The notes under the pieces: model-generated | Database searches by the model: none | Seen by the model: the letters and a program-made list of their open reading frames with translations, nothing else | What the model was told of the DNA's origin: nothing | Source of the DNA: Lachnospiraceae bacterium | GTDB taxonomy: Bacteria; Bacillota; Clostridia; Lachnospirales; Lachnospiraceae | Direction of reading: 5' to 3' | Length of the DNA stretch: 64,000 nucleotides | Assembly (NCBI GenBank): GCA_910575105.1 | Contig: CAJTDK010000003.1 | Location: 186,001 to 250,000 of the forward strand | Shown: piece after piece, positions 1 through 64,000 of the stretch | How the letters are laid out: the number at the start of each line of letters is the position of its first letter | Numbering within the stretch: position 1 is the first letter of the stretch | Position numbers and translations under genes: made by a program

Positions 1-513
1 ACATGCCATATTGTATCCTGCATCTGCATCATCCGGCCCGATGAAGCTGATATACTGCTTATAATCACCCTGCGGGTCAAACTCCTCAATATCAGAGTCA
101 AATGCGATCATTGGAATTCCCTGCGCTTCGCACATCTCAGCGCACTTCGTACCTGATGCATAATACGGATCGATCAGGATACCATCAATGCCCGCTGCCA
201 TTGCATCTTCTACATTCTTATTCATCGTATCAGCATTATTATCTGCACTGTATACATCAACCGTACATCCCAACTCTTTCGCACACTGCTCGGAAAACTC
301 AACACAATTTTCGAAATACTCGTGATTCATCGTCGGCACCAGTATCGCGAATTTGTATCCGCCGCCCGCTGAATCATCACCTCCCGATTCACTGCTTTCT
401 TCGTTCTTCCCGTCATCGCCGGAAGTTTCGCCGCCACCTGATGAGCTGCAGCCAACCGCTAACGTCGCTACCATCGCAACACACAAAAGTATGCTTAAAA
501 TTTTTCTTCTCAT
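1..513 (-). CDS. Sugar ABC transporter substrate-binding lipoprotein (5' part only)
   Basis: The reading frame starts at the ATG at 511-513, seven bases after an AAAGGAG ribosome site, and stays open to the window edge, giving the first 171 residues. The start is a lipoprotein signal: MRRK, a hydrophobic stretch and the lipobox LAVGC, followed by a Ser/Gly/Glu/Asp-rich linker (about residues 23-50). The folded part begins with YKFAILVPTMNHEYF, then AAGIDGILIDPYY and IPMIAFDSDIE, the pattern of periplasmic-binding-protein fold 1 (RbsB-like) proteins. It would bind a sugar outside the cell and hand it to an ABC permease, which must lie beyond the left edge. It diverges from an IclR-type regulator, a common arrangement for local control. 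The ligand cannot be told from this fragment. Confidence 0.85.
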   Translation of the reverse strand, partial: MRRKILSILLCVAMVATLAVGCSSSGGGETSGDDGKNEESSESGGDDSAGGGYKFAILVPTMNHEYFENCVEFSEQCAKELGCTVDVYSADNNADTMNKNVEDAMAAGIDGILIDPYYASGTKCAEMCEAQGIPMIAFDSDIEEFDPQGDYKQYISFIGPDDADAGYNMAC

Positions 514-561
514 AATTTCTTCTCCTTTTTAAACTTTTGTAAAGATAAATTGTTTTATTAC

Positions 562-587
562 AAATAAGTATTAGGCCTAACTTATTT
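562..587. promoter_or_regulatory. Palindromic operator candidate between divergent genes
   Basis: The 447-base gap between the binding-protein gene and the IclR gene holds a perfect ten-base palindrome TTAGGCCTAA (571-580) flanked by AAATAAG (562-568) and CTTATTT (581-587), so the dyad spans 26 bases. It sits about 50 bases upstream of the binding-protein start codon. That is a suitable place for a transcription factor, and the neighbouring IclR protein is the obvious candidate. The rest of the gap is A+T-rich with no other gene that I can support. Confidence 0.45.
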
Positions 588-960
588 ATTAACCGCTCTG
601 AATTCTCTTTATAATCCCGAAATTAGAGAACACTAAACCAAGCCCCCCATATAATTTGAGAAGATTCTTGAACTATAATGCTACCGCTTATTTTGGTAAA
701 TTTTTTTATCTAACTAATACTCTGTACAAATATTGGATAAATATGCACTACGCTTTGAAAATCAGCATGGACTTCTACTTTTCCCCAATACCCATGCTTA
801 TATTCTTGTGCTAATGAACCGCTTTATAACTTGTGTTTATTATATACCCTTCTTCCTAGTTGTGTCAACATATTTTTTCATATTTGCTAATTCTATTCCC
901 ATATATGGAAATATTGATTTTTAAATTCAAATTTGATATATTATTGTTAATGTAAAAATA

Positions 961-1764
961 ATGAAAGGTATATTAAAAAATCTCATGGAAAGTAAAAATG
1001 AAAACCAAAATTTTCCGCCCGCCGCGGAACGGACTCTACAGATTTTAGACTACTTTGCAAATGATCCTTCATCAAAAACGTTAAAAACTATTGCAGACAA
1101 GTTATCTATTCCTTCGACATCACTTTATAGAATCATTAATTGTATGCAAGAGTATCGTTATATTGTTGAAGACCCGAAGAGGCCAAATTATTTTAAGCCT
1201 GGATACAAGCTATCACAGTTTTCCAATATCGTCTCCACCGAAAAGGATCTCATCAAGCTGGCAAGACCTTATATGGAAGAACTGGCCGAAAAATCAAGCC
1301 AGGCCTGCCAGCTCTGTACTTTGACCGAGAGCGGAATCTGCACTATTGACCAGTGTCTACCGTATTCCGGCATCACCTACATATCAAAATTGGGCGAGAC
1401 ACTTCCCGTTAATGTCAGCGCTGCCGGAAAACTCCTGACAGCTTTGCTCCCTCCCAAAAAACAGAAATCTTTCCTGAAAAGAGCTATGACTTTGTTCCGA
1501 CAGCATACTTCCAACACAATTATCGATATGGAGCTATTTCAGAAGGAACTGGACCGAATTAAAAAGCTGCGGTATGGAACCGACACAGAAGAATATGCAA
1601 TGGGAATCGGATGTATCGCAGTACCCATACACAACGCTAACAAAGAACCAATTGCAGCAATCGGAGTTACTGGACCAATAGAATTTTATCAAAACATGAA
1701 TAATTTTAATACAACGCTCGGTGAATTGCTTGAAATAAGCTCGAAGATAGAACAGCTTCTTTAA
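961..1764 (+). CDS. IclR family transcriptional regulator
   Basis: 267 residues, the usual IclR length. An N-terminal winged helix-turn-helix (about residues 20-80) contains AERTLQILDYFAND and KLSIPSTSLYRIINCMQEY. It is followed by the IclR effector-binding domain (about 95-265) with LPVNVSAAGKLLTALLPP and EYAMGIGCIAVPI, which match the conserved pocket region of the family. It probably controls the divergent sugar transporter at the left edge through the palindrome between the two genes; this is inference from layout. No good ribosome site precedes the ATG at 961. A second ATG at 985 (MESKNEN) is possible but also poorly spaced. The effector is unknown. Confidence 0.85.
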   Translation: MKGILKNLMESKNENQNFPPAAERTLQILDYFANDPSSKTLKTIADKLSIPSTSLYRIINCMQEYRYIVEDPKRPNYFKPGYKLSQFSNIVSTEKDLIKLARPYMEELAEKSSQACQLCTLTESGICTIDQCLPYSGITYISKLGETLPVNVSAAGKLLTALLPPKKQKSFLKRAMTLFRQHTSNTIIDMELFQKELDRIKKLRYGTDTEEYAMGIGCIAVPIHNANKEPIAAIGVTGPIEFYQNMNNFNTTLGELLEISSKIEQLL

Positions 1765-1796
1765 GCCATTTGAAAAATTGAATTTGTAAATTGTTT

Positions 1797-1851
1797 CATC
1801 CGGCCAAAACCAAGCCTCATGTAGTGCATGAGACAGAGTTCTGGCCGGATG
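1797..1851. repeat. Nested hairpin downstream of the IclR gene
   Basis: CATCCGGCC (1797-1805) pairs with GGCCGGATG (1843-1851), and a second stem CTCATG/CATGAG (1816-1821 with 1827-1832) lies inside the loop. The structure sits between two convergent genes, so it may act as a weak two-way transcription stop. There is no clear T-run, so it could also be a cruciform-type repeat. Confidence 0.5.
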
Positions 1852-1929
1852 GAATAATTGTTATAAAATCTGGCTACGGCTAGAAAATCTAACGCAGCAA
1901 CTGGAAAATCAGACAGGTGATATGGCTCG

Positions 1930-2820
1930 TTACTTATTATTCAGTGTACTAGGATTCACATGCACCATACAGTGTTTCACATCACTGGCTCCGCGCTCAA
2001 TGGCATGGTGGACATTCTCCGCCACCTCATGAGCTGCCCGGAGGGTCATATCCCCGTCCGCCTCGATCTCTACGTCCACATATATTCTTGAGCCGAATAT
2101 GCGCGTCGTCAGCTTGCTGATCCCAAGGACTCCCGACTGGCCTAGGATGATTTTGCGGAGTTTTTTCACCGTATCCTTGTCGCAGGCCGTATCCAGCATC
2201 TTGTCAACCGCGTCCTTGAAAATGTCGTACGCCGCCTTGATGACAAATGCACAGATCACCACGCTGGCAGCACAGTCAAGAAACGGATACCCCATCCTTG
2301 CCCCTGCGATACCAAACAGCGCGCCCACTGAAGACAGCGCATCCGAGCGATGATGCCACGCATCCGCCTTAAGCGCGCCAGAATTAATCTTCTTAGCCGC
2401 CAGCACCGTATACCAGTACATCCACTCCTTAACCCCGATAGATATAACTGCCGCCGCAAGCGCAAATGCTCCCGGAACTCTTATCTCCTTATAACCGCCG
2501 CCCAGCAGCTGGTCAAGTCCATTGTATCCGATCGCAAGCCCTGTAGCAAACAGCACCGCCGCAAGCACGATAGCCGCCACGCACTCCATCCGCTCATGGC
2601 CGTAAGGATGCTCCTCATCAGCCTCCTTGCTGGCCATATGCACGCCGATCATCACTACAAATGTGCTGAATACGTCCGATGCGGAATGTACCGCATCCGA
2701 CACCATCGCCCCTGAATGCGCGATAAGCCCTGCTGCCAGCTTAAGCACCGACAGCAGGAGATTCACTGTCACACTTACAACAGACACACGCAGCGCAATC
2801 TGTTTTCCATTATCCGCCAT
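1930..2820 (-). CDS. Cation diffusion facilitator family transporter
   Basis: 296 residues. The protein has the CDF (FieF/CzcD/MamM) layout: about six membrane helices in residues 10-205 and a cytoplasmic ferredoxin-like C-terminal domain (about 210-290, with VDVEIEADGDMTLRAAHEVAENVHH). Metal-site signatures are visible: SDAVHSASDVFSTF in helix 2, HPYGHERME in the first cytoplasmic loop and DAWHHRSDALSS in helix 5. Such proteins exchange Zn, Fe, Mn or other divalent metals for protons at the plasma membrane. The DxxxD and HxxxD pattern does not fix the metal. A GGGGAGG ribosome site precedes the start. Its neighbours are unrelated, so it is probably a single-gene unit. Confidence 0.92.
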   Translation of the reverse strand: MADNGKQIALRVSVVSVTVNLLLSVLKLAAGLIAHSGAMVSDAVHSASDVFSTFVVMIGVHMASKEADEEHPYGHERMECVAAIVLAAVLFATGLAIGYNGLDQLLGGGYKEIRVPGAFALAAAVISIGVKEWMYWYTVLAAKKINSGALKADAWHHRSDALSSVGALFGIAGARMGYPFLDCAASVVICAFVIKAAYDIFKDAVDKMLDTACDKDTVKKLRKIILGQSGVLGISKLTTRIFGSRIYVDVEIEADGDMTLRAAHEVAENVHHAIERGASDVKHCMVHVNPSTLNNK

Positions 2821-2882
2821 GATTATTTCTGCCTCCCCTTCGCGTTTTCTGATCTATTTTGCGTATTCCGCTATAGATCCCC

Positions 2883-4772
2883 TTACTCAGGCTTGATCGT
2901 TGCAAGGAACCGCTCTGCATATTTTTTTACCTTATATTCTCCGATTCCGCTGATCTTAAGCATATCCGCAGTATTTTTGGGCCTGTTCAGGCATATGAGC
3001 ACAAGAGTCTTATCGGAAAATATAATGTATGGCGGAACCCTTTCCTCTGCCGCGATCTCACGCCGCAGCGCCCGAAGCTCCTCGAATAATTCCATATCCT
3101 GCTCCCGGAGCGCAGACGCCGCCCCTGCCTTCTTCCTTTTCCTTCCCCTTGCACTTCCTGACTCTCCTCCGGCATCACTGCCGTCTGCTCTCTCCTGCTC
3201 CTTCGGCAGCTTTAAGACTATCCGCGCAGTCTCCTCATTTTTTGCCAGCACCTCTTTCGCACCCTCTGCCAGCTTAAGCACCGGGTAAGTCTCTCCGGAA
3301 AGCTCAAGGTATCCCTGATACAGCATCTCCTGTATAATCTGTCTGAGCCGGCTTGCTGACTGACCGCTAAGCTGTCCGTACTGGGTATTTTTATCCAAAT
3401 TCTTCCCGAGTATCCGCTGACTCTTTGCCCCCTTAAGGATATCGATAATTACCGTAACGCCGTAAGCCGTCCAGTTCTCTTTGATGCATTTTATAATTGA
3501 TGCCACTTCCCTTGTGATATCCACCTCTTCAAACTGCGTCAGGCAGTTGAAGCAATTCCCACAATACCCGGAAGTCTCCTCGCCAAAATATTTTAATATA
3601 TAATGCCTTAAGCACTCTGACGTAAAGCAGTAAAATGTCATCTGCTTAAGCCGCCACCTGTCCCGCTCCGCAATCAGCGCCTTCGCCGTCTCGTCAAGCA
3701 TCTCGTTATTCTCATTATTTCCGATAAACATCTGATTCATCCTGACATCTGACGGCTCATAGTAGAGGATGCACTCCGCCGGAGCGCCGTCCCTCCCGGC
3801 GCGCCCCGCTTCCTGATAATAGCTCTCCATATTCTTCGGCATATTATAATGAACGACAAACCGCACGTCCGACTTGTCAATCCCCATCCCAAAAGCATTG
3901 GTCGCCACCATCACATGCCGCCTGTCATAGATGAAATCATCCTGATTATCCCGCCGCTCTTCATCGGAAAGCCCCGCATGATACCGGGTCGCGGAGAATC
4001 CTTCCTGCCTCAGCCGATAGCAGATATCCTCCACACTCTTTCTGGTCAGGCAGTAGATGATCCCGCTGCAGCCGGAAAGCTCCTTCTCCTTGTTCCGCAG
4101 ATAAGCGATCAGCTCCTTATATTTATCCACGGGCTTTTTCACCGCAAAATACAGATTATCCCGGTCAAAGCCCGTCACTGCCACCGCCGGATCCCTAAGC
4201 TCCAAAAGCTCTATGATATCCCCGCGCACTTCTTCCGTGGCAGTAGCAGTATATGCACTGACTACCGGTCTATGCGGAAGTTTCCGGATAAATTCTGCAA
4301 TTTTTAAATATCCCGGCCTGAAATCCTGCCCCCACTGGGACACACAGTGAGCCTCGTCCACCGCGACCATGGATATCCTGATCCCGCTGTTTTGCGCAAA
4401 ATCAAGAAACCCTTCCGTCATCAGCCGCTCCGGTGCCACATAGATGATCTTATATCTTCCCTCTTTTGCAAATCGCAGTGCTTTCACATACTGGCCCACG
4501 GTCAGGGAGCTGTTCAGATATGCCGCATGGACGCCCGCCTGGTTCAGCGCGCTGACTTGATCCTTCATCAGCGAGATCAGCGGGGATATGACAAGAGTGA
4601 TCCCCTCCGCCATCAGCGCCGGCACCTGAAAACAGATGGATTTCCCTGCGCCCGTAGGCATGATGCCAAGGGCGTCCCGCCCGCCAAGGACCGCGCCGAT
4701 CAGCCCCGCCTGTCCTTCCCTGAAATCTTCATAACCAAAATATTGCTTTAAAATCTGTCTTGCCTGTTCTAT
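2883..4772 (-). CDS. recQ: ATP-dependent DNA helicase RecQ (start codon unclear)
   Basis: RecQ unwinds DNA 3' to 5' in recombination and fork repair. Seen in order: Walker A MPTGAGKS, a DEAH box in AVDEAHCVSQWGQDFRPGY, the helicase C domain with GRAGRDG, four zinc-binding cysteines in the RecQ-Ct region (CLRHYILKYFG then CGNCFNC), and a C-terminal HRDC domain ending DMLKISGIGEYKVKKYAERF. The first in-frame ATG is inside Walker A and cannot be the true start. The family N-terminus (ARQILKQYFGYEDFREGQ) is encoded upstream in the same frame, which stays open to a TAG at 4839-4841 but contains no ATG, GTG or TTG. I place the boundary at an ATA codon (4770-4772) behind AAAGGAAG; an ATT at 4794-4796 is an alternative. 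Either a non-standard start is used or there is a small indel. Confidence 0.9.
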   Translation of the reverse strand: MEQARQILKQYFGYEDFREGQAGLIGAVLGGRDALGIMPTGAGKSICFQVPALMAEGITLVISPLISLMKDQVSALNQAGVHAAYLNSSLTVGQYVKALRFAKEGRYKIIYVAPERLMTEGFLDFAQNSGIRISMVAVDEAHCVSQWGQDFRPGYLKIAEFIRKLPHRPVVSAYTATATEEVRGDIIELLELRDPAVAVTGFDRDNLYFAVKKPVDKYKELIAYLRNKEKELSGCSGIIYCLTRKSVEDICYRLRQEGFSATRYHAGLSDEERRDNQDDFIYDRRHVMVATNAFGMGIDKSDVRFVVHYNMPKNMESYYQEAGRAGRDGAPAECILYYEPSDVRMNQMFIGNNENNEMLDETAKALIAERDRWRLKQMTFYCFTSECLRHYILKYFGEETSGYCGNCFNCLTQFEEVDITREVASIIKCIKENWTAYGVTVIIDILKGAKSQRILGKNLDKNTQYGQLSGQSASRLRQIIQEMLYQGYLELSGETYPVLKLAEGAKEVLAKNEETARIVLKLPKEQERADGSDAGGESGSARGRKRKKAGAASALREQDMELFEELRALRREIAAEERVPPYIIFSDKTLVLICLNRPKNTADMLKISGIGEYKVKKYAERFLATIKPE

Positions 4773-4892
4773 CTCTCTTACTTCCTTTCTGCTAATCGCG
4801 GCCGCCGCGCTATACGCCGCTTCCCATCCATTCGCTAACTACTGCCATTCAGCATACATTTACTGCCGCTGTCTCTCAGTATCCGCTCCATA

Positions 4893-5189
4893 CTACTGCC
4901 GCCCGTCATCTATCGCTGCAAGAAATAATTCATAAAAATCATCCTGTCCTGCAAGCATAGGTGAATTTTCCCCGCCGCCGTTAGTGCTGCGCTTCATGGC
5001 CGCATGAAAATCTTCTCCCGCGCAGACAAGCTCCATCTCGTAGACGCCGTATCCCTCATCACGGCAGACACGGCAAAATGCGCTGACCGGGGAAGGATCG
5101 TCCCTTGTTGCAAGAAATCTTTCTTTAAGCTTCTCATCCCGAAGCGCCTTGTTCTGCAATTCATCCAACATTCCGATAATATCCGCCAC
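4893..5189 (-). CDS. Small protein of unknown function
   Basis: 98 residues from a GTG start (an ATG at 5169-5171 is an alternative). It is acidic and mostly helical in appearance, with a start like MLDELQNKALRDEKLKERF, a middle containing two cysteines (AFCRVCRDEGYGVYEME) and a tail LAGQDDFYELFLAAIDD. The pattern of a short helix followed by DPSPVSAFCRVCRDEGY is loosely like the Nif11-type leader domain, but the match is too weak to name it. It lies 80 bases downstream of nth and upstream of recQ on the same strand, so it may be co-transcribed with these DNA-repair genes. I do not recognise a function. Confidence 0.6.
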   Translation of the reverse strand: MADIIGMLDELQNKALRDEKLKERFLATRDDPSPVSAFCRVCRDEGYGVYEMELVCAGEDFHAAMKRSTNGGGENSPMLAGQDDFYELFLAAIDDGRQ

Positions 5190-5269
5190 TTTATCACACC
5201 CGCCTTTCCCTGCTATTGCCCACTTAACTGACTACTATATCATTACATAATCTCCCGCACAGCATTTGC

Positions 5270-5905
5270 TCACACGCCCACCTTTTTACAGATGTCCGCA
5301 AGACAACACTTATCGCAGTACGGCTTCGTCCGTGCCGTGCACACATCCCGCCCGTGATAGACAAGCCTATGGCAGAAGTCGCTCCCTTCCTCTGGCGGTA
5401 TGATCTTCCAGAGCGCCATCTCCACCTTTTTCGGCTCCTTGATGCCGTCCACAAGGCCCATGCGGTTCACCAAACGGATACAGTGCGTATCCGTCACGAT
5501 CGCCGGCTCCCCGAACACGTCGCCCATGATCAGGTTGGCACTCTTTCTTCCAACGCCCGGCAGCTTTAAAAGCGCGTCAAAATCCCTCGGTATCTTTCCG
5601 CCGTACTCCTCCTTCAGCATCCTCATACACGCGCTGATATCTCTCGCCTTGCTCTTTCCAAGCCCGCATGGCCTTACAATCTCTTCAATATCCGCCACAT
5701 CCGCCGTCGCCAGCGCGTCAATATCCGGATATTTCTCATAAAGCCCTTCGACCACAACATTCACCCGCGCATCCGTACACTGCGCCGCAAGCCTCACGCT
5801 GACCAGCAATTTCCACGCCTGATCATAGTCAAGCGTACAGCCCGCATCCGGATATTCCTTCTTCAGCCGCCCGATGATCTCAAGCGCCCGCTCCTTCTTT
5901 CGCAT
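5270..5905 (-). CDS. nth: Endonuclease III (DNA glycosylase/AP lyase)
   Basis: About 211 residues, the normal size. It removes oxidised pyrimidines and nicks abasic sites. The helix-hairpin-helix LPGVGRKSANLI carries the catalytic lysine, and VTDTHCIRL carries the catalytic aspartate. The C-terminal cysteines (C-x7-C-x2-C-x5-C in CTARTKPYCDKC and beyond) form the 4Fe-4S site; the first spacing is one residue longer than in E. coli. I take the ATG at 5903-5905 as the start because it stands nine bases after AAAAGGAG. The TTG nine bases upstream would overlap that ribosome site. The gene precedes the small unknown gene and recQ on the same strand. Confidence 0.95.
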   Translation of the reverse strand: MRKKERALEIIGRLKKEYPDAGCTLDYDQAWKLLVSVRLAAQCTDARVNVVVEGLYEKYPDIDALATADVADIEEIVRPCGLGKSKARDISACMRMLKEEYGGKIPRDFDALLKLPGVGRKSANLIMGDVFGEPAIVTDTHCIRLVNRMGLVDGIKEPKKVEMALWKIIPPEEGSDFCHRLVYHGRDVCTARTKPYCDKCCLADICKKVGV

Positions 5906-6161
5906 ATGAAACAACTCCTTTTATGTAAAAAATGATACGTCAATAACGCCAAACATTTGTTTACAAGATTAACATATTTTGGGCGGGAGTGCAACTTTAC
6001 CGCGCCAATTTACCGGCAACTTTCCTAATATTATACGGAAAACTCACCAGCCTGTTATTATGCACTACATTTCCCGTTTTTTTTCTGACATTATGAATAA
6101 ATGAACTTCCCGCTAAATATGGTATAATTTCCCCATTAGCACACAAGGAGGAATTTTACCC

Positions 6162-8348
6162 ATGGGAATCGTTTACAATAAAGAAGATAACACGATTACA
6201 CTGCACACGAAAAACACTTCTTACCAGATGAAGATCGGGAACCTGGATTATCTGTTCCACCTTTATTACGGCCCAACCCTGCATGATGCGGACCTAAGCT
6301 ACCAGATCATGCAGTACGACCGGGGCTTTTCCGGCAACCCTTACGAATCGCGGAACGAGCGCACCTTCTCTCTGGACGCACAGCCACAGGAATTCTCCAC
6401 CCAGCAGCAGGGAGATTTCCGTACCGCCAGCATCGAAGTGGTAAACGGCGACGGCAGCTATTCCTTTAGCGGAAAGGCCGCCAAGATCACTATCGAAAAA
6501 GAAAAATATCGTCTGGAGACGCTCCCCACAGTTTTTGCAAATGAAAGCGACACCGTCCATTCTCTGGAGATCACTCTGTCCGACAGTGTCAGCGAAGTTG
6601 ACGTGATTCTTTTATACAGTGTATTTGAAGAGGCTGATATCATCACCAGGGCTGTCAAGGTGAAAAACAACGGCAAGACATCGATCCATCTAAAAAAAAT
6701 CATGTCGCTCTGCCTGGATTTCATCAACGGCTCTGGCATGGATCTCTTAAGCCTTCCGGGACGGTACGGACAGGAACGGCAGGTTGAGCGCCAGCCCATG
6801 ACCCACCACATCCACACGATCAGCAGCGTGCGCGGCTCCTCAAGCCACCAGCAGAATCCTTTCGTCGTTCTCTGTGACCAGGATGCGACAGAGGATTTCG
6901 GAAAGTGCTACGGATTTTCCCTGATGTACAGCGGCAATTTCCTCGCCGAGGCAGAGCTTGACCAGTATGACCAGCTCCGCCTGGTGATGGGTATCCACCC
7001 GAAACAATTCGTCTACGAAGTAAGGCCGGGCGAGACCTTTGAAGGCCCGGAAGTCGTGATGGCATTTACCGAAAAGGGACTGACCGGGCTTTCCCATCTT
7101 TTCCATGATTTTTACCGCACGAACCTGTGCAGAAGCAGATTTGTAACGCAGACAGAACGTCCTGTACTGATCAATAGCTGGGAGGCGGCTTTCATGGATT
7201 TTGACGACAAAAAGCTGGTGGAGATCGCAAAAGCTGCGAAGAACATGGGCGTGGAGCTGCTGGTCATGGATGACGGGTGGTTTGGGAAACGCGATGACGA
7301 CAACAGCGGCCTGGGAGACTGGGTCGTAAACGAAGATAAGATCAAATGCGGTCTTCACGCTCTTGTGGAGCAGATCAATGATCTTGGCATGAAGTTCGGT
7401 ATCTGGTTCGAGCCGGAGATGGTCTCTGAAGACAGTGACCTTTACCGCGCGCACCCGGAATGGGCCATGAAGATCCCCGGGCGCCCGGAGGTCAGGAGCC
7501 GCAACCAGATCGCCCTGGATATGAGCCGGAAGGACGTGCAGGATTATCTCATCGAGAAGGTCAACGCTATCCTGGACGATGCCAATATCTACTATGTTAA
7601 GTGGGACATCAACCGATCCCTCGCAGACATCTGGTCCAATGCGCTGCCCGCAGACAAGCAGGGCGAGGTATACCACCGCTATATCTTAGGCTTATACCGC
7701 ATCATGGATGCGATCATCAAGACCCACCCAGATATTCTGTTTGAAGGCTGCAGCGGCGGCGGCGGACGCTTTGACGCGGCGATGCTCCACTATTACCCAC
7801 AATACTGGGTCAGCGACAATAATCATCCAATCGACCGCTTAAAGCTGCACTACGGGACATCTTTCGTCTATCCGCCATCCTGCATGGGCGCACATATTTC
7901 CGACAGCGGAAAACTTGTCCCCTTAAAGACTAAGGCAGTTGTCGCTATGGGCGGCACCTTCGGGTACGAACTGGACGCGACACATCTGACTGAAGAAGAA
8001 CAGAAGCTGTGCCGGGAGCAGAGCGCGCTCTTCCGGAAATATTACCATATTATCATCAAGGGGGACTATTACCGCCTCAGTAACCCGTTCGAGACAGGCA
8101 ATATGACTGCATGGCAGCATGTGACAAAGGACAGGCAGGAATCCCTCTTAAGCGTAGTTGTTACGAACCTCACCTGCAACGGTCCGCAGGAGTACGTGCG
8201 CGCCAAAGGACTTGAGACTGACACCGTGTATTCGGTCAACGACGGGCAGTACACGCTCTCCGGCTCTGCCCTGATGAACGCAGGACTTCCGATTCCAAGG
8301 GAAGTGCCGGAATATACGGCTTTCCAATTCCACATGAAAGCCGTATAA
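6162..8348 (+). CDS. Alpha-galactosidase, GH36 family
   Basis: 728 residues, typical for bacterial GH36. The enzyme releases terminal alpha-1,6-galactose from raffinose, stachyose or melibiose. There is a beta-sandwich N-domain (about 1-320) and a TIM barrel (about 330-640). Family signatures: LLVMDDGWFGKRDDDNSGLG, IWFEPEMVSEDSDLY, VKWDINRSL with the expected nucleophile Asp482, LFEGCSGGGGRFDAAML, and WVSDNNHPIDRL with the expected acid/base Asp552. There is no signal peptide, so it acts in the cytoplasm after uptake of the sugar. The start ATG lies ten bases after AAGGAGG, and a TATAAT box sits at 6123-6128 without a clear -35. No transporter gene is adjacent. Confidence 0.95.
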   Translation: MGIVYNKEDNTITLHTKNTSYQMKIGNLDYLFHLYYGPTLHDADLSYQIMQYDRGFSGNPYESRNERTFSLDAQPQEFSTQQQGDFRTASIEVVNGDGSYSFSGKAAKITIEKEKYRLETLPTVFANESDTVHSLEITLSDSVSEVDVILLYSVFEEADIITRAVKVKNNGKTSIHLKKIMSLCLDFINGSGMDLLSLPGRYGQERQVERQPMTHHIHTISSVRGSSSHQQNPFVVLCDQDATEDFGKCYGFSLMYSGNFLAEAELDQYDQLRLVMGIHPKQFVYEVRPGETFEGPEVVMAFTEKGLTGLSHLFHDFYRTNLCRSRFVTQTERPVLINSWEAAFMDFDDKKLVEIAKAAKNMGVELLVMDDGWFGKRDDDNSGLGDWVVNEDKIKCGLHALVEQINDLGMKFGIWFEPEMVSEDSDLYRAHPEWAMKIPGRPEVRSRNQIALDMSRKDVQDYLIEKVNAILDDANIYYVKWDINRSLADIWSNALPADKQGEVYHRYILGLYRIMDAIIKTHPDILFEGCSGGGGRFDAAMLHYYPQYWVSDNNHPIDRLKLHYGTSFVYPPSCMGAHISDSGKLVPLKTKAVVAMGGTFGYELDATHLTEEEQKLCREQSALFRKYYHIIIKGDYYRLSNPFETGNMTAWQHVTKDRQESLLSVVVTNLTCNGPQEYVRAKGLETDTVYSVNDGQYTLSGSALMNAGLPIPREVPEYTAFQFHMKAV

Positions 8349-8442
8349 ATGCTGCCGTTCACTGCACAAGGACTTTTTTGTTTTCTTCATCGTCTGTAAG
8401 AAAGCGATTCTGAAATGCGGGCGGCAATGCCCAAATATCGGT

Positions 8443-8539
8443 ATTTCACCTGTCACCCTCCAAAAATTGACAGTGAAATCATATAAACAGGAGCAGGCAT
8501 TATATATTTCTTCCTTCTTTTTCGGGCAGCCTGCTCCTG
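8443..8539. terminator. Two hairpins between convergent genes
   Basis: Two stems stand between the alpha-galactosidase gene and the amidase gene, which converge. The first pairs ATTTCAC-TGTCA (8443-8455, one bulged C) with TGACAGTGAAAT (8468-8479). The second is an 11-base perfect stem CAGGAGCAGGC (8488-8498) with GCCTGCTCCTG (8529-8539) and a pyrimidine-rich loop of 30 bases. They probably stop transcription from both sides; neither has a long T-run. Confidence 0.5.
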
Positions 8540-8550
8540 ATCTCTAAAAT

Positions 8551-9312
8551 CTAACTGATAACCAACGTATCATACCCCGCCTGCCTAAGCCTCTGCTCCA
8601 TAGCAACAGCCGCATTCAGGTTATTATACCCGCCTACCAGAACTCTGTTAAATTCACCCACATTATCGACAAATGCGGGGAAATCCTGTGCCAGAAGCTC
8701 TTCTAAAAGGCGGTTAGCATTCGTATTATTCCGGAACAGGCCTACCTGCACTCTGTAATACGCCTCACGGACCGCCCCGATATTGGACAGGGTATCAAGG
8801 ATCCCTCTGGCGATTGCCTCTGCGATATCCTGAAAATTATCGTCAAATAACTGGTTATCCGTATTTGAATTGATGAAGCCCGCCTCCACCAGCACAGAAG
8901 GCATATTGGTCCGTCTCAGCACCACCAGGTTTGGTCTCGCCTTAACCCCCAGATCCACGAAGCCCACTGCTTCAAGCTGCTCGTCAATATTCTGCGCCAT
9001 CTCATATTTGATGCCGGACAGATCGTAGACAAGACTCTCCACTCCCATCACCTGATTATCCACGGGAAAAGAATTCCGGTGAATAGAAACAAAGAAATCA
9101 GCCCCCGCATTATTGGCCTCCATGGCTTTCTCATAAGGACTTTCATATACATCCGTCGTCCGCGTATATTCCACATCTATTCCGTTGTTCTGCAGGATTT
9201 CTCCTATTGCTAATGTCAGCCGGAGTGTATCGTCCTTTTCCTGACGTCCGCTGTAGACTGCTCCTGGATCACTTCCCCCGTGGCCCGCATCCAGCATAAC
9301 CGAATAAGGCAT
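8551..9312 (-). CDS. N-acetylmuramoyl-L-alanine amidase with SPOR-like tail
   Basis: About 253 residues. The N-terminal Amidase_3 domain (about 1-175) shows the zinc ligands in LDAGHGGSDPGA and FVSIHRNSF and the catalytic glutamate in SVLVEAGFIN. It cuts the amide bond between muramic acid and the stem peptide. The C-terminal part (about 185-253, YYRVQVGLFRNNTNANRLLEE and VGGYNNLNAAVAMEQRLRQAGY) resembles a SPOR peptidoglycan-binding repeat. There is no visible signal peptide, which fits either a mother-cell spore role or atypical export. I choose the ATG at 9310-9312, ten bases after AGAGGA; a GTG nine bases upstream is too close to that site. A spore-lysis role is only a guess. Confidence 0.88.
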   Translation of the reverse strand: MPYSVMLDAGHGGSDPGAVYSGRQEKDDTLRLTLAIGEILQNNGIDVEYTRTTDVYESPYEKAMEANNAGADFFVSIHRNSFPVDNQVMGVESLVYDLSGIKYEMAQNIDEQLEAVGFVDLGVKARPNLVVLRRTNMPSVLVEAGFINSNTDNQLFDDNFQDIAEAIARGILDTLSNIGAVREAYYRVQVGLFRNNTNANRLLEELLAQDFPAFVDNVGEFNRVLVGGYNNLNAAVAMEQRLRQAGYDTLVIS

Positions 9313-9413
9313 GTCTGTCACATCCTCTTTCTCTTTTACTGTTAGTATATGCCGGACACAGCCGGTGCGCTACATCATCCTTCCCCTCTCTTCCGGGCCG
9401 GTATAAAGTCAAA

Positions 9414-9462
9414 GAGCTGACGCTCCGCAGACGGTTCTTGCCCGTCTTTGGAGCATCAGCTC
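9414..9462 (-). terminator. Terminator of the hypD/hypE operon
   Basis: A long stem pairs GAGCTGACGCTCC (from 9414) and AGACGG with CCGTCT and GGAGCATCAGCTC (to 9462), with small internal mismatches and a short loop. It lies directly after the hypD stop codon on the minus strand. T-rich sequence occurs on both sides, so it may work in both directions. Confidence 0.7.
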
Positions 9463-9483
9463 ATCATTTTTTATCTCAGGTCA

Positions 9484-11862
9484 TTACTCAAAGGACTGTT
9501 CTGTCCTCTCGATGATCTCATCCTGCAATGGCTTATCTAAGTTGCGGAAGAAATCACTGTATCCAGCAACACGCACGATCAGGTCCTTATACTCCTCCGG
9601 ATTCTTCTGGGCATCGATCAGCGTCTGTCTGTCGATGACGTTGAACTGGATATGGTGTCCGTCCATGGAGAAGTAAGAACGGATCAGGCTGGCCATATTG
9701 TCAAGCCCCTTCTCTCCTGCCACCACATTCGGCGTGAACTTTTGGTTCAGGAGTGTACCTGCCGTTGCAAGGTGGTCCATCTTAGAACAGGACTTGATCA
9801 CTGCCGTCGGCCCGTTAGTGTCCGCAGATTTCTCCGGGGAGATTCCCTCCGACACCGGCTTGTGTGCCTTTCTGCCGTTAGGCGTCGCCAGGATCACATC
9901 GCCGAAATACACATGGCAGGTGGTCGGCAGCATATCCACACCGTACTTTCCGCCCTTCATATTCGGACGTCCCGTGATCTCACTGCGGTAAAGCTCGAAT
10001 ACCTCCTGCATAATATCATCTGCATAGTCGTCATCGTTGCCGTACTTTGGCGTCTTGTCATGTACCATGCGGTAAATGGCGTCATAGCCTTCAAAATCAT
10101 GCTCCATGGCCTTGATCAGCTCTTCCATGGTGAAGTTCTGCTTGTCGTATACGTTGTATTTTACAGCTGCAAGGCAGTCGGTAACGGTACCGATCCCTAC
10201 GCCCTGGATATAGTTGGTGTTATATCTTGCGCCGCCCGCGTTATAATCCTTTGCATTGGAAATGCAGTCGTTGGTCACAACGGAAAGACAAGGCGCCGGC
10301 ATCTCCTGCGCATAGAGCTGCTCGATGACGTTGTTGCCGCGGATCTTGATATTCACGATGTGCTGCAGCTGTTTTTTAAATGCTTCCCAAAGCTCATCAT
10401 AAGTCTTGAAGTCTTTTCCATAGCCAAGCTCAAGCCCGATCTGTTTTCCGGAATACTGGTCGAATCCATTGAACAGCGTGAGCTGGAACACCTTCGGGAT
10501 ATTTAAGTATCCAGTCAGGATATACGCCTCGCTGCCCCATGCTCCGGTCTCCACGCATCCGGAGGAACCGCCGCGTCTTGCATCTTCAAGATTCTTTCCG
10601 GCATTGATCAGCTCCATGATCTGCGCTTCTGTATTATAGAATGCAGGCTGACCCCATCCCTTTCTGGAGACTTCGCATGCTCTCTTAAGGAACTTCGCCG
10701 GAGTCTTCTTACTGATGGTCACGTTGGAATTGGGCTGAACCAGCTTCATCTCGTCCATACAGTCAAGGATCAGATAGCTTACATTATTGACGCCGTTTCG
10801 TCCGTCCGGTGTAACGCCGCCGGTATTGATATTGGCAAAGTCAGTGTAGGTCGCGCTTTCTTTCAGGGTAATGCCCACCTTGACCGGGGCCGGCTGGTTG
10901 TAGAATTTCACCCACAGGCACTCTAAAAGCTCTAAGGCCTTCTCATCATCAAGAATCCCTGCTTCTACATCCCGCTCATAATATGGGTTCAAATGCTGGT
11001 CAAGCCTTCCCGGGCTGAACGCATCCCACGGATTCAGCTCGGTAGTGACTGCAAGGTGTGTGAACCAGTAAAGCTGAATTGCCTGCCAGTAGGTCTGAGG
11101 CTTATGCGCCGGAATAACCTCAAGATTTGCCGCGATCTGAAGAAGCTCTTCCTTTCTTGTCTCATCCTTCTCCTTCTCTGCCATCTCAAGGGCAAGCTTA
11201 CGGTAACGCTCTCCAAGAATACATACCGCGTCGCAGGAGATCGCCATAGCCTTTAACTCTTCGCATTTATTCACCGCGTCCGGATCATTGATATAATCCA
11301 GCTCATCCATAGTCTTCTGGATCTTCTCTTTGTAATCTAAGTACCCGGTAGTAAATACCTGCTCGCCGCCGCAGGTGTGCCCCGGTCCTCTCTGCTCCAT
11401 GAACTCGGTGAACATACCCGCACTGTAACACTCATGCCACTCCGGAGTCATCCGCGCAAGAATCTTCTCCCGCATGCTTCTTCCCGTCCAGTAGGGAATG
11501 ATCTCCTCCGCCTGCAGCTTCCTGTCCTCCTCTGTCGTCTTAAAGGACACCAGCTCACGCTCGCTCATCACGACCATATCCTCCACACTGTGGCAGCAAA
11601 GCTCCGGGAATGTGGGGGATGCCTGCGGGTCTTTTCCCTTCTCCCCGATGATCAATTCCCCGTCCCCAAGATACAGTGTCTTTTTGGAAAAATACTCCTT
11701 AAGAACCATCGCCCGCATAACCGGAATCGAGTATTTCCCATCATTTTCTTTGTAAAAATCCGTCTCGATCTTTGCCCGCTCAAGGTCAATGTGTACAGGT
11801 GTCGTCACACTGAGCTCCCGGAGCTTTTGAATTCTTTCATTCATACCACGCAGTTTCGCCAT
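9484..11862 (-). CDS. hypD: Glycyl-radical enzyme, trans-4-hydroxy-L-proline dehydratase type
   Basis: 792 residues, with the two hallmarks of glycyl-radical enzymes: the thiyl cysteine and acid/base glutamate in GGSSGCVETG (Cys436, Glu438) and the C-terminal radical loop RVAGYSDFF. From memory, the active site of C. difficile HypD is Cys434, Glu436, Asp339, Ser334, His160, Phe152, Phe340 and Tyr450. Each has a counterpart here at a constant offset of +2 (Ser336, Asp341, Phe342, His162, Phe154, Tyr452), which supports HypD over choline, glycerol or isethionate lyases. The product would be pyrroline-5-carboxylate from 4-hydroxyproline, as in collagen peptides. The activase gene lies immediately upstream; the usual proC partner is not in the window. 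The enzyme is oxygen-sensitive and cytoplasmic. Confidence 0.85.
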   Translation of the reverse strand: MAKLRGMNERIQKLRELSVTTPVHIDLERAKIETDFYKENDGKYSIPVMRAMVLKEYFSKKTLYLGDGELIIGEKGKDPQASPTFPELCCHSVEDMVVMSERELVSFKTTEEDRKLQAEEIIPYWTGRSMREKILARMTPEWHECYSAGMFTEFMEQRGPGHTCGGEQVFTTGYLDYKEKIQKTMDELDYINDPDAVNKCEELKAMAISCDAVCILGERYRKLALEMAEKEKDETRKEELLQIAANLEVIPAHKPQTYWQAIQLYWFTHLAVTTELNPWDAFSPGRLDQHLNPYYERDVEAGILDDEKALELLECLWVKFYNQPAPVKVGITLKESATYTDFANINTGGVTPDGRNGVNNVSYLILDCMDEMKLVQPNSNVTISKKTPAKFLKRACEVSRKGWGQPAFYNTEAQIMELINAGKNLEDARRGGSSGCVETGAWGSEAYILTGYLNIPKVFQLTLFNGFDQYSGKQIGLELGYGKDFKTYDELWEAFKKQLQHIVNIKIRGNNVIEQLYAQEMPAPCLSVVTNDCISNAKDYNAGGARYNTNYIQGVGIGTVTDCLAAVKYNVYDKQNFTMEELIKAMEHDFEGYDAIYRMVHDKTPKYGNDDDYADDIMQEVFELYRSEITGRPNMKGGKYGVDMLPTTCHVYFGDVILATPNGRKAHKPVSEGISPEKSADTNGPTAVIKSCSKMDHLATAGTLLNQKFTPNVVAGEKGLDNMASLIRSYFSMDGHHIQFNVIDRQTLIDAQKNPEEYKDLIVRVAGYSDFFRNLDKPLQDEIIERTEQSFE

Positions 11863-11866
11863 CTCT

Positions 11867-12775
11867 TTACCCTCCTATTTTGGTGTTCTGGAATCCGGCA
11901 TCGATAAAGAGCTTTCTTAACTCTTCCATCTCATCCTTATCCGGTGTATGTAGATCTTTACCCTTATATTCCATATCCAGCTTCGGATATTTGCCGCTGC
12001 CCGTATCATGGTACGGCAGCAGGTTAATCTGAGGCGGATGAATATCGTGCTCTTTCAGAAACGCTATGGTCTCTTTCATATTTTCCTCATTGCCATTGAC
12101 TTCCTTAACCGTCGGGATCCGGATGTAGATCCGCGCCCCGTCAGCAGACAGCCGGGACAGATTTTCCAGAATCAGCTTATTGTCCGCTCCCATATACTGC
12201 TGATGTATCTTTGGATCCATCGCCTTCACATCATAGAGAAATGTATCCACATACGGAAGAAGCGCCTGAAATTTCTCATAAGGGACGTATCCGCATGTGT
12301 CGATCGTAAGGCTGATACCCTGGCGCTTAAGCTCTCTGGCCACCGCCAGGATGTAATCGATGTCCATGGCCATCACTTCCCCGCCGGAAAGCGTCACTCC
12401 GCCGCCGGACTCTTCGTAAAACATCTGATCCTTCATAAGCTCCTTCATAAGCTCCTTCACCGTGTATTCGCGGCCGATGATCTCCCGGAGTCCTGCCGGA
12501 CAGAAATTCTCACACTTGCCGCACAGTGTACAGGCGCCTTTGTCAAGCGCCGGCCTTCCGTCCTTCATGGTGAGCGCATGGTTCGGGCAGGCCTTCGCGC
12601 AGACGCCGCAGCCTGTGCATCTGCCCAGGTCAACCTGCATCTCCCTCTCGTACCTTTGCGTCTCCGGATTGTGACACCACTTGCACCTTAAGGGACACCC
12701 CTTAAAAAATACAGATGTGCGGATTCCGTCTCCATCATGGATAGAGAATTTTTGTATGTTCGTAATATTCTTCAT
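11867..12775 (-). CDS. hypE: Glycyl-radical enzyme activating enzyme (radical SAM)
   Basis: 302 residues. The radical-SAM cluster motif C-x3-C-x2-C is seen in FFKGCPLRCKWCHNPE near the N-terminus. A ferredoxin-like insert with two 4Fe-4S motifs (GCGVCAKACPNHAL and CTLCGKCENFCPAG) follows at about residues 55-100, as in activases of HypD/GrcA type rather than the simpler PflA. The protein abstracts hydrogen from the glycine of its partner. It stands first in the operon, four bases before hypD, behind GAGGAAAACGGG. A leader of about 165 bases separates it from the mapped promoter. Confidence 0.92.
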   Translation of the reverse strand: MKNITNIQKFSIHDGDGIRTSVFFKGCPLRCKWCHNPETQRYEREMQVDLGRCTGCGVCAKACPNHALTMKDGRPALDKGACTLCGKCENFCPAGLREIIGREYTVKELMKELMKDQMFYEESGGGVTLSGGEVMAMDIDYILAVARELKRQGISLTIDTCGYVPYEKFQALLPYVDTFLYDVKAMDPKIHQQYMGADNKLILENLSRLSADGARIYIRIPTVKEVNGNEENMKETIAFLKEHDIHPPQINLLPYHDTGSGKYPKLDMEYKGKDLHTPDKDEMEELRKLFIDAGFQNTKIGG

Positions 12776-12926
12776 CCCGTTTTCCTCTCAGAACGATATC
12801 ACTGTCCACTCCCGCGTCCTTTTTTCACGGTCAGTACACGAAATGCGCAAACCGATGTGAACAGCAGCCAATCTATTTCTCATACTTCTGCATCTATGTG
12901 CAGGTGGTTAAAAACCGTAATTTAGA

Positions 12927-12977
12927 CTATAGTTTATACCATGGTTTAAATATAGCACTTTGCCATAAAATTGTCAA
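12927..12977 (-). promoter_or_regulatory. Promoter and overlapping operator-like palindrome of hypE/hypD
   Basis: On the minus strand, TTGACA (12972-12977) is followed after exactly 17 bases by TATATT (12949-12954), a near-consensus housekeeping promoter. An imperfect 29-base palindrome centred on CCATGG (12927-12955) covers the -10 box and the start region. A repressor bound there would block transcription, so the operon is probably inducible. The regulator is not encoded nearby. Confidence 0.75.
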
Positions 12978-12999
12978 TATCTTATGCCTGTTTTCAGCA

Positions 13000-13038
13000 A
13001 AACTCCCGGAAGAACCGTAATAAGTCTTCCGGGAGTTT
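13000..13038. terminator. Strong terminator after the siroheme reductase gene
   Basis: A perfect 14-base stem, AAACTCCCGGAAGA (13000-13013) with TCTTCCGGGAGTTT (13025-13038), lies just past the stop codon of the minus-strand reductase gene and before the hypE promoter. T-rich sequence follows on the plus side and TTTT on the minus side, so it probably works in both directions. Confidence 0.8.
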
Positions 13039-13056
13039 CTTATTTTTCATTTCTAT

Positions 13057-14586
13057 TTATTCAGCATAAGGCTTTGCTATCTCGGCAAAGCGTTCTGCGT
13101 GGCCTTCATACCACTCGTCATACTTCATCCCCGACTGGGACACCTCTGCTCCAAGCTCCTTTAAAAAGGCCGGGATATCGCTTTCTAATATGGTTCCGAT
13201 CTGCTCGCCGAACCTCTCTTTTCCTTCCGCGTCCTCGCCGTTTACCGTAAGCACAAAGGCCGGCTGCATCGTACCGTCCGCTTTCTTGACCCCGCCGCGG
13301 AAACCGATCCTTCCGATCTGATGCGTACCGCAAGAGGACGGACAGCCGGAGATATGGATCTTCGGAAGCACGCCGTCTGCATAGCCCCACTTTTTCGCTT
13401 CCTCCACAAGCGTCGCAAGAAGCTTCTGTGAATCTCTCACGCCCACCTGACATATGGATGCGCCGATACAAGCCACGGATGATTCGAACAATGTATCTGC
13501 ACTGTCCGCTGTGATATCCAGAAGCTTCCGCGCCTCGCTGCCGGTGCAGTTGATGATGTAGACCGTCTCGTCCGGGGCGATCCTCATCTCTGTCTGCTCC
13601 ATATCTGCCATCGCCTCATAGATTTCCTTAAGCTTCGAGGGCTCAGGGCATCCTCCGACCGGATGATACGCCACGGCATAGAGTCCTTCCTGCTTCTGAG
13701 GAACCGCTCTTTTGTCTTCCACTGCCGTACCGTCAGGCTCCTTGGTAATCTTGCGGGGCTTAACCTGGATATCCAACTCTTCCTCTTTCTTAACCTCGTC
13801 AAGCTTCTCCCTGAAGCTTTCCGCATACTTGTCCCCAAGTACTTCCTGCATATAGCGTGTCCTTGCCTTGGCACGGTTTTCATAATTGCCGTAGGCCACG
13901 AACAGCTTCACCATAGCTTTGATATAATACAGGATCTGGCTGCCGTCAACAGCCTCTGCTACCTTCACGCCCATCTTCGGATTATTGCCCAGACCGCCCG
14001 CGCTGTAGACATCGAACCTTCCGTCTGCCCGCGCCACGAATCCCAAGTCCCTGAACGTCGCGTGCGGCACATTTTCCGGGGAATTGGAAAAGCATACCTT
14101 CAGCTTCCTAGGAAGCTTCACTGTCTTTATAAAGCCCATCAGATAGTCCGCTGCCGCCTCCGCATACGGGGACACGTCAAAATATTCGCCCTTTTCCACG
14201 CCCGACAAGGGAGAGACCATGACATTTCTCGGGAAGTCTCCGCCGCCTCCCCGCGTCACGATCCCGCAGTCCAGCGCCTCTACAGCAAGCGCGCACACGG
14301 AATCCGCATTCAGATTGTGAAGCTGTATGGTCTGGCAGGTGGTAAAATGTACCTTATCAATATGGTATTTTTCAACCGCATCCACGACAAACTTAAGCTT
14401 TTCGCGGCTCACCCTGCCGCCCGGAAGACGCAGCCTAAGCATACTCGCCTTGCCGCCCCGCTGCGCATAGCTTCCAAAGCCGCCGGAGAATCCCTTATAC
14501 TTCTGAGCCGGAACTTCTCCCGCATAAAATTGCCTGGTCACTTCCTCAAACTCCTCGTAATCCTTCTTCCAATCAACTGCCTGCAT
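13057..14586 (-). CDS. Nitrite/sulfite reductase, siroheme and 4Fe-4S type
   Basis: 509 residues with the duplicated layout of ferredoxin-type siroheme reductases: two NIR_SIR_ferr half-domains (for example the start, with FGSYAQRGGKASMLRLRLPGG) and two NIR_SIR domains. The four cysteines binding the coupled siroheme/4Fe-4S centre are in CIGASICQVGVRDS (C-x5-C) and SGCPSSCGTHQIG (C-x3-C). The reaction is six-electron reduction of nitrite to ammonia or sulfite to sulfide. The basic residues near the substrate do not let me choose between them by eye. rpiB lies 36 bases upstream on the same strand, so they may share a transcript, with no obvious metabolic link. A good AAAGGAG site precedes the ATG. 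Confidence 0.88.
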   Translation of the reverse strand: MQAVDWKKDYEEFEEVTRQFYAGEVPAQKYKGFSGGFGSYAQRGGKASMLRLRLPGGRVSREKLKFVVDAVEKYHIDKVHFTTCQTIQLHNLNADSVCALAVEALDCGIVTRGGGGDFPRNVMVSPLSGVEKGEYFDVSPYAEAAADYLMGFIKTVKLPRKLKVCFSNSPENVPHATFRDLGFVARADGRFDVYSAGGLGNNPKMGVKVAEAVDGSQILYYIKAMVKLFVAYGNYENRAKARTRYMQEVLGDKYAESFREKLDEVKKEEELDIQVKPRKITKEPDGTAVEDKRAVPQKQEGLYAVAYHPVGGCPEPSKLKEIYEAMADMEQTEMRIAPDETVYIINCTGSEARKLLDITADSADTLFESSVACIGASICQVGVRDSQKLLATLVEEAKKWGYADGVLPKIHISGCPSSCGTHQIGRIGFRGGVKKADGTMQPAFVLTVNGEDAEGKERFGEQIGTILESDIPAFLKELGAEVSQSGMKYDEWYEGHAERFAEIAKPYAE

Positions 14587-14622
14587 ATTCCTTCTCCTTT
14601 ACCATTCTATAATCCCTGCCGC

Positions 14623-15066
14623 CTATTTATCTTCCTCGATCGCCATGATCATATCAACCCTGGTCTGGTGACGGCCCCCCATAAATTCTGCGTTCAGCCA
14701 CTCATCGACGATCATCTTCGCCATCTCTATACCGATCACCCTCGCCCCGAATGCCAGCACATTGGTATCGTTGTGCTGCCTGGACAGTTTCGCAGAATAT
14801 GGCTCCGAACATACGACAGCCCTGACGCCCTTCACTTTATTTGCCGCGAGGGAAATACCCACGCCCGTCCCACAGATCAAGATCCCCAGATCCACCTCTC
14901 CGGCCACGACAGCCCTTCCTACCTTCTCACCATATTCTGGATAACTGCAGCTCTCATGAGTGTCTGTCCCGTAATTCACTACCTCATAGCCTTTCTCCTT
15001 CAGATATGCCGCCACATCATTCTTCATCTCAACCGCCGCATGGTCATTACCAATTCCAATCTTCAT
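14623..15066 (-). CDS. rpiB: Ribose-5-phosphate isomerase B
   Basis: 147 residues, the normal length for the RpiB/LacAB fold. Family features are the N-terminal KIGIGNDHAAVEMKN, the catalytic cysteine in GILICGTGVGISLAANK, and the HNDTNVLAFGARVIG segment. It interconverts ribose-5-phosphate and ribulose-5-phosphate in the pentose phosphate pathway. LacA/LacB-type or allose-6-phosphate activity is possible for this family but less likely for an isolated gene. It lies directly upstream of the siroheme reductase gene. Confidence 0.93.
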   Translation of the reverse strand: MKIGIGNDHAAVEMKNDVAAYLKEKGYEVVNYGTDTHESCSYPEYGEKVGRAVVAGEVDLGILICGTGVGISLAANKVKGVRAVVCSEPYSAKLSRQHNDTNVLAFGARVIGIEMAKMIVDEWLNAEFMGGRHQTRVDMIMAIEEDK

Positions 15067-15147
15067 CCTTATCTACCTGTCCTTTCTGAAAATGTACTAC
15101 TTTCTATTATAAACATCCAGCCGCAAATCCGCAACGCCAAACATGCG

Positions 15148-16113
15148 CTACCTCCATAGGATATACATAAAAAATGCTGCATATACCGCCAGAAGCAGAA
15201 CTCCTTCCATTCTTTTTATCCCGCCCTTGCCGCGAGCCGCCCAATAGACGAGGACATTGGCGATGATCAGAATCACTGTATCATAAACCGCTGTGATATC
15301 TAGGCGGATCGGCGTGATCACAGAAGATATGCCAAGAATCAGAAGAATGTTGAAGATATTGGAACCTACCACATTTCCAACTGCCAGATCATTCTCTCCC
15401 CGTCCTGCTGCCACCATGGAAGTCACAAGCTCCGGCAGGGAAGTTCCGAGCGCTACGATCGTAAGGCCGATAAACGTCTGGCTCATCCCGAAATACTCCG
15501 CTATATTGCAGGCGCTGTCCACCACAAAATCTCCGCCAAGTACGATTCCTGCAAGTCCGCCGACGATGAATAGCCCGCTCTTTAGGGGCGTCATCACTTC
15601 ATATTCCTCTTCCTCCCCGTCCTGCTGCGCCCTTGATGACAGCGCCTCCCGTACTGTAGCCGTCAAAAAGACGGCGAACAGTATCAGAAACAGCGCACCT
15701 CCCATCCTTCCCAGGACAAACGTTCCCTCTCCGCTCAGCACCTTCATCACAGAAAAGTCTGAATTCAAAAGAAGGAGAATCACACTGATGAAAATAGAAA
15801 AAGGAAACTCCTTCTTAAGGAGCGATTCCTTCGCCCGCACAGGATAGATGACCGCGCAGCAGCCAAGCACTACCAGCAGATTGAAGATATTCGAACCCAG
15901 CACATTGCTCACCGCAAGATCATTATTCCCCATAAGTGCCGCCGTCACACTCACCGAAAGCTCCGGCATACTTGTTCCGAAGGCTACCACCGTAAGGCCG
16001 ATGATGATCGTCGGAATCTTAAGAAGCTTCGCCACGCTGGAGCTGCCGCCCACAAAAAAATCCGCTCCCTTGATCAGCAGCACAAAACCCAAAATCAATA
16101 ATATATAATCCAT
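15148..16113 (-). CDS. Calcium/sodium antiporter, CaCA family
   Basis: 321 residues with about ten membrane helices in two inverted halves. Each half carries the alpha-repeat of the cation/Ca exchanger family: GLTVVAFGTSMPELSVSVT with VSNVLGSNIFNLL in the first, and GLTIVALGTSLPELVTSM with VGNVVGSNIFNILL in the second. The paired glutamates in the two repeats coordinate the ion. It would export Ca2+ in exchange for Na+ or H+ at the plasma membrane, as in YrbG. The gene is a single unit on the minus strand, diverging from the pseudouridine synthase gene. Confidence 0.93.
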   Translation of the reverse strand: MDYILLILGFVLLIKGADFFVGGSSSVAKLLKIPTIIIGLTVVAFGTSMPELSVSVTAALMGNNDLAVSNVLGSNIFNLLVVLGCCAVIYPVRAKESLLKKEFPFSIFISVILLLLNSDFSVMKVLSGEGTFVLGRMGGALFLILFAVFLTATVREALSSRAQQDGEEEEYEVMTPLKSGLFIVGGLAGIVLGGDFVVDSACNIAEYFGMSQTFIGLTIVALGTSLPELVTSMVAAGRGENDLAVGNVVGSNIFNILLILGISSVITPIRLDITAVYDTVILIIANVLVYWAARGKGGIKRMEGVLLLAVYAAFFMYILWR

Positions 16114-16208
16114 CTGTCATCCTCCTAAAGACAATTAATAATTGCATCTTTTCTTTCTCTGTGTTTAAATGATAAAGGTAAACGATGATAAAATCAAGGA
16201 GATCTCAT

Positions 16209-16910
16209 ATGCGTCCTAATTCTTTAAATCTATTATATGAAGACAAACACCTGCTTGTCTGCGTCAAGCCCTCCGGCACCGCTACGCAGAGCAGAAGCGT
16301 CAAACACCCGGATATGGAAAGCCTCTTAAAAAATCACATTGCGAAAAACTGCTCCTCCACACCGTCTTCCGGGAAGCCCTATCTTGCCGTCATCCATCGG
16401 TTGGATCAGCCGGTTCAGGGGATCATGGTCTTTGCAAAGACACCCTTTGCCGCCGGGGAACTAAGCAAAGAGCTGCAAAGCGGCGGCTTTGGAAAATATT
16501 ACCGCGCCCTTGTCTGCGGCGCGCCGCCACATCCCGCCGGTACTCTTGAACACTATATCCAAAAGGAGTCCGCGGCCAACACTTCCCGCATTTGCCAGAA
16601 GGAAGCTGCCGGAGCTAAATACGCGTGTCTGACCTACCAGACCGTGCCGGAAGAAGAGCACTACTTCCCACTGTCCCCGGATGAGCAGCAAGGCTCTGCT
16701 TTTACCGAGCTTGATATCCATCTGCAGACCGGACGGCACCATCAGATCCGCGTGCAGCTCGCCGGCATCGGCTGCCCGATTGCCGGAGATACAAAATACA
16801 ATCCTGCTTTAGCGCCGGCATCCGGCTATCAGGAGTTAAAGCTGTGCTCCTACCGTCTTTCCTTCACGCACCCAAAGACAAAAAAGGCCATGCAGTTTAC
16901 GCTTATCTAA
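16209..16910 (+). CDS. RluA-type RNA pseudouridine synthase
   Basis: About 233 residues. The catalytic HRLD motif is in LAVIHRLDQPVQGIMVFAK, and the later motifs LQTGRHHQIRVQLAGIGCPIAGDTKY and LCSYRLSFTHP are typical of the RluA/RluD family. There is no N-terminal S4 domain, so it is the short form. It isomerises specific uridines in rRNA or tRNA; the target cannot be read from sequence. I use the ATG at 16209 because CAAGGAG stands six bases before it; the upstream ATG at 16185 has no ribosome site. Confidence 0.9.
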   Translation: MRPNSLNLLYEDKHLLVCVKPSGTATQSRSVKHPDMESLLKNHIAKNCSSTPSSGKPYLAVIHRLDQPVQGIMVFAKTPFAAGELSKELQSGGFGKYYRALVCGAPPHPAGTLEHYIQKESAANTSRICQKEAAGAKYACLTYQTVPEEEHYFPLSPDEQQGSAFTELDIHLQTGRHHQIRVQLAGIGCPIAGDTKYNPALAPASGYQELKLCSYRLSFTHPKTKKAMQFTLI

Positions 16911-16994
16911 AAAGCTATGCTATTGTGCAGACCAGACATACGTCTCCCAATCCGCATAAACAGATTTTTCTATAATATCTCTATCATAGAGAAA

Positions 16995-17035
16995 GGATGC
17001 CCGAAGGCTATACGACATATAACCTCCGGACATCC
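16995..17035. terminator. Hairpin between convergent rluA-like and spoVG genes
   Basis: GGATG-CCG-AGG (from 16995) pairs with CCT-CGG-CATCC (to 17035), with single mismatches and a loop of about 14 bases. It sits between convergent stop codons. On the minus strand TTTCTCT follows, so it may end spoVG transcription. Confidence 0.5.
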
Positions 17036-17053
17036 CCAAACTCTCGATAAATA

Positions 17054-17323
17054 TTACATAGCATCTTCTAACAGCGCTTTCTCGTATTCCTCGAGAATAA
17101 TACTCTGAATGCGCTCTCTGGTGCCTGAATTAATCGGATGTGCAATATCCCGATATTCGCCATCTACTGCTTTCTTACTCGGCATTGCAATAAACAAGCC
17201 TTTCTCCCCTTCGATAACCTTGATATCGTGTACTACAAATTCTCCATCCATAGTAACTGATACGACTGCCTTTAGTTTCCCTTCCTTCGCCACTTTGCGT
17301 GCACGTACATCTGTGATCTGCAT
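17054..17323 (-). CDS. spoVG: Septation regulator SpoVG
   Basis: 89 residues. The sequence [11 protein letters not shown], then [27 protein letters not shown] and [17 protein letters not shown], is clearly SpoVG, a small RNA/DNA-binding protein that affects septation, sporulation and surface genes. The frame is open further upstream, but the ATG at 17321-17323 is the right start: AAAGGAG lies about eight bases before it, and the next ATG upstream is too close to that site. The gene follows glgD by 31 bases on the same strand, so it may be read together with the glycogen genes. Confidence 0.95.
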
Positions 17324-17354
17324 TTTCATGGCTCCTTTCTGTCCAATCGTTGAA

Positions 17355-18473
17355 CTATAGTGCATATCTCTCATTTTTTTCAACAACCACTTTTACACCA
17401 TTTTCTCCTACGTGACGCGTATTAGCGCGAATTGTGTCACGACTTTCTACAATACAGTTTTCTACATACGTATTGTCCCCGAGATAGACGTCGTTCAGAA
17501 TTATTGAATTCTTAATCACGCAATTATTTCCGACAAATGTCTTCTTAAAAAGAATCGAATTTTCTACAGTTCCATTGATGATACTCCCACTTGCTATAAT
17601 GCTGTTTTTAACTACTGCCCCCGGGTTGTACTTTGCCGGCGGCAAATCGCTGACTTTGGAATAAATCGCCGGCAGCTCTTTGAAAAAATAACTTCTTACT
17701 TCAGGCTTTAGGAAATCCATATTTGTCTGATAGTACGCATCCACCGCTGAAATGTTGCTCCAGTAATCTTTTATTTTATAACCGAATATCTTTTTCAGAT
17801 TCTTATACCTGATCAAAATATCGGTCACAAAATCGTGCCTGTCCTCTTCTGCGCAGTGCTCGATCAAATCAATGAGAAGCCTTCTCCGGATAACATAAAT
17901 ACCGGTAGAAACTACACTTGAATTAGCCACCATCGGCTTCTCCTCGAACTCCTCAATGCGCATAGATTCGTTCATCTTAATTGTACCAAATCTGCTGGCC
18001 TCCGTATGGGAATCCAGCTCTTTATATCCAACCGTAATATCCGCCTTCTTCGCGATATGATATTCCAGTATCTTATTATAATCCATCTTGTAGACCGCAT
18101 CGCCCGAAGCGATAATGACATAGGGTTCATGGCACTTCCTCAGAAACTCCAGATTCTGGTAGATCGCATCCGCGGTTCCCCTGTACCAGTTCCCGTTGTC
18201 TGCCGTGATCGTCGGAGTGAATACAAAAAGTCCTCCGTGCTTTCTCCCGAAATCCCACCACTTGGAGGAATTCAGATGCTCATTCAACGAGCGGGCGTTG
18301 TACTGTGTCAGCACCGCCACCTTCTGAATATGGGAGTTCGACATGTTGCTGAGCGTAAAATCAATCGCCCGGTAGCTTCCCGCCATAGGCATGGCAGCCA
18401 CCGCCCTCTTTCTGGTCAGCTCACGCATCTTATAGCTGTTGCCGCCCGCCAGTATAAGTCCTACTGCTCTCAT
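17355..18473 (-). CDS. glgD: Glucose-1-phosphate adenylyltransferase, GlgD subunit
   Basis: 372 residues. It is a nucleotidyltransferase of the ADP-glucose pyrophosphorylase family with a C-terminal left-handed beta-helix ([17 protein letters not shown] and repeats). The N-terminal loop reads [19 protein letters not shown] and lacks the GGxGxRL pyrophosphate-binding signature seen in GlgC. This fits the regulatory GlgD subunit of Bacillota, which forms a complex with GlgC. It makes ADP-glucose for glycogen. Its ATG overlaps the glgC stop codon in an ATGA arrangement, so translation is probably coupled. Confidence 0.92.
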
Positions 18474-19744
18474 AAACGCTCACCTGCCTTTATCAAAGTC
18501 TCTCCGCTCTCCAGTATCCCATTCGGATAGTCATACTTTTCTGTAACACCGCTTATGGCCGTGTTCTTTCCAATCTGCACGCCGTCAGGTATTTTGGAAT
18601 TCTCCCCGATCGTCACAAGCCCGAAGGAATATACGGAAGGCTTCAGCTTGTTCGGAATCTCCTTGCCGATCCCAATGGTACAGCCCTTTCCAATCTCACT
18701 GTTCTCTGCGATTATCGCCTTGTCGATCACGCAGCCGTCCCCGATCTTCACATCCTGCATAATGATGGAATCCCGGACAACCGCATCTTGTCCGATCGTT
18801 ACACCTGCTCCCACCACACAATTATGCACCTCTCCGTATGCCTCACAGCCGTTGCTGATGATACTCTTCTCTATCACGGAATTCGCGGAAATATACTGCG
18901 GCGGGAGCGTTCCGCTGTTCGTATAGATCTTCCAGAACTCCTCGTACAGGTTGAACTCCGGAATAATATCGATCAACTCCATATTGGCCTCCCAGTAGGA
19001 GCCAAGCGTCCCCACATCCTTCCAGTAACCGTTGTATTCGTATGCAAATAACCGGCTTCCTCTCCCGTGGCAATAGGGAATGATGTGCTTGCCGAAATCA
19101 CAGCCGTGCACCTCCCGTAGCGCAATCAGCGCATCCTTAAGGACCTGCCAGCTAAAGATATAGATTCCCATCGATGCCAGATTGCTCTTAGGCTGCTCCG
19201 GCTTCTCCTGAAACTCCGAGATCTTGCCGTCCTCCTCCGCCACGACTATGCCGAACCGGCTGGCCTCCTCCATAGGAACAGGCATGGCTGCGATCGTGAC
19301 ATCCGCGTGATTCTCCTTATGATAGTCCAGCATAACCTCATAATCCATCTTATAGATATGATCCCCCGAAAGGATCAGCACATAATCCGGGTTGAACGTC
19401 TCCATATAATCAAGGTTCTGATAGATCGCATTGGCCGTTCCCGTATACCACTCGCTGCTCCCGCTCTTTTCATAAGGAGGCAGGATAGACACGCCGCCAA
19501 AGTTACGGTCTAAGTCCCACGGAATACCGATACCTATATGTGTATTCAGACGCAAGGGCTGATATTGCGTCAGCACCCCGACAGTATCAATTCCTGAGTT
19601 AATGCAGTTACTGAGCGGGAAATCGATAATACGATACTTTCCGCCAAAAGCAACTGCCGGCTTGGCCACCTTTGCCGTAAGGACTCCCAGCCTGCTGCCC
19701 TGTCCGCCTGCCAGCAGCATTGCGATCATCTCTTTTTTTCTCAT
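18470..19744 (-). CDS. glgC: Glucose-1-phosphate adenylyltransferase, catalytic GlgC
   Basis: 424 residues. The pyrophosphorylase signature [16 protein letters not shown], the loop [19 protein letters not shown], the sugar-binding GTANAIYQN and the C-terminal beta-helix hexapeptide repeats are all present. It converts ATP and glucose-1-phosphate to ADP-glucose, the committed step of glycogen synthesis. I choose the ATG at 19742-19744, behind AGAAGGGGTGATAGC; an ATG 45 bases upstream gives a non-family extension. It is first of glgC-glgD and has its own promoter in the gap shared with murC. Glycogen synthase and branching genes are not in the window. Confidence 0.95.
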
Positions 19745-19777
19745 GCTATCACCCCTTCTCAGTTCTTCACTAAAGTC

Positions 19778-19806
19778 ATTATAGCACACTTTTTTACCAT
19801 AGTGAA
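19778..19806 (-). promoter_or_regulatory. Promoter of glgC/glgD
   Basis: On the minus strand TTCACT (19801-19806) is followed after 17 bases by TATAAT (19778-19783), preceded by TGC as in extended -10 promoters. It lies 34 bases upstream of the glgC start codon. The rest of the gap to murC is very A+T-rich, with a further TATAAT on the plus strand at 19895-19900. Confidence 0.65.
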
Positions 19807-20006
19807 CGATTTTTACAATATTTTTATCTTTTCCTATATCTTTTTATGGAAAAATAACAAACAACTTAATCTTGGTTTTTTCTGCATATATGTTTATAAT
19901 AATATGGCAGAAGCATATATTATATGATATATTGTAAAATAATATTAACTGTAAATGTGTATAAATTCTTGGCGCTAATGCCATTATATGGAACAGGAAG
20001 GTGTTT

Positions 20007-21386
20007 ATGTATAAAATAAATTTCAAAAAACCCATACACGTACATTTTATCGGAATTGGCGGCATCAGCATGAGCGGCCTGGCCAAGATCCTTCTTAAAG
20101 AAGGCTTTACGGTCTCCGGATCCGACAATAAGCGCTCCCCACTGACAGAACAGCTTGAAACAGCCGGCGCCGCAGTATTTTACGGCCAGAAAGCTTCTAA
20201 TATTATAGACGGCATTGATGTCGTCGTCTACACTGCCGCGATCCATGATGATAATGAGGAATATAAAGCCGCTGTAAAAAAGGGGCTTTCCATGCTGACG
20301 CGGGCGCAGCTCCTCGGGCAGCTGATGACCAATTACGAGATGCCAATCGCCGTTGCCGGAACACACGGCAAGACGACTACCACCTCCATGTTAGCGCACA
20401 TCCTTCTGGCTGCGGATACAGACCCTACCGTTTCCGTGGGCGGGATACTTCATGCGATCGGTGGCAATATCCGTGTAGGGAATTCGGAGATATTTTTGAC
20501 CGAAGCCTGCGAATATACCAACAGCTTTCTTGAATTTTTCCCTAAGATCGGCGTGATCTTGAATATCGATGAGGATCATCTGGATTTCTTCAGGGATCTG
20601 GATGATATCCGCCGCTCCTTCCACAGGTTTGCCGGGCTGCTCCCGTCAGACGGGTATCTGGTGATCAGCGGGGATACCGAACGGCTAAGCGACGTTACGA
20701 ACGGGCTTACCTGCAATGTCGTCACTTTTGGAAATGACAGCTCTATGGACTACGCCGCTGCCAACATCCTGCACAACGAGCTGGGCAACGCTTCTTTTGA
20801 CTTTATCAAAAAGGGGAACTTTGCAGGGCGCATCACCCTGTCTGTCAACGGCGACCACAATGTCTCCAACGCGCTGGCTGCGCTGGCCGTTGCAGATCTG
20901 CTTGGCATATCCGCCGATGAAGCAATGGCTGGACTTAAGAAGTTCCGCGGCACGAAGCGCCGCTTTGAATACAAGGGTGAGGTAGAGGGCATCACCGTGA
21001 TCGACGATTACGCTCACCATCCGACAGAGATACGGGCGTCCCTTCTGGCCGCAAGGCACTACCCCCACCGGGAGATCTGGTGTGTATTCCAGCCCCATAC
21101 CTACACAAGGACCAAGGCCCTTTTCCATGATTTTACTGAGGCATTGTCCTACACAGACCATGTGATTCTGGCGGATATCTACGCAGCCAGGGAAACCGAC
21201 ACCTTAGGTGTTTCATCCGCAGACCTGGCAGAGGAACTGCGCGCAAACGGCGTGGATGCATACTATCTGCCTTCCTTTGAAGAGATCGAAGCATTTTGTC
21301 TCGAAAAATGTCAAAAAGGCGATATGTTGATAACTATGGGCGCCGGAGACGTTGTAAACATTGGAGAAGAGCTTCTGAAAGCCTAG
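20007..21386 (+). CDS. murC: UDP-N-acetylmuramate--L-alanine ligase
   Basis: 459 residues, the usual length. It adds L-alanine to UDP-MurNAc in cytoplasmic peptidoglycan synthesis. Seen: a Rossmann start HFIGIGGISMSGLAKIL, the ATP-binding loop GTHGKTTTTSMLAH, the Mur central-domain signature EACEYTNSFLEFFP, DDYAHHPTEI, and the C-domain QPHTYTRTKALF. The ATG at 20007 is preferred because AGGAAG ends six bases before it; a GTG at 20001 touches that site. The stop codon is immediately followed by DnaA boxes and the helicase-loader genes. Confidence 0.97.
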   Translation: MYKINFKKPIHVHFIGIGGISMSGLAKILLKEGFTVSGSDNKRSPLTEQLETAGAAVFYGQKASNIIDGIDVVVYTAAIHDDNEEYKAAVKKGLSMLTRAQLLGQLMTNYEMPIAVAGTHGKTTTTSMLAHILLAADTDPTVSVGGILHAIGGNIRVGNSEIFLTEACEYTNSFLEFFPKIGVILNIDEDHLDFFRDLDDIRRSFHRFAGLLPSDGYLVISGDTERLSDVTNGLTCNVVTFGNDSSMDYAAANILHNELGNASFDFIKKGNFAGRITLSVNGDHNVSNALAALAVADLLGISADEAMAGLKKFRGTKRRFEYKGEVEGITVIDDYAHHPTEIRASLLAARHYPHREIWCVFQPHTYTRTKALFHDFTEALSYTDHVILADIYAARETDTLGVSSADLAEELRANGVDAYYLPSFEEIEAFCLEKCQKGDMLITMGAGDVVNIGEELLKA

Positions 21387-21418
21387 TTATCCACATTTTC
21401 CACAGAATTTTATCCACA
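21387..21418 (+). promoter_or_regulatory. Cluster of three DnaA boxes upstream of the DnaD/DnaC-type genes
   Basis: Two perfect consensus boxes TTATCCACA (21387-21395 and 21410-21418) flank a one-mismatch box TTTTCCACA (21396-21404), all in the same orientation and starting on the base after the murC stop codon. They are followed by an A+T-rich stretch and a TATAAT (21471-21476) upstream of the DnaD-like gene. DnaA probably binds here and may control the helicase-loader genes. Confidence 0.75.
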
Positions 21419-21545
21419 AAAAACCTCGTTTTTGGCTCAAAAATTTCTTTTTTTGTCAGCCCTGTTAAGCTATAATAGGTCTTGCACAACGGGGGAGGAC
21501 ATCCCCTTCATAAACATTTATCTGTCTTGGAGGACTGGCAAAACT

Positions 21546-22538
21546 ATGACAAAGTTAACCCTTACAAACCATGTGCAGACGAACACGACCGTTTTAGAGA
21601 ACGAGTTCATCGATGAGCACATGGCAAAAGCTAATGGGGAGTATGTAAAGGTTTACCTATTTTTGCTGCGCCATCTGAAAGGGCCAGGAGGTATCCCGAC
21701 GATCTCGCAGATCGCGGATGCCCTTGACGATACAGAGAAGGATGTTATCCGCGCATTGAATTATTGGAAAAACCAGGGGTTATTAGACTACGAAATACGC
21801 ACAGAGTCAGAGGTTCCGGCAGCAGTTCCTTCTGCCGGCCCAAGCGCGTCAGACGTATCCGACATCGAACGTTTCCGGTCACGCAAGGAGTTCAGGGAAA
21901 TACTCCATGTAACAGAGCAATATTTGCAAAAGACACTGTCTCATACGGAGATGGACGCTATTACATACTTTTATGAGTCGCTCGGCATGTCCGCAGATCT
22001 GATCGAATATCTGATCGAATACTGCGTCGAGAACAACCATAAGAGCATCCACTACATCAGGAAGGTAGCGCTGTCCTGGCATGAGCAGAATATTACTACC
22101 GTGGCGCAGGCCAAGTGCAACACGGTTTTCTACAACAAAAATTATTATACTGTTTTGAATGCTTACGGAATTAAGGGACGGGCTCCCGCCTCTTCGGAGA
22201 TTTCTTTTATCAAGAGGTGGTACGAGGAATACGGCTTTTCTTCCGCAGTGGTTATAGAAGCGGTTAACCGCACGATGGATACCATCCACCAGCCGAGCTT
22301 CGATTATACAGAATCGATCTTGAAGCGCTGGTTTGATAAGGGCATCCACAATCTGGAAGACATCGCCGCTGCCGATTCCGATTATCTGAAAGCAAAAGAA
22401 CAGAGGGCTGCATGCCGCGAGAACGCGAAAGCACAGAAAAATACTGCCGCAGGGCGAAAGACGAATAATAAATTCAACAATTTTGACAGCCGTTCCTACG
22501 ATATGGACGACTTGGAACGGAGGCTCCTGCAGCAGTAA
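21546..22538 (+). CDS. DnaD-domain primosome protein
   Basis: About 330 residues. The N-terminal part (about 1-90) is a winged helix of the DnaD/DnaB type (VYLFLLRHLKGPGGIPTISQIADALDDTEKDVIRALNYW). The two later segments (about 125-190 and 215-285; LSHTEMDAITYFYESLGMSADLIEYLIEYCVENN and ISFIKRWYEEYGFSSAVVIEAV) are DnaD/DnaB C-terminal repeats. Such proteins remodel DNA and help recruit the replicative helicase loader, and the next gene is that loader. The start is the ATG at 21546, 11 bases after GGAGG; the frame is open further upstream through the promoter region. The basic C-terminal tail ends in LERRLLQQ. Confidence 0.9.
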   Translation: MTKLTLTNHVQTNTTVLENEFIDEHMAKANGEYVKVYLFLLRHLKGPGGIPTISQIADALDDTEKDVIRALNYWKNQGLLDYEIRTESEVPAAVPSAGPSASDVSDIERFRSRKEFREILHVTEQYLQKTLSHTEMDAITYFYESLGMSADLIEYLIEYCVENNHKSIHYIRKVALSWHEQNITTVAQAKCNTVFYNKNYYTVLNAYGIKGRAPASSEISFIKRWYEEYGFSSAVVIEAVNRTMDTIHQPSFDYTESILKRWFDKGIHNLEDIAAADSDYLKAKEQRAACRENAKAQKNTAAGRKTNNKFNNFDSRSYDMDDLERRLLQQ

Positions 22539-22564
22539 GCAGACAGCATAAGGAGACTGCTTTT

Positions 22565-23578
22565 ATGGCACTTTCTAATTCACAGTACGACCAGTTGATG
22601 CGTACTTACGAGGTCAGACAACTTGATAATGAACACAGGCTCCGTGACCGTTACGAAACTGCCTATGCCCGTATTCCAAAGCTGAAGGAATTAGACGGTA
22701 CGATCTCTTCGCTGAGCGTTTCCTACGGCAGGCTTCTTCTCGAAGGCGATGACTCTGCCTTGGTGCAGTTAAAGGAACAGTTATCGTTTTTGTTCACCAG
22801 GAAAAAGGAGCTTCTTAAGTCTGCGGGGCTGCCCGCAGATTACCTGGAGCTTCACTACACATGTCCGGACTGCCGGGACACCGGCTATATCGGAACGGAT
22901 AAATGCCACTGCCTGCAGAAGGCGATCGTGGATTTATTATACATGCAGTCTAATCTGCAGGATATACTTGCGCAGGAGAACTTCTCTACATTCTGCACAG
23001 ATTACTATTCCAGCAATTGTATCGACCCGCTCACCGGCAGGTCTTCGCAGGAATCCATGCAGACCGCGCTGAGAGTCTGCCGTCAGTTCGCGGACAGTTT
23101 TTCAGAGGAGTTCTGCAACATATTATTATACGGGGACACCGGTGTCGGAAAGACCTTTCTCACCCACTGCATTGCAAAGGAACTGATGGACAAGTCTTAC
23201 TCTGTCATTTACTTTTCTGCAGTACAGCTTTTTGATTATTTTGCGAAAAGCACCTTTGGTAAGAAGGGTGAAGCGGATACCGATGTTTTTTACCATGTCT
23301 ATGACTGTGACCTGCTTATTATTGATGATCTGGGCACGGAACTTTCTAATTCCTTTACGGTGTCACAGTTATTTGTATGCTTAAACGAGAGGATTTTGCG
23401 CAGGAAACCGACTGTTATTTCTACAAACCTTACACTTGATGACATCAACTCTATTTACTCGGAGCGGATCTTTTCCCGTATCAGCAGCAATTATATGATA
23501 CTGCGGCTTACCGGGGACGATATCCGTATTCAGAAGAAATTATTGAATTTGGGAGGTACGAATGATGTTACGCCGTAA
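22565..23578 (+). CDS. DnaC/DnaI-type helicase loader ATPase
   Basis: 337 residues. A cysteine cluster CPDCRDTGYIGTDKCHC (about residues 100-116) resembles the zinc-binding N-domain of DnaI. The C-terminal AAA+ domain has Walker A LYGDTGVGKTFL, Walker B LLIIDDLGTE and the sensor region PTVISTNLTLDDINSIYSERIFSRI. It loads the replicative helicase at origins or stalled forks in the cytoplasm. It lies 26 bases behind the DnaD-like gene and overlaps the next gene by 17 bases. A phage or transposon-type loader is an alternative for this family, but the context is clearly chromosomal. Confidence 0.92.
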   Translation: MALSNSQYDQLMRTYEVRQLDNEHRLRDRYETAYARIPKLKELDGTISSLSVSYGRLLLEGDDSALVQLKEQLSFLFTRKKELLKSAGLPADYLELHYTCPDCRDTGYIGTDKCHCLQKAIVDLLYMQSNLQDILAQENFSTFCTDYYSSNCIDPLTGRSSQESMQTALRVCRQFADSFSEEFCNILLYGDTGVGKTFLTHCIAKELMDKSYSVIYFSAVQLFDYFAKSTFGKKGEADTDVFYHVYDCDLLIIDDLGTELSNSFTVSQLFVCLNERILRRKPTVISTNLTLDDINSIYSERIFSRISSNYMILRLTGDDIRIQKKLLNLGGTNDVTP

Positions 23579-24749
23579 TGAACGTGTTCTTGAAAACATT
23601 CCCGTAGGCGCACTTGGGATCATCGCTTTGGATGGCTGCAAGGATATGGGCAACCGCGTGAATGATTACATCGTAAAGTGGCGTCATGAGGACGGCCATA
23701 CGTTCAAGGATGATGTGGTCTTCAACGGCTACGAGAAGGACACCTATCTTATCGACGCAAAAGTTCCCCGCTTTGGCTCGGGGGAAGCCAAAGGCATTAT
23801 CGCAGAGTCCGTCCGGGGACGGGACATCTATCTCATGGTAGATGTGTGCAACTACAGCCTTACCTATTCTCTGACCGGATGTATTAACCATATGTCACCG
23901 GACGACCATTATCAGAACCTTAAGAGAGTCATCGCTGCTATCGGCGGGAAAGCCCGGCGTATCAATGTGATCATGCCATTTTTGTATGAAAGCCGCCAGC
24001 ATAAAAGAAGCGGCCGCGAATCCTTAGACTGCGCGCTGGCGCTTCAGGAACTGGTCCGCATGGGCGTGGACAATATCATCACCTTCGATGCCCACGATCC
24101 GCGGGTACAGAACGCTATACCGCTGAGCGGATTTGAGACTGTACGCCCGACCTATCAGTTTGTAAAGGGACTATTGCGCAAGTACAAAGACCTTAAGATC
24201 GACAGCGGCCATATGATGGCCATCAGCCCCGACGAAGGCGCTACGGAGCGCGCCGTCTATCTTGCTAATGTCCTGAATCTGGATATGGGAATGTTCTATA
24301 AAAGACGCGACTATACGAAGATCGTCGACGGGCGCAATCCCATCGTCGCCCATGAATTCCTCGGTTCCTCCGTGGAAGGGAAAGATGTCATCATCTTGGA
24401 CGATATGATATCCTCCGGCGACAGTATCCTGGACGTGGCACAGCAGCTAAAGAACCGCCGTGCGAAACGTATCTTTGCCGCCGCAACCTTCGGCCTGTTC
24501 ACCAACGGGCTTGAGAAGTTTGACAACGCCTATGATAACGGCCTGATCGACGGACTCCTGACCTCCAACCTGATCTACCAGACGCCGGAGCTGCTTGAAC
24601 GGCCTTACTACATCGACTGCGACATGAGCAAATATGTCGCCCTCATGATCGACACCTTGAACCATGACGGCTCCATCAACAGCATACTGAATCCAAGCGA
24701 GCGAATCGTAGATATTGTAGAACGATATAACAGAGGAGAAGAAGTTTGA
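23562..24749 (+). CDS. prs: Ribose-phosphate pyrophosphokinase
   Basis: 395 residues. The protein has the two phosphoribosyltransferase folds of PRPP synthetase: an N-domain with VMPFLYESRQHKRSGRESL, which matches the flexible catalytic loop, and DAHDPRVQNA, the metal/ATP region. The PRPP-binding loop is VIILDDMISSGDSILD. It makes PRPP from ribose-5-phosphate and ATP for nucleotides, His and Trp. It is longer than the usual ~315 residues because of an N-terminal extension, seen in some clostridial forms. The ATG lies behind GGGAGG inside the end of the helicase-loader gene, so translation is probably coupled. Confidence 0.92.
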   Translation: MMLRRNERVLENIPVGALGIIALDGCKDMGNRVNDYIVKWRHEDGHTFKDDVVFNGYEKDTYLIDAKVPRFGSGEAKGIIAESVRGRDIYLMVDVCNYSLTYSLTGCINHMSPDDHYQNLKRVIAAIGGKARRINVIMPFLYESRQHKRSGRESLDCALALQELVRMGVDNIITFDAHDPRVQNAIPLSGFETVRPTYQFVKGLLRKYKDLKIDSGHMMAISPDEGATERAVYLANVLNLDMGMFYKRRDYTKIVDGRNPIVAHEFLGSSVEGKDVIILDDMISSGDSILDVAQQLKNRRAKRIFAAATFGLFTNGLEKFDNAYDNGLIDGLLTSNLIYQTPELLERPYYIDCDMSKYVALMIDTLNHDGSINSILNPSERIVDIVERYNRGEEV

Positions 24750-24860
24750 GCGGATATCTAATTTGTCCTTGCTCTTTTTCCCAGAATATGGTATCCTGAT
24801 TATGTAACAGGATAAGCATATGACTTATCCAAAAAAATATTATTAATTAACCTAACCCTT

Positions 24861-24906
24861 AACATTCACCGCCATTACATCCGTAATGGCGGTAATGTTT
24901 TCTTTC
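24861..24906 (+). terminator. Intrinsic terminator after prs
   Basis: ACCGCCATTAC (24868-24878) pairs perfectly with GTAATGGCGGT (24883-24893) around an ATCC loop. The stem continues with AACATT/AATGTT (24861-24866 with 24894-24899) after one bulged base, and TTTTCTTTCT follows. It ends the DnaD-loader-prs transcript and also lies between convergent genes. Confidence 0.85.
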
Positions 24907-24926
24907 TGTAATTTTTATCCCTTGTT

Positions 24927-26477
24927 TTATATCTTAATCTTCCTGTATCTTATCCCCAATTGCTTAAGCGCCTCTTCCTCCCGGTTCTGGCAGGTAAACA
25001 AGATCACCTGGCTCTTATTGACAGCCAGCCAGCTCAGCGTATTTTTAAGCCGCGTATCGTCATAGTATGCGAACGTATCATCCAGCAGCACCGGCAGCTC
25101 CTCGTCCTGGAAAACCATTGCCGACACCATACGCAGCGCCAGATATACCTGCTCCGCAGTTCCTCTGCTAAGATGCTCGATTGGAATCCTTCTCCCATCC
25201 TGCAAAAGGCTCATCTTGAGGCCGTCTCCGATCACGAGACGGGTGTACTTCCCTCCGGTAAGCTCCTCGATCATCCCCGACAGCAGATCGTTCATCTTCT
25301 GCTCCATCTGCTTTTGAAGTATTACGGACAGCTCATTGATCTTATCCGCCGCAAGGTCTACCGCCTCCCGCTGCCGCTCCTGCTCCCAGAACTCCTCGCC
25401 CATCTCATCCATCTCTTCTAATTGTTCGCGGAGATTATTGTACTGCACCTTCTTTTCCCCAAGCTCCTCCCCGCTTCGTTCAAACTCCCAGCAGAGCTTT
25501 TCCAGCGGAATCTTTTCCTCCTCCGGCGTAATCTCCTCCAGGAGCTTTTCCGGCTCGGTCTTCTCCTGTTTTTTACTGACCTTAAGCCGGTTCCACGTAT
25601 AGATCAGACACAGCAGGGCAAGCACGATCGCCACAAGGTAATTCCATGGCCGGTGAATGAACATAAATGCCAGCACAACCGCTATGACAAAAGTAAGGAT
25701 CTCCAGCGGATGAATCCGCCACTTCCCCGGGCGCAGCTCGTCGATGACCCGGTTATTCTCCGGCTCTTCCTTCTGGGGCTGATGCTCTCTGCGGTATGCG
25801 ATCCTTTCTTTCAGATTATCTCTCTCTGTCTGCAGTCTGTGAACCTCCCGCCAGATGTAGGATGCCTCCTGCTCGACCCGCTCCCGCCTCGCCTGTTTTT
25901 TCCGGAAATCTTCCTTGATCTGCCGGTCGATCTCCTTCCTCCGCTCCTTAAGTCGAAGAAGCGCCCCGTCAATATCCAGATCCCCGCCACCCGACGCGTA
26001 ATAATTCGTGGCATAGCTGCGAAGCGCCGCTGCCAGGGCTTCCCCCGGCCGGACATTAAGCTGGCCGACAGACACCGTATTGCTATATACACCTTCGGAA
26101 AATTCTCCGAGAAGCATCTGCAGGTCTCCGTCGTCGACAGACAGCTCTTCCCCGTCATCCTCGCAGAACAGCTCTGCCCTTTTCGTGTATCGGTCAAAAT
26201 TCCTGTCGAGCACAAAAGGCTTACCGCCGCTCTCGAACCGCACCGCACCGGAATAATGGCCGGGATTCTCCCACGGCTCATAAAGACTGTAGGTATCATT
26301 GGCCGCAGCCCTTCCCCTCGCCCGCTCAAGCCCAAAAAACATCGCCCGTATAAAGGTATGCACCGTAGACTTTCCGGATTCATTCTCACCATATATCAGA
26401 TTTATCCCATCTGCCAGCTCGATGTGCCTGTCCGATAACTTGCCAAAATTTCTGATCTTCAAATCCAAAATCTTCAT
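24927..26477 (-). CDS. SMC-like AAA ATPase (YhaN/SbcC type, short form)
   Basis: 516 residues. The N-terminus KILDLKIRNFGKL with Walker A YGENESGKSTVH, and the C-terminus with LSRGTAEQVYLALRM (signature loop) and LLDDTFAYYDD (Walker B), form a split ABC-type ATPase as in SbcC, RecF and YhaN. Between them lie two coiled-coil arms (about 195-245 and 310-375) and two adjacent hydrophobic segments (about 265-305), where long-arm relatives have only coiled coil. It is much shorter than YhaN. With the overlapping-strand neighbour metallophosphatase, five bases upstream, it would form an SbcCD-like nuclease complex, here apparently tied to the membrane. Confidence 0.85.
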   Translation of the reverse strand: MKILDLKIRNFGKLSDRHIELADGINLIYGENESGKSTVHTFIRAMFFGLERARGRAAANDTYSLYEPWENPGHYSGAVRFESGGKPFVLDRNFDRYTKRAELFCEDDGEELSVDDGDLQMLLGEFSEGVYSNTVSVGQLNVRPGEALAAALRSYATNYYASGGGDLDIDGALLRLKERRKEIDRQIKEDFRKKQARRERVEQEASYIWREVHRLQTERDNLKERIAYRREHQPQKEEPENNRVIDELRPGKWRIHPLEILTFVIAVVLAFMFIHRPWNYLVAIVLALLCLIYTWNRLKVSKKQEKTEPEKLLEEITPEEEKIPLEKLCWEFERSGEELGEKKVQYNNLREQLEEMDEMGEEFWEQERQREAVDLAADKINELSVILQKQMEQKMNDLLSGMIEELTGGKYTRLVIGDGLKMSLLQDGRRIPIEHLSRGTAEQVYLALRMVSAMVFQDEELPVLLDDTFAYYDDTRLKNTLSWLAVNKSQVILFTCQNREEEALKQLGIRYRKIKI

Positions 26478-26481
26478 CCGG

Positions 26482-27537
26482 TCAGTCCCTTCTCGTTTCC
26501 ATCAATGCCTGTACTCCTTCGCACATCGCCCTGTACTGAAGCGAATCTTCGCCGAATCCTTCAAACTGTTCGATGAATTTTCCTAAGATATTGTCCTTAT
26601 TCTGCCGTCTGATCTTTTTAAAATCATAAGAAGGCTTCGTATCATCGATCAGCTCGACGATGTTCCCGTACACATCCATCGCCTTAAGGTCGAAGCAAAT
26701 ATCAGGGCTTCGGAAACCCTTTATCATGATCTTATATATATTTTCAACGCCGCTTTGCTCAATGAACTTTTTCAGCTTTTCCTTTAGTTCGCTGCCGCTC
26801 ATGCCGCCCTCCGCCTGAACCTCGGTATGGATATACTGCCTGGCAGCCGACGGAACAAACTTGATCCTGCACGCCTTATCCACGATCTCACCGCGGATAT
26901 ATCCATGCTTTCCCATATCGTTTTGGTCAACCGGCTCTAACGCGCCGCTGTACGCCATCTTCCCGGGGATGATCTGCTGCGGCTTGTGAATATGCCCAAG
27001 GGCGATATAGTCATAGCCGAGCTGCGCCACATCCTCCTTTTTCACCGGCACATGGCGCCCGTCTCCGCCGTGGATCATCAGGATCTCCGCCGGGCGCAGC
27101 CCCTTCGCCCGTTTCCCCTCATAAGGCCTGTCCTCCCTCTCCCGGGATTCATAACTGAAGCCATATACCGCTGCCCCGATCTCCGGCAGATCTACCGTCT
27201 CAAGGCCGCTTCCCAGTATCATATGTACATGCTTCGCCCACGGAAATGTCCGGTAATAGGAATCTTTTTTCAGATAGTCATGGTTGCCCGCGCAGAGCAC
27301 GACCTGCGTCTTATCAAGCCTTAAAAACAGCCCGTTTACTTCTTTTAACTCCCGGAGCAGAGGCTGCCTGTGGAACAGATCTCCGGCGATCAGAAGCAGG
27401 TCTGTCTCCTCATCCCTGCACAGATCAATGATCCTTTCCAGCCCCGTCCAGATCTCTCCCCCGCGCGATGGTCCGTATGCGCTTCCTGCGTCTGGACTTG
27501 CCCCCAAATGCACGTCTGCGATGTGTATGAATCTCAT
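26482..27537 (-). CDS. SbcD/YhaO-like DNA repair exonuclease
   Basis: 351 residues. The calcineurin-like phosphoesterase motifs are MRFIHIADVHLG, LLLIAGDLFHRQPL, LCAGNHDYL, ILMIHGGDG and YIALGHIHKPQ, which supply the two-metal site of Mre11/SbcD/YhaO nucleases. It would cut DNA ends or structures together with the ATPase encoded five bases downstream. The ATG has a good GGAGGAGG-type site 13 or so bases upstream. The first 113 bases overlap, in another frame, the 3' end of the sensor-kinase gene. The N-terminus starts exactly at the family position, so this start is firm. Confidence 0.9.
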   Translation of the reverse strand: MRFIHIADVHLGASPDAGSAYGPSRGGEIWTGLERIIDLCRDEETDLLLIAGDLFHRQPLLRELKEVNGLFLRLDKTQVVLCAGNHDYLKKDSYYRTFPWAKHVHMILGSGLETVDLPEIGAAVYGFSYESREREDRPYEGKRAKGLRPAEILMIHGGDGRHVPVKKEDVAQLGYDYIALGHIHKPQQIIPGKMAYSGALEPVDQNDMGKHGYIRGEIVDKACRIKFVPSAARQYIHTEVQAEGGMSGSELKEKLKKFIEQSGVENIYKIMIKGFRSPDICFDLKAMDVYGNIVELIDDTKPSYDFKKIRRQNKDNILGKFIEQFEGFGEDSLQYRAMCEGVQALMETRRD

Positions 27538-28684
27538 CTGTATCCCTTTCTGCCTCCTCCTGTACCTTTGACGGCAGCGTCACGATAAACTGCGTCTTCA
27601 GGTCATCGCTCTTTGCCATGACACGCCCGCCGTGAAGCTCCACGATCTCCTTGGCAATAGCCAGCCCAAGGCCAGCCCCGCCCGTGCCGCTGGATCTCGA
27701 ACCGTCCACGCGGTAGAATTTTTCAAAAATCGTCTGAAGCATCGCCCCCGGTATCTTGTCTCCTTCATTGGTAAACGTAATCTCTACATCCCGCCCTTTT
27801 CTCCTGGCGCCGATAAGGATCTTCGTATTCCCATAACAGTAGGCGATCGCATTTCTTAAGATATTGTCAAAAACCCTGGCCAGCTTATCCGGGTCGCCGT
27901 AGACCTCCAGATTCTCCTCCACCTCTACCTCGCAGGACAGATTCTTTTCCAGCAAAACGCCGTATAGCTCATCGGCAAGCTGCTCCAGCATCAGCGACAG
28001 ATTGATCTCCACAGGCTCCAGCTCGATATCCTGCAGATTGTAGCGTGTGATGTCAAAAAACTCGTTGATCAGATCACCCAGCCGCATAGATTTCTCCAGT
28101 GCGATATGAATGTATTTCTCCCGCTCATCGGGATTCATATCCGGGTGCCCGTCAAGCATAGTAAGATACGCCACTACCGAAGTCAGCGGCGTCTTCAGAT
28201 CATGGGCCAGAAACAGCACCAGGTCGTTCTTCTTCTGTTCGCTCTCCACCGACTCCAGCTCCTGGCGCCGAAGCGTCGCCTTGATCTCATTCAGCCGGAT
28301 CTCTATAGGCTTAAGCTCCGTGATCAGGTGTACCGGCTCGTTGGATTCAGATATGATATTCTCGATGCCGTCTCCCACCTGATCCAGATATTTGGTCATC
28401 TTCGACAGCGCCACGTAAAAAAACAGTGCAAATAAAAGAAGAAATCCCAGAATCATATAAAATGTCTTGTTATTGCCGATCAGGCTCCAGTACAGGCTGA
28501 TCGCCGTTTCCTCTTTTACATGCATAGACATCAGGACGCTTACAAAGGTCTTTGCAAAGCTGTCGTTGTAGATGCCGTCGACAACGTAATTAAGCAAAAA
28601 ACCGCCTACCAGAACAGTGATCGCCGTGACAAGGACCGTCTGCAGGAGTATGCTGAGCTTTAATTTCAGATAATTATTCTTCAA
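27425..28684 (-). CDS. Sensor histidine kinase, VanS-like
   Basis: 419 residues from a TTG start inside the regulator stop region. Two membrane helices (about 10-32 and 72-95) flank a short extracellular loop. A HAMP-like linker, the phosphoacceptor HisKA box FLAHDLKTPLTSVVAYL, and the ATPase boxes NILRNAIAYC, GTGGAGLGLAIAKEIVELHGG follow. The domain should end near FIVTLPSK. The frame then runs on for about 45 basic residues (with HRRRAFGGKSRRRKRIR), overlapping the next gene by 113 bases; this tail looks like out-of-frame coding. It is the partner of the response regulator upstream (11-base overlap). The signal is unknown, and no vancomycin ligase genes are present. Confidence 0.92.
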   Translation of the reverse strand: MKNNYLKLKLSILLQTVLVTAITVLVGGFLLNYVVDGIYNDSFAKTFVSVLMSMHVKEETAISLYWSLIGNNKTFYMILGFLLLFALFFYVALSKMTKYLDQVGDGIENIISESNEPVHLITELKPIEIRLNEIKATLRRQELESVESEQKKNDLVLFLAHDLKTPLTSVVAYLTMLDGHPDMNPDEREKYIHIALEKSMRLGDLINEFFDITRYNLQDIELEPVEINLSLMLEQLADELYGVLLEKNLSCEVEVEENLEVYGDPDKLARVFDNILRNAIAYCYGNTKILIGARRKGRDVEITFTNEGDKIPGAMLQTIFEKFYRVDGSRSSGTGGAGLGLAIAKEIVELHGGRVMAKSDDLKTQFIVTLPSKVQEEAERDTDEIHTHRRRAFGGKSRRRKRIRTIARGRDLDGAGKDH

Positions 28685-29363
28685 TCTTATATCCCACTCC
28701 CCAAACAGTCTTGATAAAGTCCGACTTTCCCGTAGGCCCGCTCATCTTTTCCCTAAGGTGCCGGATATGTACCATCACTGTATTGTTGCTGTTTTTATAA
28801 TATTTCTCATGCCAGACCTTCTCGAAAAGCTCCTCGGAGCTGATAACCTTGCCCCGGTTCTCGCACAAAAGCCAGAGCACATCGAATTCGATCGGCGTCA
28901 GCGTCAGCGGGATCTCATTGTAGACGCACTCGTGGGAAGTGCGGTTGAGAAACAGCCCCCCGATGTCGATGATATCTCCGGTCTCCTTACCGCCGTCATT
29001 ATACTGGGTGTAACGCCGAAGCTGTGCCTTTACCCTCGCCACCAGCTCCAGCGGGTTGAAGGGTTTCGGAATATAGTCGTCTGCCCCCAGAGTCAGCCCT
29101 GTGATCTTGTCCATATACTCTGTCTTCGCTGTCAGCATGATGACCGGAAAGGTATATTTTTCCCTTATCTGCTTCAGAATCTGAAATCCGTCCACATCCG
29201 GCAGCATGATATCCAGAATCGCAAGATCGATCTTCATGCTCCGGACACAGGCAAGGGCATCCTCGCCGGTATAATATTTATATACATTATACTGATCGTT
29301 CTGGAGATAAAGCTCAATAACATCTGCAATTTCCTTCTCGTCATCCACTACTAAAATGTTCAT
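28674..29363 (-). CDS. Response regulator, OmpR/VanR family
   Basis: 229 residues. The receiver domain (1-115) has the acidic pocket VVDDE, the phosphoacceptor in LAILDIMLPDVDG, the switch threonine in VIMLTAK and the lysine in DDYIPKPFN. The C-terminal winged helix (about 130-229) ends IKTVWGVGYKIEE, standard for OmpR-type DNA-binding domains. It is phosphorylated by the kinase encoded next and would bind direct repeats near its targets. An AAAGGAGG site precedes the ATG. The four genes from here to the YhaN-like gene run in one direction with overlaps, so the repair pair may be in this regulon. Confidence 0.95.
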   Translation of the reverse strand: MNILVVDDEKEIADVIELYLQNDQYNVYKYYTGEDALACVRSMKIDLAILDIMLPDVDGFQILKQIREKYTFPVIMLTAKTEYMDKITGLTLGADDYIPKPFNPLELVARVKAQLRRYTQYNDGGKETGDIIDIGGLFLNRTSHECVYNEIPLTLTPIEFDVLWLLCENRGKVISSEELFEKVWHEKYYKNSNNTVMVHIRHLREKMSGPTGKSDFIKTVWGVGYKIEE

Positions 29364-29458
29364 TTCAGATTCCTCCTTTATGCACAGGGACGCCTATCCG
29401 GCGCTTATCCCTTCGTCGCCGCACCTGCGTCCCTTAAAAACTACAATTGCCATACGGC

Positions 29459-30850
29459 CTACAGGTCACAATTATTAACGGTTCTGGGGAAGGGGATGAC
29501 ATCGCGGATATTGCCCATGCCGGTCAGGTACATCACGCAGCGCTCGAAGCCCAGCCCGAAGCCGGAATGCCTGGTAGAACCGTATTTGCGCAGATCCAGG
29601 TAGAAGCCATAATCCTCCTCCTTAAGTCCCATCTCCTTCATCCGTGCCAGAAGCTTTCCATAGTCGTCTTCCCTCTGGCTGCCGCCGATGATCTCGCCGA
29701 TGCCAGGCACCAGGCAGTCAACAGCCGCCACGGTTTTGTTGTCGTCGTTCATCTTCATATAGAAAGCTTTGATATCCTTCGGGTAATCGGTCACGAATAC
29801 CGGACGCTTGTATACCTGCTCGGTCAGATAACGCTCATGCTCCGTCTGCAGATCAGCTCCCCAGGATACCTTATATTCAAAATTCTCATTGTTCTTTTCC
29901 AGCAGCGCGACCGCCTCAGTATATGTCACACGCGCAAAATCGGAGGATGCCACATTCCGCAGCCGCTCGATCAGCCCCTTGTCCACGAAAGAATTAAAGA
30001 AATTCATCTCCTCCGGCGCATGCTCCACTACATAGTTGATAATATATTTCAGCATATCCTCTGCCAGCGCCATATTATCATCCAGGTCAGCAAACGCCAT
30101 CTCCGGCTCGATCATCCAGAACTCTGCCGCATGTCTCGTCGTGTTGGAATTCTCCGCGCGGAAGGTCGGCCCAAAGGTATAGATATTGCGGAATGCCTGG
30201 GCGTAGGTCTCCCCGTTGAGCTGCCCGCTCACGGTAAGGTTCGTCTCCTTACCGAAAAAATCCTGGGAATAATCGATGCTGCCATCTTCATTCTTCGGAG
30301 GATTATCCATATCCAGAGTCGTAACCCTGAACATCTCTCCCGCGCCCTCGCAATCGCTTCCCGTGATCAGCGGGGTGTGCACATACACAAAATCCCTCTC
30401 CTGGAAAAACTTATGGATCGCATATGCCGTCAGAGAACGTACGCGGAATACTGCCTGAAACGTATTCGTCCTGGGCCTTAAATGAGATACCGTCCTTAGA
30501 TATTCAAATCCGTGCCGCTTCTTCTGCAGCGGGTAATCCGGCGCCGACGCACCCTCTACCATGACACTGTCCGCCTGGATCTCGAAAGGCTGCTTCGCCT
30601 GGGGCGTCGCAACCAGCGTTCCCGTCACGATGATCGCCGCACCCACGTTCAGCCTGGATACCTCCGCAAAGTTATCAAGCTTATCGCTGTACACTACCTG
30701 CAGGGGACTGAAAAACGTCCCGTCATTTACTACGATAAAGCCGAAGGTCTTCGAGTCACGGATACTTCTCACCCATCCGCCGACAGTCACCTTTTTGTCA
30801 ATGTAATTCTCCTGTTTTTTATATAATTCTCTGATCGTTACCAAATCCAT
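29459..30850 (-). CDS. asnS: Asparaginyl-tRNA synthetase (internal start)
   Basis: 463 residues, the exact length of bacterial AsnRS, starting at the ATG at 30848-30850 about eight bases after AAAAAGGAG. An N-terminal OB-fold anticodon-binding domain (about 1-110, [25 protein letters not shown]) precedes the class II core. Motif 2 is [30 protein letters not shown] (two pieces around residues 200-230), and motif 3 is [16 protein letters not shown]. The Asn-type signature and the absence of an archaeal insert favour AsnRS over AspRS. It charges tRNA-Asn in the cytoplasm. It is the 3' part of a longer open frame (see the fusion entry). Confidence 0.93.
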
Positions 30851-31813
30851 GTTAAATAACTCCTTTTTCTCACATTCCTTTTTTTCCGGGATATGCTTTT
30901 CCATCCACAGATAGCAGTCCCCGTACACCCGCACGCGGCCTGTCTCGTTGAGTATCTCATGCCGTTTCCCCTCATACAGGCGAAGCTCTGTGTCCTGTAT
31001 CCCGGCCCTTACGTACTCCTTATGAACCTTGCGCACCCCCTTGCCAAATGCTCCCACGGGATCGTCCTCCCCTGAGATGAACAGCATCGGCAGATCTTTG
31101 CGGATCTTATCTATATTCTTACGCTTTTCCAGGCACTTCATACCCTCAAACATATGATAGTACCCATTTACCGTGAAAACAAAGCCGCAGCGGGGGTCTT
31201 CAATATACTCATCCCGCTTCGCCCTGTCCGATGTCAGCCAGTCCAGATCTGTCTCGCAGGGCCTGAACTTACGATTAAATCCGCCGAAGCCTATGGCATT
31301 GACAACCCGGCTTTTATACTTCCAGCCTCTAAACGCCGCCACTGCCCTGCACAATGCCTGCCCCGCCAGCATCTCAGGCACGCTGTGGTATCCGGTCCCC
31401 ATGACCACCGCGCCGGAAAGCCCTTCACTGTGACGGGTCAGATACTGGCGCAATAGGAAAGATCCCATACTGTGCCCCAGCATAAAATACGGGATATGCG
31501 GATGATGCTTATTTATCCAGTAGCGGAGCTTGTGGATATCGCCTGTAACGCACGCATTTCCCTCTGTCTCGTGAAAATATCCGTAATACTCTTCGCCCTG
31601 CACGGACTGGCCGTGGCCTAGATGGTCATGCCCGGCGACGTAAAAGCCCTTCTCCGTCAAATAGGCTGCAAAATCATCATACCGGGCGATATGCTCTGTC
31701 ATACCGTGGCAGATCTGCAGGACCGCCCGGATCTCTCCCTCCGGGATCCATTCTATCGCATGGATCTTCGTTACTCCGTCGCAGGATCTGAAGAAAAACT
31801 CTCTCTTTTTCAT
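29459..31813 (-). CDS. In-frame fusion ORF: alpha/beta hydrolase (lysophospholipase-like) plus asparaginyl-tRNA synthetase
   Basis: One frame of 784 codons. Residues 1-321 are a serine hydrolase of the monoacylglycerol-lipase/PldB type: oxyanion region [27 protein letters not shown], nucleophile elbow [15 protein letters not shown], the acid in [10 protein letters not shown] and the histidine in [10 protein letters not shown]. It would cleave acyl esters of lipids. Residues 322-784 are a full AsnRS. The hydrolase lacks its own stop codon. Between the two, the DNA carries AAAAAGGAGTT followed by an ATG, a complete translation start. The hydrolase is therefore either expressed as a fusion, with AsnRS also made alone from the internal start, or a stop was lost through a small indel. 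Confidence 0.8.
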
Positions 31814-31835
31814 ATCGCATTACCTCCGGCTCTTC

Positions 31836-33206
31836 CTACCGGTCATGTATCGGCACATAATCACGGTGAGGCGCAAGCGGCTTGTATGCGGGACGGATGA
31901 TCTTATCTACATTCTGCAGCTCTTCCAGCCTGTGCGCACTCCAGCCAACCACACGGGCAGCCGCGAATATCGGCGTATAAAGTGATTTCGGCAGGTTCAG
32001 CATACTGTAGACCAGCCCGCTGTAGAAGTCCACATTCGCATTAACACCCTTGTAGATCTTACGCTTCTCCCCGATCACCTTCGGCGCAAGCTTCTCCACC
32101 GACTCATACAGCGCGTACTCTTTCTCCCTGCCCTTCTCTTTGGCAAGGCGCTTCACGAATTTTTTAAAGATATCCGCTCTCGGGTCAGAGATGGAATATA
32201 CCGCATGTCCCATCCCGTAGATCAGCCCCTTCTGATCAAATGCTTTCTTTTCCAGCAGATCATAGAGATACTGACGTACCTCTTCCTCGTCCTGCCAATC
32301 GGAAACCTTCTCCTTCATATCCTCGAACATCTCTGTCACCTTGATGTTGGCGCCGCCGTGCTTTGGCCCCTTGAGGGAAGCCATAGCTGCCGCCATAGTC
32401 GAATAGGTGTCCGTCCCCGAGGATGTGACAACGTGTGTCGTAAATGTAGAATTATTACCGCCGCCGTGGTCCATATGAAGAACCAGAGCCATATCAAGGA
32501 TCTTCGCCTCAAGCTTGGAATATTTGCGGTCTTCCCTGAGCATCATCAGGATATTCTCCGCCATGGAAAGCTCCGGCGACGGAGCATAGATAAACAGATC
32601 CTCGCCCCTCCGGTAATTATACGCATGATAGCCATATACCATCATCATCGGGAACTGGCTGATCAGATTCAGGCACTGTCTCAGTACATTCGGGATCGAC
32701 GTGTCATCCGCTTTCATATCATAGCTGTAAAGATTCAGGATAGAACGTGAAAGACTGTTCATCATATCGCGGCTGGGCGCCTTCATGATCACATCCCGCA
32801 CAAAATTCGGCGGAAGTGTACGTCTTTCGATCAGTTCATCCCTGAACTCCGCGAACCGCTTCTCTGTCGGCAGCTCACCGAACAGAAGCAGATAGGTGAT
32901 CTCCTCGAAGCCAAAGTGCTTTTCCTTCAAAAAGCCATTGACAAGGTCCTTGATATTATATCCGCGGTAATAAAGCTTACCTGCGCACGGAACCTCTTTT
33001 CCGTTCACCCGCTTCTTCGCACATACGTCCGAAACGTTGGTAAGCCCGGCCAGAACGCCTTTGCCGTTCAGATCGCGCAAGCCTCTCTTGACCTCGTACT
33101 CTGTATACAGTTCCTTGTCGATTGCATTATTCTTTACACACAATTCGGCAAAATGTTCAATCTCCGGTGTGATTTCAAATAACGCTCTTTCTACGTTGTT
33201 TGTCAT
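31836..33206 (-). CDS. gltA: Citrate synthase
   Basis: 456 residues. Conserved citrate-synthase segments are seen: LYYRGYNIKDLV, the catalytic-histidine region LHMDHGGGNNSTF, GPKHGGANIKV, GMGHAVYSISDPRA with the second histidine, and the C-terminal NVDFYSGLVYSMLNLP with the substrate-binding region VGWSAHRLEE. It condenses acetyl-CoA and oxaloacetate to start the oxidative branch that supplies glutamate in anaerobes. A 2-methylcitrate synthase activity cannot be excluded by eye. It lies 22 bases upstream of the hydrolase/asnS frame on the same strand, with AAAGGATG before the ATG. Confidence 0.95.
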   Translation of the reverse strand: MTNNVERALFEITPEIEHFAELCVKNNAIDKELYTEYEVKRGLRDLNGKGVLAGLTNVSDVCAKKRVNGKEVPCAGKLYYRGYNIKDLVNGFLKEKHFGFEEITYLLLFGELPTEKRFAEFRDELIERRTLPPNFVRDVIMKAPSRDMMNSLSRSILNLYSYDMKADDTSIPNVLRQCLNLISQFPMMMVYGYHAYNYRRGEDLFIYAPSPELSMAENILMMLREDRKYSKLEAKILDMALVLHMDHGGGNNSTFTTHVVTSSGTDTYSTMAAAMASLKGPKHGGANIKVTEMFEDMKEKVSDWQDEEEVRQYLYDLLEKKAFDQKGLIYGMGHAVYSISDPRADIFKKFVKRLAKEKGREKEYALYESVEKLAPKVIGEKRKIYKGVNANVDFYSGLVYSMLNLPKSLYTPIFAAARVVGWSAHRLEELQNVDKIIRPAYKPLAPHRDYVPIHDR

Positions 33207-33253
33207 CCTATCATCCTTTCTGTCTGAATTGTAATAATTTATGAGTTACCAGT

Positions 33254-34129
33254 CTAGCTTTGAAGCCTTGCCAGATAGTTGCTCAATCCGGCAAAATCCT
33301 CAAGGGTGAGCGCTTCTCCGCGCACCCCAGGCCCCTTCCCCAGACGTTCTACCGCCTCCATAATAGCCTCCTTTGTAAAATCCAGTCTGTCCGAATTCTT
33401 CAATCCATTGGCAAGAGTCTTTCTTCTCTGATTAAAAGAAGCCCGTATAATGTCAAACATCAGCCTTTCATCCACAACCTCCACCGGCGGCTTTTCATAG
33501 CGGTTAAGCCGGATCACTGCAGATCCTACCTTCGGCCGGGGCATAAAGCAGTTTGGCGGCACATTAGCCACGATATAGGTGTCCGCATAATACTGGACCG
33601 CCAGGGAGAGCGCCCCGTAATCCTTGCTTCCCGGCCCGGTCTGCATCCGGTCCGCCACCTCTTTTTGCACCATAACGGTAATACTAACGACGGGTACGTG
33701 CTCCTCGAAAAGCCCCATGATGATCGGTGTCGTGATATAATATGGAAGATTCGCCACTACCTTGATGGGCCTTCCTTCATTCTCCTCCCAAACGAGCCTG
33801 TGGATATCCAGCTTCAGCACATCTTCATTGATAATGCGGACGTTATCATAACCGCCCAGCGTATCTTCTAAGATCGGGATAAGGTTCCTGTCGATCTCCA
33901 CCGCAATGACCTTCCCGGCCTCCTTTGCCAAGTACTGCGTCATCGTCCCGATACCCGGGCCGATCTCCAGCACCATATCGTCCTTGCCGATATCCGCCGC
34001 ACGGATGATCTTATCCAGCACATGGGTATCAATGAGAAAATTCTGCCCGAATCTCTTCTGAAAAGAAAACTGATATTTTTGTAAGATTTCTATTGTATTG
34101 TGCGGATTTCCAAGCGTCGGCTTTTCCAT
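33254..34129 (-). CDS. rsmA: 16S rRNA dimethyladenosine transferase
   Basis: 291 residues. The SAM-binding motif VLEIGPGIGTMTQYLAK, the acidic VIAVEIDRNLIP, the catalytic VVANLPYYITTPIIM and the C-terminal helical domain with FNQRRKTLANGL are the standard KsgA/RsmA features. It dimethylates two adjacent adenines in the 3' hairpin of 16S rRNA. AGGAGTG precedes the ATG. The gene is followed by citrate synthase after 47 bases on the same strand. It diverges from the DUF4230 gene. Confidence 0.96.
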   Translation of the reverse strand: MEKPTLGNPHNTIEILQKYQFSFQKRFGQNFLIDTHVLDKIIRAADIGKDDMVLEIGPGIGTMTQYLAKEAGKVIAVEIDRNLIPILEDTLGGYDNVRIINEDVLKLDIHRLVWEENEGRPIKVVANLPYYITTPIIMGLFEEHVPVVSITVMVQKEVADRMQTGPGSKDYGALSLAVQYYADTYIVANVPPNCFMPRPKVGSAVIRLNRYEKPPVEVVDERLMFDIIRASFNQRRKTLANGLKNSDRLDFTKEAIMEAVERLGKGPGVRGEALTLEDFAGLSNYLARLQS

Positions 34130-34272
34130 ATGTTCACTCCTGAAAAAATAAGTATTCTGTTATTATACAATAGATTGGGGATTTATGATATATAAAAAAA
34201 ATTAAATAATCATTAAGAAGCGGCGGGAATTGTTAATTAGTTTGAAAAAACAGTTAAACCATTTATATTACT

Positions 34273-34301
34273 TGTTCAGACCGGATTGGCTGTGCTATAA
34301 T
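34273..34301 (+). promoter_or_regulatory. Promoter of the DUF4230 gene
   Basis: TTGTTC (34273-34278) is followed after 17 bases by TATAAT (34296-34301), with TGC just before the -10 box. The start codon lies 40 bases downstream. Confidence 0.7.
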
Positions 34302-34340
34302 GTGCCGGAAGGAAAATACTGTTCTACGGAGGATAAATTG

Positions 34341-34919
34341 ATGAAGAAAATACACATTATTACTGCCGTCATTGCATCCATCGCCCTGATCACGGTGGGT
34401 TTTATGGGTGCGCGGCTTTTAGACAAAGGCGATGAGCCAAGGGTAACGGCGACATCCATCGAAGAGCGTTTAAGTAAATGCAGCGACCTCACTACTGCAA
34501 GGCTCGACTACCGGGGTATCATCAAGTATGAGGAAGGCGATATCCAGTACATCAACAAAAAAAGCTTTTCCATGATCTACGATGCCCACATCAAGGCCGG
34601 CATCGACTTGTCAGAGGCACAAGTGACGGTGAAGGATAAAGAAATCACCGTATCCTTCCCAGAGCCTGAGATACAGGATATCACGGTAGATCCGGACTCT
34701 CTGGAGTTTTACGATGAAAAGCTGGCTCTCTTCAACTGGACAAAAAAAGAAGATACACAAAATGCTATGAAAAAAGCAGAGGAAGATGCTGCGGAAAAAG
34801 CTGCCCGAACCGATCTTTTAAGTCAGGCGGCAGAGCAGGCCAGAACCGTAGTTACCGCACTTCTTATGCCGATGGCAGAAGATGACGAAGAATATCATAT
34901 CGAAGTAATTCAGCCTTGA
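34341..34919 (+). CDS. Membrane-anchored DUF4230 protein
   Basis: 192 residues. A single N-terminal membrane helix (IHIITAVIASIALITVGFM, cytoplasmic MKK) anchors a domain of about 165 residues outside the cell or in the forespore space. The body (TTARLDYRGIIKYEEGDIQYINKKSFSMIYDAHIKAGIDLSEAQV and onward) matches my memory of the DUF4230 family, whose function is unknown. A helical, Glu/Ala-rich segment follows at about 130-175. I use the ATG at 34341, six bases after CGGAGGAT; the frame is open upstream but that part contains the promoter. The stop codon lies inside a terminator hairpin. Confidence 0.85.
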   Translation: MKKIHIITAVIASIALITVGFMGARLLDKGDEPRVTATSIEERLSKCSDLTTARLDYRGIIKYEEGDIQYINKKSFSMIYDAHIKAGIDLSEAQVTVKDKEITVSFPEPEIQDITVDPDSLEFYDEKLALFNWTKKEDTQNAMKKAEEDAAEKAARTDLLSQAAEQARTVVTALLMPMAEDDEEYHIEVIQP

Positions 34920-34945
34920 CAGATTCTCTGCCAAGGCTGTTTTTC
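34911..34945 (+). terminator. Terminator overlapping the DUF4230 stop codon
   Basis: CAGCCTTG (34911-34918) pairs with CAAGGCTG (34932-34939), and TTTTTC follows. The stop codon TGA at 34917-34919 is part of the stem. Confidence 0.8.
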
Positions 34946-35245
34946 GGTTCCCGGTATATTTATATACTCTTCGCAGGCCAGAAGACCGCCCACATAACTG
35001 AGCAGAGAGCAGACTGGATACAGTCTCTTTCTCATTAATCTCTGGACTGGATATATCACAGCCATGTCTAAAAAAACTGATAACAATCTCCCTTTCAAAG
35101 AATGTGCAGGCTGCTATTGTAAATATTAAGAATGCAGAAGCCAAATCTGTGGAATACTGATAATTATCGGGAATCAGCCGGCGACCCAAGACCGTAACGG
35201 CAAATCCTCCCGCCCCCAAACAATATATCCATTTTTTAGCGGATT
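34946..35245 (-). pseudogene. Possible decayed membrane-protein gene
   Basis: The ~356-base gap between the DUF4230 and lrgB genes holds two overlapping minus-strand frames that look like one broken gene. The upstream frame reads WIYCLGAGGFAVTVLGRRL, then a hydrophobic ASAFLIFTIAACTFF. Near 35095 the sense seems to move to another frame reading KGRLLSVFLDMAVIYPV and LLSYVGGLLACEEYI. No good start or ribosome site is present. I cannot name the parent family, and it may be chance. Confidence 0.3.
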
Positions 35246-35275
35246 ATCTATCGCTGCGCCAGCAGCATCATCTTC

Positions 35276-35968
35276 CTAATACAGCCCCGCAAATACCGCT
35301 GCTCCCGCCACGGTACACACCCCGCTGATCACGATCGCAAGGCTGCTCATCGCTCCTTCCACTTCCCCCATCTCCATAGCCTTTGCCGTTCCGATGGCGT
35401 GGGACGCTGAACCGATAGCGATCCCTTTTGATATGGCATGCTTTATCCGGAACACCCGGCAAAGCTGCTCCGCGGTCATATTTCCCAATACGCCTGTGAC
35501 AATGATCACTGCCGTAGTGATCACCACATACCCGCCCAGCTCCTCCGATACGCCAATCCCGATCGCCGTGGTGATAGACTTTGGTAGAAGCGTTACATAT
35601 TCCTCATGGGACAGCCGGAAAAGGGCTGCAAGCGCCAGCACCGAACACAGCGACGCCAGCACCCCGGAGAGAATCCCGATGCAGACCGCCGCCATATTTT
35701 TCTTCAGCAGCTCCATCTGCTGATACAGCGGGACCGCCAGGCTGACCGTCGCCGGGGTCAGAAGATAGCTCAAATATCTGGCGCTCCCATTGTAGGCATC
35801 GTAATCCACCCGAAAAAGCAGTAAGAATCCGATGACCAGCACGATTGAGATCAGCAGCGGATTAAGGACAGGCCATTTCCATCTTCTTTTTATCTCCGTT
35901 CCGATGAAATAGCTGGCAAGGCTTAAGACCACACCTGCCGCCGCGGAATTCAAGAAAAAATCATTCAT
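35276..35968 (-). CDS. lrgB: LrgB/CidB family membrane protein
   Basis: 230 residues, about seven membrane helices. Typical LrgB features are [34 protein letters not shown] and the C-terminal [31 protein letters not shown] (in two parts). LrgAB was first described as an antiholin pair. In Bacillus and Streptococcus homologues it acts as a pyruvate transport system. Its start overlaps the lrgA stop by eight bases. It is the last gene of the fruK-ptsH-ptsI-deoR-lrgA-lrgB run, where a pyruvate role makes metabolic sense because PTS uptake converts PEP to pyruvate. Confidence 0.93.
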
Positions 35969-36323
35969 CCCGTTTCCCTTTCTTTTTCTCGATCATATAG
36001 TCTGTCGCCTTACCCGCCGCAAACATGACAAAGCACGTGGTGAAGGGTACGATCACGCACAGCGGGAGCACAATCCCGCTGATCTGCTCCCATGAGGTCA
36101 CAAGCCCCGCTGCCGCCGGAATGAACATTACCGGCATGATCTCGATGAGAAACGTCCCCGCCTCCTTCACCTGTTCTAGCCGGATCACCTTAAATGCCAG
36201 CAGCGCAAGTAAGATCAGCAGCCCATAGATGCCCGCCGGAACCGGCAGCGGTATCAGGTATCTGCACGCCTCGCCCGCGCAGGTCACCCCGAGGATGATC
36301 CCGAATTGTCTGATATACTTCAT
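35961..36323 (-). CDS. lrgA: LrgA/CidA family membrane protein
   Basis: 120 residues with four membrane helices. Family features include LIPLPVPAGIYGLLILLALL and FLIEIMPVMFIPAAAGLV. It pairs with LrgB, whose gene overlaps its end. The first codon lies three bases after the stop codon of the DeoR gene, so expression is tied to that operon. The tail is lysine-rich (KKKGK), as expected for the inside of the membrane. Confidence 0.92.
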   Translation of the reverse strand: MKYIRQFGIILGVTCAGEACRYLIPLPVPAGIYGLLILLALLAFKVIRLEQVKEAGTFLIEIMPVMFIPAAAGLVTSWEQISGIVLPLCVIVPFTTCFVMFAAGKATDYMIEKKKGKRDE

Positions 36324-36326
36324 ACG

Positions 36327-37076
36327 CTACTCCCCGGCAACCAGGATATTCTCACACTCTTCATATCCTGCCGCCTTTTTTTCCGTTATGAATACCGTCC
36401 CGTAAAAGGGGGCAAATGTCACGGAGCTCACATGATCGAACTTTGAACTGTCACAGAGCACGAAGCACTCCCTGCACTGCTCCATCGCCGTCTGCTTGAT
36501 CATCGCCTCATTGGCATCCGGAGTCGTACAGCCGCTTTTCCTGGCAGCGGCATTGGTCCCGAAGAAGCCTTTTGTAAAATGATACCCCTGTATCATCCGC
36601 ATAGCCTGGCTGCCCACCACCGCCTCCGTAGAGGCTTTAAGCTCACCGCCCACAAGGAGCACCTTCATGCCCATAGCTACAAGCCGCTGGGCGTGGGCGA
36701 CTGCATTGGTCACAAAGGTCGCCTTTCTCTCCCCGATATAATCCAGCATATACCCGGTGGTGGTTCCCGCATCCAGATAGACGAAATCCTCCGGTCCGAT
36801 GAGCGCCGCCGCATATTTGGCGATCTGCTTCTTCTCCTCGCGATTAAAATCAAGCTTCTGGGCAACGGTGTATTCATGCGCCGTCACCGCGTCCTCTTTT
36901 GCCGCCACCGCACCGCCGAACACTTTGACAAGCTTTCCCTCCCGGTCAAGGGCCGTGATATCCCGCCGCACCGTAGATTCCGATGCGTCTAGCAGGTCCT
37001 TCACCTCCGCCACCGTGACGCTTCCATTCTCCTCCAGAAGTTTTAATATCAGTTCATGCCGCTGTTTAGTCAACAT
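36327..37076 (-). CDS. DeoR family regulator, sugar-phosphate responsive
   Basis: 249 residues. The N-terminal helix-turn-helix (about 1-55) has KQRHELILKLLEENGSVTV and DASESTVRRDITALDREG, the DeoR signature. The effector domain (about 75-235) has the DeoRC sugar-phosphate pocket with YLDAGTTTGYMLDYI and VTNAVAHAQRLV. Its place directly after ptsI and in the same run as fruK suggests control by fructose-1-phosphate or a related ester, as for FruR. The ATG follows the ptsI stop codon immediately (TAAATG), so the two are translationally coupled. Its operator is probably the repeat near the fruK promoter. Confidence 0.9.
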   Translation of the reverse strand: MLTKQRHELILKLLEENGSVTVAEVKDLLDASESTVRRDITALDREGKLVKVFGGAVAAKEDAVTAHEYTVAQKLDFNREEKKQIAKYAAALIGPEDFVYLDAGTTTGYMLDYIGERKATFVTNAVAHAQRLVAMGMKVLLVGGELKASTEAVVGSQAMRMIQGYHFTKGFFGTNAAARKSGCTTPDANEAMIKQTAMEQCRECFVLCDSSKFDHVSSVTFAPFYGTVFITEKKAAGYEECENILVAGE

Positions 37077-38720
37077 TTATCTTCCCGCCTTGTATTCTTC
37101 CACATTCGTCTCCAATACGATCTTGCGGATCGGCAGAATACTTCCCGGCGATACTGACAGCTCATCCACACCCATAGCGAGAAATTCCCGCGTAAGCGTC
37201 TGGTCTGCGCCAAGCTCCCCGCAGATGCCCGCCCAGATGCCCGCTTTGTGTGCATTTTCCACCACCATCGAGATCATCCGCAGGATCGCCGGATGGTGGG
37301 AATCGTAAAATTCGTCCAGCTTCGTATTCTGACGGTCGATGGCCAGGGTGTACTGAGTCAGGTCATTGGTGCCGATGCTGAAGAAGTCAACCTCCTTCGC
37401 CAGCTCGTCACTGATGACTGCTGCCGCCGGAGTCTCGATCATGATACCCTGCTCCGGCTCGCCAAACTCTATTCCCTGATCCGTAAGCTCTGCTTTCACT
37501 AAAGCCACGATCTCCTGAATCCGTTTCACTTCCCTGACACTGGTGATCATAGGATACATGATAGCGATCTTTCCGTATGCGCTGGCTCTGAAAAGCGCCC
37601 GAAGCTGTGTCTTAAACACCTCAGGCCGTGTCAGGCAGATGCGGATCGCCCGGTACCCAAGGGCCGGATTCTCCTCATGCTCCATCTGAAAATAATCGCA
37701 CTGCTTGTCAGCGCCGATATCCAGGGTACGGATGATCACCCGCTTGCCCGCCATCGTCTCCGCCACCTGCTTATAAATCTGGAACTGCTCCTCCTCGGCA
37801 GGATAATCCTCCTTCTCCAGATAAATGAACTCGCTCCGGAAAAGCCCGATTCCGCCCGCATCGTTCTGCAGAACTGTCGCAAGATCTTTAATATTTCCTA
37901 TATTAGCATACAGCATGACCTTTTTGCCGTCAAGAGTGACATTCTCCCTGCCTTTAAGCGTCTGGAGAAGCTCTTTTCTCTCCGCCTCCTCCTGCTGTCT
38001 CTTTTTCATGCGGGATAAAGTCTCTTCGTCCGGGTCTATGTAGATCTTCCCCTCTGCCCCGTCCACGATCCCAAACTTGCCGTCTACCGTATCGTCAAGA
38101 GGCAGCGGCGTGCCTACAAGCGCCGGGATCGCCATAGTCCTGGCAAGGATGGCGGTGTGGGAGTTAAGCGACCCGTGGACAGTAACAAAGGACAGCACCA
38201 TGTCCTTGTCAAGCTGCACAGTCTCCGACGGCGCAAGATCATCCGCCACGATGATGGACGGCTCCTTTGCCACGGCAGACTCGCCCCCGGCCCCATTTAA
38301 TATAGTAAGGACACGCTCAGAGATATCCTTGACGTCCGCCGCCCTCTCCCGCATGTAATCGTCGTCCATCGCCGCAAACATCTGAGCGAAATTGTCAGCG
38401 GTCGCTGCTACTGCGTACTCTGCGTTGATCCCCTGTGTACGGATCATATTTTCTATGGAATCATTGTAATCGTCGTCATCAAGCATCATCTGGTGAACCT
38501 CGAAGATCGCTGCATTCGCCTCACCCACTTCCCGCAGCGCCTTTTCATACAACCCGGAAAGCTGCCTGACCGCCGTTTCCTTTGCCGTCTCAAAGCGCGC
38601 GATCTCCGCCTCCATATCCGCCACCTTCACCCGCTTTACCTGCTGCTCTCCTTTTTTGTAGACACTGATCTTTCCGATAGCCACTCCGTTAAATACGCTC
38701 TTGCCTTCATATATGTTCAT
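37077..38720 (-). CDS. ptsI: PTS enzyme I
   Basis: 547 residues. Enzyme I takes phosphate from PEP and passes it to HPr. The phosphorylated histidine lies in VHGSLNSHTAILART. The PEP-binding barrel shows LYANIGNIKDLATV, GIGLFRSEFIYLEKEDYPAEEEQ (in two pieces), DIGADKQCDYF, NPALGYRAIRICL, SIGTNDLTQYTLAIDR and the catalytic cysteine in GIWAGICGELGAD. The N-terminal HPr-binding helical domain starts YEGKSVFNGVAIGKI. It lies about 120 bases behind ptsH and directly before the DeoR gene. A GGAG site precedes the ATG. Confidence 0.96.
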   Translation of the reverse strand: MNIYEGKSVFNGVAIGKISVYKKGEQQVKRVKVADMEAEIARFETAKETAVRQLSGLYEKALREVGEANAAIFEVHQMMLDDDDYNDSIENMIRTQGINAEYAVAATADNFAQMFAAMDDDYMRERAADVKDISERVLTILNGAGGESAVAKEPSIIVADDLAPSETVQLDKDMVLSFVTVHGSLNSHTAILARTMAIPALVGTPLPLDDTVDGKFGIVDGAEGKIYIDPDEETLSRMKKRQQEEAERKELLQTLKGRENVTLDGKKVMLYANIGNIKDLATVLQNDAGGIGLFRSEFIYLEKEDYPAEEEQFQIYKQVAETMAGKRVIIRTLDIGADKQCDYFQMEHEENPALGYRAIRICLTRPEVFKTQLRALFRASAYGKIAIMYPMITSVREVKRIQEIVALVKAELTDQGIEFGEPEQGIMIETPAAAVISDELAKEVDFFSIGTNDLTQYTLAIDRQNTKLDEFYDSHHPAILRMISMVVENAHKAGIWAGICGELGADQTLTREFLAMGVDELSVSPGSILPIRKIVLETNVEEYKAGR

Positions 38721-38839
38721 AATCGGTCTCCTTCACAAAAGGGGACACCTGGCGGCATCCCCATGATCTCTATGTTTCACGTTCAGTTACATCTGTCTTC
38801 CGTCCGTCCCTTGCCGGCTTCCCGGCGTTTCGGTCACGC

Positions 38840-39097
38840 CTACAGGTTCTCCTCCATAAATTTGCTTACAGTCTCGCATGCCTTCTCTTCGTCCTCTCCG
38901 TCGAAAGTAAGCGTCACTTCATCGCCTTTCTTAGCGCCAAGTCCCATCACTCCGAAGATAGCTTTCGCATTCATTGCCTTTCCACCCTTTGCGATCTTGA
39001 TGTCGCAGGCAAACTCCTTTACCGTCTTTACCAGGATTCCTGCCGGACGTGCGTGGATTCCTTCTGGGTCTGTAATTACGTACTTGAATTCTTTCAT
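38840..39097 (-). CDS. ptsH: HPr-like phosphocarrier protein lacking the regulatory serine
   Basis: 85 residues, the usual HPr size. His15 in PEGIHARPAGILV is the phosphate carrier between enzyme I and EIIA domains. In Bacillota HPr, Ser46 in the segment KSIMGVMSLG is phosphorylated by HPr kinase for carbon catabolite control. Here the aligned segment reads NAKAIFGVMGLGAKKG, so position 46 is alanine. The protein should transfer phosphate but not take part in Ser46 signalling, as for the HPr-like domains linked to fructose systems or Crh-type variants. A GGAGGAT site precedes the ATG. It is encoded between fruK and ptsI. Confidence 0.93.
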   Translation of the reverse strand: MKEFKYVITDPEGIHARPAGILVKTVKEFACDIKIAKGGKAMNAKAIFGVMGLGAKKGDEVTLTFDGEDEEKACETVSKFMEENL

Positions 39098-39262
39098 TTT
39101 AAAAATCCTCCATTTTCTTTTTATTTGAATTTTAAATTTACCCGACTTATTCTTCTCAATTTCCGTTCTTATTCCTTCAACTGTTGATCGTTACCTTCCC
39201 TATAAAGCTTAATTCTCAGCAAACATTCCTTCTATCGCCGTTCTCCTGCTTTGCCGTACGAC

Positions 39263-40174
39263 TTACGCCTCCTTAAGCTGCCGGTACACTGCCTCGATCT
39301 CCGGTTTTGTGGCAAGATTTTCCGAAAATGCGCTGGCGCTTCCTGCCGCCACTCCCATATGGAATGCGTACCGGTAATCCTGCCTTTCCATGTAGCCTGC
39401 CATAAATCCGGCCACCATAGAGTCACCTGCGCCCACGCCATTTTTCAGCGTCCCCTTCGGCGCCGGGGCGTCGTAGACATCTCCGTCGGCGCTTACCAGT
39501 ACCGCGCCTTCTCCCGCCATGGACACCAGTACGTTCTGCGCGCCCTTCTCCCTAAGCTTCTTGGCATAAGGCACCACCGACTCTCTCGTCCTCAGCTCTA
39601 CCCCGAAGATCTCACCAAGCTCGTGATTGTTGGGCTTGATCAGAAATGGATGATAAGGCAGGACATTCATCAGCAGCTCCTTCGTCGCGTCCACCGCGAT
39701 ACGCACTTTCCGGCCGTCAAGCATCTCCATGATCTTCTGGTATGCGTCGTCCGGCATGGATGCCGGGATACTTCCTGACAGGAACAGGACGTCCCCTTCG
39801 CCCAGCGTATTAAGCTTATCCATCAAAAGCTGCACCTTCTCCCCGCTGATCTTAGGACCCATGCCGTTGATCTCTGTCCCGTCAATGGTCTTAAGCTTTA
39901 AATTAATCCGCGTAAAGCCTTCGCCGATATGGATAAAGCCATTCTTAACGCCCATCTTTTCTAAGCGCCTTATGACTTCCTCTCCGGTAAATCCGGCAGT
40001 AAAGCCCAGCGCCGTGCTCTCGATGCCGAGATTCATAAGAACCGTCGAGACATTGATCCCCTTGCCTCCCGGAAGTAAAAGCTCAGAATTCGTACGGTTC
40101 GTAAGCCCAAGCTTAAAATCATCCACCGCTACGATGTAATCCAGTGACGGATTAAATGTCACTGTGTAAATCAT
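39263..40174 (-). CDS. fruK: 1-phosphofructokinase (PfkB family)
   Basis: 303 residues. The PfkB fold is clear from the start MIYTVTFNPSLDYIV, LLPGGKGINVSTVLMNLG, the region LIKPNNHELGEIFG, and the anion hole and catalytic base in GVGAGDSMVAGFMAG. It phosphorylates fructose-1-phosphate to fructose-1,6-bisphosphate. Tagatose-6-phosphate kinase (LacC) is the main alternative; the PTS neighbours favour FruK. I use the ATG at 40172-40174, ten bases after AAGGAGG; a start eight codons upstream would contain that site. No fructose-specific EII gene is in this run. It is the first gene of the operon. Confidence 0.88.
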   Translation of the reverse strand: MIYTVTFNPSLDYIVAVDDFKLGLTNRTNSELLLPGGKGINVSTVLMNLGIESTALGFTAGFTGEEVIRRLEKMGVKNGFIHIGEGFTRINLKLKTIDGTEINGMGPKISGEKVQLLMDKLNTLGEGDVLFLSGSIPASMPDDAYQKIMEMLDGRKVRIAVDATKELLMNVLPYHPFLIKPNNHELGEIFGVELRTRESVVPYAKKLREKGAQNVLVSMAGEGAVLVSADGDVYDAPAPKGTLKNGVGAGDSMVAGFMAGYMERQDYRYAFHMGVAAGSASAFSENLATKPEIEAVYRQLKEA

Positions 40175-40182
40175 TGTTACGC

Positions 40183-40259
40183 CACCTCCTTGTTTCACAC
40201 GTTTTTGCTCGTGTTTGACTTTCTGAACCTATTATAACGCCAAATTCGCTCATAGTCAA
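40183..40259 (-). promoter_or_regulatory. Promoter and operator-like repeat of the fruK operon
   Basis: On the minus strand TTGACT (40254-40259) is followed after 17 bases by TATAAT (40231-40236), a strong promoter. Downstream of it, AAACACG (about 40208-40214) and CGTGTGAAA (about 40193-40201) form an imperfect inverted repeat ending close to the AAGGAGG site. This is a plausible binding site for the DeoR protein of the same operon. Confidence 0.7.
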
Positions 40260-40327
40260 TCAAACTATTTCACAAAATGCGTGACTGATTTTGGTTGAAT
40301 TTGCACAAAAGCGGATGTTTACAAAAA

Positions 40328-40361
40328 GAGACTGACCGTCTCTGCTCTGACGGTCAGTCTC
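40328..40361 (-). terminator. Terminator downstream of tatD
   Basis: AGACTGACCGTC (40329-40340) pairs perfectly with GACGGTCAGTCT (40349-40360), extended by one G-C pair, with an eight-base loop. On the minus strand TTTTTG follows, so it ends transcription from tatD before the fruK promoter. Confidence 0.85.
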
Positions 40362-40389
40362 CTTGAATTCTCCTGATACTGATGATTCA

Positions 40390-40427
40390 TTACTATTCCA
40401 GGCCCAGAGGCCGCCCATAGCAACGAC
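40390..40427. repeat. Partial copy (left end) of a dispersed ~140-base repeat
   Basis: The stretch TTACTATTC followed by GGCCCAGAGGCCG and CATAGCAACGA matches the left end of the copy at 45152, with a few changes. Only the left ~38 bases are present. It sits between tatD and its terminator. Confidence 0.6.
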
Positions 40428-40437
40428 TATTCACTTT

Positions 40438-41199
40438 TCACAGCCGGTACAGCCTTCTTGCATTCTCCTCCGTCCGGCATATTACTTCTTCAGCGGCGAC
40501 GCCTTTGATCCGCGCGATCTCCTCCGCCGTATATTTGATATAAGAAGAGTTATTGCGCTTTCCCCGATACGGCTCCGGCGCAAGGTAAGGGCAGTCCGTC
40601 TCCAGCACGATAGAAGCAAGCGGCACCGCCTCCACCGTCTCCCTGAGACGTCTTGCATTTTTAAAGGTCACCACGCCCCCGACCCCAATGTAAAATCCCA
40701 TCTTCACATACTGAAGCGCCATCTCCTTGGAGTAAGAATAGCAGTGGATCACGCCGTCAAGACCTTCTCCGTGCTCCTTCATAATCTCCATGGTATCCTG
40801 CGCTGCGTCGCGGCTGTGGATATTGACCGGAAGACCTAACTCCCGGGCAAGGCTAAGCTGCCGGATAAACCATTCCTTCTGAAGCTCGTGAGATTCATTG
40901 TCCCAGTAGTAATCAAGGCCGATCTCCCCTACCGCCACCACCTTTTCATTTTGAAAAAGCTCCTTCATACGGGCAAACTTTTCTTCATCAAGACTGCCTA
41001 CCTCATCTGGGTGAACGCCCGCCATAGCGTACATAAACGGGTACTTCTCTGCCATACGGATGACGCGCCCGCATGACTCATATGCAGCGCTGGCATTGAC
41101 GATGGTGCCGACGCCATTTGCCGCCATAGAATTAAGCAGCTCGTCCCTGTCAATGTCAAACTGTTCATCGTCATAATGTGCATGTGTATCAAAGATCAT
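40438..41199 (-). CDS. tatD: TatD family metal-dependent DNase
   Basis: 253 residues. The TatD signatures are the N-terminal metal site MIFDTHAHYDDEQF, GEIGLDYYWDN, the HSRDAAQDTMEIMKEH segment, GVIHCYSYSKEMA, and the C-terminal LETDCPYLAPEPYRGKRN. It is a TIM-barrel phosphoesterase with 3' to 5' exonuclease activity on DNA, thought to help repair and DNA turnover. The ATG at 41197-41199 lies nine bases after AAAAGGAGG; the frame is open 31 codons further upstream but that part has no family similarity. A single-gene unit. Confidence 0.95.
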   Translation of the reverse strand: MIFDTHAHYDDEQFDIDRDELLNSMAANGVGTIVNASAAYESCGRVIRMAEKYPFMYAMAGVHPDEVGSLDEEKFARMKELFQNEKVVAVGEIGLDYYWDNESHELQKEWFIRQLSLARELGLPVNIHSRDAAQDTMEIMKEHGEGLDGVIHCYSYSKEMALQYVKMGFYIGVGGVVTFKNARRLRETVEAVPLASIVLETDCPYLAPEPYRGKRNNSSYIKYTAEEIARIKGVAAEEVICRTEENARRLYRL

Positions 41200-41393
41200 T
41201 CCGGATGCCTCCTTTTTTCGCAAAAATCCTGATTTTAATGTATCGTTGTGGTCATAGCCCGTCAAGATAAGCAGAATATTTGCTTTATTCAAATGAAAAA
41301 TGTAATTTTTCTGTTTCTTTATCCGGGTAAACTTATCATCTCATTTTGCTAAAAAGCATTACTAAACGGATCCGCTCATATTACGCCGGATGA

Positions 41394-42380
41394 CTAAAGC
41401 ATCTGCGCCCGCAGCTCCTCTGCCGTCTTCTGTGACAGCAGGCCCGGCGCGATATCAAACACGCTCTTCGCCCCGCTCTCTCCGGACTTCGCAAGCCGGT
41501 ACGCCGCCCGCGCGTAGCAGATCAGCACGCTGGAGGTAAACTCCGGATTGGAATCTAACTTCAGGGAATACTCGATCACATGCTTATTCCCCTCGCAGCC
41601 CGTCTCTCCGCTGCGGATGACGAATCCGCCGTGAGGCATCTTACTGTGGTTTTCCTTCAATTCTTCCTCTGTGACAAAGGTTACCGTCGTATCATACTCG
41701 TCAAAATAATTCGGCATCGTCTTGATCGCCTGCTCAATCGCTCCACGGTTCGCTCCGTCTTCGGCAACCACATAGCACTCTCTCAGGTGCTTATCTCTCG
41801 TAGTAAGTTCTGGCCCGCTGCCGCTCCTTACCCGGTTCACCGCCTCCTCGATGGGAACCGTGTACTGGATCGCATTCTTCACCCCGTCAATGCGGCGGAT
41901 GGCATCAGAGTGTCCCTGGCTCACGCCCTTTCCCCAGAACGTATAGGTATTTCCCTGCGCCAGGATGGACTCCGCATACAGCCGGTTCAAAGAGAACATC
42001 CCTGGATCCCAGCCCACAGAGATAATGCTCACATTGCCGCCGGCCTTCGCCGCCTTGTCCACATTTGCAAAATACTCCGGGATCTTTGCGTGGGTATCAA
42101 AGCTGTCAATCGTATTAAAGTTCGCCGCAACCTCCGGCCCGATCACCGGAAGATCCGTAGCCGATCCGCCGCAGAGCACCATCACGTCAATCTCTCCCTT
42201 CATGGATGCCATATCGTCAAAATGCTTCACTGCCGCGCCCTCTGTCTTAACCGTGACAGCCGCCGGATCCCTCCTTGTGAAAACCGCCTTTAATTCCATA
42301 TCCGCATTGCGCTTTACCGCCTGCTCAACACCGCGTCCGATATTACCATAACCTACAATACCGATTCTGATTTTTTCCAT
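41394..42380 (-). CDS. ddh: meso-Diaminopimelate D-dehydrogenase
   Basis: 328 residues. The N-terminal NADPH-binding fold starts MEKIRIGIVGYGNIGRGVE. Family segments follow: VLCGGSATDLPVIGPEVA, NTIDSFDTHAKIPEYF, the substrate region ISVGWDPGMFSLNRLY and WGKGVSQGHSDAIRRI. It makes meso-diaminopimelate in one step from tetrahydrodipicolinate and ammonia, for peptidoglycan and lysine, a route common in Lachnospiraceae. Two in-frame ATGs nine bases apart follow AAAGGAG. The first is only two bases from it, so I use the second at 42378-42380. The gene lies downstream of metG on the same strand. Confidence 0.95.
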   Translation of the reverse strand: MEKIRIGIVGYGNIGRGVEQAVKRNADMELKAVFTRRDPAAVTVKTEGAAVKHFDDMASMKGEIDVMVLCGGSATDLPVIGPEVAANFNTIDSFDTHAKIPEYFANVDKAAKAGGNVSIISVGWDPGMFSLNRLYAESILAQGNTYTFWGKGVSQGHSDAIRRIDGVKNAIQYTVPIEEAVNRVRSGSGPELTTRDKHLRECYVVAEDGANRGAIEQAIKTMPNYFDEYDTTVTFVTEEELKENHSKMPHGGFVIRSGETGCEGNKHVIEYSLKLDSNPEFTSSVLICYARAAYRLAKSGESGAKSVFDIAPGLLSQKTAEELRAQML

Positions 42381-42420
42381 ATGATACATCTCTCCTTTTA
42401 CCCAAATTAAATACGTCGCC

Positions 42421-42462
42421 GAAATGCGCAGCCAGTGCGCATTCCTGACCCGTGAACACTAA
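42421..42462. repeat. Partial copy (right end) of the dispersed ~140-base repeat
   Basis: GAAATGCGCAGCCAGTGCG followed by CATTCCTGACCCGTGAACA matches, nearly base for base, the right end of the full copy at 58794-58936. It includes the hairpin ATGCGC-AGCCAGT-GCGCAT. It lies between metG and ddh. Confidence 0.65.
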
Positions 42463-42484
42463 GAAACCTCTGCCGGACATCCCA

Positions 42485-44440
42485 CTAGCAGATCTCCGCT
42501 CCCGCCGGCATCTCCTTCTCCGGCGTCATGAGCGCCAGATTCCCGTCCGCGTCCTCCGCGCACAAAAGCATACCCTCCGACAGCACTCCGGCCAGCTTCG
42601 CAGGCTTCAGATTCACAAGCACCATCACCTTCTTGCCAACCATCTCCTCTGCCGTATAGTAAGCCTTGATCCCCGACACGATCTGCTTTACCTGGCTGCC
42701 GATCTTGACCTGGGAGCAGAGAAGCTTGCGCGACTTCTTCACTTCCTCGCAGGCGATGATCTCGCCCACCTGGAACTGCATCTTCCCAAATTCCTCGAAA
42801 GTAATCTCCGGCTTCGCCTCCATATCGACCGCTGCGTCCTTTCCCGCTGCCCCTTCGCCGTCTGCCGCTGCTTTACCTGCCGCAGCTTCAGCTTCTTCTA
42901 CCGGCGGATGAAGCTCCTCTACTTTCTTAAGCACGTCATCCAGATTAAGCCGGGCAAATAAAATCTCCGGTTTCTCCACTACCTTGCCGTCGCCAAGCTG
43001 CGCCAGGATCTTTTCCGCTGTCTCCGGCATAAATGGCGCGATCTGCCTCGCTCCAGACTTGATGCTCTCAAGAAGGTTGTAAAGAACCGTCTCCAGCCGG
43101 TCCCTTTTCTCCTCCTCTTTGGCAAGCGCCCAGGGCATCGTCTCATCAATATATTTGTTGCACCGCTTGAACAGATTGAAGATCTCCGTAATCGCATCCG
43201 CCACACGCAGGCTCTCCATCTTCTTCTCCACAACCTGAGGCGTCTGCTCTACGACCGCCTTGAGATCAGCGTCAACCGCACCGTCTTCATCGCAAAGAAC
43301 CGCGCCCTTGTCTTTCACCGTGCCGCCGAAATATTTATTCGTCATGGTTATCGTCCGGTTCACCAGATTGCCCAGCGTATTCGCAAGCTCAGAATTGATC
43401 CGCTCCACCAGAAGCTCCCAGGAGATCACTCCGTCATTGTCGAACGGCATCTCATGGAGCACGAAGAAACGCACCGCATCCACACCGAAGAAATCCACAA
43501 GCTCATCCGCATAGAGTACATTTCCCCGGGACTTGCTCATCTTCCCGTCGCCCTGTATAAGCCACGGATGCCCGAAGATCTGCTTCGGCAGCGGAAGATC
43601 CAGCGCCATCAAAAAGATCGGCCAGTAGATTGTATGGAAGCGGATGATATCCTTCCCGATCAGATGCAGGTCCGCCGGCCAGTTCTTCTTAAACTGCTCC
43701 GTCCCTTCCCCTTCTGCGTCATATCCGATGCCCGTAATGTAGTTGGTCAGCGCGTCCAGCCACACATACACCACATGTCTGTCGTCAAAATCCACCGGGA
43801 TCCCCCACTTGAAGGATGTCCTGGACACGCACAGATCCTGCAGGCCCGGAAGAAGGAAATTGTTCATCATCTCATTTTTGCGGGACACCGGCTGGATAAA
43901 CTCCGGATGAGTATTGATATGCTCGATCAGACGGTCCGCATATTTGCTCATCTTAAAGAAGTAAGCCTCTTCCTTCGCCGGCTTCACCTCGCGGCCGCAG
44001 TCCGGGCATTTCCCGTCCACCAGCTGCGACTCCGTCCAGAAGGACTCGCAAGGCGTACAGTAAAGCCCCTCATAAGAGCCTTTGTAAATGTCCCCCTGTT
44101 CGTAAAGCTTCTTAAAGATCTTCTGCACTTCCCGCTCATGACCCGCATCCGTAGTCCGGATAAATTTGTCATGGGAGGAATTCATCATATTCCAGATATC
44201 CTTCACTTGGCCGGCTACATTGTCCACATACTCCTTCGGCGTGATGCCCGCCTCCTGCGCCTTCAGCTCAATCTTCTGACCGTGCTCGTCCGTCCCGGTC
44301 TGGAAGAACACGTCATACCCCTGACTTCTCTTATATCTGGCGATAGCGTCCGCCAGGACGATCTCATAGGTATTGCCGATATGGGGCTTACCTGATGTGT
44401 AGGCGATCGCCGTCGTCATATAATACTTTTTCTTTTCCAT
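42485..44440 (-). CDS. metG: Methionyl-tRNA synthetase with C-terminal tRNA-binding domain
   Basis: About 651 residues. Class I features: the HIGH-type motif in SGKPHIGNTYEIV and KMSKS in GDGKMSKSRGNVLY. A zinc knuckle is formed by CTPCESF and CPDCGRE. After the anticodon helical bundle, an Ala/Glu-rich linker leads to a C-terminal EMAP/Trbp111-type domain (about 540-651, TFEEFGKMQFQVGEII and VNLKPAKLAGVLSEGM). The ATG at 44438-44440 stands behind AAAAGGAG; an earlier ATG gives a non-family extension that reads through the leader terminator. A T-box leader controls the gene, so it is induced when uncharged tRNA-Met builds up. Confidence 0.96.
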   Translation of the reverse strand: MEKKKYYMTTAIAYTSGKPHIGNTYEIVLADAIARYKRSQGYDVFFQTGTDEHGQKIELKAQEAGITPKEYVDNVAGQVKDIWNMMNSSHDKFIRTTDAGHEREVQKIFKKLYEQGDIYKGSYEGLYCTPCESFWTESQLVDGKCPDCGREVKPAKEEAYFFKMSKYADRLIEHINTHPEFIQPVSRKNEMMNNFLLPGLQDLCVSRTSFKWGIPVDFDDRHVVYVWLDALTNYITGIGYDAEGEGTEQFKKNWPADLHLIGKDIIRFHTIYWPIFLMALDLPLPKQIFGHPWLIQGDGKMSKSRGNVLYADELVDFFGVDAVRFFVLHEMPFDNDGVISWELLVERINSELANTLGNLVNRTITMTNKYFGGTVKDKGAVLCDEDGAVDADLKAVVEQTPQVVEKKMESLRVADAITEIFNLFKRCNKYIDETMPWALAKEEEKRDRLETVLYNLLESIKSGARQIAPFMPETAEKILAQLGDGKVVEKPEILFARLNLDDVLKKVEELHPPVEEAEAAAGKAAADGEGAAGKDAAVDMEAKPEITFEEFGKMQFQVGEIIACEEVKKSRKLLCSQVKIGSQVKQIVSGIKAYYTAEEMVGKKVMVLVNLKPAKLAGVLSEGMLLCAEDADGNLALMTPEKEMPAGAEIC

Positions 44441-44543
44441 ATTTTCAGCTCTCCTTTTCGTAAAATCTTGCATCGCAGCATTCCTCTTCCCGCGGCAGGA
44501 CGCCCCCGCCCGGAGTGGCGCTGTCCCCTTCATGGCCGGCAAC

Positions 44544-45032
44544 AAAAAATCTTCCCCGATTATAAAATCAGGGAAGACGAGAAACCCGTGTTACCACTTC
44601 CATTCATCCGCGCCTTACAGCGCAGACCTCATCAGGTGCCAGATCTGTCCAGCTCAGACAAAGCAAGGGTTACACCCCGCCAGCCACGGCTGCGCCCGAC
44701 ATCTTGCCGCTGTAAAGGGCGGACCCATTACGGCTTACAGGATGGAAAATCCTCCGGCTGCGCCTTCGCCGCCTTCAGCTAACACCGGATAACACCTCCG
44801 GCAGGTACCCGTCTCTGTTCACCGCACCGCTCAGAAGCCATCTTCTGCACATCTCCCTCTCGTCCCTCTCAGCATCCTCCCTGTCAGCAGGCTGCAAATC
44901 CGGCTTGCTGTCCGTAATGGCTATGATCACGGACGTTTCAGATAAGCGCCGCAGCTCCGTCCGCCGCTGAATCTCCAAGGAATCAGGACTTCTCTGTAAA
45001 GTCTTCAATATGCATACTCTCTTCGTCACTGC
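44544..45032 (-). promoter_or_regulatory. T-box leader of metG, Met specifier
   Basis: The ~600 bases upstream of metG contain no supported gene but form a T-box. At the 5' end (45032 downward) is GTGACGAAGAGAGTA, the usual Stem I start. The segment GAAG-ATG-GCTTCTGAG places an AUG codon at 44839-44841 in the specifier position, so it should sense tRNA-Met. The T-box core AAGTGGTAACACGGG is at 44585-44599. The terminator is TCTTCCC/GGGGAAGA with TTTTTT (44544-44577), which the tRNA-bound form should prevent. Nothing clear is seen in 45033-45151 apart from A+T-rich promoter-like sequence. Confidence 0.85.
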
Positions 45033-45151
45033 GTTTGTATTATTCTCTGTTATACTCAATGACTGATAATCAGATATTTTGAATCGTAGCATATAACCCC
45101 GAGGGATGTCAAGAGGGGACGAAAAAATTTGGCCAACATTTCTGCCTCTTC

Positions 45152-45262
45152 GTTACTATTCACGGCCCAAGGGCCGTTCATAGCAACGAGTCGTGTCGGC
45201 ATTCCGAGTTTTGCTGCGCAAAAGCCGCCCCTCACTCCTGGATCATGTTCTTACGGAATGCG
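45152..45262. repeat. Copy of the dispersed repeat, right end missing
   Basis: It starts GTTACTATTCACGGCC with an inner hairpin GGCCCAAGGGCC. It shares GCATTCC-GTTTTGCTGCGCAAAAGCC and CGCCCCTC with the copy at 58794, as well as ATCATGTTCT and ACGGAATGCG. After 45262 the match stops. It lies just upstream of the DUF885 gene. Confidence 0.65.
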
Positions 45263-45339
45263 TAAACGCTTATTTCACTCTCCGCATAACTCCTCCCATT
45301 TCTGCATATAAATTTAAAAAAATACTTCGAGGCTTTCTT

Positions 45340-47124
45340 ATGTCTAAAAAGCGCTCCGCGGCCGTCGCCGCCATATTTCTTGCGGTACTGTCCGTCACTG
45401 TCCTCAGCGTGCATCATTTTTATAAAAATGAAAACCAGCGGTTTGAGGAATACACCCACAACCTATTCTGCCAGGAGGTTTCCGGCAACACAATCTCCCT
45501 CCACTACACACTGAAAAATCCTGCCGCGTACGGCATCACCGACGCCCCGGTGTCCATCGGCTCCTGCACTACCGACACCGCTTCAATCTGTGCTTCCATC
45601 GAAAATGCCCTTGCCCTCCTGAAATCCTACGACCGGCGCAGGCTGTCGGCAGAAAATAAGCTGACCTATGATGTCCTTGAGGATTATTATACAACAGCGT
45701 TCGATCTTGCGCCATATTCTCTGTATGAGGAGCCTCTTGCACCCCTCACTGGTACCCAGTCGCAGCTCCCGGTAATTTTGTCCGAATATCAGTTTTACAG
45801 CATTTCGGATGTTGACACTTACTTAAAGCTGCTGAAAAAAGTGCCCGCATACTTTGATTCTATCCTTGAATTTGAACAGGCGCGAGCCCAAAAGGGATTC
45901 TTCATGTCCGAGGATTCCCTTGACGACCTCATCGCCGAATGCCGTGCATTTGTAAAGCTTGGCGAAGACAATTATCTCTACTCCTCCTTTGCAGAGCGGC
46001 TTGAGGCCCTTGAAGATGAACTTCCCAAAAGAGATCAGAGGACCTTTGACCAGAAAAAATACATCCGGCTTCACAGCAAATATATAAAAAAATACATATT
46101 TCCTGCCTATAAAAGTCTGGCCAGAGGGCTTGATGACCTGCGCGACGACTGTTCGGATGATACCACCTCAGGCGGCCTGTGCAATCTCCCGGGCGGCCAG
46201 AAATATTATGAGCTTACAGCCGCCAGTGAAACGGGTTCTGACCGCAGCATCCCCAAACTTCAGGAGCTGGTGAGACGGCAGATCATGGAAGATCTGGGGA
46301 CTATGCAGACCTCGCTGGCAAAGCTCGGTGTATCCGACCTTTCCTCCGAGGATTCCGGCTCCCGCTCCTCAGACCTGTTCTCCTCTCAGGGCGCGATTCT
46401 CGAGGACTCCAATCCCGTGTCCATCCTGAACACACTGGAAAATAAGATGAAGGACGATTTCCCGAAGCCGCCGGCCGTAGACGTCCAGATAAAATACGTC
46501 CAGAAATCCCTGGAGGAATACTTGAGTCCGGCATTTTATATGATTCCTGCCATTGACAATTCCGAGTCCAATGTGATCTATATCAATGCAGGACATATTC
46601 CCGACGACCTGTCCCTCTTTACCACCCTTGCCCACGAGGGATATCCCGGGCATCTGTACCAGAACGTCTATTATATGAACCAGAACCCGGACCCTATCCG
46701 CTGCCTTATCGGCTACGGCGGTTACACCGAAGGGTGGGCGACCTACTGTGAGATGCTAAGCTACTACTACGCGCCTATCCCCAAAGCGGAGGCAACCATC
46801 ATGCAGAAAAATACTTCCATCCTTCTAGGACTTTATGCCCTTGCGGACATGGGAATCCATCATGACGGCTGGACCGTTTCGGACACCGTATCCTTTTTCC
46901 GGGACTACGGGATCACCGACGCACAGACGATCTCCGAAATCTACAGCCTGATCGTCTCCGACCCGGCAAACTACCTGAAATACTATATCGGCTACCTGGA
47001 ATTTTTAGAGCTTAAGAAATATGCGATCGAAAAATGGGGCGAAAAGTTCACTCAGGAACGTTTTCACCGGATCGTGCTGGAGACAGGGCCTGCCCCCTTC
47101 AACATCCTCCGTAGGCAGATGTAG
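45340..47124 (+). CDS. DUF885 family zinc metallopeptidase-like protein
   Basis: 594 residues. An N-terminal membrane helix (AAVAAIFLAVLSVTVLSV after MSKKRS) suggests the protein is anchored with its body outside the cell. The family signature TLAHEGYPGHLYQNVYY contains the HExxxH-like metal motif, and GYTEGWATYCEMLSYYY supplies the further glutamate. This is the layout of DUF885, which is related to thermolysin-like and M32 peptidases. The substrate is unknown; a peptidase on exported or cell-wall peptides is inference. The ATG at 45340 stands about eight bases after GAGG; the frame is open further upstream through the repeat element but that part is not protein-like. Confidence 0.88.
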   Translation: MSKKRSAAVAAIFLAVLSVTVLSVHHFYKNENQRFEEYTHNLFCQEVSGNTISLHYTLKNPAAYGITDAPVSIGSCTTDTASICASIENALALLKSYDRRRLSAENKLTYDVLEDYYTTAFDLAPYSLYEEPLAPLTGTQSQLPVILSEYQFYSISDVDTYLKLLKKVPAYFDSILEFEQARAQKGFFMSEDSLDDLIAECRAFVKLGEDNYLYSSFAERLEALEDELPKRDQRTFDQKKYIRLHSKYIKKYIFPAYKSLARGLDDLRDDCSDDTTSGGLCNLPGGQKYYELTAASETGSDRSIPKLQELVRRQIMEDLGTMQTSLAKLGVSDLSSEDSGSRSSDLFSSQGAILEDSNPVSILNTLENKMKDDFPKPPAVDVQIKYVQKSLEEYLSPAFYMIPAIDNSESNVIYINAGHIPDDLSLFTTLAHEGYPGHLYQNVYYMNQNPDPIRCLIGYGGYTEGWATYCEMLSYYYAPIPKAEATIMQKNTSILLGLYALADMGIHHDGWTVSDTVSFFRDYGITDAQTISEIYSLIVSDPANYLKYYIGYLEFLELKKYAIEKWGEKFTQERFHRIVLETGPAPFNILRRQM

Positions 47125-47151
47125 CGCAAAAAGGCTAAAACAGGCGATAGA

Positions 47152-47186
47152 AAAAGGCTATGGATGAACTCTCCCCATAGCCTTTT
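47152..47186. terminator. Bidirectional terminator between DUF885 and spmB genes
   Basis: AAAAGGCTATGG (47152-47163) pairs with CCATAGCCTTTT (47175-47186), giving A-runs and T-runs on both sides. An outer pair GCGCAAAA/TTTTGCGC (47124-47131 with 47193-47200) encloses it. Confidence 0.85.
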
Positions 47187-47266
47187 ATCACGTTTTGCGC
47201 CTTCCGCCGCTATCCCTGCCGTGCTGCTCGCTGCGCTCCTGCTGGCACTATTCCCTGGCACATTGC

Positions 47267-47791
47267 TCACATCGATCCTGCAAGCACTGCGCTTGCCACA
47301 AGGCCTGCGAAGGTAGCTAGCATCGCTCCTGTCAGCGTGTACCTCGTCTTTCTCACCTTTGCCGTCATAAAATACACGCTCATGGTGTAAAATATGGTCT
47401 CCGTGCACGACATGCTGATGGACGCCACCAGCCCGATGTAAGAATCCGTACCGTATTCTTTAAAGGCATCAAGAAGCAGCCCTGTCGCCGCCGAAGACGA
47501 GAACATCTTGACCACGGTAAGGGGCACAAGCTCACTGGGGAAGCCAACGTACTTCATCACGCCTCCGATCAGCCCTGACAGATAATCCAGGAACCCCGAC
47601 GCTCTTAAGATCCCCACCGCCACCATAAGCCCGATCAGCGTAGGCATGATCTTAATCACGGTGAAAAATCCGTCCTTCGCTCCTTTGATAAAGGAATCAT
47701 AGACATTTACCTTCATCAGTACGCCGTAGCTGACTACCAGAAAAATCACCATCGGCACGATAAGGTCTGCGATATACAGCAATATTTTCAC
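47267..47791 (-). CDS. spmB: Spore maturation protein B
   Basis: 174 residues from a GTG start behind GAGGCGG. It has about four membrane helices with the nucleoside-recognition (Gate) fold: IKIMPTLIGLMVAVGILRASG, LVPLTVVKMFSSSAATGLLLD and SMSCTETIFYTMSVYF. SpmA and SpmB normally act together in spore core dehydration and are encoded side by side. Here spmB lies alone on the minus strand, and spmA is on the plus strand 1.6 kb away beyond a MATE gene. The gene looks intact. Confidence 0.93.
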   Translation of the reverse strand: MKILLYIADLIVPMVIFLVVSYGVLMKVNVYDSFIKGAKDGFFTVIKIMPTLIGLMVAVGILRASGFLDYLSGLIGGVMKYVGFPSELVPLTVVKMFSSSAATGLLLDAFKEYGTDSYIGLVASISMSCTETIFYTMSVYFMTAKVRKTRYTLTGAMLATFAGLVASAVLAGSM

Positions 47792-47986
47792 GAAACCGCC
47801 TCATTTCCGCATAAAATCTATTTTCCATTATATGAGCTGTGTTTTGCGTTTATTTCACCTGTTTGTCTCACGGAGGTTGAAAATAAACGGCCGGCATTTT
47901 ATACTGATAAGGAACTGTTTAGTGGTTATTTCTGAGCAGTTGCTTTCCTTAAAATTAATTTTCAATGAAACGGTGATGGCAGAACG

Positions 47987-49363
47987 ATGAAACATTTTAC
48001 TGATACAAAGAGAGATTTCGGACAGGGGAGTGTGGCGGCCAATATCCTGCGCCTGGCGATTCCCATGACGCTGGCGCAGCTGATCAATGTGCTTTACAAT
48101 GTGGTGGACCGCGCCTACATCGGCCATATTCCAGGTACCTCCACGGACGCTCTGACCGGCATCGGCCTGACACTGCCGGTCATTACGGTCATCATGGCAT
48201 TTGCCAATCTGTTCGGCATGGGCGGCGCCCCTTTATTTTCCATCGCAAGAGGCGCTAACGAACCCAAAAAAGCGGAAAGGATCATGGGAAATTCCTTTTC
48301 CATGCTGCTCATCTCCGGTACCGCCCTGTCTGCTGCCTGCTGCCTGTTCCGAAAACCTCTTTTATACCTGTTTGGGGCAAGCGATATTACATACCCCTAT
48401 GCGGACGCCTATGTCACACTCTACCTTCTCGGCACTCTGTTTGTCATGATCAGCCTTGGCATGAACAACTTTATCAATGCACAGGGATTCGGCGTCACCG
48501 GGATGCTCACTGTCTCCATTGGGGCTATGCTTAATCTCCTGCTGGACCCGCTCTTTATCTTCTCCTTTCACATGGGCGTGCGGGGCGCGGCTCTGGCAAC
48601 GATCATCTCACAGGGAATCTCTGCCCTGTGGGTGCTCCGTTTCCTTACAGGGCCAAGGGCGCCAATCAGGCTGACCGCAAGGAGTATGGCGCCCTGTCTT
48701 CCCCTGATAAAAGAAATAACGGCTCTTGGCCTGTCCGGCTTTGTCATGGCCGTCACTAATGGCTCTGTCCAGATTATTTGCAACGCCACGCTCCAGCGCT
48801 ATGGCGGCGACCTCTATGTCGGGATCATGACGGTCATCAATTCTGTCCGCGAAGTCGTCACTATCCCGGTGACCGGGCTTTCCAACGGCGCGCAGCCTGT
48901 TATGAGCTTTAATTACGGAGCGAAAAAATATGGCCGGGTGAAGTCAGCCATAAAGCTGACCACTATATTCTCCATTGTATTTACCTTTGTGATGTGGGCG
49001 CTCATCTTTTTCTTTCCGCAGCTTTTCATCCGGCCTTTCAGCAGCGGGAAGGAGCTTTTGCGGGAGGGTGTCCCCGCCATGCACCTGTACTTTTTCGGGA
49101 TCTTCCTGATGGCGCTGCAGTTCTCCGGGCAGTCTGCATTTGTAGCCCTGGGAAAATCAAGGCAGGCGGTATTTTTCTCCCTGCTGCGCAAGGCTGTCAT
49201 CGTGATCCCGCTTACCCTCTGCCTTCCTGCCGTCGGCAATTTGGGCACTGACGGAGTATTTTTAGCGGAGCCCATCTCCAACCTTATCGGCGGCACCGCA
49301 TGCTTTACCACCATGATGATAACGGTATGGCGGCGGCTGGGAGATGAAACGAATAAGCTGTAA
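47987..49363 (+). CDS. MATE family efflux transporter
   Basis: 458 residues with 12 membrane helices in two homologous halves (LRLAIPMTLAQLINVLYNVVDRAYIG in two parts at the start; IKEITALGLSGFVMAVTNGSVQ in the second half). It would export drugs or metabolites using a Na+ or H+ gradient. It lies between the divergent spmB and the co-oriented spmA. Its stop codon is 46 bases before the spmA start, so they may be co-transcribed. The ribosome site is weak. No specific substrate can be assigned. Confidence 0.92.
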   Translation: MKHFTDTKRDFGQGSVAANILRLAIPMTLAQLINVLYNVVDRAYIGHIPGTSTDALTGIGLTLPVITVIMAFANLFGMGGAPLFSIARGANEPKKAERIMGNSFSMLLISGTALSAACCLFRKPLLYLFGASDITYPYADAYVTLYLLGTLFVMISLGMNNFINAQGFGVTGMLTVSIGAMLNLLLDPLFIFSFHMGVRGAALATIISQGISALWVLRFLTGPRAPIRLTARSMAPCLPLIKEITALGLSGFVMAVTNGSVQIICNATLQRYGGDLYVGIMTVINSVREVVTIPVTGLSNGAQPVMSFNYGAKKYGRVKSAIKLTTIFSIVFTFVMWALIFFFPQLFIRPFSSGKELLREGVPAMHLYFFGIFLMALQFSGQSAFVALGKSRQAVFFSLLRKAVIVIPLTLCLPAVGNLGTDGVFLAEPISNLIGGTACFTTMMITVWRRLGDETNKL

Positions 49364-49409
49364 GCCGCCTGCATATGTTAATCTAAAGGAGCTTTACAAA
49401 GGGAAACTT

Positions 49410-50027
49410 ATGCTGAACTATCTATGGGCGGGAATGATACTCGTCGGAATCATATTCGCGGCATTCACCGGACGGATGCCGGATATCACCAATGCCGCGC
49501 TGGACTCCTCGAAGGAGGCGGTGGCTTTATGTATTACCATGATGGGAGTGATGTCGTTTTGGGTCGGGCTCATGGAAATCGCGGCAAATGCGGGGATCAT
49601 CGAGAGCGCCTCAAAAAAGATCCGCCCTCTGATCCGTTTTCTCTTTCCGAACCTTCCCTGCGGGCATTCGGCGGAGGAGCATATCACGACGAATATCATC
49701 GCCAATGTACTGGGGCTTGGATGGGCAGCGACACCTGCGGGATTACGGGCGATGGAGGAACTTTCTAAGCTGGAAGAGGACAGGAGACATGGCAGACTTC
49801 CGGGACCGGTGAGGAAGAAAGGAATTGCCAGTAATGAGATGTGTACATTTTTGATTATCAATATTTCCTCCTTACAGTTGATTCCAGTGAATGTAATCGC
49901 GTATCGGAGTCAGTACGGGAGCGTGAACCCGACGGCGATCGTGGGGCCGGGGATCGTGGCTACGGCGGTGAGTACGATTGTGGCAGTTTTATATTGCAAA
50001 ATGATGGATGGGAAGCGGAGAGTGTAG
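49410..50027 (+). CDS. spmA: Spore maturation protein A
   Basis: 205 residues. Membrane helices and family segments are LWAGMILVGIIFAAFTGRM, CITMMGVMSFWVGLMEIAANAG (two pieces), HITTNIIANVLGLGWAATPAGL and GPGIVATAVSTIVAVLYC. It functions with SpmB in spore dehydration. The ATG at 49410 follows AAAGGG; an upstream ATG inside the MATE gene gives a non-family extension. The last ~120 bases occur a second time, diverged, at 52208-52327, beyond a two-gene insertion. The gene itself is complete and keeps its own terminator. Confidence 0.93.
   Translation: MLNYLWAGMILVGIIFAAFTGRMPDITNAALDSSKEAVALCITMMGVMSFWVGLMEIAANAGIIESASKKIRPLIRFLFPNLPCGHSAEEHITTNIIANVLGLGWAATPAGLRAMEELSKLEEDRRHGRLPGPVRKKGIASNEMCTFLIINISSLQLIPVNVIAYRSQYGSVNPTAIVGPGIVATAVSTIVAVLYCKMMDGKRRV
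49905..50023 (+). repeat. Direct repeat copy 1: 3' end of spmA
   Basis: This segment, which codes for the last ~39 residues of SpmA, is repeated in the same orientation at 52208-52327. By eye about 15 of ~119 bases differ, and nearly all changes are silent or conservative (for example PTAIVG against PAAVVG). Confidence 0.9.
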
Positions 50028-50041
50028 CGCTCTCCGTTTTT
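50016..50041 (+). terminator. Terminator of spmA, overlapping the stop codon
   Basis: CGGAGAG (50016-50022) pairs with CTCTCCG (50030-50036), and TTTTTG follows. The TAG stop codon lies in the loop. Confidence 0.8.
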
Positions 50042-50160
50042 GTAATAAGAATGAGTTGTTACGTATAAAACTGATAAAAATGTGTTAAATCGGATAAAAA
50101 GGGTTTAAATATAGTATATAAGTAGTATAATAAATAAAAAGGAAAAAGGAGAGGCTGATA

Positions 50161-51354
50161 ATGGGATTAAAGGCGGAAGATGTGTTCAGACCAGGGGCAT
50201 TTCCTGAATATACTTATATATCACGTAAATCTACGGTTTCAGATCTGCCATATGAATTTCGTTTAATGCAGGCAATAAAGGTGTCCGGTTTTTTGACTTC
50301 TTTGGTAGGCCCTTCTAAGATGGGAAAAACGATTCTGTGCGAAAAGGTTATAGGATTTGAAAAGATTGTGGAAGTCTCAGGAGCAGATTTTAGTTTAGAG
50401 ATAGATTTTTGGAAAGTGGTTGCCGCAAAAGTTGGTTTGGCTTATGAGGGAGAGTTTTCTTCAGAGAAAATGATTGCTGATACCAGAGATAAATATTCGA
50501 AAAAAGAAACCTATTCTTTGACAAAAGATAAAATTATAGAATACTACAAAAAAGAAAATTTGGTTTTGGTTATCGATGATTTCCATTACGCGCCGGAAGA
50601 GAAACGGATGCAGATTGCACAGCAGCTGAAAGATGCAATCCGAAGAGGATTTAAGGCAATTGTTGTTTCTTTGCCCCACAGGGCAGATGAAGCAATCCGC
50701 AGGAACGCAGACCTTTCAGGACGATTAAGCATGATCAATATGGAATCATGGGAAGTAAATGATCTAAAGGAAATTGCAAAAATAGGATTTAAAAAATTGG
50801 GTGTACAGATTGAAGAAGATGTTGCAACGCAGATTGCGATAGAAAGTTTATCTTCTCCGCAGTTGATGCAGTACATCTGCTTAAATATCTGTACGATTTT
50901 GGAAATGTCAGGTAGAGATGATTGGTGTGTAAAACCGGAAATTTTGAAAATTGCATATCGATATACAACTGCAAATTTTGAATATGGTGATGTGGTATCC
51001 CTGATGCAAAAGGGGCCAAACATGAGAGGAAAAAGCAGAAACAGATTTCGAGCAGATAATGGGAAGGATTATGATATTTATGAATTGATTGTAAAATCCA
51101 TTGCAGAAAATCCACCTATTATGAAATTGGAATTTGAGGATGTTAAAGAGCGTATTTATTGTTTGATTGCTGATGATTGTAAAAAACCTACTCCGCAAGC
51201 TATAAAAGAAAGTTTGGTTAAGCTACAGGAATTATTGGATGGCCGGGAGGATATATTCAAAGTTCTTGATTGGAAGGAAGGAGTATTGTATATTTTAGAC
51301 CCTTTATTTTTGTTCTATTTACGCTGGGGAGGGGGCGGAAATAAAGATGTTTAG
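50161..51354 (+). CDS. AAA/STAND-like ATPase of a two-gene cassette
   Basis: 397 residues. Walker A is GPSKMGKT (50-57) and Walker B VLVIDDFHY (about 135-143). The later segments VVSLPHRADEAIRR and SGRLSMINMESW look like the sensor and lid region of Orc1/STAND-type ATPases. A C-terminal winged-helix-like region (about 305-390) ends ILDPLFLFYLRW, as in archaeal-type ATPases linked to defence nucleases. There is no membrane helix. It is preceded by AAAAAGGAG and an A+T-rich promoter region, and overlaps the nuclease gene by eight bases. Base use is clearly richer in A+T than the neighbours, a sign of transfer. I infer a sensor/switch ATPase controlling the nuclease; the family name is not certain. 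Confidence 0.85.
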   Translation: MGLKAEDVFRPGAFPEYTYISRKSTVSDLPYEFRLMQAIKVSGFLTSLVGPSKMGKTILCEKVIGFEKIVEVSGADFSLEIDFWKVVAAKVGLAYEGEFSSEKMIADTRDKYSKKETYSLTKDKIIEYYKKENLVLVIDDFHYAPEEKRMQIAQQLKDAIRRGFKAIVVSLPHRADEAIRRNADLSGRLSMINMESWEVNDLKEIAKIGFKKLGVQIEEDVATQIAIESLSSPQLMQYICLNICTILEMSGRDDWCVKPEILKIAYRYTTANFEYGDVVSLMQKGPNMRGKSRNRFRADNGKDYDIYELIVKSIAENPPIMKLEFEDVKERIYCLIADDCKKPTPQAIKESLVKLQELLDGREDIFKVLDWKEGVLYILDPLFLFYLRWGGGGNKDV

Positions 51355-52078
51355 TAATTCCGGTAGTATACAACAAGCTATGGAAAGATTGGTGTGCGCA
51401 AAGGACAGTCAGTCATTTCAAGCCGCGACAAGCGCTTTAAGAGAGCAGATGAAAAGAACAGGAATGGATTCGCAATATTTAATTGATTTGGAAAGAAGGG
51501 CCTACTATCTCCCAAATGAATATTCTGATAAAGATACAAAAGAAAAGATGCTTGAAGCCAAAAAGAGAGTAATAGAGTACATGAATGAGATTATGAATGT
51601 AAATGAAAACGGCAGATTGCTTTTGGATGTACTGGAAAACTTTTATCTTTTTTTGGAAAATCTTTTCGAAAGGAGACTTCATAAAAAAGGAGGGATTCAA
51701 AAAGAGCAGTTAGAAGGATTAAGAATAAAAAATGAGTACGATGTCCAACATTTGTTGTATGCATATCTTAAACCACTCTATCCAATGGCAAGAGCAGAGG
51801 TAAATGAGGATACGGGATATGGTACAGTCAGGTCGGATATTTTGTTGGATTCGGAAAATACTATTGAAGTAAAGTGCACGAGAAAAGGAATGGTATTGAA
51901 GAAGCTGGTCGAGGAAATAGAAGCGGATATGGTACATTATAGCGCAAAAAATATTTATTTTTTCATATATGATAAAGAAAAATTGATTGATAACCCTTGT
52001 AATTTTAAGAGCATTTATGAAGAAAAGATGAAGGACAAGCATATTTATATTATTATTCACCAACCTAAGATATTATAA
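51347..52078 (+). CDS. DpnII/MboI-like PD-(D/E)XK nuclease of the cassette
   Basis: 243 residues. The N-terminal ~115 residues are helical and charged, without a match that I know. The C-terminal part (about 125-240) reads RIKNEYDVQHLLYAYLKPLYP, then VRSDILLD and TIEVKCTRKGMVLKKLVEEI, then FFIYDKEKLIDNP. This fits the PD-(D/E)XK core, with Asp164 and Glu174-x-Lys176 as the metal site, in the arrangement of the REase_DpnII-MboI family. There is no methyltransferase next to it, so it is not a classical restriction enzyme pair. Its start lies within the end of the ATPase gene (eight-base overlap), which points to coupled translation and a joint function. Confidence 0.85.
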   Translation: MFSNSGSIQQAMERLVCAKDSQSFQAATSALREQMKRTGMDSQYLIDLERRAYYLPNEYSDKDTKEKMLEAKKRVIEYMNEIMNVNENGRLLLDVLENFYLFLENLFERRLHKKGGIQKEQLEGLRIKNEYDVQHLLYAYLKPLYPMARAEVNEDTGYGTVRSDILLDSENTIEVKCTRKGMVLKKLVEEIEADMVHYSAKNIYFFIYDKEKLIDNPCNFKSIYEEKMKDKHIYIIIHQPKIL

Positions 52079-52207
52079 ATTTCGATACTTAGTATCTACA
52101 AAAGATGAATCGCTTCTTCGTGAAGAGCCGGAATGCTGTTATGATAATGGAAACTAATTAGACAAATAGGAGAACAATTTTTTAGTCTTAGCTTGACACA
52201 ACCGTTT

Positions 52208-52345
52208 CGAAGCCAGTACGGGAGCGTGAACCCGGCAGCGGTCGTGGGGCCGGGGATTGTGGCTACGGCGGTGAGCACGATTGTGGCAGTGATATATTGT
52301 AAGATGATGGATGGGAAGCGGAGGATATAACCTCTTCCGCTTTTT
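52208..52345 (+). repeat. Direct repeat copy 2: diverged spmA 3' end with its own stop and terminator
   Basis: The copy codes in frame for SQYGSVNPAAVVGPG and onward to YCKMMDGKRRI, then TAA. A terminator follows in which GCGG-AGG pairs with CCT-CTT-CCGC before TTTTT (about 52315-52345). Because the frame and hairpin are kept although bases differ, it looks like the tail of another spmA allele and not recent slippage. It marks the right end of the ATPase/nuclease insertion. The 129 bases between the nuclease stop and this copy hold no supported gene. Confidence 0.88.
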
Positions 52346-52449
52346 AACATTTCTTTAAAAAGCTATTTGAATAATGTGATTCCAATTGTATAAAAAGGGA
52401 AAAAGGGGTATTATAGAGAACATATAAAATGCGTATGTGGGTGATGCAT

Positions 52450-52745
52450 ATGTATAGGGAAGCAATAAAACAGTTAGAATTATGGAAATATTGAGTCAAC
52501 TGAAAACCATTGATACTACGAGGGGCACGACAGGTAGGAAAACATGGATTATGAAAGAGTTTGGTAAGAAATATTATGAAATAAGCGCTTATATCAGTAT
52601 GGATGGGAATGAGAGGATGAAGGAGATTTTCGGGAAGCGTTTGATATTAACAGAATTATCGAAATATTGGTAATTGAAGTGGGCTTTAAAATTGATCCTG
52701 AGAAGACACTTATTATTTTTGATGAAGTGCAGGAAATGTCTGCCG
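52450..52745 (+). pseudogene. Broken AAA ATPase gene (DUF4143/AAA_14 type)
   Basis: Starting from ATG at 52450, the translation reads MYREAIKQLELWKY, then two in-frame stops, then KPLILRGARQVGKTWIMK with a clear Walker A, and YISMDGNERMKEIF. After a frameshift near 52630 it continues DINRIIEILVIEVGFKIDP and Walker B TLIIFDEVQEM. The rest of the gene is missing. The pieces match the N-terminal half of the DUF4143 ATPase family, common in gut Firmicutes. It is dead by stops, shift and truncation. Confidence 0.85.
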
Positions 52746-52764
52746 TACCCATTTTAAACTTGGA

Positions 52765-53127
52765 AGGGACTGGCAACACACTGGATGTCTCCAATGAATT
52801 CCAATACAGCCAGAAGCACGAGAAAGCTCTTAAGCGCCTGAAGAACTTCCGGTTACTGGACGATGATTTTTGCACAAAAGTGTTTGAAGATATTGAACGT
52901 GTGGAGCTGTTACTGCGTATCATATTAGAGAAAGATAATCTGAAAGTAACCGAAGTACATTCCCAATATAATATAAAGAATCTCCAGGGGCGCTCAGCAA
53001 GGCTCGATATATTTGCCATTAATGATACCGGAGCGGAGCTGAATGTGGAAGTACAAAAAAGCGACAAGGGCGCAGCCCCAAGACGGGCGAGATACCATTC
53101 CAGCCTGATTGACGCAAACATCACAGA
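52765..53127 (+). pseudogene. Fragment of an Rpn/PDDEXK_2 family nuclease gene
   Basis: In the frame that continues from the ATPase remnant, residues read HEKALKRLKNFRLLDDDFC, VELLLRIILEKDNLKV, GRSARLDIFAINDTGAELNVEVQ and RRARYHSSLIDAN. This is the N-terminal core of the PD-(D/E)XK nuclease/transposase family (Rpn-like), with Asp in RLDIF and E-x-Q in NVEVQ. Both ends are joined to unrelated fragments, so the ORF of 187 codons starting at 52667 is a chimera of remnants and not a gene. Confidence 0.8.
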
Positions 53128-53414
53128 ACCTGGTATACGTCAAACCCAGCAAATGCACTCCCGAAACTGCCATAAAATATATCGGCCGATATCTTGGACG
53201 TCCTGTCATTGCCACCTCCAGGACCGATAAATATGATGGAGACTTTGTTACTTTCCATTACAACCGCCATGAAGACGATGCATATGTGGAAGGAACCATT
53301 CCAGTTATGGAATTCATTGAACGCCTCATCCAGCACATACCGCAAAAGCATTACAAAATGATCCGCCATGCCCATATGTTCGATAAATTTCTGTTTATTT
53401 TTCCTATAAAGTAA
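53128..53414 (+). pseudogene. 3' fragment of an IS91-type transposase gene
   Basis: The frame reads YVKPSKCTPETAIKYIGRYLGR, FVTFHYNRHEDDAYVEGTIPVMEFIE and LIQHIPQKHYKMIRHAHMF. This matches my memory of the C-terminal part of Y2-type (IS91/IS801) transposases. The N-terminal zinc and catalytic parts are missing, and the 5' end is fused to the nuclease remnant. It is evidence of past mobile-element activity in this gap. Confidence 0.75.
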
Positions 53415-53418
53415 ATAA

Positions 53419-53460
53419 ATGGACGGAAAACAGAGAGCGTAAAAACCTCTCTGTTTTTTT
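53419..53460 (+). terminator. Terminator, possibly a third vestige of the spmA tail
   Basis: ACAGAGAG (53430-53437) pairs with CTCTCTGT (53447-53454), followed by seven Ts. Just before it ATGGACGGAAAACAG and a TAA (53440-53442) would encode MDGKQRA and stop, close to the MDGKRRV end of SpmA, with the stop codon in the loop as in copy 1. The match is short and may be chance. Confidence 0.55.
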
Positions 53461-53540
53461 ATTTCCTATCTATAACATTTGCTGAGAACGTGGTATAATT
53501 TATTATATGTAACAAAAATCACAATAGGATGGAGAGCGAT

Positions 53541-56123
53541 ATGAAAAAGATGCCAAAAAGAAATCGGAGAAACACCTTGTTTCTTTCCATTATATTAGTT
53601 TTTTGTATATTAGGACTTATTGTATTATCTGTTGCCAGAAAGATTTCTGCAGAGATGTCCACCTCTGCGATCCATAACTTAAGCGCCAGCCTCGGCCTGA
53701 TCAAAAATACGATTGAATCCATCTTAATCAAGGAAACGGAGTTCCAGTTACTCATCGCCCAGGAGATCGCATCCTCCGATGATCCCTATGAGTTCATCCG
53801 TTCCTATAAGAACAACCACACACTGGCCAAACTGTCTCTCATCCTTTCTGGGGAGACGGAAGGTATCTCCAGCCTTGGGGAAATATTTACCGAGGATGAG
53901 CTTGATTTTTCTTTTGGAAAGACAGTCAATAACATGCCCCTCTCCCAGTCTTACCTCAATAGTATGGGGACATGGGCATACACGATGAAGTGTCCGGTCA
54001 TCAAAGATGACCGGGAGATTGCCACGCTTTATGTGGAGTATACCTTCGACTCCTTCGAGGAGGCGCTGCCAGACGGCTTTTATGATAACCACGCCCAGCT
54101 CTATATTATGGACACCAAAAGCCAGCGGCTTGTGTTAAAGCCGACAGGCATAGGCGAACGGGATGCAGGACATCTGAATCTTGCCGATTTTTACCGGGCC
54201 AATAATATCCTTGAGGAGAATCTCCAGAAAGAAGTGTCAGAGAGTGTTGAAAGCGGAAGCGATATCTTGTTCTACCATGATATCCGGAACCGGAATTCCC
54301 TAATATACATGTGGGCCGTGAACGACGGGGCGATCTATCTTATCGGATATGTGCCGATCGAGGCGATCCAGCAGGAAGGGCGTTCGGTAAACCAGAACAT
54401 TTTTATCGTCGTAATCGTCATGCTGGCCGCTTTCCTCCTCTGCTGCATACTGTACTATTTCAGCAGGCAGGAAGACGAAAAGCTCCGGAAAGAGCGCGAA
54501 GCCGAAAGGGAGATTCACAATAAGCAACTTGCAGAAGCGCTGCAGGCTGCCCAGATCGCAAGTAAATCCAAGACCACATTCCTCTCCAATATGTCCCACG
54601 ACATCCGCACCCCGATGAATGCGATTCTCGGATTCACCACATTGCTTGCCAAGGACGCGGATAACCCGGCCAAGGTCAGGGATTATACGAAAAAGATAAC
54701 CTCATCGGGCCAGCATCTTTTAAGCCTGATTAACGACGTGTTAGATGTATCCAAGATTGAGAGCGGCAAGGTCGTTCTTACTACCGGCGAATTCACGCTG
54801 AGCAGCCTGGTATCTTCCGTGGATGCCATCATCCGTCCTATGGCCAAGGAAAAAGCACAGAATTTCTATGTCTCGGTGACCGATATCAAGCATGAGTACC
54901 TGGTAGGCGACGAGACAAGGATCAACCAGATCCTAATCAACCTGCTCTCTAATTCCGTAAAGTACACGCAGGAGCGCGGCAGCATCTGGTTCAGGATCAT
55001 CGGAGTCGAACAACGTTCCGGTCAGTTTGAGCACATCCGGATTGAGGTCGAGGACAATGGCTACGGCATGACGCCAGAATATTTGGAGACTATATTTGAC
55101 GCATTTACCCGGGCGGAGAACAGCACGACCAACAAGGTCCAGGGCACTGGGCTCGGCATGGCGATCACAAAGAATATCGTTGAACTGATGGGCGGAACGA
55201 TCGACGTTTCCAGCGAAGTTAACAAGGGTACCCTTTTCCGCGTAGATCTGGAGCTTCGCATACCGAGCGGGCTGTCTGACGAGCAGTTCTGGGCTGACAG
55301 CGGCCTTTCCCGGATTCTTGCCGTAGATGATGATATCGAGATCTTAAAGAGCGTCCAGACACTGATGAAGGATACGGACATCCCGGTAGATACCGCCCTC
55401 TCCGGTAAAGAGGCCATCGCCATGGCGCAGGCTTCCTGCGACAACGATGGGGGTTATGACGTCATCCTGCTGGACTGGAAAATGCCGGAGATGGACGGGA
55501 TTGAGACGGCAAAGAAACTCCGCGGGATCATCCCCGAAACTGTCCCCATCCTGTTTCTTACCGCTTACGACGGGGACGAAGTCCAGGATGAGGCTTATTC
55601 CATGGAAAATACGGGATTCCTTGCAAAGCCATTTTTCGTATCCGCATTTAAAGAAGCGCTTCTTAAGCTGCGTAAAGACCAGAGCCATAAAAACCACATA
55701 CCGGAGACAGCTTCGGATAGCTGTCTCAACGGTCTTCGCTTCCTCGTCGCAGAGGACAATGATATAAATGCCGAGATCCTCTCCGAACTTTTAGACCTCG
55801 AAGGCGCTGTCTGTGAGATTGTGGAAAACGGACAACTCGCATTGGAACGTTTTGCCGGCGCTGCTGCGGGCGAATTTGACGCTATCCTGATGGACGTCCA
55901 GATGCCGGTCATGAACGGTTATGAAGCATCGAGAAGAATCCGGGCATTAGAACGGGCGGACGCGGCAGACATCCCGATCATCGCCATGACAGCCAACGCT
56001 TTTGCCGAGGATGTCAAAGACGCCCTGAATGCAGGCATGAACGTCCACATCGCCAAGCCGATTGATATGGGATTATTAAAAAAGACCGTAAAACAATACG
56101 TCAGCAAAAATCAGCCATCATAA
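53541..56123 (+). CDS. Hybrid sensor histidine kinase with two receiver domains
   Basis: 860 residues. Two membrane helices (about 10-30 and 288-308) enclose a Cache-like extracellular sensor. The HisKA box is FLSNMSHDIRTPMNAILGF, and the ATPase boxes are INLLSNSVKYT, DNGYGMTPE and GTGLGMAITKNIVELMGG. The first receiver (about 595-715) has the acceptor in VILLDWKMPEMDG and the lysine in GFLAKPF. The second (about 735-855) has AILMDVQMPVMNG and HIAKPID. There is no DNA-binding output domain. I use the ATG at 53541 because GGAGAG lies just before it. The next gene, 14 bases on, encodes a solute-binding lipoprotein, so the kinase may read its bound state. Confidence 0.93.
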   Translation: MKKMPKRNRRNTLFLSIILVFCILGLIVLSVARKISAEMSTSAIHNLSASLGLIKNTIESILIKETEFQLLIAQEIASSDDPYEFIRSYKNNHTLAKLSLILSGETEGISSLGEIFTEDELDFSFGKTVNNMPLSQSYLNSMGTWAYTMKCPVIKDDREIATLYVEYTFDSFEEALPDGFYDNHAQLYIMDTKSQRLVLKPTGIGERDAGHLNLADFYRANNILEENLQKEVSESVESGSDILFYHDIRNRNSLIYMWAVNDGAIYLIGYVPIEAIQQEGRSVNQNIFIVVIVMLAAFLLCCILYYFSRQEDEKLRKEREAEREIHNKQLAEALQAAQIASKSKTTFLSNMSHDIRTPMNAILGFTTLLAKDADNPAKVRDYTKKITSSGQHLLSLINDVLDVSKIESGKVVLTTGEFTLSSLVSSVDAIIRPMAKEKAQNFYVSVTDIKHEYLVGDETRINQILINLLSNSVKYTQERGSIWFRIIGVEQRSGQFEHIRIEVEDNGYGMTPEYLETIFDAFTRAENSTTNKVQGTGLGMAITKNIVELMGGTIDVSSEVNKGTLFRVDLELRIPSGLSDEQFWADSGLSRILAVDDDIEILKSVQTLMKDTDIPVDTALSGKEAIAMAQASCDNDGGYDVILLDWKMPEMDGIETAKKLRGIIPETVPILFLTAYDGDEVQDEAYSMENTGFLAKPFFVSAFKEALLKLRKDQSHKNHIPETASDSCLNGLRFLVAEDNDINAEILSELLDLEGAVCEIVENGQLALERFAGAAAGEFDAILMDVQMPVMNGYEASRRIRALERADAADIPIIAMTANAFAEDVKDALNAGMNVHIAKPIDMGLLKKTVKQYVSKNQPS

Positions 56124-56137
56124 GAAAGGAGCATGAC

Positions 56138-57481
56138 ATGAAAGGAAATACAGCAAAAAACCGCAAAAGAATATCAGCAGCTATTTTAGCGGCCGTGATG
56201 ACCTTCGGCTTAGCGGCCTGCAGCCATACTCCCGACACCAGCGAGAATCTCATACAAAATGATAAAGAAGAAAAAAAATTCATCAACCTTTTCGGCCCTA
56301 TGGAGAAATCCAAGCCCAACGCCACCAATGCGGCGCGCAATGCCTTTGACCAGACGATAGAGATGGCGGAAGAAAAGCTTGGGCTGACCGTTGAATACAG
56401 AACCTACACAGCGGAAAATTATCAGGAAAAGTCATATGACGATGTAACTCTCGACAGAGTGCGCAACGATATGGACGATCTCTATCTGCTGAATTCGGAT
56501 ACGATACAGATTTTAGGTTCAGAAGGCAGGCTCCTGGACTTATCCGGCCTTGACTGCGTGAACAATCTGAGGGACGTCGTGAAGGCAGCCAATACCATTG
56601 ACGGAAAGCTGGTCGCCATACCTCAGGAAGTCGTAGCCAACGGCTTGTTTGTCAACAAGGATATGTTTGACAAATATGATCTAAAGCTTCCCAACACGCC
56701 GGAGGAGTTCCTGGAATGCTGCAGGGTATTTAAGGAGAACGGCATCGAGACGCCCGTCGGCGCAAACCGCTGGTGGCTGGAAAACTTCGTCCTCGCCCAG
56801 GGCTATGCAGACCTGTATAACGGCGAAGATACGGATGCTGAGATCGCTGCCCTCAACACGGGCGAAGCAAGGTACAGTGATTATATGCGCCCCGGCTTTG
56901 AATTTCTAAAGGAAATGATGGACAAAGGCTATATCGACGCTAAAACCGCTTATACTTACGAAGCCATAGAGGGGGAAGGCCCTGACTTCTTAGCCCAGAA
57001 GACGCCGATCGTAATGGCATACTGGGGCGCGGCCAACGCAGAGACCGCTTACGGAAAGCCAGACTTTAACCTACAGGTCATCGGCTTCCCAAGCAAGCTT
57101 GGCCAGATGCCTGTCGTATCCATAACCGGTTACGGGATTTGCGCAGGCTCAGATCATATCGACGACACATTAAGCGTTCTGGATATCATCCTGTCCGACG
57201 AGGCGCTCCAATTATACACCGAGACCAACAAGGTTATCTCCCCGTCGAAAAATGTGGAAGTGGACTGTATCCCTGCATTAAAGCCGCTGAACGACCGGAT
57301 AAAAGAGAACATCTACGTACTGGGTTCCAACGCAGGTATGAATGTAGAACAATGGGGCAATACGTGCCTGATCGTGCGGGAGCTCCTGAACGGCTCCACA
57401 GTGGATGAGTGCATGGAAATGTTCGACAAGCTGCAGGACGAAGCTTTGAACAAATCAGGGTCTTCTGAAAACCAGGAATAA
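56138..57481 (+). CDS. Extracellular solute-binding lipoprotein paired with the hybrid kinase
   Basis: 447 residues. The signal peptide ends in the lipobox GLAACS (Cys about 28), so the mature protein is lipid-anchored outside the cell. The body has the solute-binding family 1 pattern: LYLLNSDTIQILGSEGRLLDLS, VNKDMFDKYDLKLPNTPEEFLECCRVFKENG (two pieces) and PIVMAYWGAANAETAYG. It resembles sugar-binding proteins of ABC importers, but no permease gene is next to it. It follows the kinase by 14 bases with AAGAAAGGAG before the ATG and ends before a terminator. A sensory role with the kinase is my inference; supplying a distant ABC importer is the alternative. Confidence 0.9.
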   Translation: MKGNTAKNRKRISAAILAAVMTFGLAACSHTPDTSENLIQNDKEEKKFINLFGPMEKSKPNATNAARNAFDQTIEMAEEKLGLTVEYRTYTAENYQEKSYDDVTLDRVRNDMDDLYLLNSDTIQILGSEGRLLDLSGLDCVNNLRDVVKAANTIDGKLVAIPQEVVANGLFVNKDMFDKYDLKLPNTPEEFLECCRVFKENGIETPVGANRWWLENFVLAQGYADLYNGEDTDAEIAALNTGEARYSDYMRPGFEFLKEMMDKGYIDAKTAYTYEAIEGEGPDFLAQKTPIVMAYWGAANAETAYGKPDFNLQVIGFPSKLGQMPVVSITGYGICAGSDHIDDTLSVLDIILSDEALQLYTETNKVISPSKNVEVDCIPALKPLNDRIKENIYVLGSNAGMNVEQWGNTCLIVRELLNGSTVDECMEMFDKLQDEALNKSGSSENQE

Positions 57482-57540
57482 TATAATACTACTTGTCACG
57501 GCATGAACAATAGCAATAATAATGATAATGATAATAGCAG

Positions 57541-57577
57541 AGCAAGCATTAAAACCGAATTAGTGCTTGCTTTTTTT
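57541..57577 (+). terminator. Terminator after the kinase/lipoprotein pair
   Basis: AGCAAGCA (57541-57548) pairs with TGCTTGCT (57564-57571), and a run of Ts continues to 57577. Confidence 0.85.
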
Positions 57578-57664
57578 GTCTTTTGGGTATAATATGAATA
57601 TATATCTAATATAGTTTTAAAAACTACATGTTGTTATTATCATATTTACAAGGAGGTGTATCAC

Positions 57665-58327
57665 ATGTCAGATACTATCAACCGTTATGTAAAGGATCCC
57701 GGAAGCGCAATCACTCATTTTATTGGAATGCTCATGGCCATATTCGCAGCAGTTCCGCTTATCATCAAGGCCGCTCACGAGCCGGGACGTATCTATCTGG
57801 TCTCTATCATCATATATGCGGCGAGCCTGATCTTATTGTATGCAGCAAGCACTACTTATCATACCTTCAACCGTTCAGAGCAGGTCAACACGATACTAAA
57901 AAAGATCGACCACATGATGATCAGCATTCTGATCGCCGGCAGCTACACACCCATCTGCCTGCTCGTATTGGGCGGCAGGAGAGGGCTTTTCCTTCTGACG
58001 GTCGTGTGGAGCTTTGCCGTCGTCGGCATCCTGATCAAAGCATTCTGGGTATACTGCCCAAGATGGGTTTCCTCTGTACTGTATATCGGTATGGGATGGA
58101 CCTGTGTCCTGGCTTTTACACAGATTCTAAATTCCATGTCAGCAGCGGCGTTCCTCTGGCTGCTTGCAGGAGGCGTCATCTATACGGCAGGAGGCGTCAT
58201 CTATGCACTCAAGCTCCCGATCTTCAATCTAAAGCACAAAAACTTCGGAAGCCACGAGATCTTCCACCTGTTTGTCATGGGTGGCAGCGCGTGCCATTTT
58301 GTTGTCATGTATGTGTTCGTTCTTTAA
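57665..58327 (+). CDS. Hemolysin III family (PAQR-like) membrane protein
   Basis: 220 residues with seven membrane helices. The family's conserved residues are in DPGSAITHFIGML, the second-helix STTYHTFNRSEQ, KIDHMMISILIAGSYTPICL and the C-terminal SHEIFHLFVMGGSACHF; the histidines and serine form the likely metal site of the PAQR fold. The family (YqfA, hemolysin III) affects membrane lipid homeostasis; true haemolysis is not established. The ATG at 57665 stands eight bases after AAGGAGG. A single-gene unit. Confidence 0.93.
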   Translation: MSDTINRYVKDPGSAITHFIGMLMAIFAAVPLIIKAAHEPGRIYLVSIIIYAASLILLYAASTTYHTFNRSEQVNTILKKIDHMMISILIAGSYTPICLLVLGGRRGLFLLTVVWSFAVVGILIKAFWVYCPRWVSSVLYIGMGWTCVLAFTQILNSMSAAAFLWLLAGGVIYTAGGVIYALKLPIFNLKHKNFGSHEIFHLFVMGGSACHFVVMYVFVL

Positions 58328-58439
58328 TTCCTGTATCTTTTTCTCACGGAACGAGCAGCATGTACACCTTCCTGACCCATAAATGATAGCTTTAATTCCC
58401 TTATCACTGAAAATACCGTTGTTCAAAAAAAGAAGCGTC

Positions 58440-58694
58440 CTACTCAGGGCAGCTTCCTTTTTTGATCAGCTTCAATTTCTCCTGCCTGGTCATACGCTTT
58501 ATCGCATATTCCCGCTTCATCGCCTCGCTTTTCGTCGTGTGCTCCTCTGCATATACCAGCTTCACTGGACGTCGGCTCCTGGTATATTTCGCCCCTTTCC
58601 CCGAGTTATGTACTTCTATACGCTTCTTAAGATCCGCCGTCCAGCCTGTGTACAGACTTTTGTCCCTGCACTCTACGATATAGGTATAATTCAT
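58440..58694 (-). CDS. GIY-YIG domain protein (URI/YhbQ type)
   Basis: 84 residues, a single GIY-YIG domain. The motif reads YTYIVECRDKSLYTGW, followed by the conserved arginine in DLKKRIEVHN, and YTRSRRPVKLVYAEEH, with the metal-binding glutamate in TTKSEAMKREYAIKRMTR. Free-standing proteins of this type are small nucleases or DNA-binding proteins of unclear cellular role. There is no partner domain or neighbour that would define it. The start ATG follows GGTGAGAAT. Confidence 0.92.
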   Translation of the reverse strand: MNYTYIVECRDKSLYTGWTADLKKRIEVHNSGKGAKYTRSRRPVKLVYAEEHTTKSEAMKREYAIKRMTRQEKLKLIKKGSCPE

Positions 58695-58793
58695 ATTCTC
58701 ACCTGCTGTCTTTACATCCTTAAGCCTTCCATATCATTATAGAATATCCGGCGAAAAAATAACAGCCCGGTATGCCGCCAGACTGCTACTTTT

Positions 58794-58936
58794 TTACTAT
58801 TCACGGCTTAAAGGACGCTCATCGCAGTGATTCGCTGGGCATTCCCGGTTTTGCTGCGCAAAAGCCGCCCCTCTCTCCTTCATCATGTTCTCACGGAATG
58901 CGCAGCCAGTGCGCATTCCTGACCCGCGAACAGTAA
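58794..58936. repeat. Full copy of a ~143-base structured repeat with terminal inverted repeats
   Basis: The element begins TTACTATTCACGG (58794-58806) and ends CCGCGAACAGTAA (58924-58936), which are imperfect inverted repeats of each other (11 of 13 positions). Inside are hairpins GTTTTGC-TGC-GCAAAAG and GAATGCGC-AGCCAGT-GCGCATTC. It codes for nothing obvious. Partial copies occur at 40390-40427, 42421-42462 and 45152-45262. It looks like a MITE or REP-type element and sits between the GIY-YIG and SpoIIQ-like genes. Confidence 0.75.
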
Positions 58937-58960
58937 CACTTTTTGCTTCTTCTCTTCATT

Positions 58961-59752
58961 TTACTCTACCAGATAATCCATCGGATTAACCGGCTGTCCG
59001 TCTTTTCTCATCTCAAAATATACATTGCAGCCCTCTACGCTGTAATAGATCGTCGGATCTCCCACATATCCGAGCACGGACTTGCTGTCCACATAATCCC
59101 CCGTCTTAACCTTCACGTCATTTAACTGGCCGTAGAACAGCTCGTACCCCCCGCCGATATCAACATTGATCGTCGTTCCGGTCTCTGCCGTCTTGTCGAT
59201 AGATTTTACGATTCCCGGCGCGGAAGAGATCACCTGATCGCCCTTCTCCCCGGCGATCACCAGCGCAGGATTGTACTTAAACTGGTCCAGAGTGGAGAAG
59301 TATACCGTCTTGTCCATACTGTAATTCATCAGGAGCGTCCCTTCCACCGGCCACAGAAGCTTGCTGTCCCCGGCAAAATTCACGGCATTGCTCTTGCCGG
59401 CAGTCTGCTCAGTACTCTCCGCCTGAGAAGCTTCCGGTTCTTCCTCTTCTTCTGTCTCTGTCTCTTTCTCAGAAGCTGCCTCTGCCACCTTGGCCAGAGT
59501 ATCGTCTTCCTTCTCATTGATGATCAGATCCGTGTTGGTCGGCTTCGAATCCTCAGTCTTTTCTCTCTGTTCCTCCGTTTTTGCCTGCGACAGCTCCATC
59601 TGTTCGATTTCCCGCTGCGATTCTCTGTAGTCCTTAAACGTATATGTTCCCACAATTGCAATTGCTGCTGTGAAGCACAGCACTGCAGCGACGGCTGCCC
59701 CTCTGTTTTTTCGTTTCGGCTTAAATCTTGGAGTTTGTTGCCTTTCATTCAT
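58961..59752 (-). CDS. SpoIIQ-like LytM/M23-fold protein with degenerate zinc site
   Basis: 263 residues. One membrane helix (about 20-40, AAVAAVLCFTAAIAIVGTYTF) is followed by an acidic, low-complexity stretch (about 50-120, rich in Glu) and a LytM-type domain (about 130-263). M23 peptidases need H-x3-D, and H-x-H near the end. Here the first site reads FKYNPALVI, and the last reads NVYFEMRKDGQPVNP where active enzymes have a histidine pair. The fold is kept and catalysis is probably lost, as in B. subtilis SpoIIQ. It lies next to SpoIID. SpoIIQ forms the channel between mother cell and forespore. The ATG at 59752 follows AGAGGTGGTGA. Confidence 0.85.
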   Translation of the reverse strand: MNERQQTPRFKPKRKNRGAAVAAVLCFTAAIAIVGTYTFKDYRESQREIEQMELSQAKTEEQREKTEDSKPTNTDLIINEKEDDTLAKVAEAASEKETETEEEEEPEASQAESTEQTAGKSNAVNFAGDSKLLWPVEGTLLMNYSMDKTVYFSTLDQFKYNPALVIAGEKGDQVISSAPGIVKSIDKTAETGTTINVDIGGGYELFYGQLNDVKVKTGDYVDSKSVLGYVGDPTIYYSVEGCNVYFEMRKDGQPVNPMDYLVE

Positions 59753-59869
59753 ATTAATCACCACCTCTGACTCTATTTTTGCCAGATAGCGGCTGACTTA
59801 TTCTTATAAATACAATTAATTCTAAGTTTGATGAAAAGGCTGTTCATACCGCAGCCGATAACCGCTCCT

Positions 59870-60844
59870 TTACCTCCGGTCTGCCGATACGATATCTGTC
59901 ACCTCCTTTATCTCGGTATCCGTAAAGAACTCTTCCAGTATCTCCTCATAATTCCGCCCGGCCTTCGCCAGCTCATTTGCCGTATTCTGGCTCATACCCA
60001 AGCCGTGTCCTACGCCTCTCGTCGTGATCCTGAGCTTCCCGTTATACTTCTGCAGGGTAAAGCAGCTTGACGCGAGATGGTAATTGGTCCGGAATTCCTC
60101 GCCGCTTACCTTCTCCTTGCCTACCCGCACACTGAGCACGTACCCGGCAGTGTCGCATTTTTCCACCTCCGCGTCCATATCCTCTAAGGTCACCGTCTGG
60201 ATCTGCTCCTCCGCCTCGATATCAAAGGGGCACTCGGTAATCTTAAGATACGGATACCCTTTCCCCAGCACCTCTTTCCCGTCCCTGGTGCTCCCGTTGC
60301 TTAGCCGGAAAAATGGTGTCATCGCAGGCTTACCGTCATACATAAGCACCTGTCCTTCCGTATCCCTCCACGCGCTTCTGAGCTTGTTGTAGTAGCGGGA
60401 ATACCTGCTCACCCCCCACGCCTTCTCCATCTCCTTCTGTGTCCAGAAGGAATCCTCCAGCACCATATCGCTGCCCTCTTTCTCAATCCTGCGGTAAACA
60501 TCCGTCCGCACAAGGATTGCCTGCGCCTTAAGCATCTCCTTGTCATAGTCCGGCAATACTTCCTTCGCCATAATCCCTATACAGTAATCTTCGATGGGAA
60601 GCTCGGCAATGCCGCCTTCTGTATCCGAACCGCTATCACCGTCATCCCCGGCGCTCTCCGCCTCCTTAAGCTCCCCCCTCTCCCCGTCCAATGCCTGGCT
60701 CTCGCCGAGCCGGACCTTCACATATGTCCCGTCTACATGGGACGATGTCGCTATGCTTGGCCCATTTATAAATACCGTTATCACATAAGGCAATAATACG
60801 ATGATGATCAGATAATACCCGAATTGCTTGAATTTCTGCCGCAT
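59870..60844 (-). CDS. spoIID: Stage II sporulation protein D
   Basis: 324 residues. A single N-terminal membrane helix (YYLIIIVLLPYVITVFI) precedes the SpoIID lytic-transglycosylase domain, with LPIEDYCIGIMAKEVLPDYDKEMLKAQAILVRT (two pieces; the catalytic glutamate is in AKEV) and TPFFRLSNGSTRDGKE, GYPYLKITECPFD, and the C-terminal GVGHGLGMSQNTANELAKAG. It cuts glycan strands during engulfment. A Glu/Ser/Asp-rich insert occupies about residues 52-85. Its ribosome site GGGAGGG lies inside the 3' arm of a hairpin, and the ATG follows five Ts, so that hairpin also looks like the terminator of the upstream glgP. It is followed by the SpoIIQ-like gene. Confidence 0.93.
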   Translation of the reverse strand: MRQKFKQFGYYLIIIVLLPYVITVFINGPSIATSSHVDGTYVKVRLGESQALDGERGELKEAESAGDDGDSGSDTEGGIAELPIEDYCIGIMAKEVLPDYDKEMLKAQAILVRTDVYRRIEKEGSDMVLEDSFWTQKEMEKAWGVSRYSRYYNKLRSAWRDTEGQVLMYDGKPAMTPFFRLSNGSTRDGKEVLGKGYPYLKITECPFDIEAEEQIQTVTLEDMDAEVEKCDTAGYVLSVRVGKEKVSGEEFRTNYHLASSCFTLQKYNGKLRITTRGVGHGLGMSQNTANELAKAGRNYEEILEEFFTDTEIKEVTDIVSADRR

Positions 60845-60849
60845 AAAAA

Positions 60850-60879
60850 GCCCTCCCATACATTACTGTATGAGAGGGC
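60850..60879 (-). terminator. Hairpin ending glgP and masking the spoIID ribosome site
   Basis: On the minus strand GCCCTCTCATAC pairs over all 12 positions (one U-G) with GTATGGGAGGGC around a six-base loop, then TTTTT and directly the spoIID ATG. It is a good intrinsic terminator for glgP. The GGGAGGG needed by spoIID is in its 3' arm. Confidence 0.75.
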
Positions 60880-60895
60880 CGCTGCTTTTATTCAT

Positions 60896-63388
60896 CTATA
60901 TCGGAAAAATGCTGGATTCCTGAGTCTGTCTGTCTTCAACCTTGATCTTATCCAGTTTCCAGATATCTTCCACATATTCCTCAATCGTCCGGTCAGAGGA
61001 GAATTTGCCGCAGCAGGCCGTGTTAAGAAGCGCCATCTTCGCCCATCTCTCCTCATCCTTATAAGCCTCTTCCACCTTCTCCTGAGCCTCTGCATAAGAG
61101 CGGAAATCCTTCAGGATAAAGTACATATCCGGCCGGTCGCTTCCCTTCTTCGTCAGCAGGCTGTTATACAGATCGCGGTATCTCTCCGGATCGCCCTCTG
61201 CATAGGTGCCGTCTACAAGCTGGTTCACTACGCGGCGGATCTCCTCGTCACTGTTGTAGATGTCGTACGGATTGTAGCCGCCGTTCTTCTCGTATCCCAT
61301 GACCTCATCAGAGCTCATACCGAAGATAAATGCATTCTCCTCGCCTACTTCTTCTACGATCTCAACGTTGGCGCCGTCCATCGTTCCCAGCGTCGGCGCG
61401 CCATTCAGCATGAACTTCATATTACCTGTACCCGAAGCTTCCTTGGATGCCGTAGAGATCTGCTCGCTCACATCCGCCGCCGCAAAGATCCACTCTGCAA
61501 TAGACACACGGTAATCTTCGATAAATACGACCTTAAGCTTCCCGTTGATGCTGCGGTCATTGTTCACCACGTCTGCCACAGAGTTAATGAGCTTGATGAT
61601 CCCCTTCGCGCGGACATAACCAGCCGAAGCCTTCGCGCCGAAGATAAATGTCCTCGGATAAAAGCTCATCTCCGGATGGCTCTTGATCTTATTATACAGA
61701 TACATGACATGCATGATGTTAAGGAACTGTCTCTTGTACTCATGAAGCCGCTTTACCTGTACGTCAAAGATAGAATCCGGATCGACCTCGATCCCGTTAT
61801 GCTCCATAATATACGCTGCAAGACGCTCTTTATTCTTGCGCTTGATCGCCATAAATTCCTTGAGGGATGTCGCATCATCTGCATATTTCTTAAGCCCCTC
61901 CATCAGAGTAAGGTCTGTCACCCAGTCTTTGGTGCACAGCTTCTTTGTCACCCACTCAGCAAGCAGCGGGTTGCCGTGCATGAGGAAACGTCTCTGGGTA
62001 ATACCGTTGGTCTTATTGTTGAACTTCTCCGGCATCATCTCGTAGAAATCCTTCAGTTCGCGTTTCTTAAGAATCTCTGTGTGAAGTCTTGCCACGCCAT
62101 TTACCGAATAGCCCGCAACGATAGCAAGATGCGCCATCTTCACCTGGCCGTCGCGCAAGATTCCCATCATCCTGACCTTCTCCTCGTCGCCCGGATACAT
62201 CTCGCGTACCCGGATAATAAAGCGGCGGTCAATCTCCTGGATGATCTGATACACACGCGGAAGCAGCTTTGAGAACAGGTCGATGGGCCATTTCTCAAGA
62301 GCCTCCGCCATAATGGTATGGTTCGTGTAAGCGCAGGCTTTCGTCGTAACCTCCCACGCCTCATTCCATCCAAGCTGGTAGTCATCGAGAAGGATCCTCA
62401 TCAGCTCTGCTACCGCAACCGTCGGATGCGTATCATTCATCTGGAAGGTCGCCTTCTCGTAAAGCTTTCTCACGTCGTCATGGCTTCTCATATATTTTGC
62501 AACTGCTGCCTGCAGACTTGCGGATACGAAGAAATACTGCTGTTTCAGGCGCAGCTCCTTTCCGGCATAGTGGTTATCATTCGGATAAAGCACCTCTACG
62601 ATATTCTTGGCAAGGTTCTGCTGCTCAACCGCTTTGTGGTAATCGCCCCGGTCAAAGGACTCAAGCTGGAAGTCCACGATCGGCTCTGCGTCCCAGATCC
62701 GCAGCGTATTTACCTGATTATTATTGTATCCCACGATCGGGTAATCATACGGAACGGCACGCACGGACTCATAGTTCTCCTGCTTAAATACCGTCTTTCC
62801 CGTCTCGTCATACTCTACGCGGATATTGCCGCCGAAGCGGATCTCCTTGGCATACTCGGGTCTGCGAAGCTCAAAGGGGTTGCCGTTTATCAGCCAATTA
62901 TCCGGCACTTCTACCTGATACCCGTCTTTGATCATCTGCTTAAACATCCCATAGCGGTAACGGATGCCGCAGCCGTAAGCCGCATAGCCGAGAGAAGCCA
63001 GTGAATCAAGGAAACATGCGGCCAGACGTCCTAAGCCTCCGTTTCCAAGAGCTGGATCTGGCTCCTCATCCTCGAGCACATTGAGATCTATCCCCAGCTC
63101 CTCCAGCGCTTCTGCCACCTCGCTATATGCGGTCATATTAATCAGATTATTTCCAAGGGCGCGCCCCATTAAAAATTCCATGGACATATAGTATACGATC
63201 TTCGGGTCATCCTTGTCGAACTGTCTCTGCGTCGCGATCCAGTCGTCAATGATCGCTTCCTTCACCGCGTAGGACACCGCCTGGAACTTCTCCTGCGGAT
63301 TTGCCTCATCTAATTCCTTGCGGAACAACCTTCTGACATTCTCCCGCACATCTCTCTTAAATATTGATTTGCTAAATCTTGAATTCAT
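60896..63388 (-). CDS. glgP: Glycogen/starch phosphorylase
   Basis: 830 residues, the normal length of alpha-glucan phosphorylases. It releases glucose-1-phosphate from glycogen. Visible signatures: LGNGGLGRLAACFLDSLAS, YGCGIRYRYGMFKQ, MNDTHPTVAVAELMRI, and the pyridoxal-phosphate lysine in EASGTGNMKFMLNG followed by TLGTMDGANVEI. The ATG comes four bases after the ileS stop codon, with AAAGGATTT inside the end of ileS as ribosome site, so the two are coupled. A hairpin with a T-run ends it before spoIID. The glycogen synthesis genes glgC/glgD lie 40 kb away in this window. Confidence 0.96.
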   Translation of the reverse strand: MNSRFSKSIFKRDVRENVRRLFRKELDEANPQEKFQAVSYAVKEAIIDDWIATQRQFDKDDPKIVYYMSMEFLMGRALGNNLINMTAYSEVAEALEELGIDLNVLEDEEPDPALGNGGLGRLAACFLDSLASLGYAAYGCGIRYRYGMFKQMIKDGYQVEVPDNWLINGNPFELRRPEYAKEIRFGGNIRVEYDETGKTVFKQENYESVRAVPYDYPIVGYNNNQVNTLRIWDAEPIVDFQLESFDRGDYHKAVEQQNLAKNIVEVLYPNDNHYAGKELRLKQQYFFVSASLQAAVAKYMRSHDDVRKLYEKATFQMNDTHPTVAVAELMRILLDDYQLGWNEAWEVTTKACAYTNHTIMAEALEKWPIDLFSKLLPRVYQIIQEIDRRFIIRVREMYPGDEEKVRMMGILRDGQVKMAHLAIVAGYSVNGVARLHTEILKKRELKDFYEMMPEKFNNKTNGITQRRFLMHGNPLLAEWVTKKLCTKDWVTDLTLMEGLKKYADDATSLKEFMAIKRKNKERLAAYIMEHNGIEVDPDSIFDVQVKRLHEYKRQFLNIMHVMYLYNKIKSHPEMSFYPRTFIFGAKASAGYVRAKGIIKLINSVADVVNNDRSINGKLKVVFIEDYRVSIAEWIFAAADVSEQISTASKEASGTGNMKFMLNGAPTLGTMDGANVEIVEEVGEENAFIFGMSSDEVMGYEKNGGYNPYDIYNSDEEIRRVVNQLVDGTYAEGDPERYRDLYNSLLTKKGSDRPDMYFILKDFRSYAEAQEKVEEAYKDEERWAKMALLNTACCGKFSSDRTIEEYVEDIWKLDKIKVEDRQTQESSIFPI

Positions 63389-63392
63389 CTGC

Positions 63393-64000
63393 CTAAATCC
63401 TTTCTACACCCAGTGTAACTTTTTCTCCGTTGATCTTCCATTCCTTTACGTATCCTGCCGGAGTCTTCTCCTCAACAGAAACCGCCAGTGTCTCCTCGCC
63501 GATAGCCGCTGCATGGCCGGCAAATACCGCTCTGGCCTTCTCGGTTCCTTCGTAAGTTACAGCAATCTTATCCATAACCTCAAAACCAGCCTCCTTGCGC
63601 ATCGTCTGGACCTTGCTGATGATCTCTCTCACAAAGCCTTCCTCTAAAAGCTCATCAGACAGATTCGTATCCAGGACAACCGTGATTCCATTATCATTCT
63701 CAGATACATACCCTTCTGTCTGCGCGGACTCGATCAGCAGATCCTCCCTGAACAGGGTGATCTCCTGCCCGTTCACCTCTAGCTTCAATGCACCTGCAGC
63801 GTTCAGCTCATCCATAGCTGCATTGCCGTCTATCTCACTGAGCACTGCTTTGATTCCTCCTAACATTTTACCATATTTTGGCCCCACTGTCTTTAGTTGA
63901 GGTTTAAAAGAATAGGAGGTGAAATCTCTTACTTCTTGTGTAAATGTTACAGTTTTCACATTCAGCTCATCCGCAACGATATCCTCGTAGAACTTCGGCA
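63393..64000 (-). CDS. ileS: Isoleucyl-tRNA synthetase, C-terminal part (cut by window edge)
   Basis: About the last 202 residues of a frame that is open to the right edge. The sequence FYEDIVADELNVKTVTF, then KPQLKTVGPKYGKML, LFREDLLIESAQTEGYV and GFVREIISKVQTMRKEAGFEV matches the C-terminal extension of the eukaryote-like (type 2) IleRS found in many clostridia. The catalytic and anticodon domains lie beyond the window. A GTG at 63957-63959 is internal, not the start. ValRS is excluded by this tail type. It is followed at once by glgP. Confidence 0.92.
   Translation of the reverse strand, partial: PKFYEDIVADELNVKTVTFTQEVRDFTSYSFKPQLKTVGPKYGKMLGGIKAVLSEIDGNAAMDELNAAGALKLEVNGQEITLFREDLLIESAQTEGYVSENDNGITVVLDTNLSDELLEEGFVREIISKVQTMRKEAGFEVMDKIAVTYEGTEKARAVFAGHAAAIGEETLAVSVEEKTPAGYVKEWKINGEKVTLGVERI

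Follow-up and report, generated by a model that had tools for sequence, protein, structure and literature searches.

A probable serine-recombinase-type defence cassette that renews the 3' end of spmA in Lachnospiraceae

Behind the sporulation gene spmA of a Lachnospiraceae bacterium lies a small unit which, we hold with good confidence, is a non-autonomous, site-specifically inserted defence cassette of the serine-recombinase type that stacks by mimicking the tail of its target gene. It occupies positions 49902-52204 of the window, i.e., of the whole stretch of 64,000 nucleotides analysed here. Comparison between genomes shows an exact unit with exact junctions, replacement of the gene tail, arrays, targets that are not homologous to each other and a terminus common with serine-recombinase elements. 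The comparison set comprised about 15 Lachnospiraceae genomes, G000 being the genome of the window.

The unit and its boundaries

The label spmA is based on a weak match to the Gate domain (E 1e-4, below the Pfam cut-off), on the significant Gate match of the spmB-like neighbour and on the conserved neighbourhood. The spmB-like and spmA-like genes (47267-50027) are oppositely oriented with a MATE transporter gene between them, an arrangement conserved in the genus; the order spmB-MATE-spmA is kept in 5 of its genomes. The features of the locus are these:

49410-50027, plus strand: intact spmA-like gene of 205 aa, its final 126 bp cassette-supplied (open reading frame; the spmB-like gene, 47267-47791, minus strand, and the MATE gene are kept beside it in relatives)
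49902-50027, plus strand: copy 1 of the spmA tail, which replaces the old one and runs from the putative crossover base through the stop codon (repeat; switch base mapped in G402/G403)
50010-50043, plus strand: terminator hairpin of copy 1 (fold)
50044-50160, plus strand: 5' region of the cassette, presumed promoter (follows the cargo, not the species)
50161-51354, plus strand: ATPase, 397 aa, AAA_22/TniB-like and PDC-S59-like (Pfam; PADLOC PDC-S59, E 2.7e-20)
51347-52078, plus strand: nuclease, 243 aa, with a DpnII-MboI restriction endonuclease domain (Pfam PF18742, E 7e-32)
52178-52204, plus strand: right terminus of the cassette, T-run plus AGTCTTAGCTTGACACAACCG, putative element-side half of the recombination site (terminus comparison across cassettes and junctions)
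52205-52330, plus strand: second spmA tail, copy 2, start of the next, older cassette (repeat; junction table)
52311-52346, plus strand: terminator hairpin of copy 2 (fold)
52482-53414, plus strand: decayed older cargo, i.e., a small ATPase-like fragment (by eye), a PDDEXK_2 fragment and a Y2_Tnp (IS91-type) fragment (both by Pfam)
53419-53462, plus strand: what is left of the original spmA 3' end, native terminator included; next comes the native leader of the histidine kinase gene at 53529 (alignment with the empty or native sites of G003, G004 and G001; fold)

The unit is delimited by a direct repeat of 142 nt (49900-50041 and 52203-52344) with 85% identity and a spacing of 2303. Searched against the whole 4.24-Mb assembly, the repeat found two matches only, with 100% and 91% identity (E 1e-56 and 3.5e-40), and is therefore not a product of chance; the duplication of spmA 3' ends described in an earlier, sequence-only reading of this DNA is thus real. 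Both copies retain the spmA frame and the stop codon, as had been claimed, and folding confirmed for each a strong hairpin with T's behind it (-19.3 and -17.5 kcal/mol; z -5.5 and -5.0). The exact boundary of the repeat is the T at 49902 and 52205, 3 bases outside the start given before, and the unit counted between corresponding repeat bases measures 2303 bp. It consists, in this order, of a replacement spmA 3' end, stop, terminator, presumed promoter, the genes of the ATPase and of the DpnII/MboI-type nuclease, and the fixed terminus TTTTTT-AGTCTTAGCTTGACACAACCG. This element terminus of 21 bases lies with its T-run directly 5' of the second repeat copy, which starts with TT where other junctions show TA.

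Behind the second tail the locus continues with decayed cargo, the Y2_Tnp fragment of which extends over 53109-53414, and with a third, shortened spmA 3' end, which equals the last 24 bases of the original spmA. Native end, terminator and kinase leader together span 53419-53528. By alignment, the window is a two-step array of cassette, second tail, decayed cargo and original spmA end. Since the native end comes last, the newest cassette would be the one that adjoins the gene.

Empty sites, shared cassettes and arrays

The sequence-only reading had proposed to look for strains with one tail and no cargo, for other cargo between two tails and for the precise junctions, and all three were found. 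In G003 the site is empty: spmA is followed after ~120 bp by the histidine kinase that starts at 53529 in the window. Other cargo between tails occurs in G001, G002 and G400-G407, and the junctions could be resolved to one base (see below). G001 (Lachnospiraceae bacterium 3-2) contains the cassette of the window (ATPase with 97% protein identity) and, beyond a second spmA tail, another cassette of three genes that is followed by a third tail; G002 has different cargo behind spmA, and G005 a version of the ATPase, 43% identical, directly behind the gene.

The cassette family of the window is 94-98% identical at the DNA level between unlike flanks in G000, G001, G400 and G404. In these four genomes the 5' region of the cassette is 85-99% identical, as against ~60% in other pairs. 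Cassettes behind spmA measure 1.3-4.4 kb and form arrays: four in a row in G404, three in G400 and three or more in G402. Arrays of a second kind are built on an S8-peptidase gene, with the intact gene upstream in G168 and with the same tails, the intact gene lying out of view, in G304. These S8-peptidase-tail arrays (G168:C21, L083+L084; G304:C14, L078-L080) hold toxin-antitoxin pairs, Rhs fragments and regulators; that of G304 also holds a broken serine recombinase.

Exact junctions and replacement of the tail

The spmA genes of G402 and G403 differ at 46 of 160 positions (29%) ahead of the TAC of codon 165, and at 0 of 200 from there on; the same AbiLi-like cassette sits at the switch base in both genomes. 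Four species share this 2037-bp cassette with 99.4-99.9% identity between flanks that are far less alike: on the left 21-73 of 100 positions agree, and on the right identity is 72-85%. Between G406 and G407, identity rises from 74.7% for the gene to 96.7% for its last 123 bp and 99.1% for the 3' region. These identity patterns indicate that the replacement tail travels with the cargo, and the integrating unit with a replacement spmA tail that had been suggested from the window alone gains further weight from its insertion at the same base into genes that are not homologous. On contig C2 of G000 a Tn916-type integrase gene adjoins the terminus, and its alignment with intact copies from other genomes starts at the base right after CCG; in G180 the terminus is joined to parB, and it is also found joined to S8-peptidase tails. 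Each of the 48 junctions that were tabulated reads terminus, 3 nt, target.

Homologous recombination alone, the other explanation offered at the outset, would have RecA exchange or integrate a foreign fragment carrying an spmA tail at each end, the repeats serving as homology arms. The tails are indeed long direct repeats, and in two gene-proximal pairs (G406/G407 and G400/G404) identity switches at scattered points, 28 to ~100 bp inside the tail. However, the terminus is common to unlike cargos, and G402 and G403 switch exactly at the junction base with 29% divergence upstream. Because the terminus meets unrelated genes at this same base, homologous exchange is not the mechanism of insertion, and as a sole explanation it is very improbable. 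The switches inside the tail probably reflect later homologous recombination between tails, and to that extent the proposal survives.

Tails starting at codons 98, 107 and 164 at first suggested 3' ends of varying length, copied or of a retro type. This was rejected: every one of these starts recurs precisely and goes with a terminus class of its own. A separate observation concerns the reading frame. Almost every protein-coding target has the codons TTG ACA CAA (LTQ) of the terminus in the same frame as its gene tail, well beyond 1 in 3, which possibly reflects a site preference or a translation restart.

The terminus and its link to serine-recombinase elements

Unlike cargos share one end before the next spmA tail, a T-run and AGTCYTASCTTGACACAA set off from that tail by three bases. 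When 84,980 species genomes were scanned for exact occurrences of the terminus, 16 stretches were retrieved, all titled Lachnospiraceae or close relatives (Eubacteriaceae, Dorea, Lachnoclostridium), several of them with two or three copies within 8 kb. With up to 3 mismatches allowed, 35 matches were obtained in 17 genomes versus 0 for a reversed-pattern control; IMG/VR yielded 0 matches. The TTGACA of the terminus was also considered as a promoter and dismissed, there being no -10 at the right distance, and neither a group II intron nor an integron attC was seen in the terminus by eye. The genome of the window has a different terminus class as well, ATTCCTTACTTGACACAA at L048 1740 (G000:C16), joined to an aldo/keto-reductase-like tail.

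A clue to the enzymology comes from G403, where codon 107 of spmA is occupied by an element that has ParA/ParB-type genes at one end and, at the other, a tandem of three large serine recombinases with Resolvase, Recombinase and zinc-ribbon domains; on the right it ends in GTTCGTGTCATTAACTTGACACAA. G287 has the same junction and a recombinase triplet in spmA, so that three serine recombinases are found with the codon-107 element in both genomes. Serine recombinases of the G403 type are common in the family: one of the three was matched in 72 of 299 genomes. The sequence CTTGACA(C/T)NA after a T-run was present within 1.5 kb 3' of the last recombinase in 8 of 27 loci versus 0 in antisense, against a background of 1 in 232 kb of recombinase genes. 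Targets at the ends of triplet elements include enolase, aldo/keto reductase and DUF1016-like genes, as assigned by reading the proteins. The cassette of the window shares this element-end (att) sequence of the triplet serine-integrase family. Since termini of the same type follow the last recombinase in these 8 of 27 loci, the terminus of the cassette is most likely the element-side half-site of the large-serine-recombinase triplet family.

The cassettes themselves are devoid of such enzymes. No recombinase is present in 49902-52204 or in the other spmA cassettes, and no large serine recombinase was detected in the window at E<=1e-8, in line with the earlier statement that no integrase was to be seen. 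A recombinase with the terminus and target class of the window (AGTCTTAG..CCG followed by TAY) was not found, the exact matches all being recombinase-less cassettes. In the 17 array genomes every match to the same terminus was a cassette or array junction and none lay beside a recombinase; the recombinase loci of these genomes have other terminus classes.

This search for a class-specific helper could be taken to favour another, unrecognised recombinase or transposase as the mover of the cassettes, e.g., one related to the IS91/Y2-type remnant nearby (53109-53414). That fragment, however, belongs to the decayed older segment outside the intact unit; no Y2 homologue was noticed among the predicted proteins of the other cassettes, part of which were searched; and the terminus matches the ends of serine-recombinase elements. 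We consider such a mover improbable.

Some further insertions of triplet elements are worth recording. At L121 3153-3488 and L120 6752, and also in G401 and G410, a large three-serine-recombinase element interrupts spmA near codon 107 and leaves a truncated 5' part. From another sporulation gene, sigK, the skin element is excised during sporulation. At L164 8175-9062 (reverse-complement coordinates) the right end of a three-recombinase element is joined in frame to the C-terminal part of enolase, and at L162 9382-14882 one three-recombinase element apparently sits inside a recombinase gene of another.

Proposed mechanism

The recombination site would consist of the T-run-AGTCTTAGCTTGACACAACCG terminus and the spmA tail joined to it. 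The cassette would enter spmA where a recombinase opens it, at the border of codons 164 and 165 in front of TAY. The body of the gene would then be joined to the cassette's own spmA tail with stop, terminator, promoter and cargo, and the old tail would be pushed behind the terminus. As the supplied tail mimics the old one, the junction of gene and supplied tail would again be an entry site. Because the entry site is rebuilt, further cassettes could enter in front, and repeated entry would create arrays in which the last in is placed first. A rebuilt site would account for this placement, for the nested sites of G403, where a codon-164 cassette lies within a codon-107 arrangement, and for a spmA that stays intact despite repeated insertion.

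The recombinase would most likely be supplied by the large-serine-recombinase family that is found as triplets on integrative elements of the same bacterial family. With no such enzyme encoded on the cassettes, it would have to act in trans, and its substrate would presumably be a circular intermediate; the cassettes may be mobile to the present day. A canonical serine integrase recombines attP with attB alone (PMC3783163). Such an enzyme would not fit, because the cassette circle would carry a half-mimic site. By analogy, the Ccr enzymes of the SCC type with their composite arrays appear to be the better and nearest precedent for half-mimic sites.

Relation to known mobile elements

The literature that we searched for serine-recombinase cassettes, in Lachnospiraceae or at spmA, does not mention this system, yet related principles are established elsewhere. 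SCC-like elements without ccr, the pseudo-SCC, exist. Like SCC, pseudo-SCC and ECC, the cassettes enter a protein-coding target near its 3' end, are most likely linked to serine recombinases, are flanked by direct repeats and form arrays. ECC and SCC employ the large serine recombinases CcrAB at the 3' region of rlmH, with flanking direct repeats of ~50 bp and several attR per array (PMC6222049). In contrast, the targets here are codon 164/165 of spmA and also an S8-peptidase gene, parB and a Tn916-type int gene, but not rlmH; the spmA cassettes have 1.3-4.4 kb and replace ~125 bp of the gene; and the family to which they are related uses recombinase triplets and a different site sequence.

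The ssrA islands of Dehalococcoides are tandem, with repeats of the target's 3' end and a fixed 15-bp motif before each repeat, and 15 of 31 lack integration genes (PMC3146451). The cassettes resemble them in all these respects: tandem units, target-3'-end repeats, a fixed motif before each and absence of integration genes. The islands differ in their target (tmRNA), their 20-bp repeat, their DsiB large serine integrase plus small serine recombinase, their cargo, largely dehalogenases, and their unrelated motif.

In streptococci, ICEs with triplet serine integrases carry three recombinase genes at one end, lie inside mutT, traG or hsdM and also use secondary sites (PMC4701971). Insertion inside protein genes and three serine recombinase genes are features they have in common with the family of the cassettes. 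However, these ICEs disrupt the gene with repeats of 2-8 bp, whereas the cassettes restore the gene and carry no recombinase. We therefore file the cassettes neither as SCC nor as triplet ICEs, because the target is not that of SCC and no recombinase is carried.

CIMEs are integrase-less units flanked by att sites and subject to tandem accretion (PMC5704250). The cassettes, too, have kept their flanking att sites and lack integration and transfer genes. They could accordingly be decay remnants, each a three-recombinase element after internal deletion that moves only in cis with an intact neighbour. The scheme is established in streptococci (PMC5704250), and G403 has a full three-recombinase element in spmA beside cassettes. 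G403 is, however, the only genome in which such a related element adjoins them. Elsewhere cassettes recur as intact units: those of 2037 bp and 2.3 kb are found with different neighbours in several species, which requires movement as units. Moreover, the cargo directly abuts the terminus, and leftover integration or transfer genes are absent. Decay seems the less likely origin, and movement in trans remains the preferred explanation.

In the logic of their arrays the cassettes resemble integrons. Unlike CIMEs or integron cassettes, each has its own gene tail, terminator and promoter, and insertion rebuilds the host gene; in further distinction from integrons, neither attC nor IntI was seen on inspection of the terminus. 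The hypervariable islands around AcrIIA22 differ from the spmA cassettes, being located at purF/radC with no repeat mentioned (PMC8545432). What is new here are very small, defence-loaded, gene-restoring cassettes with ends of the serine-recombinase type at protein-coding genes; the mechanism itself is like that of SCC/pseudo-SCC, ssrA islands and CIMEs.

Cargo and biological meaning

No single named PADLOC system covers both genes of the window: the ATPase is, in part, like PDC-S59, and the nuclease is like the pAgo-associated helical REases. Sister cassettes contain NsnABC (the Menshen system; NsnC, E 1e-181), a Menshen/Septu-like trio, PDC-M03AB (a HipA-like kinase and a HIRAN protein) and an AbiLi-like AAA protein. 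From the sequences, the ATPase/nuclease pair likely has a role in anti-phage defence. A homologous pair in another genus (L022) likewise ends in a terminus-like sequence.

Tentatively, the phenomenon may extend beyond spmA. Throughout the Lachnospiraceae, serine recombinases might serve a system comparable to the integron. Recombinases supplied in trans would capture minimal cassettes that lack an integrase, bear defence or toxin-antitoxin genes and have tail mimics, and would stack them at protein-coding genes (spmA, S8 peptidase); the cassettes would pass between species as exact units.

In practical terms, the terminus is a sequence handle, and searching for it retrieves cassettes including known defence systems. 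Uncharacterised cargos enclosed by these ends, the ATPase/nuclease pair among them, are therefore strong candidates for defence functions. For the bacteria, the cassettes would offer small anti-phage systems a precise route between gut inhabitants without a recombinase of their own, and would account for a defence island that expands at a protein-coding gene for sporulation and yet leaves it unbroken.

Follow-up and report, generated by a model that had tools for sequence, protein, structure and literature searches.

A conserved ATPase–nuclease gene pair, most likely directed against viruses, in a cassette slot behind spmA of a Lachnospiraceae genus

Introduction

The closest studied relative of the nuclease analyzed here is EcbAgaN, belonging to the EcBPAN long-B Argonaute system. 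According to excerpts of PMC10620215, this enzyme cuts DNA non-specifically and is nearly harmless alone, while its sensor, a catalytically inactive Argonaute carrying an RNA guide, leads to genome degradation and killing once it has been triggered. For a related SPARDA nuclease, activation by multimerisation is described in excerpts of PMC12205087.

Regarding the ATPase, the candidate family PDC-S59 is listed in PADLOC-DB 2023. Of the two letters, S and M, that such PADLOC names carry, the S is read here as ‘single’, the name presumably indicating a single-gene candidate. As for insertion at the end of host genes, phages 21 and e14 replace the 3′ end of icd.

In this study, a gene pair within a 64-kb stretch of DNA (the window, i.e., the whole sequence analyzed) was investigated computationally, the remainder of the window apparently consisting of ordinary core genes. 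The pair had been put forward in a preliminary description as a candidate for an undescribed defence module, composed of an AAA/STAND-like ATPase and a DpnII/MboI-like nuclease. Its parts are of known kinds, the ATPase being a candidate already listed and the DNase being of a type that occurs in Argonaute systems, and the slot behind spmA, with its common cassette end, was the least expected result.

Results and Discussion

Gene Pair and Local Layout

The two overlapping, A+T-rich genes of the preliminary description were recovered as ORFs on the forward strand (Table 1), the overlap being 8 nt long and the G+C content of the pair region amounting to 35–37% versus approximately 50% for the surrounding chromosome. 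Both genes are under purifying selection, with dN/dS values of 0.09–0.18 for the close copies compared (3–6 close pairs only). The promoter-like site upstream of the ATPase gene is of a kind that was no commoner in the consensus scan than in shuffled sequences.

As previously stated, no methyltransferase gene adjoins the pair, the flanking ORFs being spmA and a decayed PDDEXK_2 fragment. A type II restriction-modification system was rejected because no cognate DNA methyltransferase lies next to the nuclease gene. Likewise, the unit contains no DDE transposase, and no further gene is located between the ATPase and nuclease genes and the flanking repeats. The upstream host gene is taken to be spmA, its Pfam match being weak; the duplication of its 3′ end around the unit had not been mentioned in the preliminary description.

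Table 1. Features of the ATPase–nuclease locus and the spmA slot (coordinates refer to the window).
Feature	Position	Strand	Basis or remark
spmA (spore maturation protein A-like), host gene upstream of the unit	49344..50027	+	ORF; Gate domain PF07670 below cut-off
Direct repeat copy 1, 142 nt, spmA 3′ end and terminator region	49900..50041	+	85% identical to 52203-52344
Promoter-like site upstream of ATPase gene	50104..50131	+	Consensus scan, 10/12 positions
ATPase gene, 397 aa, PDC-S59 family	50161..51354	+	ORF, PADLOC-DB profile, relatives, predicted fold
Walker A, residues 50-57 (GPSKMGKT)	50308..50331	+	Translation
Walker B, residues 134-140 (LVLVIDD)	50560..50580	+	Translation
Nuclease gene, 243 aa, with PF18742 DpnII-MboI domain (residues 94-239) behind a helical N-terminal part	51347..52078	+	ORF, Pfam, model
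Catalytic D164 ... E174-x-K176	51836..51874	+	Conservation, alignment with EcbAgaN
Cassette right-hand end, 29 nt, ATTTTTTAGTCTTAGCTTGACACAACCGT, common to cassettes with other cargo	52177..52205	+	
Direct repeat copy 2, partial spmA 3′ end, terminator-like hairpin at 52312-52346	52203..52344	+	
Second, decayed cassette with a short ORF and a PDDEXK_2-like fragment (52667-53230)	52345..53436	+	Missing from empty site
Ancestral chromosome resumes downstream of spmA	53437..53528	+	Histidine-kinase-type gene from 53529
Cassette end, further written form: CTTGACACAACCG			

The ATPase

Both Walker motifs ascribed to the ATPase are present, and their key residues, G50, K53, G55, K56, and T57 in Walker A and L136, D139, and D140 in Walker B, are invariant among 34 aligned ATPases. 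The PDC-S59 profile, which carries no cut-off in the PADLOC library, matched residues 124–388 (2.7e-20, 70.8 bits), this being a modest match with the Walker A region outside the aligned part. All Pfam matches (AAA_22, AAA_16, NB-ARC, and TniB) remained sub-threshold, with TniB reaching 21.0 bits for a cut-off of 22.4. A housekeeping ATPase was rejected, RuvB-type matches scoring 13 bits versus cut-offs of 282–299.

An AlphaFold2 model of the ATPase (mean pLDDT 87.7) aligned along the greater part of the protein with 2qen, an ATPase of P. abyssi (Z 18.5, 308 residues, rmsd 5.4), Cdc6/Orc1 2qby (Z 17.1, 311 residues, rmsd 7.6), SSO1545 2fna (Z 16.2, 302 residues, rmsd 5.9), and TnsC 8fcu (Z 14.2, 248 residues, rmsd 3.8); 2qen and 2fna are assumed here to belong to the MNS clade. 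The winged-helix-like C-terminal end suggested earlier is in keeping with this model, whose alignments reach residue 389 (2qen) and residue 394 (Cdc6/Orc1). According to its predicted structure, the ATPase is a P-loop protein featuring an ORC/archaeal-STAND-like AAA+ fold and a C-terminal winged-helix-like part. The model thereby combines Walker A and B with an AAA+/STAND fold and a C-terminal winged helix, as do STAND/MNS-type NTPases, and the initial AAA/STAND-like assignment agrees with this predicted fold.

The Nuclease

The nuclease falls into exactly the family that had been anticipated, PF18742, with 7.1e-32 and 110.5 bits (gathering cut-off 27) over 146 residues (94–239). Its AlphaFold2 model (mean pLDDT 87.7) comprises a helical N-terminal part and a PD-(D/E)XK core, and the catalytic residues proposed beforehand, Asp164, Glu174, and Lys176, are corroborated by 42 aligned nucleases, among which E174 and K176 never vary and the conservation of D164 amounts to at least 90%.

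Furthermore, the Argonaute-associated Aga_Helical-REase profiles of PADLOC matched the nuclease (3.9e-14), and the nuclease profile recovered EcbAgaN (PDB 23wq) at 5.6e-13 as the sole convincing solved relative by sequence profile. D164/E174/K176 fall on D298/E309/K311 of EcbAgaN (numbering counted along the printed chain), residues presented as essential in excerpts of PMC10620215. A second PDB sequence match, to a tumour protein homologue (3.3e-4, across the helical part), was judged to be due to chance. Foldseek searches with the nuclease model gave no match at E 0.001, and VIA-align returned 1y88 (Z 9.3), the CRISPR nuclease Can2 (8.4), BglII (7.8), and Card1 (7.6), without a strong match among these. 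As Z values of 7–9 possibly reflect a common arrangement only and are ambiguous, the sequence match to EcbAgaN bears the argument.

Relatives of the nuclease were also detected beside other partners, namely YhcG/DUF1016 (L133), a ResIII helicase together with an AlbA_2 protein (L134), and an Eco57I-type methylase (L135). In view of these varied partners, a portable effector seems to be the likely role of the nuclease, with the ATPase resembling a sensor for it.

Conservation of the Pairing

A profile search of genome contigs with the ATPase alignment yielded 80 loci, for which the presence of a nuclease downstream was judged by means of a purpose-built nuclease profile. In 78 of them, the ATPase gene is followed by a nuclease match (58 intact, 20 broken or partial, including L065 and L094 with nuclease fragments 2–2.6 kb distant from the ATPase), and one of the two loci without a match is cut by a contig end. 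A full-length ATPase ORF is present in 79/80 loci, the nuclease being lost more often than the ATPase, a contrast that is biased because the ATPase served both to find the loci and to rank them. Within a survey of 397 genomes sampled from the larger family, 16 genomes contained an ATPase match and 14 a nuclease match (E 0.001). Twelve ATPase loci in this survey scored below 1e-80; the adjacent nuclease was intact in nine, broken in two, and absent in one, where the ATPase itself is frameshifted.

In a tree of 98 ATPase sequences, the 82 that are paired group together in a single clade (100/97), and the 16 solo ATPases fall outside, several of these being long-branched, with their placement flagged by the tree program. 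The tree leaves out L001–L005 (own copy, copies of loci from the genome contigs, and weak matches), L013 and L061 (cut), and L096 and L105 (duplicates). ATPase and nuclease distances of the 58 intact pairs were correlated with r = 0.946, a value reached by none of 999 permutations (nucleases of at least 225 aa; L080 left out owing to an internal deletion). The conserved pairing on which the preliminary description depended is supported by the counts, the single clade, and the correlation alike; moreover, neither a housekeeping-ATPase profile above its cut-off nor a transposase in the pair, both named there as possible counter-evidence, was found. Since 16 of 98 ATPases are solo, members of the ATPase family also function in the absence of this nuclease.

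The spmA Slot and Its Cassettes

In the sister genome G777, window position 50040 is joined to 53437 with 11 nt in between, indicating that the whole 3.4 kb, including the second, decayed cassette, represents an insert. The spmA gene occurs in all six genomes of the genus; in G445 it lies at a contig end, and the slot state of this genome was excluded from the count. Among the other five, the slot is occupied in four (window, G746, G776, and G778) and empty in G777. G746 harbors the same pair with a broken nuclease, followed by Menshen-type NsnABC (we take NsnABC to represent Menshen), G776 a Menshen-like module, and G778 a different PDC-S59 ATPase (8.3e-23) with a broken nuclease. In further loci, HEC-02AB and an AbiLi-like ATPase gene (L017) or a PD-T4-6-like kinase (L018) are located behind the pair, spmA 3′ ends being repeated between the modules of both. 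A site that is empty in one genome (G777) and filled with other defence modules elsewhere (G746, G776, L017, and L018) corresponds to what is expected for cargo of a defence hotspot.

The sequence CTTGACNCAA directly precedes the truncated spmA copy in 11 out of 12 junctions (one in the window, two in L016, three in L017, two in L018, two in L126, and one in L054), the exception being L031. A longer end, TTTTTAGTCTTAGCTTGACACAACCGT, is identical in 8 of the 11 despite different cargo, and the join between the cassette end and spmA falls at one of about three codons. Within 600 bp downstream, CTTGACNCAA was detected only in L016, L017, and L018 of the 80 loci, and this end is not a general mark of the pair. 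A 27-mer of the cassette end was present in 2 of the 397 sampled family genomes, both from the genus of the window (three places; reversed control 0), and was absent from viral contigs and from the plasmids searched. For one 28-bp match in a phage record, the matching stretch of the query belongs to spmA.

The second 27-mer copy in the window’s own genome has a HIRAN/HipA-N gene on one side and a truncated tyrosine integrase on the other, and may be a clue to cassette entry. No recombinase was found in the cassettes read, and a scan of 35 loci for tRNA target sites revealed no general link. Simple homologous recombination or phage-like attachment fits incompletely, since within a single genome the spmA copies differ from each other by 13–22%.

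Tentatively, and with more doubt than conviction on our side, the spmA slot could be regarded as a recombinase-less, integron-style defence library without an integron. Whole defence systems of unrelated types would stand there in tandem, each ending in CTTGACNCAA followed by part of the spmA 3′ end, which would provide a terminator as well, and cassettes would be gained and swapped between species, in this genus and, with a variant end, in at least one further lineage. The pair would be one frequent cargo, and its suicide DNase, licensed by an ATPase, would constitute a new class.

Spread and Genomic Neighbourhood

The pair lies behind spmA in 11 out of 80 loci (L016–L018, L031, L032, L034, L047, L048, L051, L053, and L054), which occupy about five separate places in the ATPase tree, indicating that it reached this site repeatedly. 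Between the window and L016–L018, dS values of 0.09–0.13 were obtained for the ATPase versus 0.99–2.09 for the adjacent spmA, and the nucleases of L017 and L018 differ from that of the window by a dS of only 0.06–0.08. These values point to recent exchange between species at one and the same position. On the left, the exchanged stretch starts within the last spmA codons, and on the right it stops at the common end or at most approximately 30 nt past it.

The pair also lies behind other genes (serA-like, dUTPase-like, and yajC-like, as judged by eye), and in L030 and L036 the 3′ end of an amidase gene is duplicated around it. Further copies are carried by a 113-kb Clostridioides phage record, by plasmids, and by a phage-plasmid-like contig. 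Proximity to known defence genes, proposed as a check in the preliminary description, was seen at the spmA slot with its other modules and was weak elsewhere, where the pair is mostly single among core genes and the commonest neighbour Pfam families are ordinary; the defence-island evidence is therefore local. About half a dozen defence families (JetD, type III methylase, NsnA, HEC-02A, IetS, and SoFic) were recorded at E 1e-20 (143/333 neighbour clusters, without a matched control).

Proposed Mechanism and Alternative Explanations

The pair probably represents a two-gene anti-phage system, consisting of a sensor and a suicide nuclease on a small exchangeable cassette, for which we infer the trigger, the contact between the proteins, the DNase activity, and the abortive outcome. 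Its activity, likewise inferred, is most likely defence against viruses. The ATPase would be held inactive until it encounters and recognises something produced during phage infection, whereupon it would bind ATP and undergo a change in assembly. This change would release or multimerise the PD-(D/E)XK nuclease, which would then cut DNA non-specifically, so that the cell would be killed or stalled and the phage stopped. The suicide outcome is favoured by the relationship to EcbAgaN and by the decay of nucleases beside intact ATPases; however, this simple picture is weakened by the solo ATPases, for which another mode of action must be assumed, and by the scarcity of defence genes around the pair at other sites.

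Another possibility, which we regard as unlikely, is a restriction-like defence without suicide, in which a DNA-scanning AAA+ ATPase (Cdc6/TnsC-like) would mark foreign DNA by its structure or state and load the nuclease onto it, so that only invaders would be cut, following McrBC- or Wadjet-like logic. After 2qen and 2fna, the top full-length fold neighbours of the ATPase are indeed DNA-binding AAA+ proteins (Cdc6/Orc1, TnsC, and RuvB), the nuclease model resembles McrC and type II enzymes (Z about 7.6), and with a methyltransferase being absent beside the pair, discrimination must come from the ATPase. However, EcbAgaN, the closest studied nuclease relative, is non-specific as far as excerpts of PMC10620215 go, and the decay of 20/80 nuclease genes beside intact ATPases fits a costly suicide effector better.

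It appears very improbable that the pair is a mobility module, made up of an ATPase akin to TniB/TnsC and a nuclease of the TnsA-like or homing type and inserting itself into gene 3′ ends, although the weak TniB match, the fold similarity to TnsC, the many different genes adjoined (with spmA in several lineages), and the repeats flanking the pair at spmA and at the amidase gene are in line with it. The slot, junction end, and spmA repeats also frame HEC-02AB, AbiLi-like, and kinase cassettes without the pair, which identifies the pair there as cargo rather than mover. Moreover, no DDE transposase belongs to the pair, direct repeats of any kind flank only 17 of the 78 testable loci, several of them generic, and the CTTGACNCAA end is not enriched at non-spmA sites. 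The similarity to TniB/TnsC of Tn7-like elements is limited to the AAA+ fold and the sub-threshold TniB match, whereas the window pair lacks a DDE transposase and Tn7-type ends.

A toxin-antitoxin-like stabiliser of plasmids or islands, with the ATPase restraining the nuclease and loss of the unit killing the cell, is the least credible explanation, since in spite of the translational overlap of the genes, their presence on plasmids and a phage-plasmid-like contig, and the persistence of ATPases beside decaying nucleases, solo ATPases are common, an ORC-like ATPase would be superfluous for an antitoxin, nuclease relatives have unrelated partners, and EcbAgaN by itself is barely toxic according to excerpts of PMC10620215.

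Comparison with Known Systems

Considered as a sensor with a suicide nuclease, the pair is comparable to BPAN (long-B Argonaute and AgaN) in possessing an AgaN-type nuclease domain, but the Argonaute partner is absent and an ATPase takes its place. The nuclease domain is homologous to that of EcbAgaN, with the NEYxVQ, RxD, and ExK motifs aligning, whereas the N-terminal part of the window nuclease has no sequence match to EcbAgaN. Compared to the DpnII-MboI restriction endonucleases of PF18742, the family match is strong, but the window nuclease has an ATPase as partner instead of a cognate methyltransferase. The combination of an ORC/STAND-like ATPase with a long-B Argonaute-type DNase suggests a general suicide effector that has been adopted by different sensors.

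The archaeal MNS/STAND-type ATPases (2qen and 2fna) and Cdc6/Orc1 have the fold in common with the window ATPase over 302–311 residues (Z 16.2–18.5); however, their sequence identity to it is only 12–14%, and they do not have this nuclease as a partner. PDC-S59 has been listed as a candidate, whereas a nuclease gene lies downstream here and in 78/80 relatives, so that the single-gene candidate gains a partner and testable catalytic residues. Within the literature searched, the coverage of which leaves out most subscription journals and bioRxiv, the ATPase–nuclease combination was not found as a conserved two-gene system, nor was anything found on PDC-S59, PF18742, or DpnII-MboI, or anything relevant on spmA or a Lachnospiraceae defence hotspot or on a STAND/DpnII abortive system. 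The preliminary description thus holds for the most part, but the module is not wholly undescribed in its parts, since the listed PDC-S59 and the studied AgaN lower the novelty of the pair.

The spmA slot illustrates how entire defence systems change places among gut bacteria, with sharply defined boundaries and no recombinase in sight. If the enzyme or process responsible for the common end were found, it would represent a new route of immune-gene exchange, and the slot is a place to seek further systems. With att-flanked defence hotspots and phage 21/e14, the slot shares the duplicated gene 3′ end around the insert and the empty site in a relative; the cassettes of the slot differ in that no recombinase was read in them, several stand in tandem, and each carries the same short end.

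Cassettes at the spmA slot and possible further sites

Behind spmA, cassettes are framed by duplications of the 3' end of this gene, and the partial spmA copy in the window bears the terminator hairpin, so that each cassette of the array seems to be supplied with a terminator by its own repeat. The ATPase-nuclease unit found at the corresponding position in a genome of the same genus (G778), with a diverged ATPase (43% identical), apparently arrived there independently.

An N-acetylmuramoyl-alanine amidase gene perhaps offers the pair a second slot: at two loci (L030 and L036) a duplicated 3'-terminal piece of this gene, 107-110 bp long, frames the pair on both sides, in an orientation opposite to that of the spmA case.

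The 27-nt sequence closing the cassettes has a second copy in the own genome (L131), located between a HIRAN/HipA-N gene and a truncated tyrosine integrase gene, the latter being cut off at the junction with the cassette end, and this arrangement is adjoined by a DUF3173 gene. It possibly represents the source or a relic of the element that gave rise to the spmA slot.

Features at the spmA slot and at related loci
Feature	Location	Remark
spmA terminator hairpin	window 52312-52346	within partial spmA copy
Second cassette, decayed	window 52345-53436	PDDEXK_2-like fragment; missing from empty site of sister genome G777
Diverged PDC-S59 ATPase, broken nuclease	L125 (G778) 1770-3561	same spmA position, same genus
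Pair	L030, region 5595-8404	between duplicated amidase 3' ends
Pair	L036, region 2490-4861	between duplicated amidase 3' ends
Second cassette-end copy	L131 (G000, contig C2), region 547-1794	
Intact pair	L012 5974-7973	113-kb Clostridioides phage record
Frameshifted PDC-S59 ATPase	L138 (G652), region 1713-9621	no nuclease
Nuclease relative	L133, region 5200-7200	no PDC-S59 ATPase; YhcG/DUF1016 nuclease
Nuclease relative	L134, region 2883-6508	no PDC-S59 ATPase; helicase, AlbA_2 protein
Nuclease relative	L135, region 1969-6054	no PDC-S59 ATPase; Eco57I-type methylase

Phage-borne pair and separate partners

The pair carried by the Clostridioides phage is perhaps directed against rival phages; an antirepressor-like gene adjoins it. 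Solo PDC-S59-like ATPases (L007-L011, L014, L015, and L097-L104), carried by plasmids and viral contigs, possess no extra domain, and some of them are adjoined by type I restriction genes. The frameshifted ATPase of L138 is flanked by Wadjet-type JetD and SMC-like genes and by an AAA_15 ATPase gene. The three loci encoding a relative of the nuclease next to the other partners listed in the table possibly represent further systems sharing the same effector.
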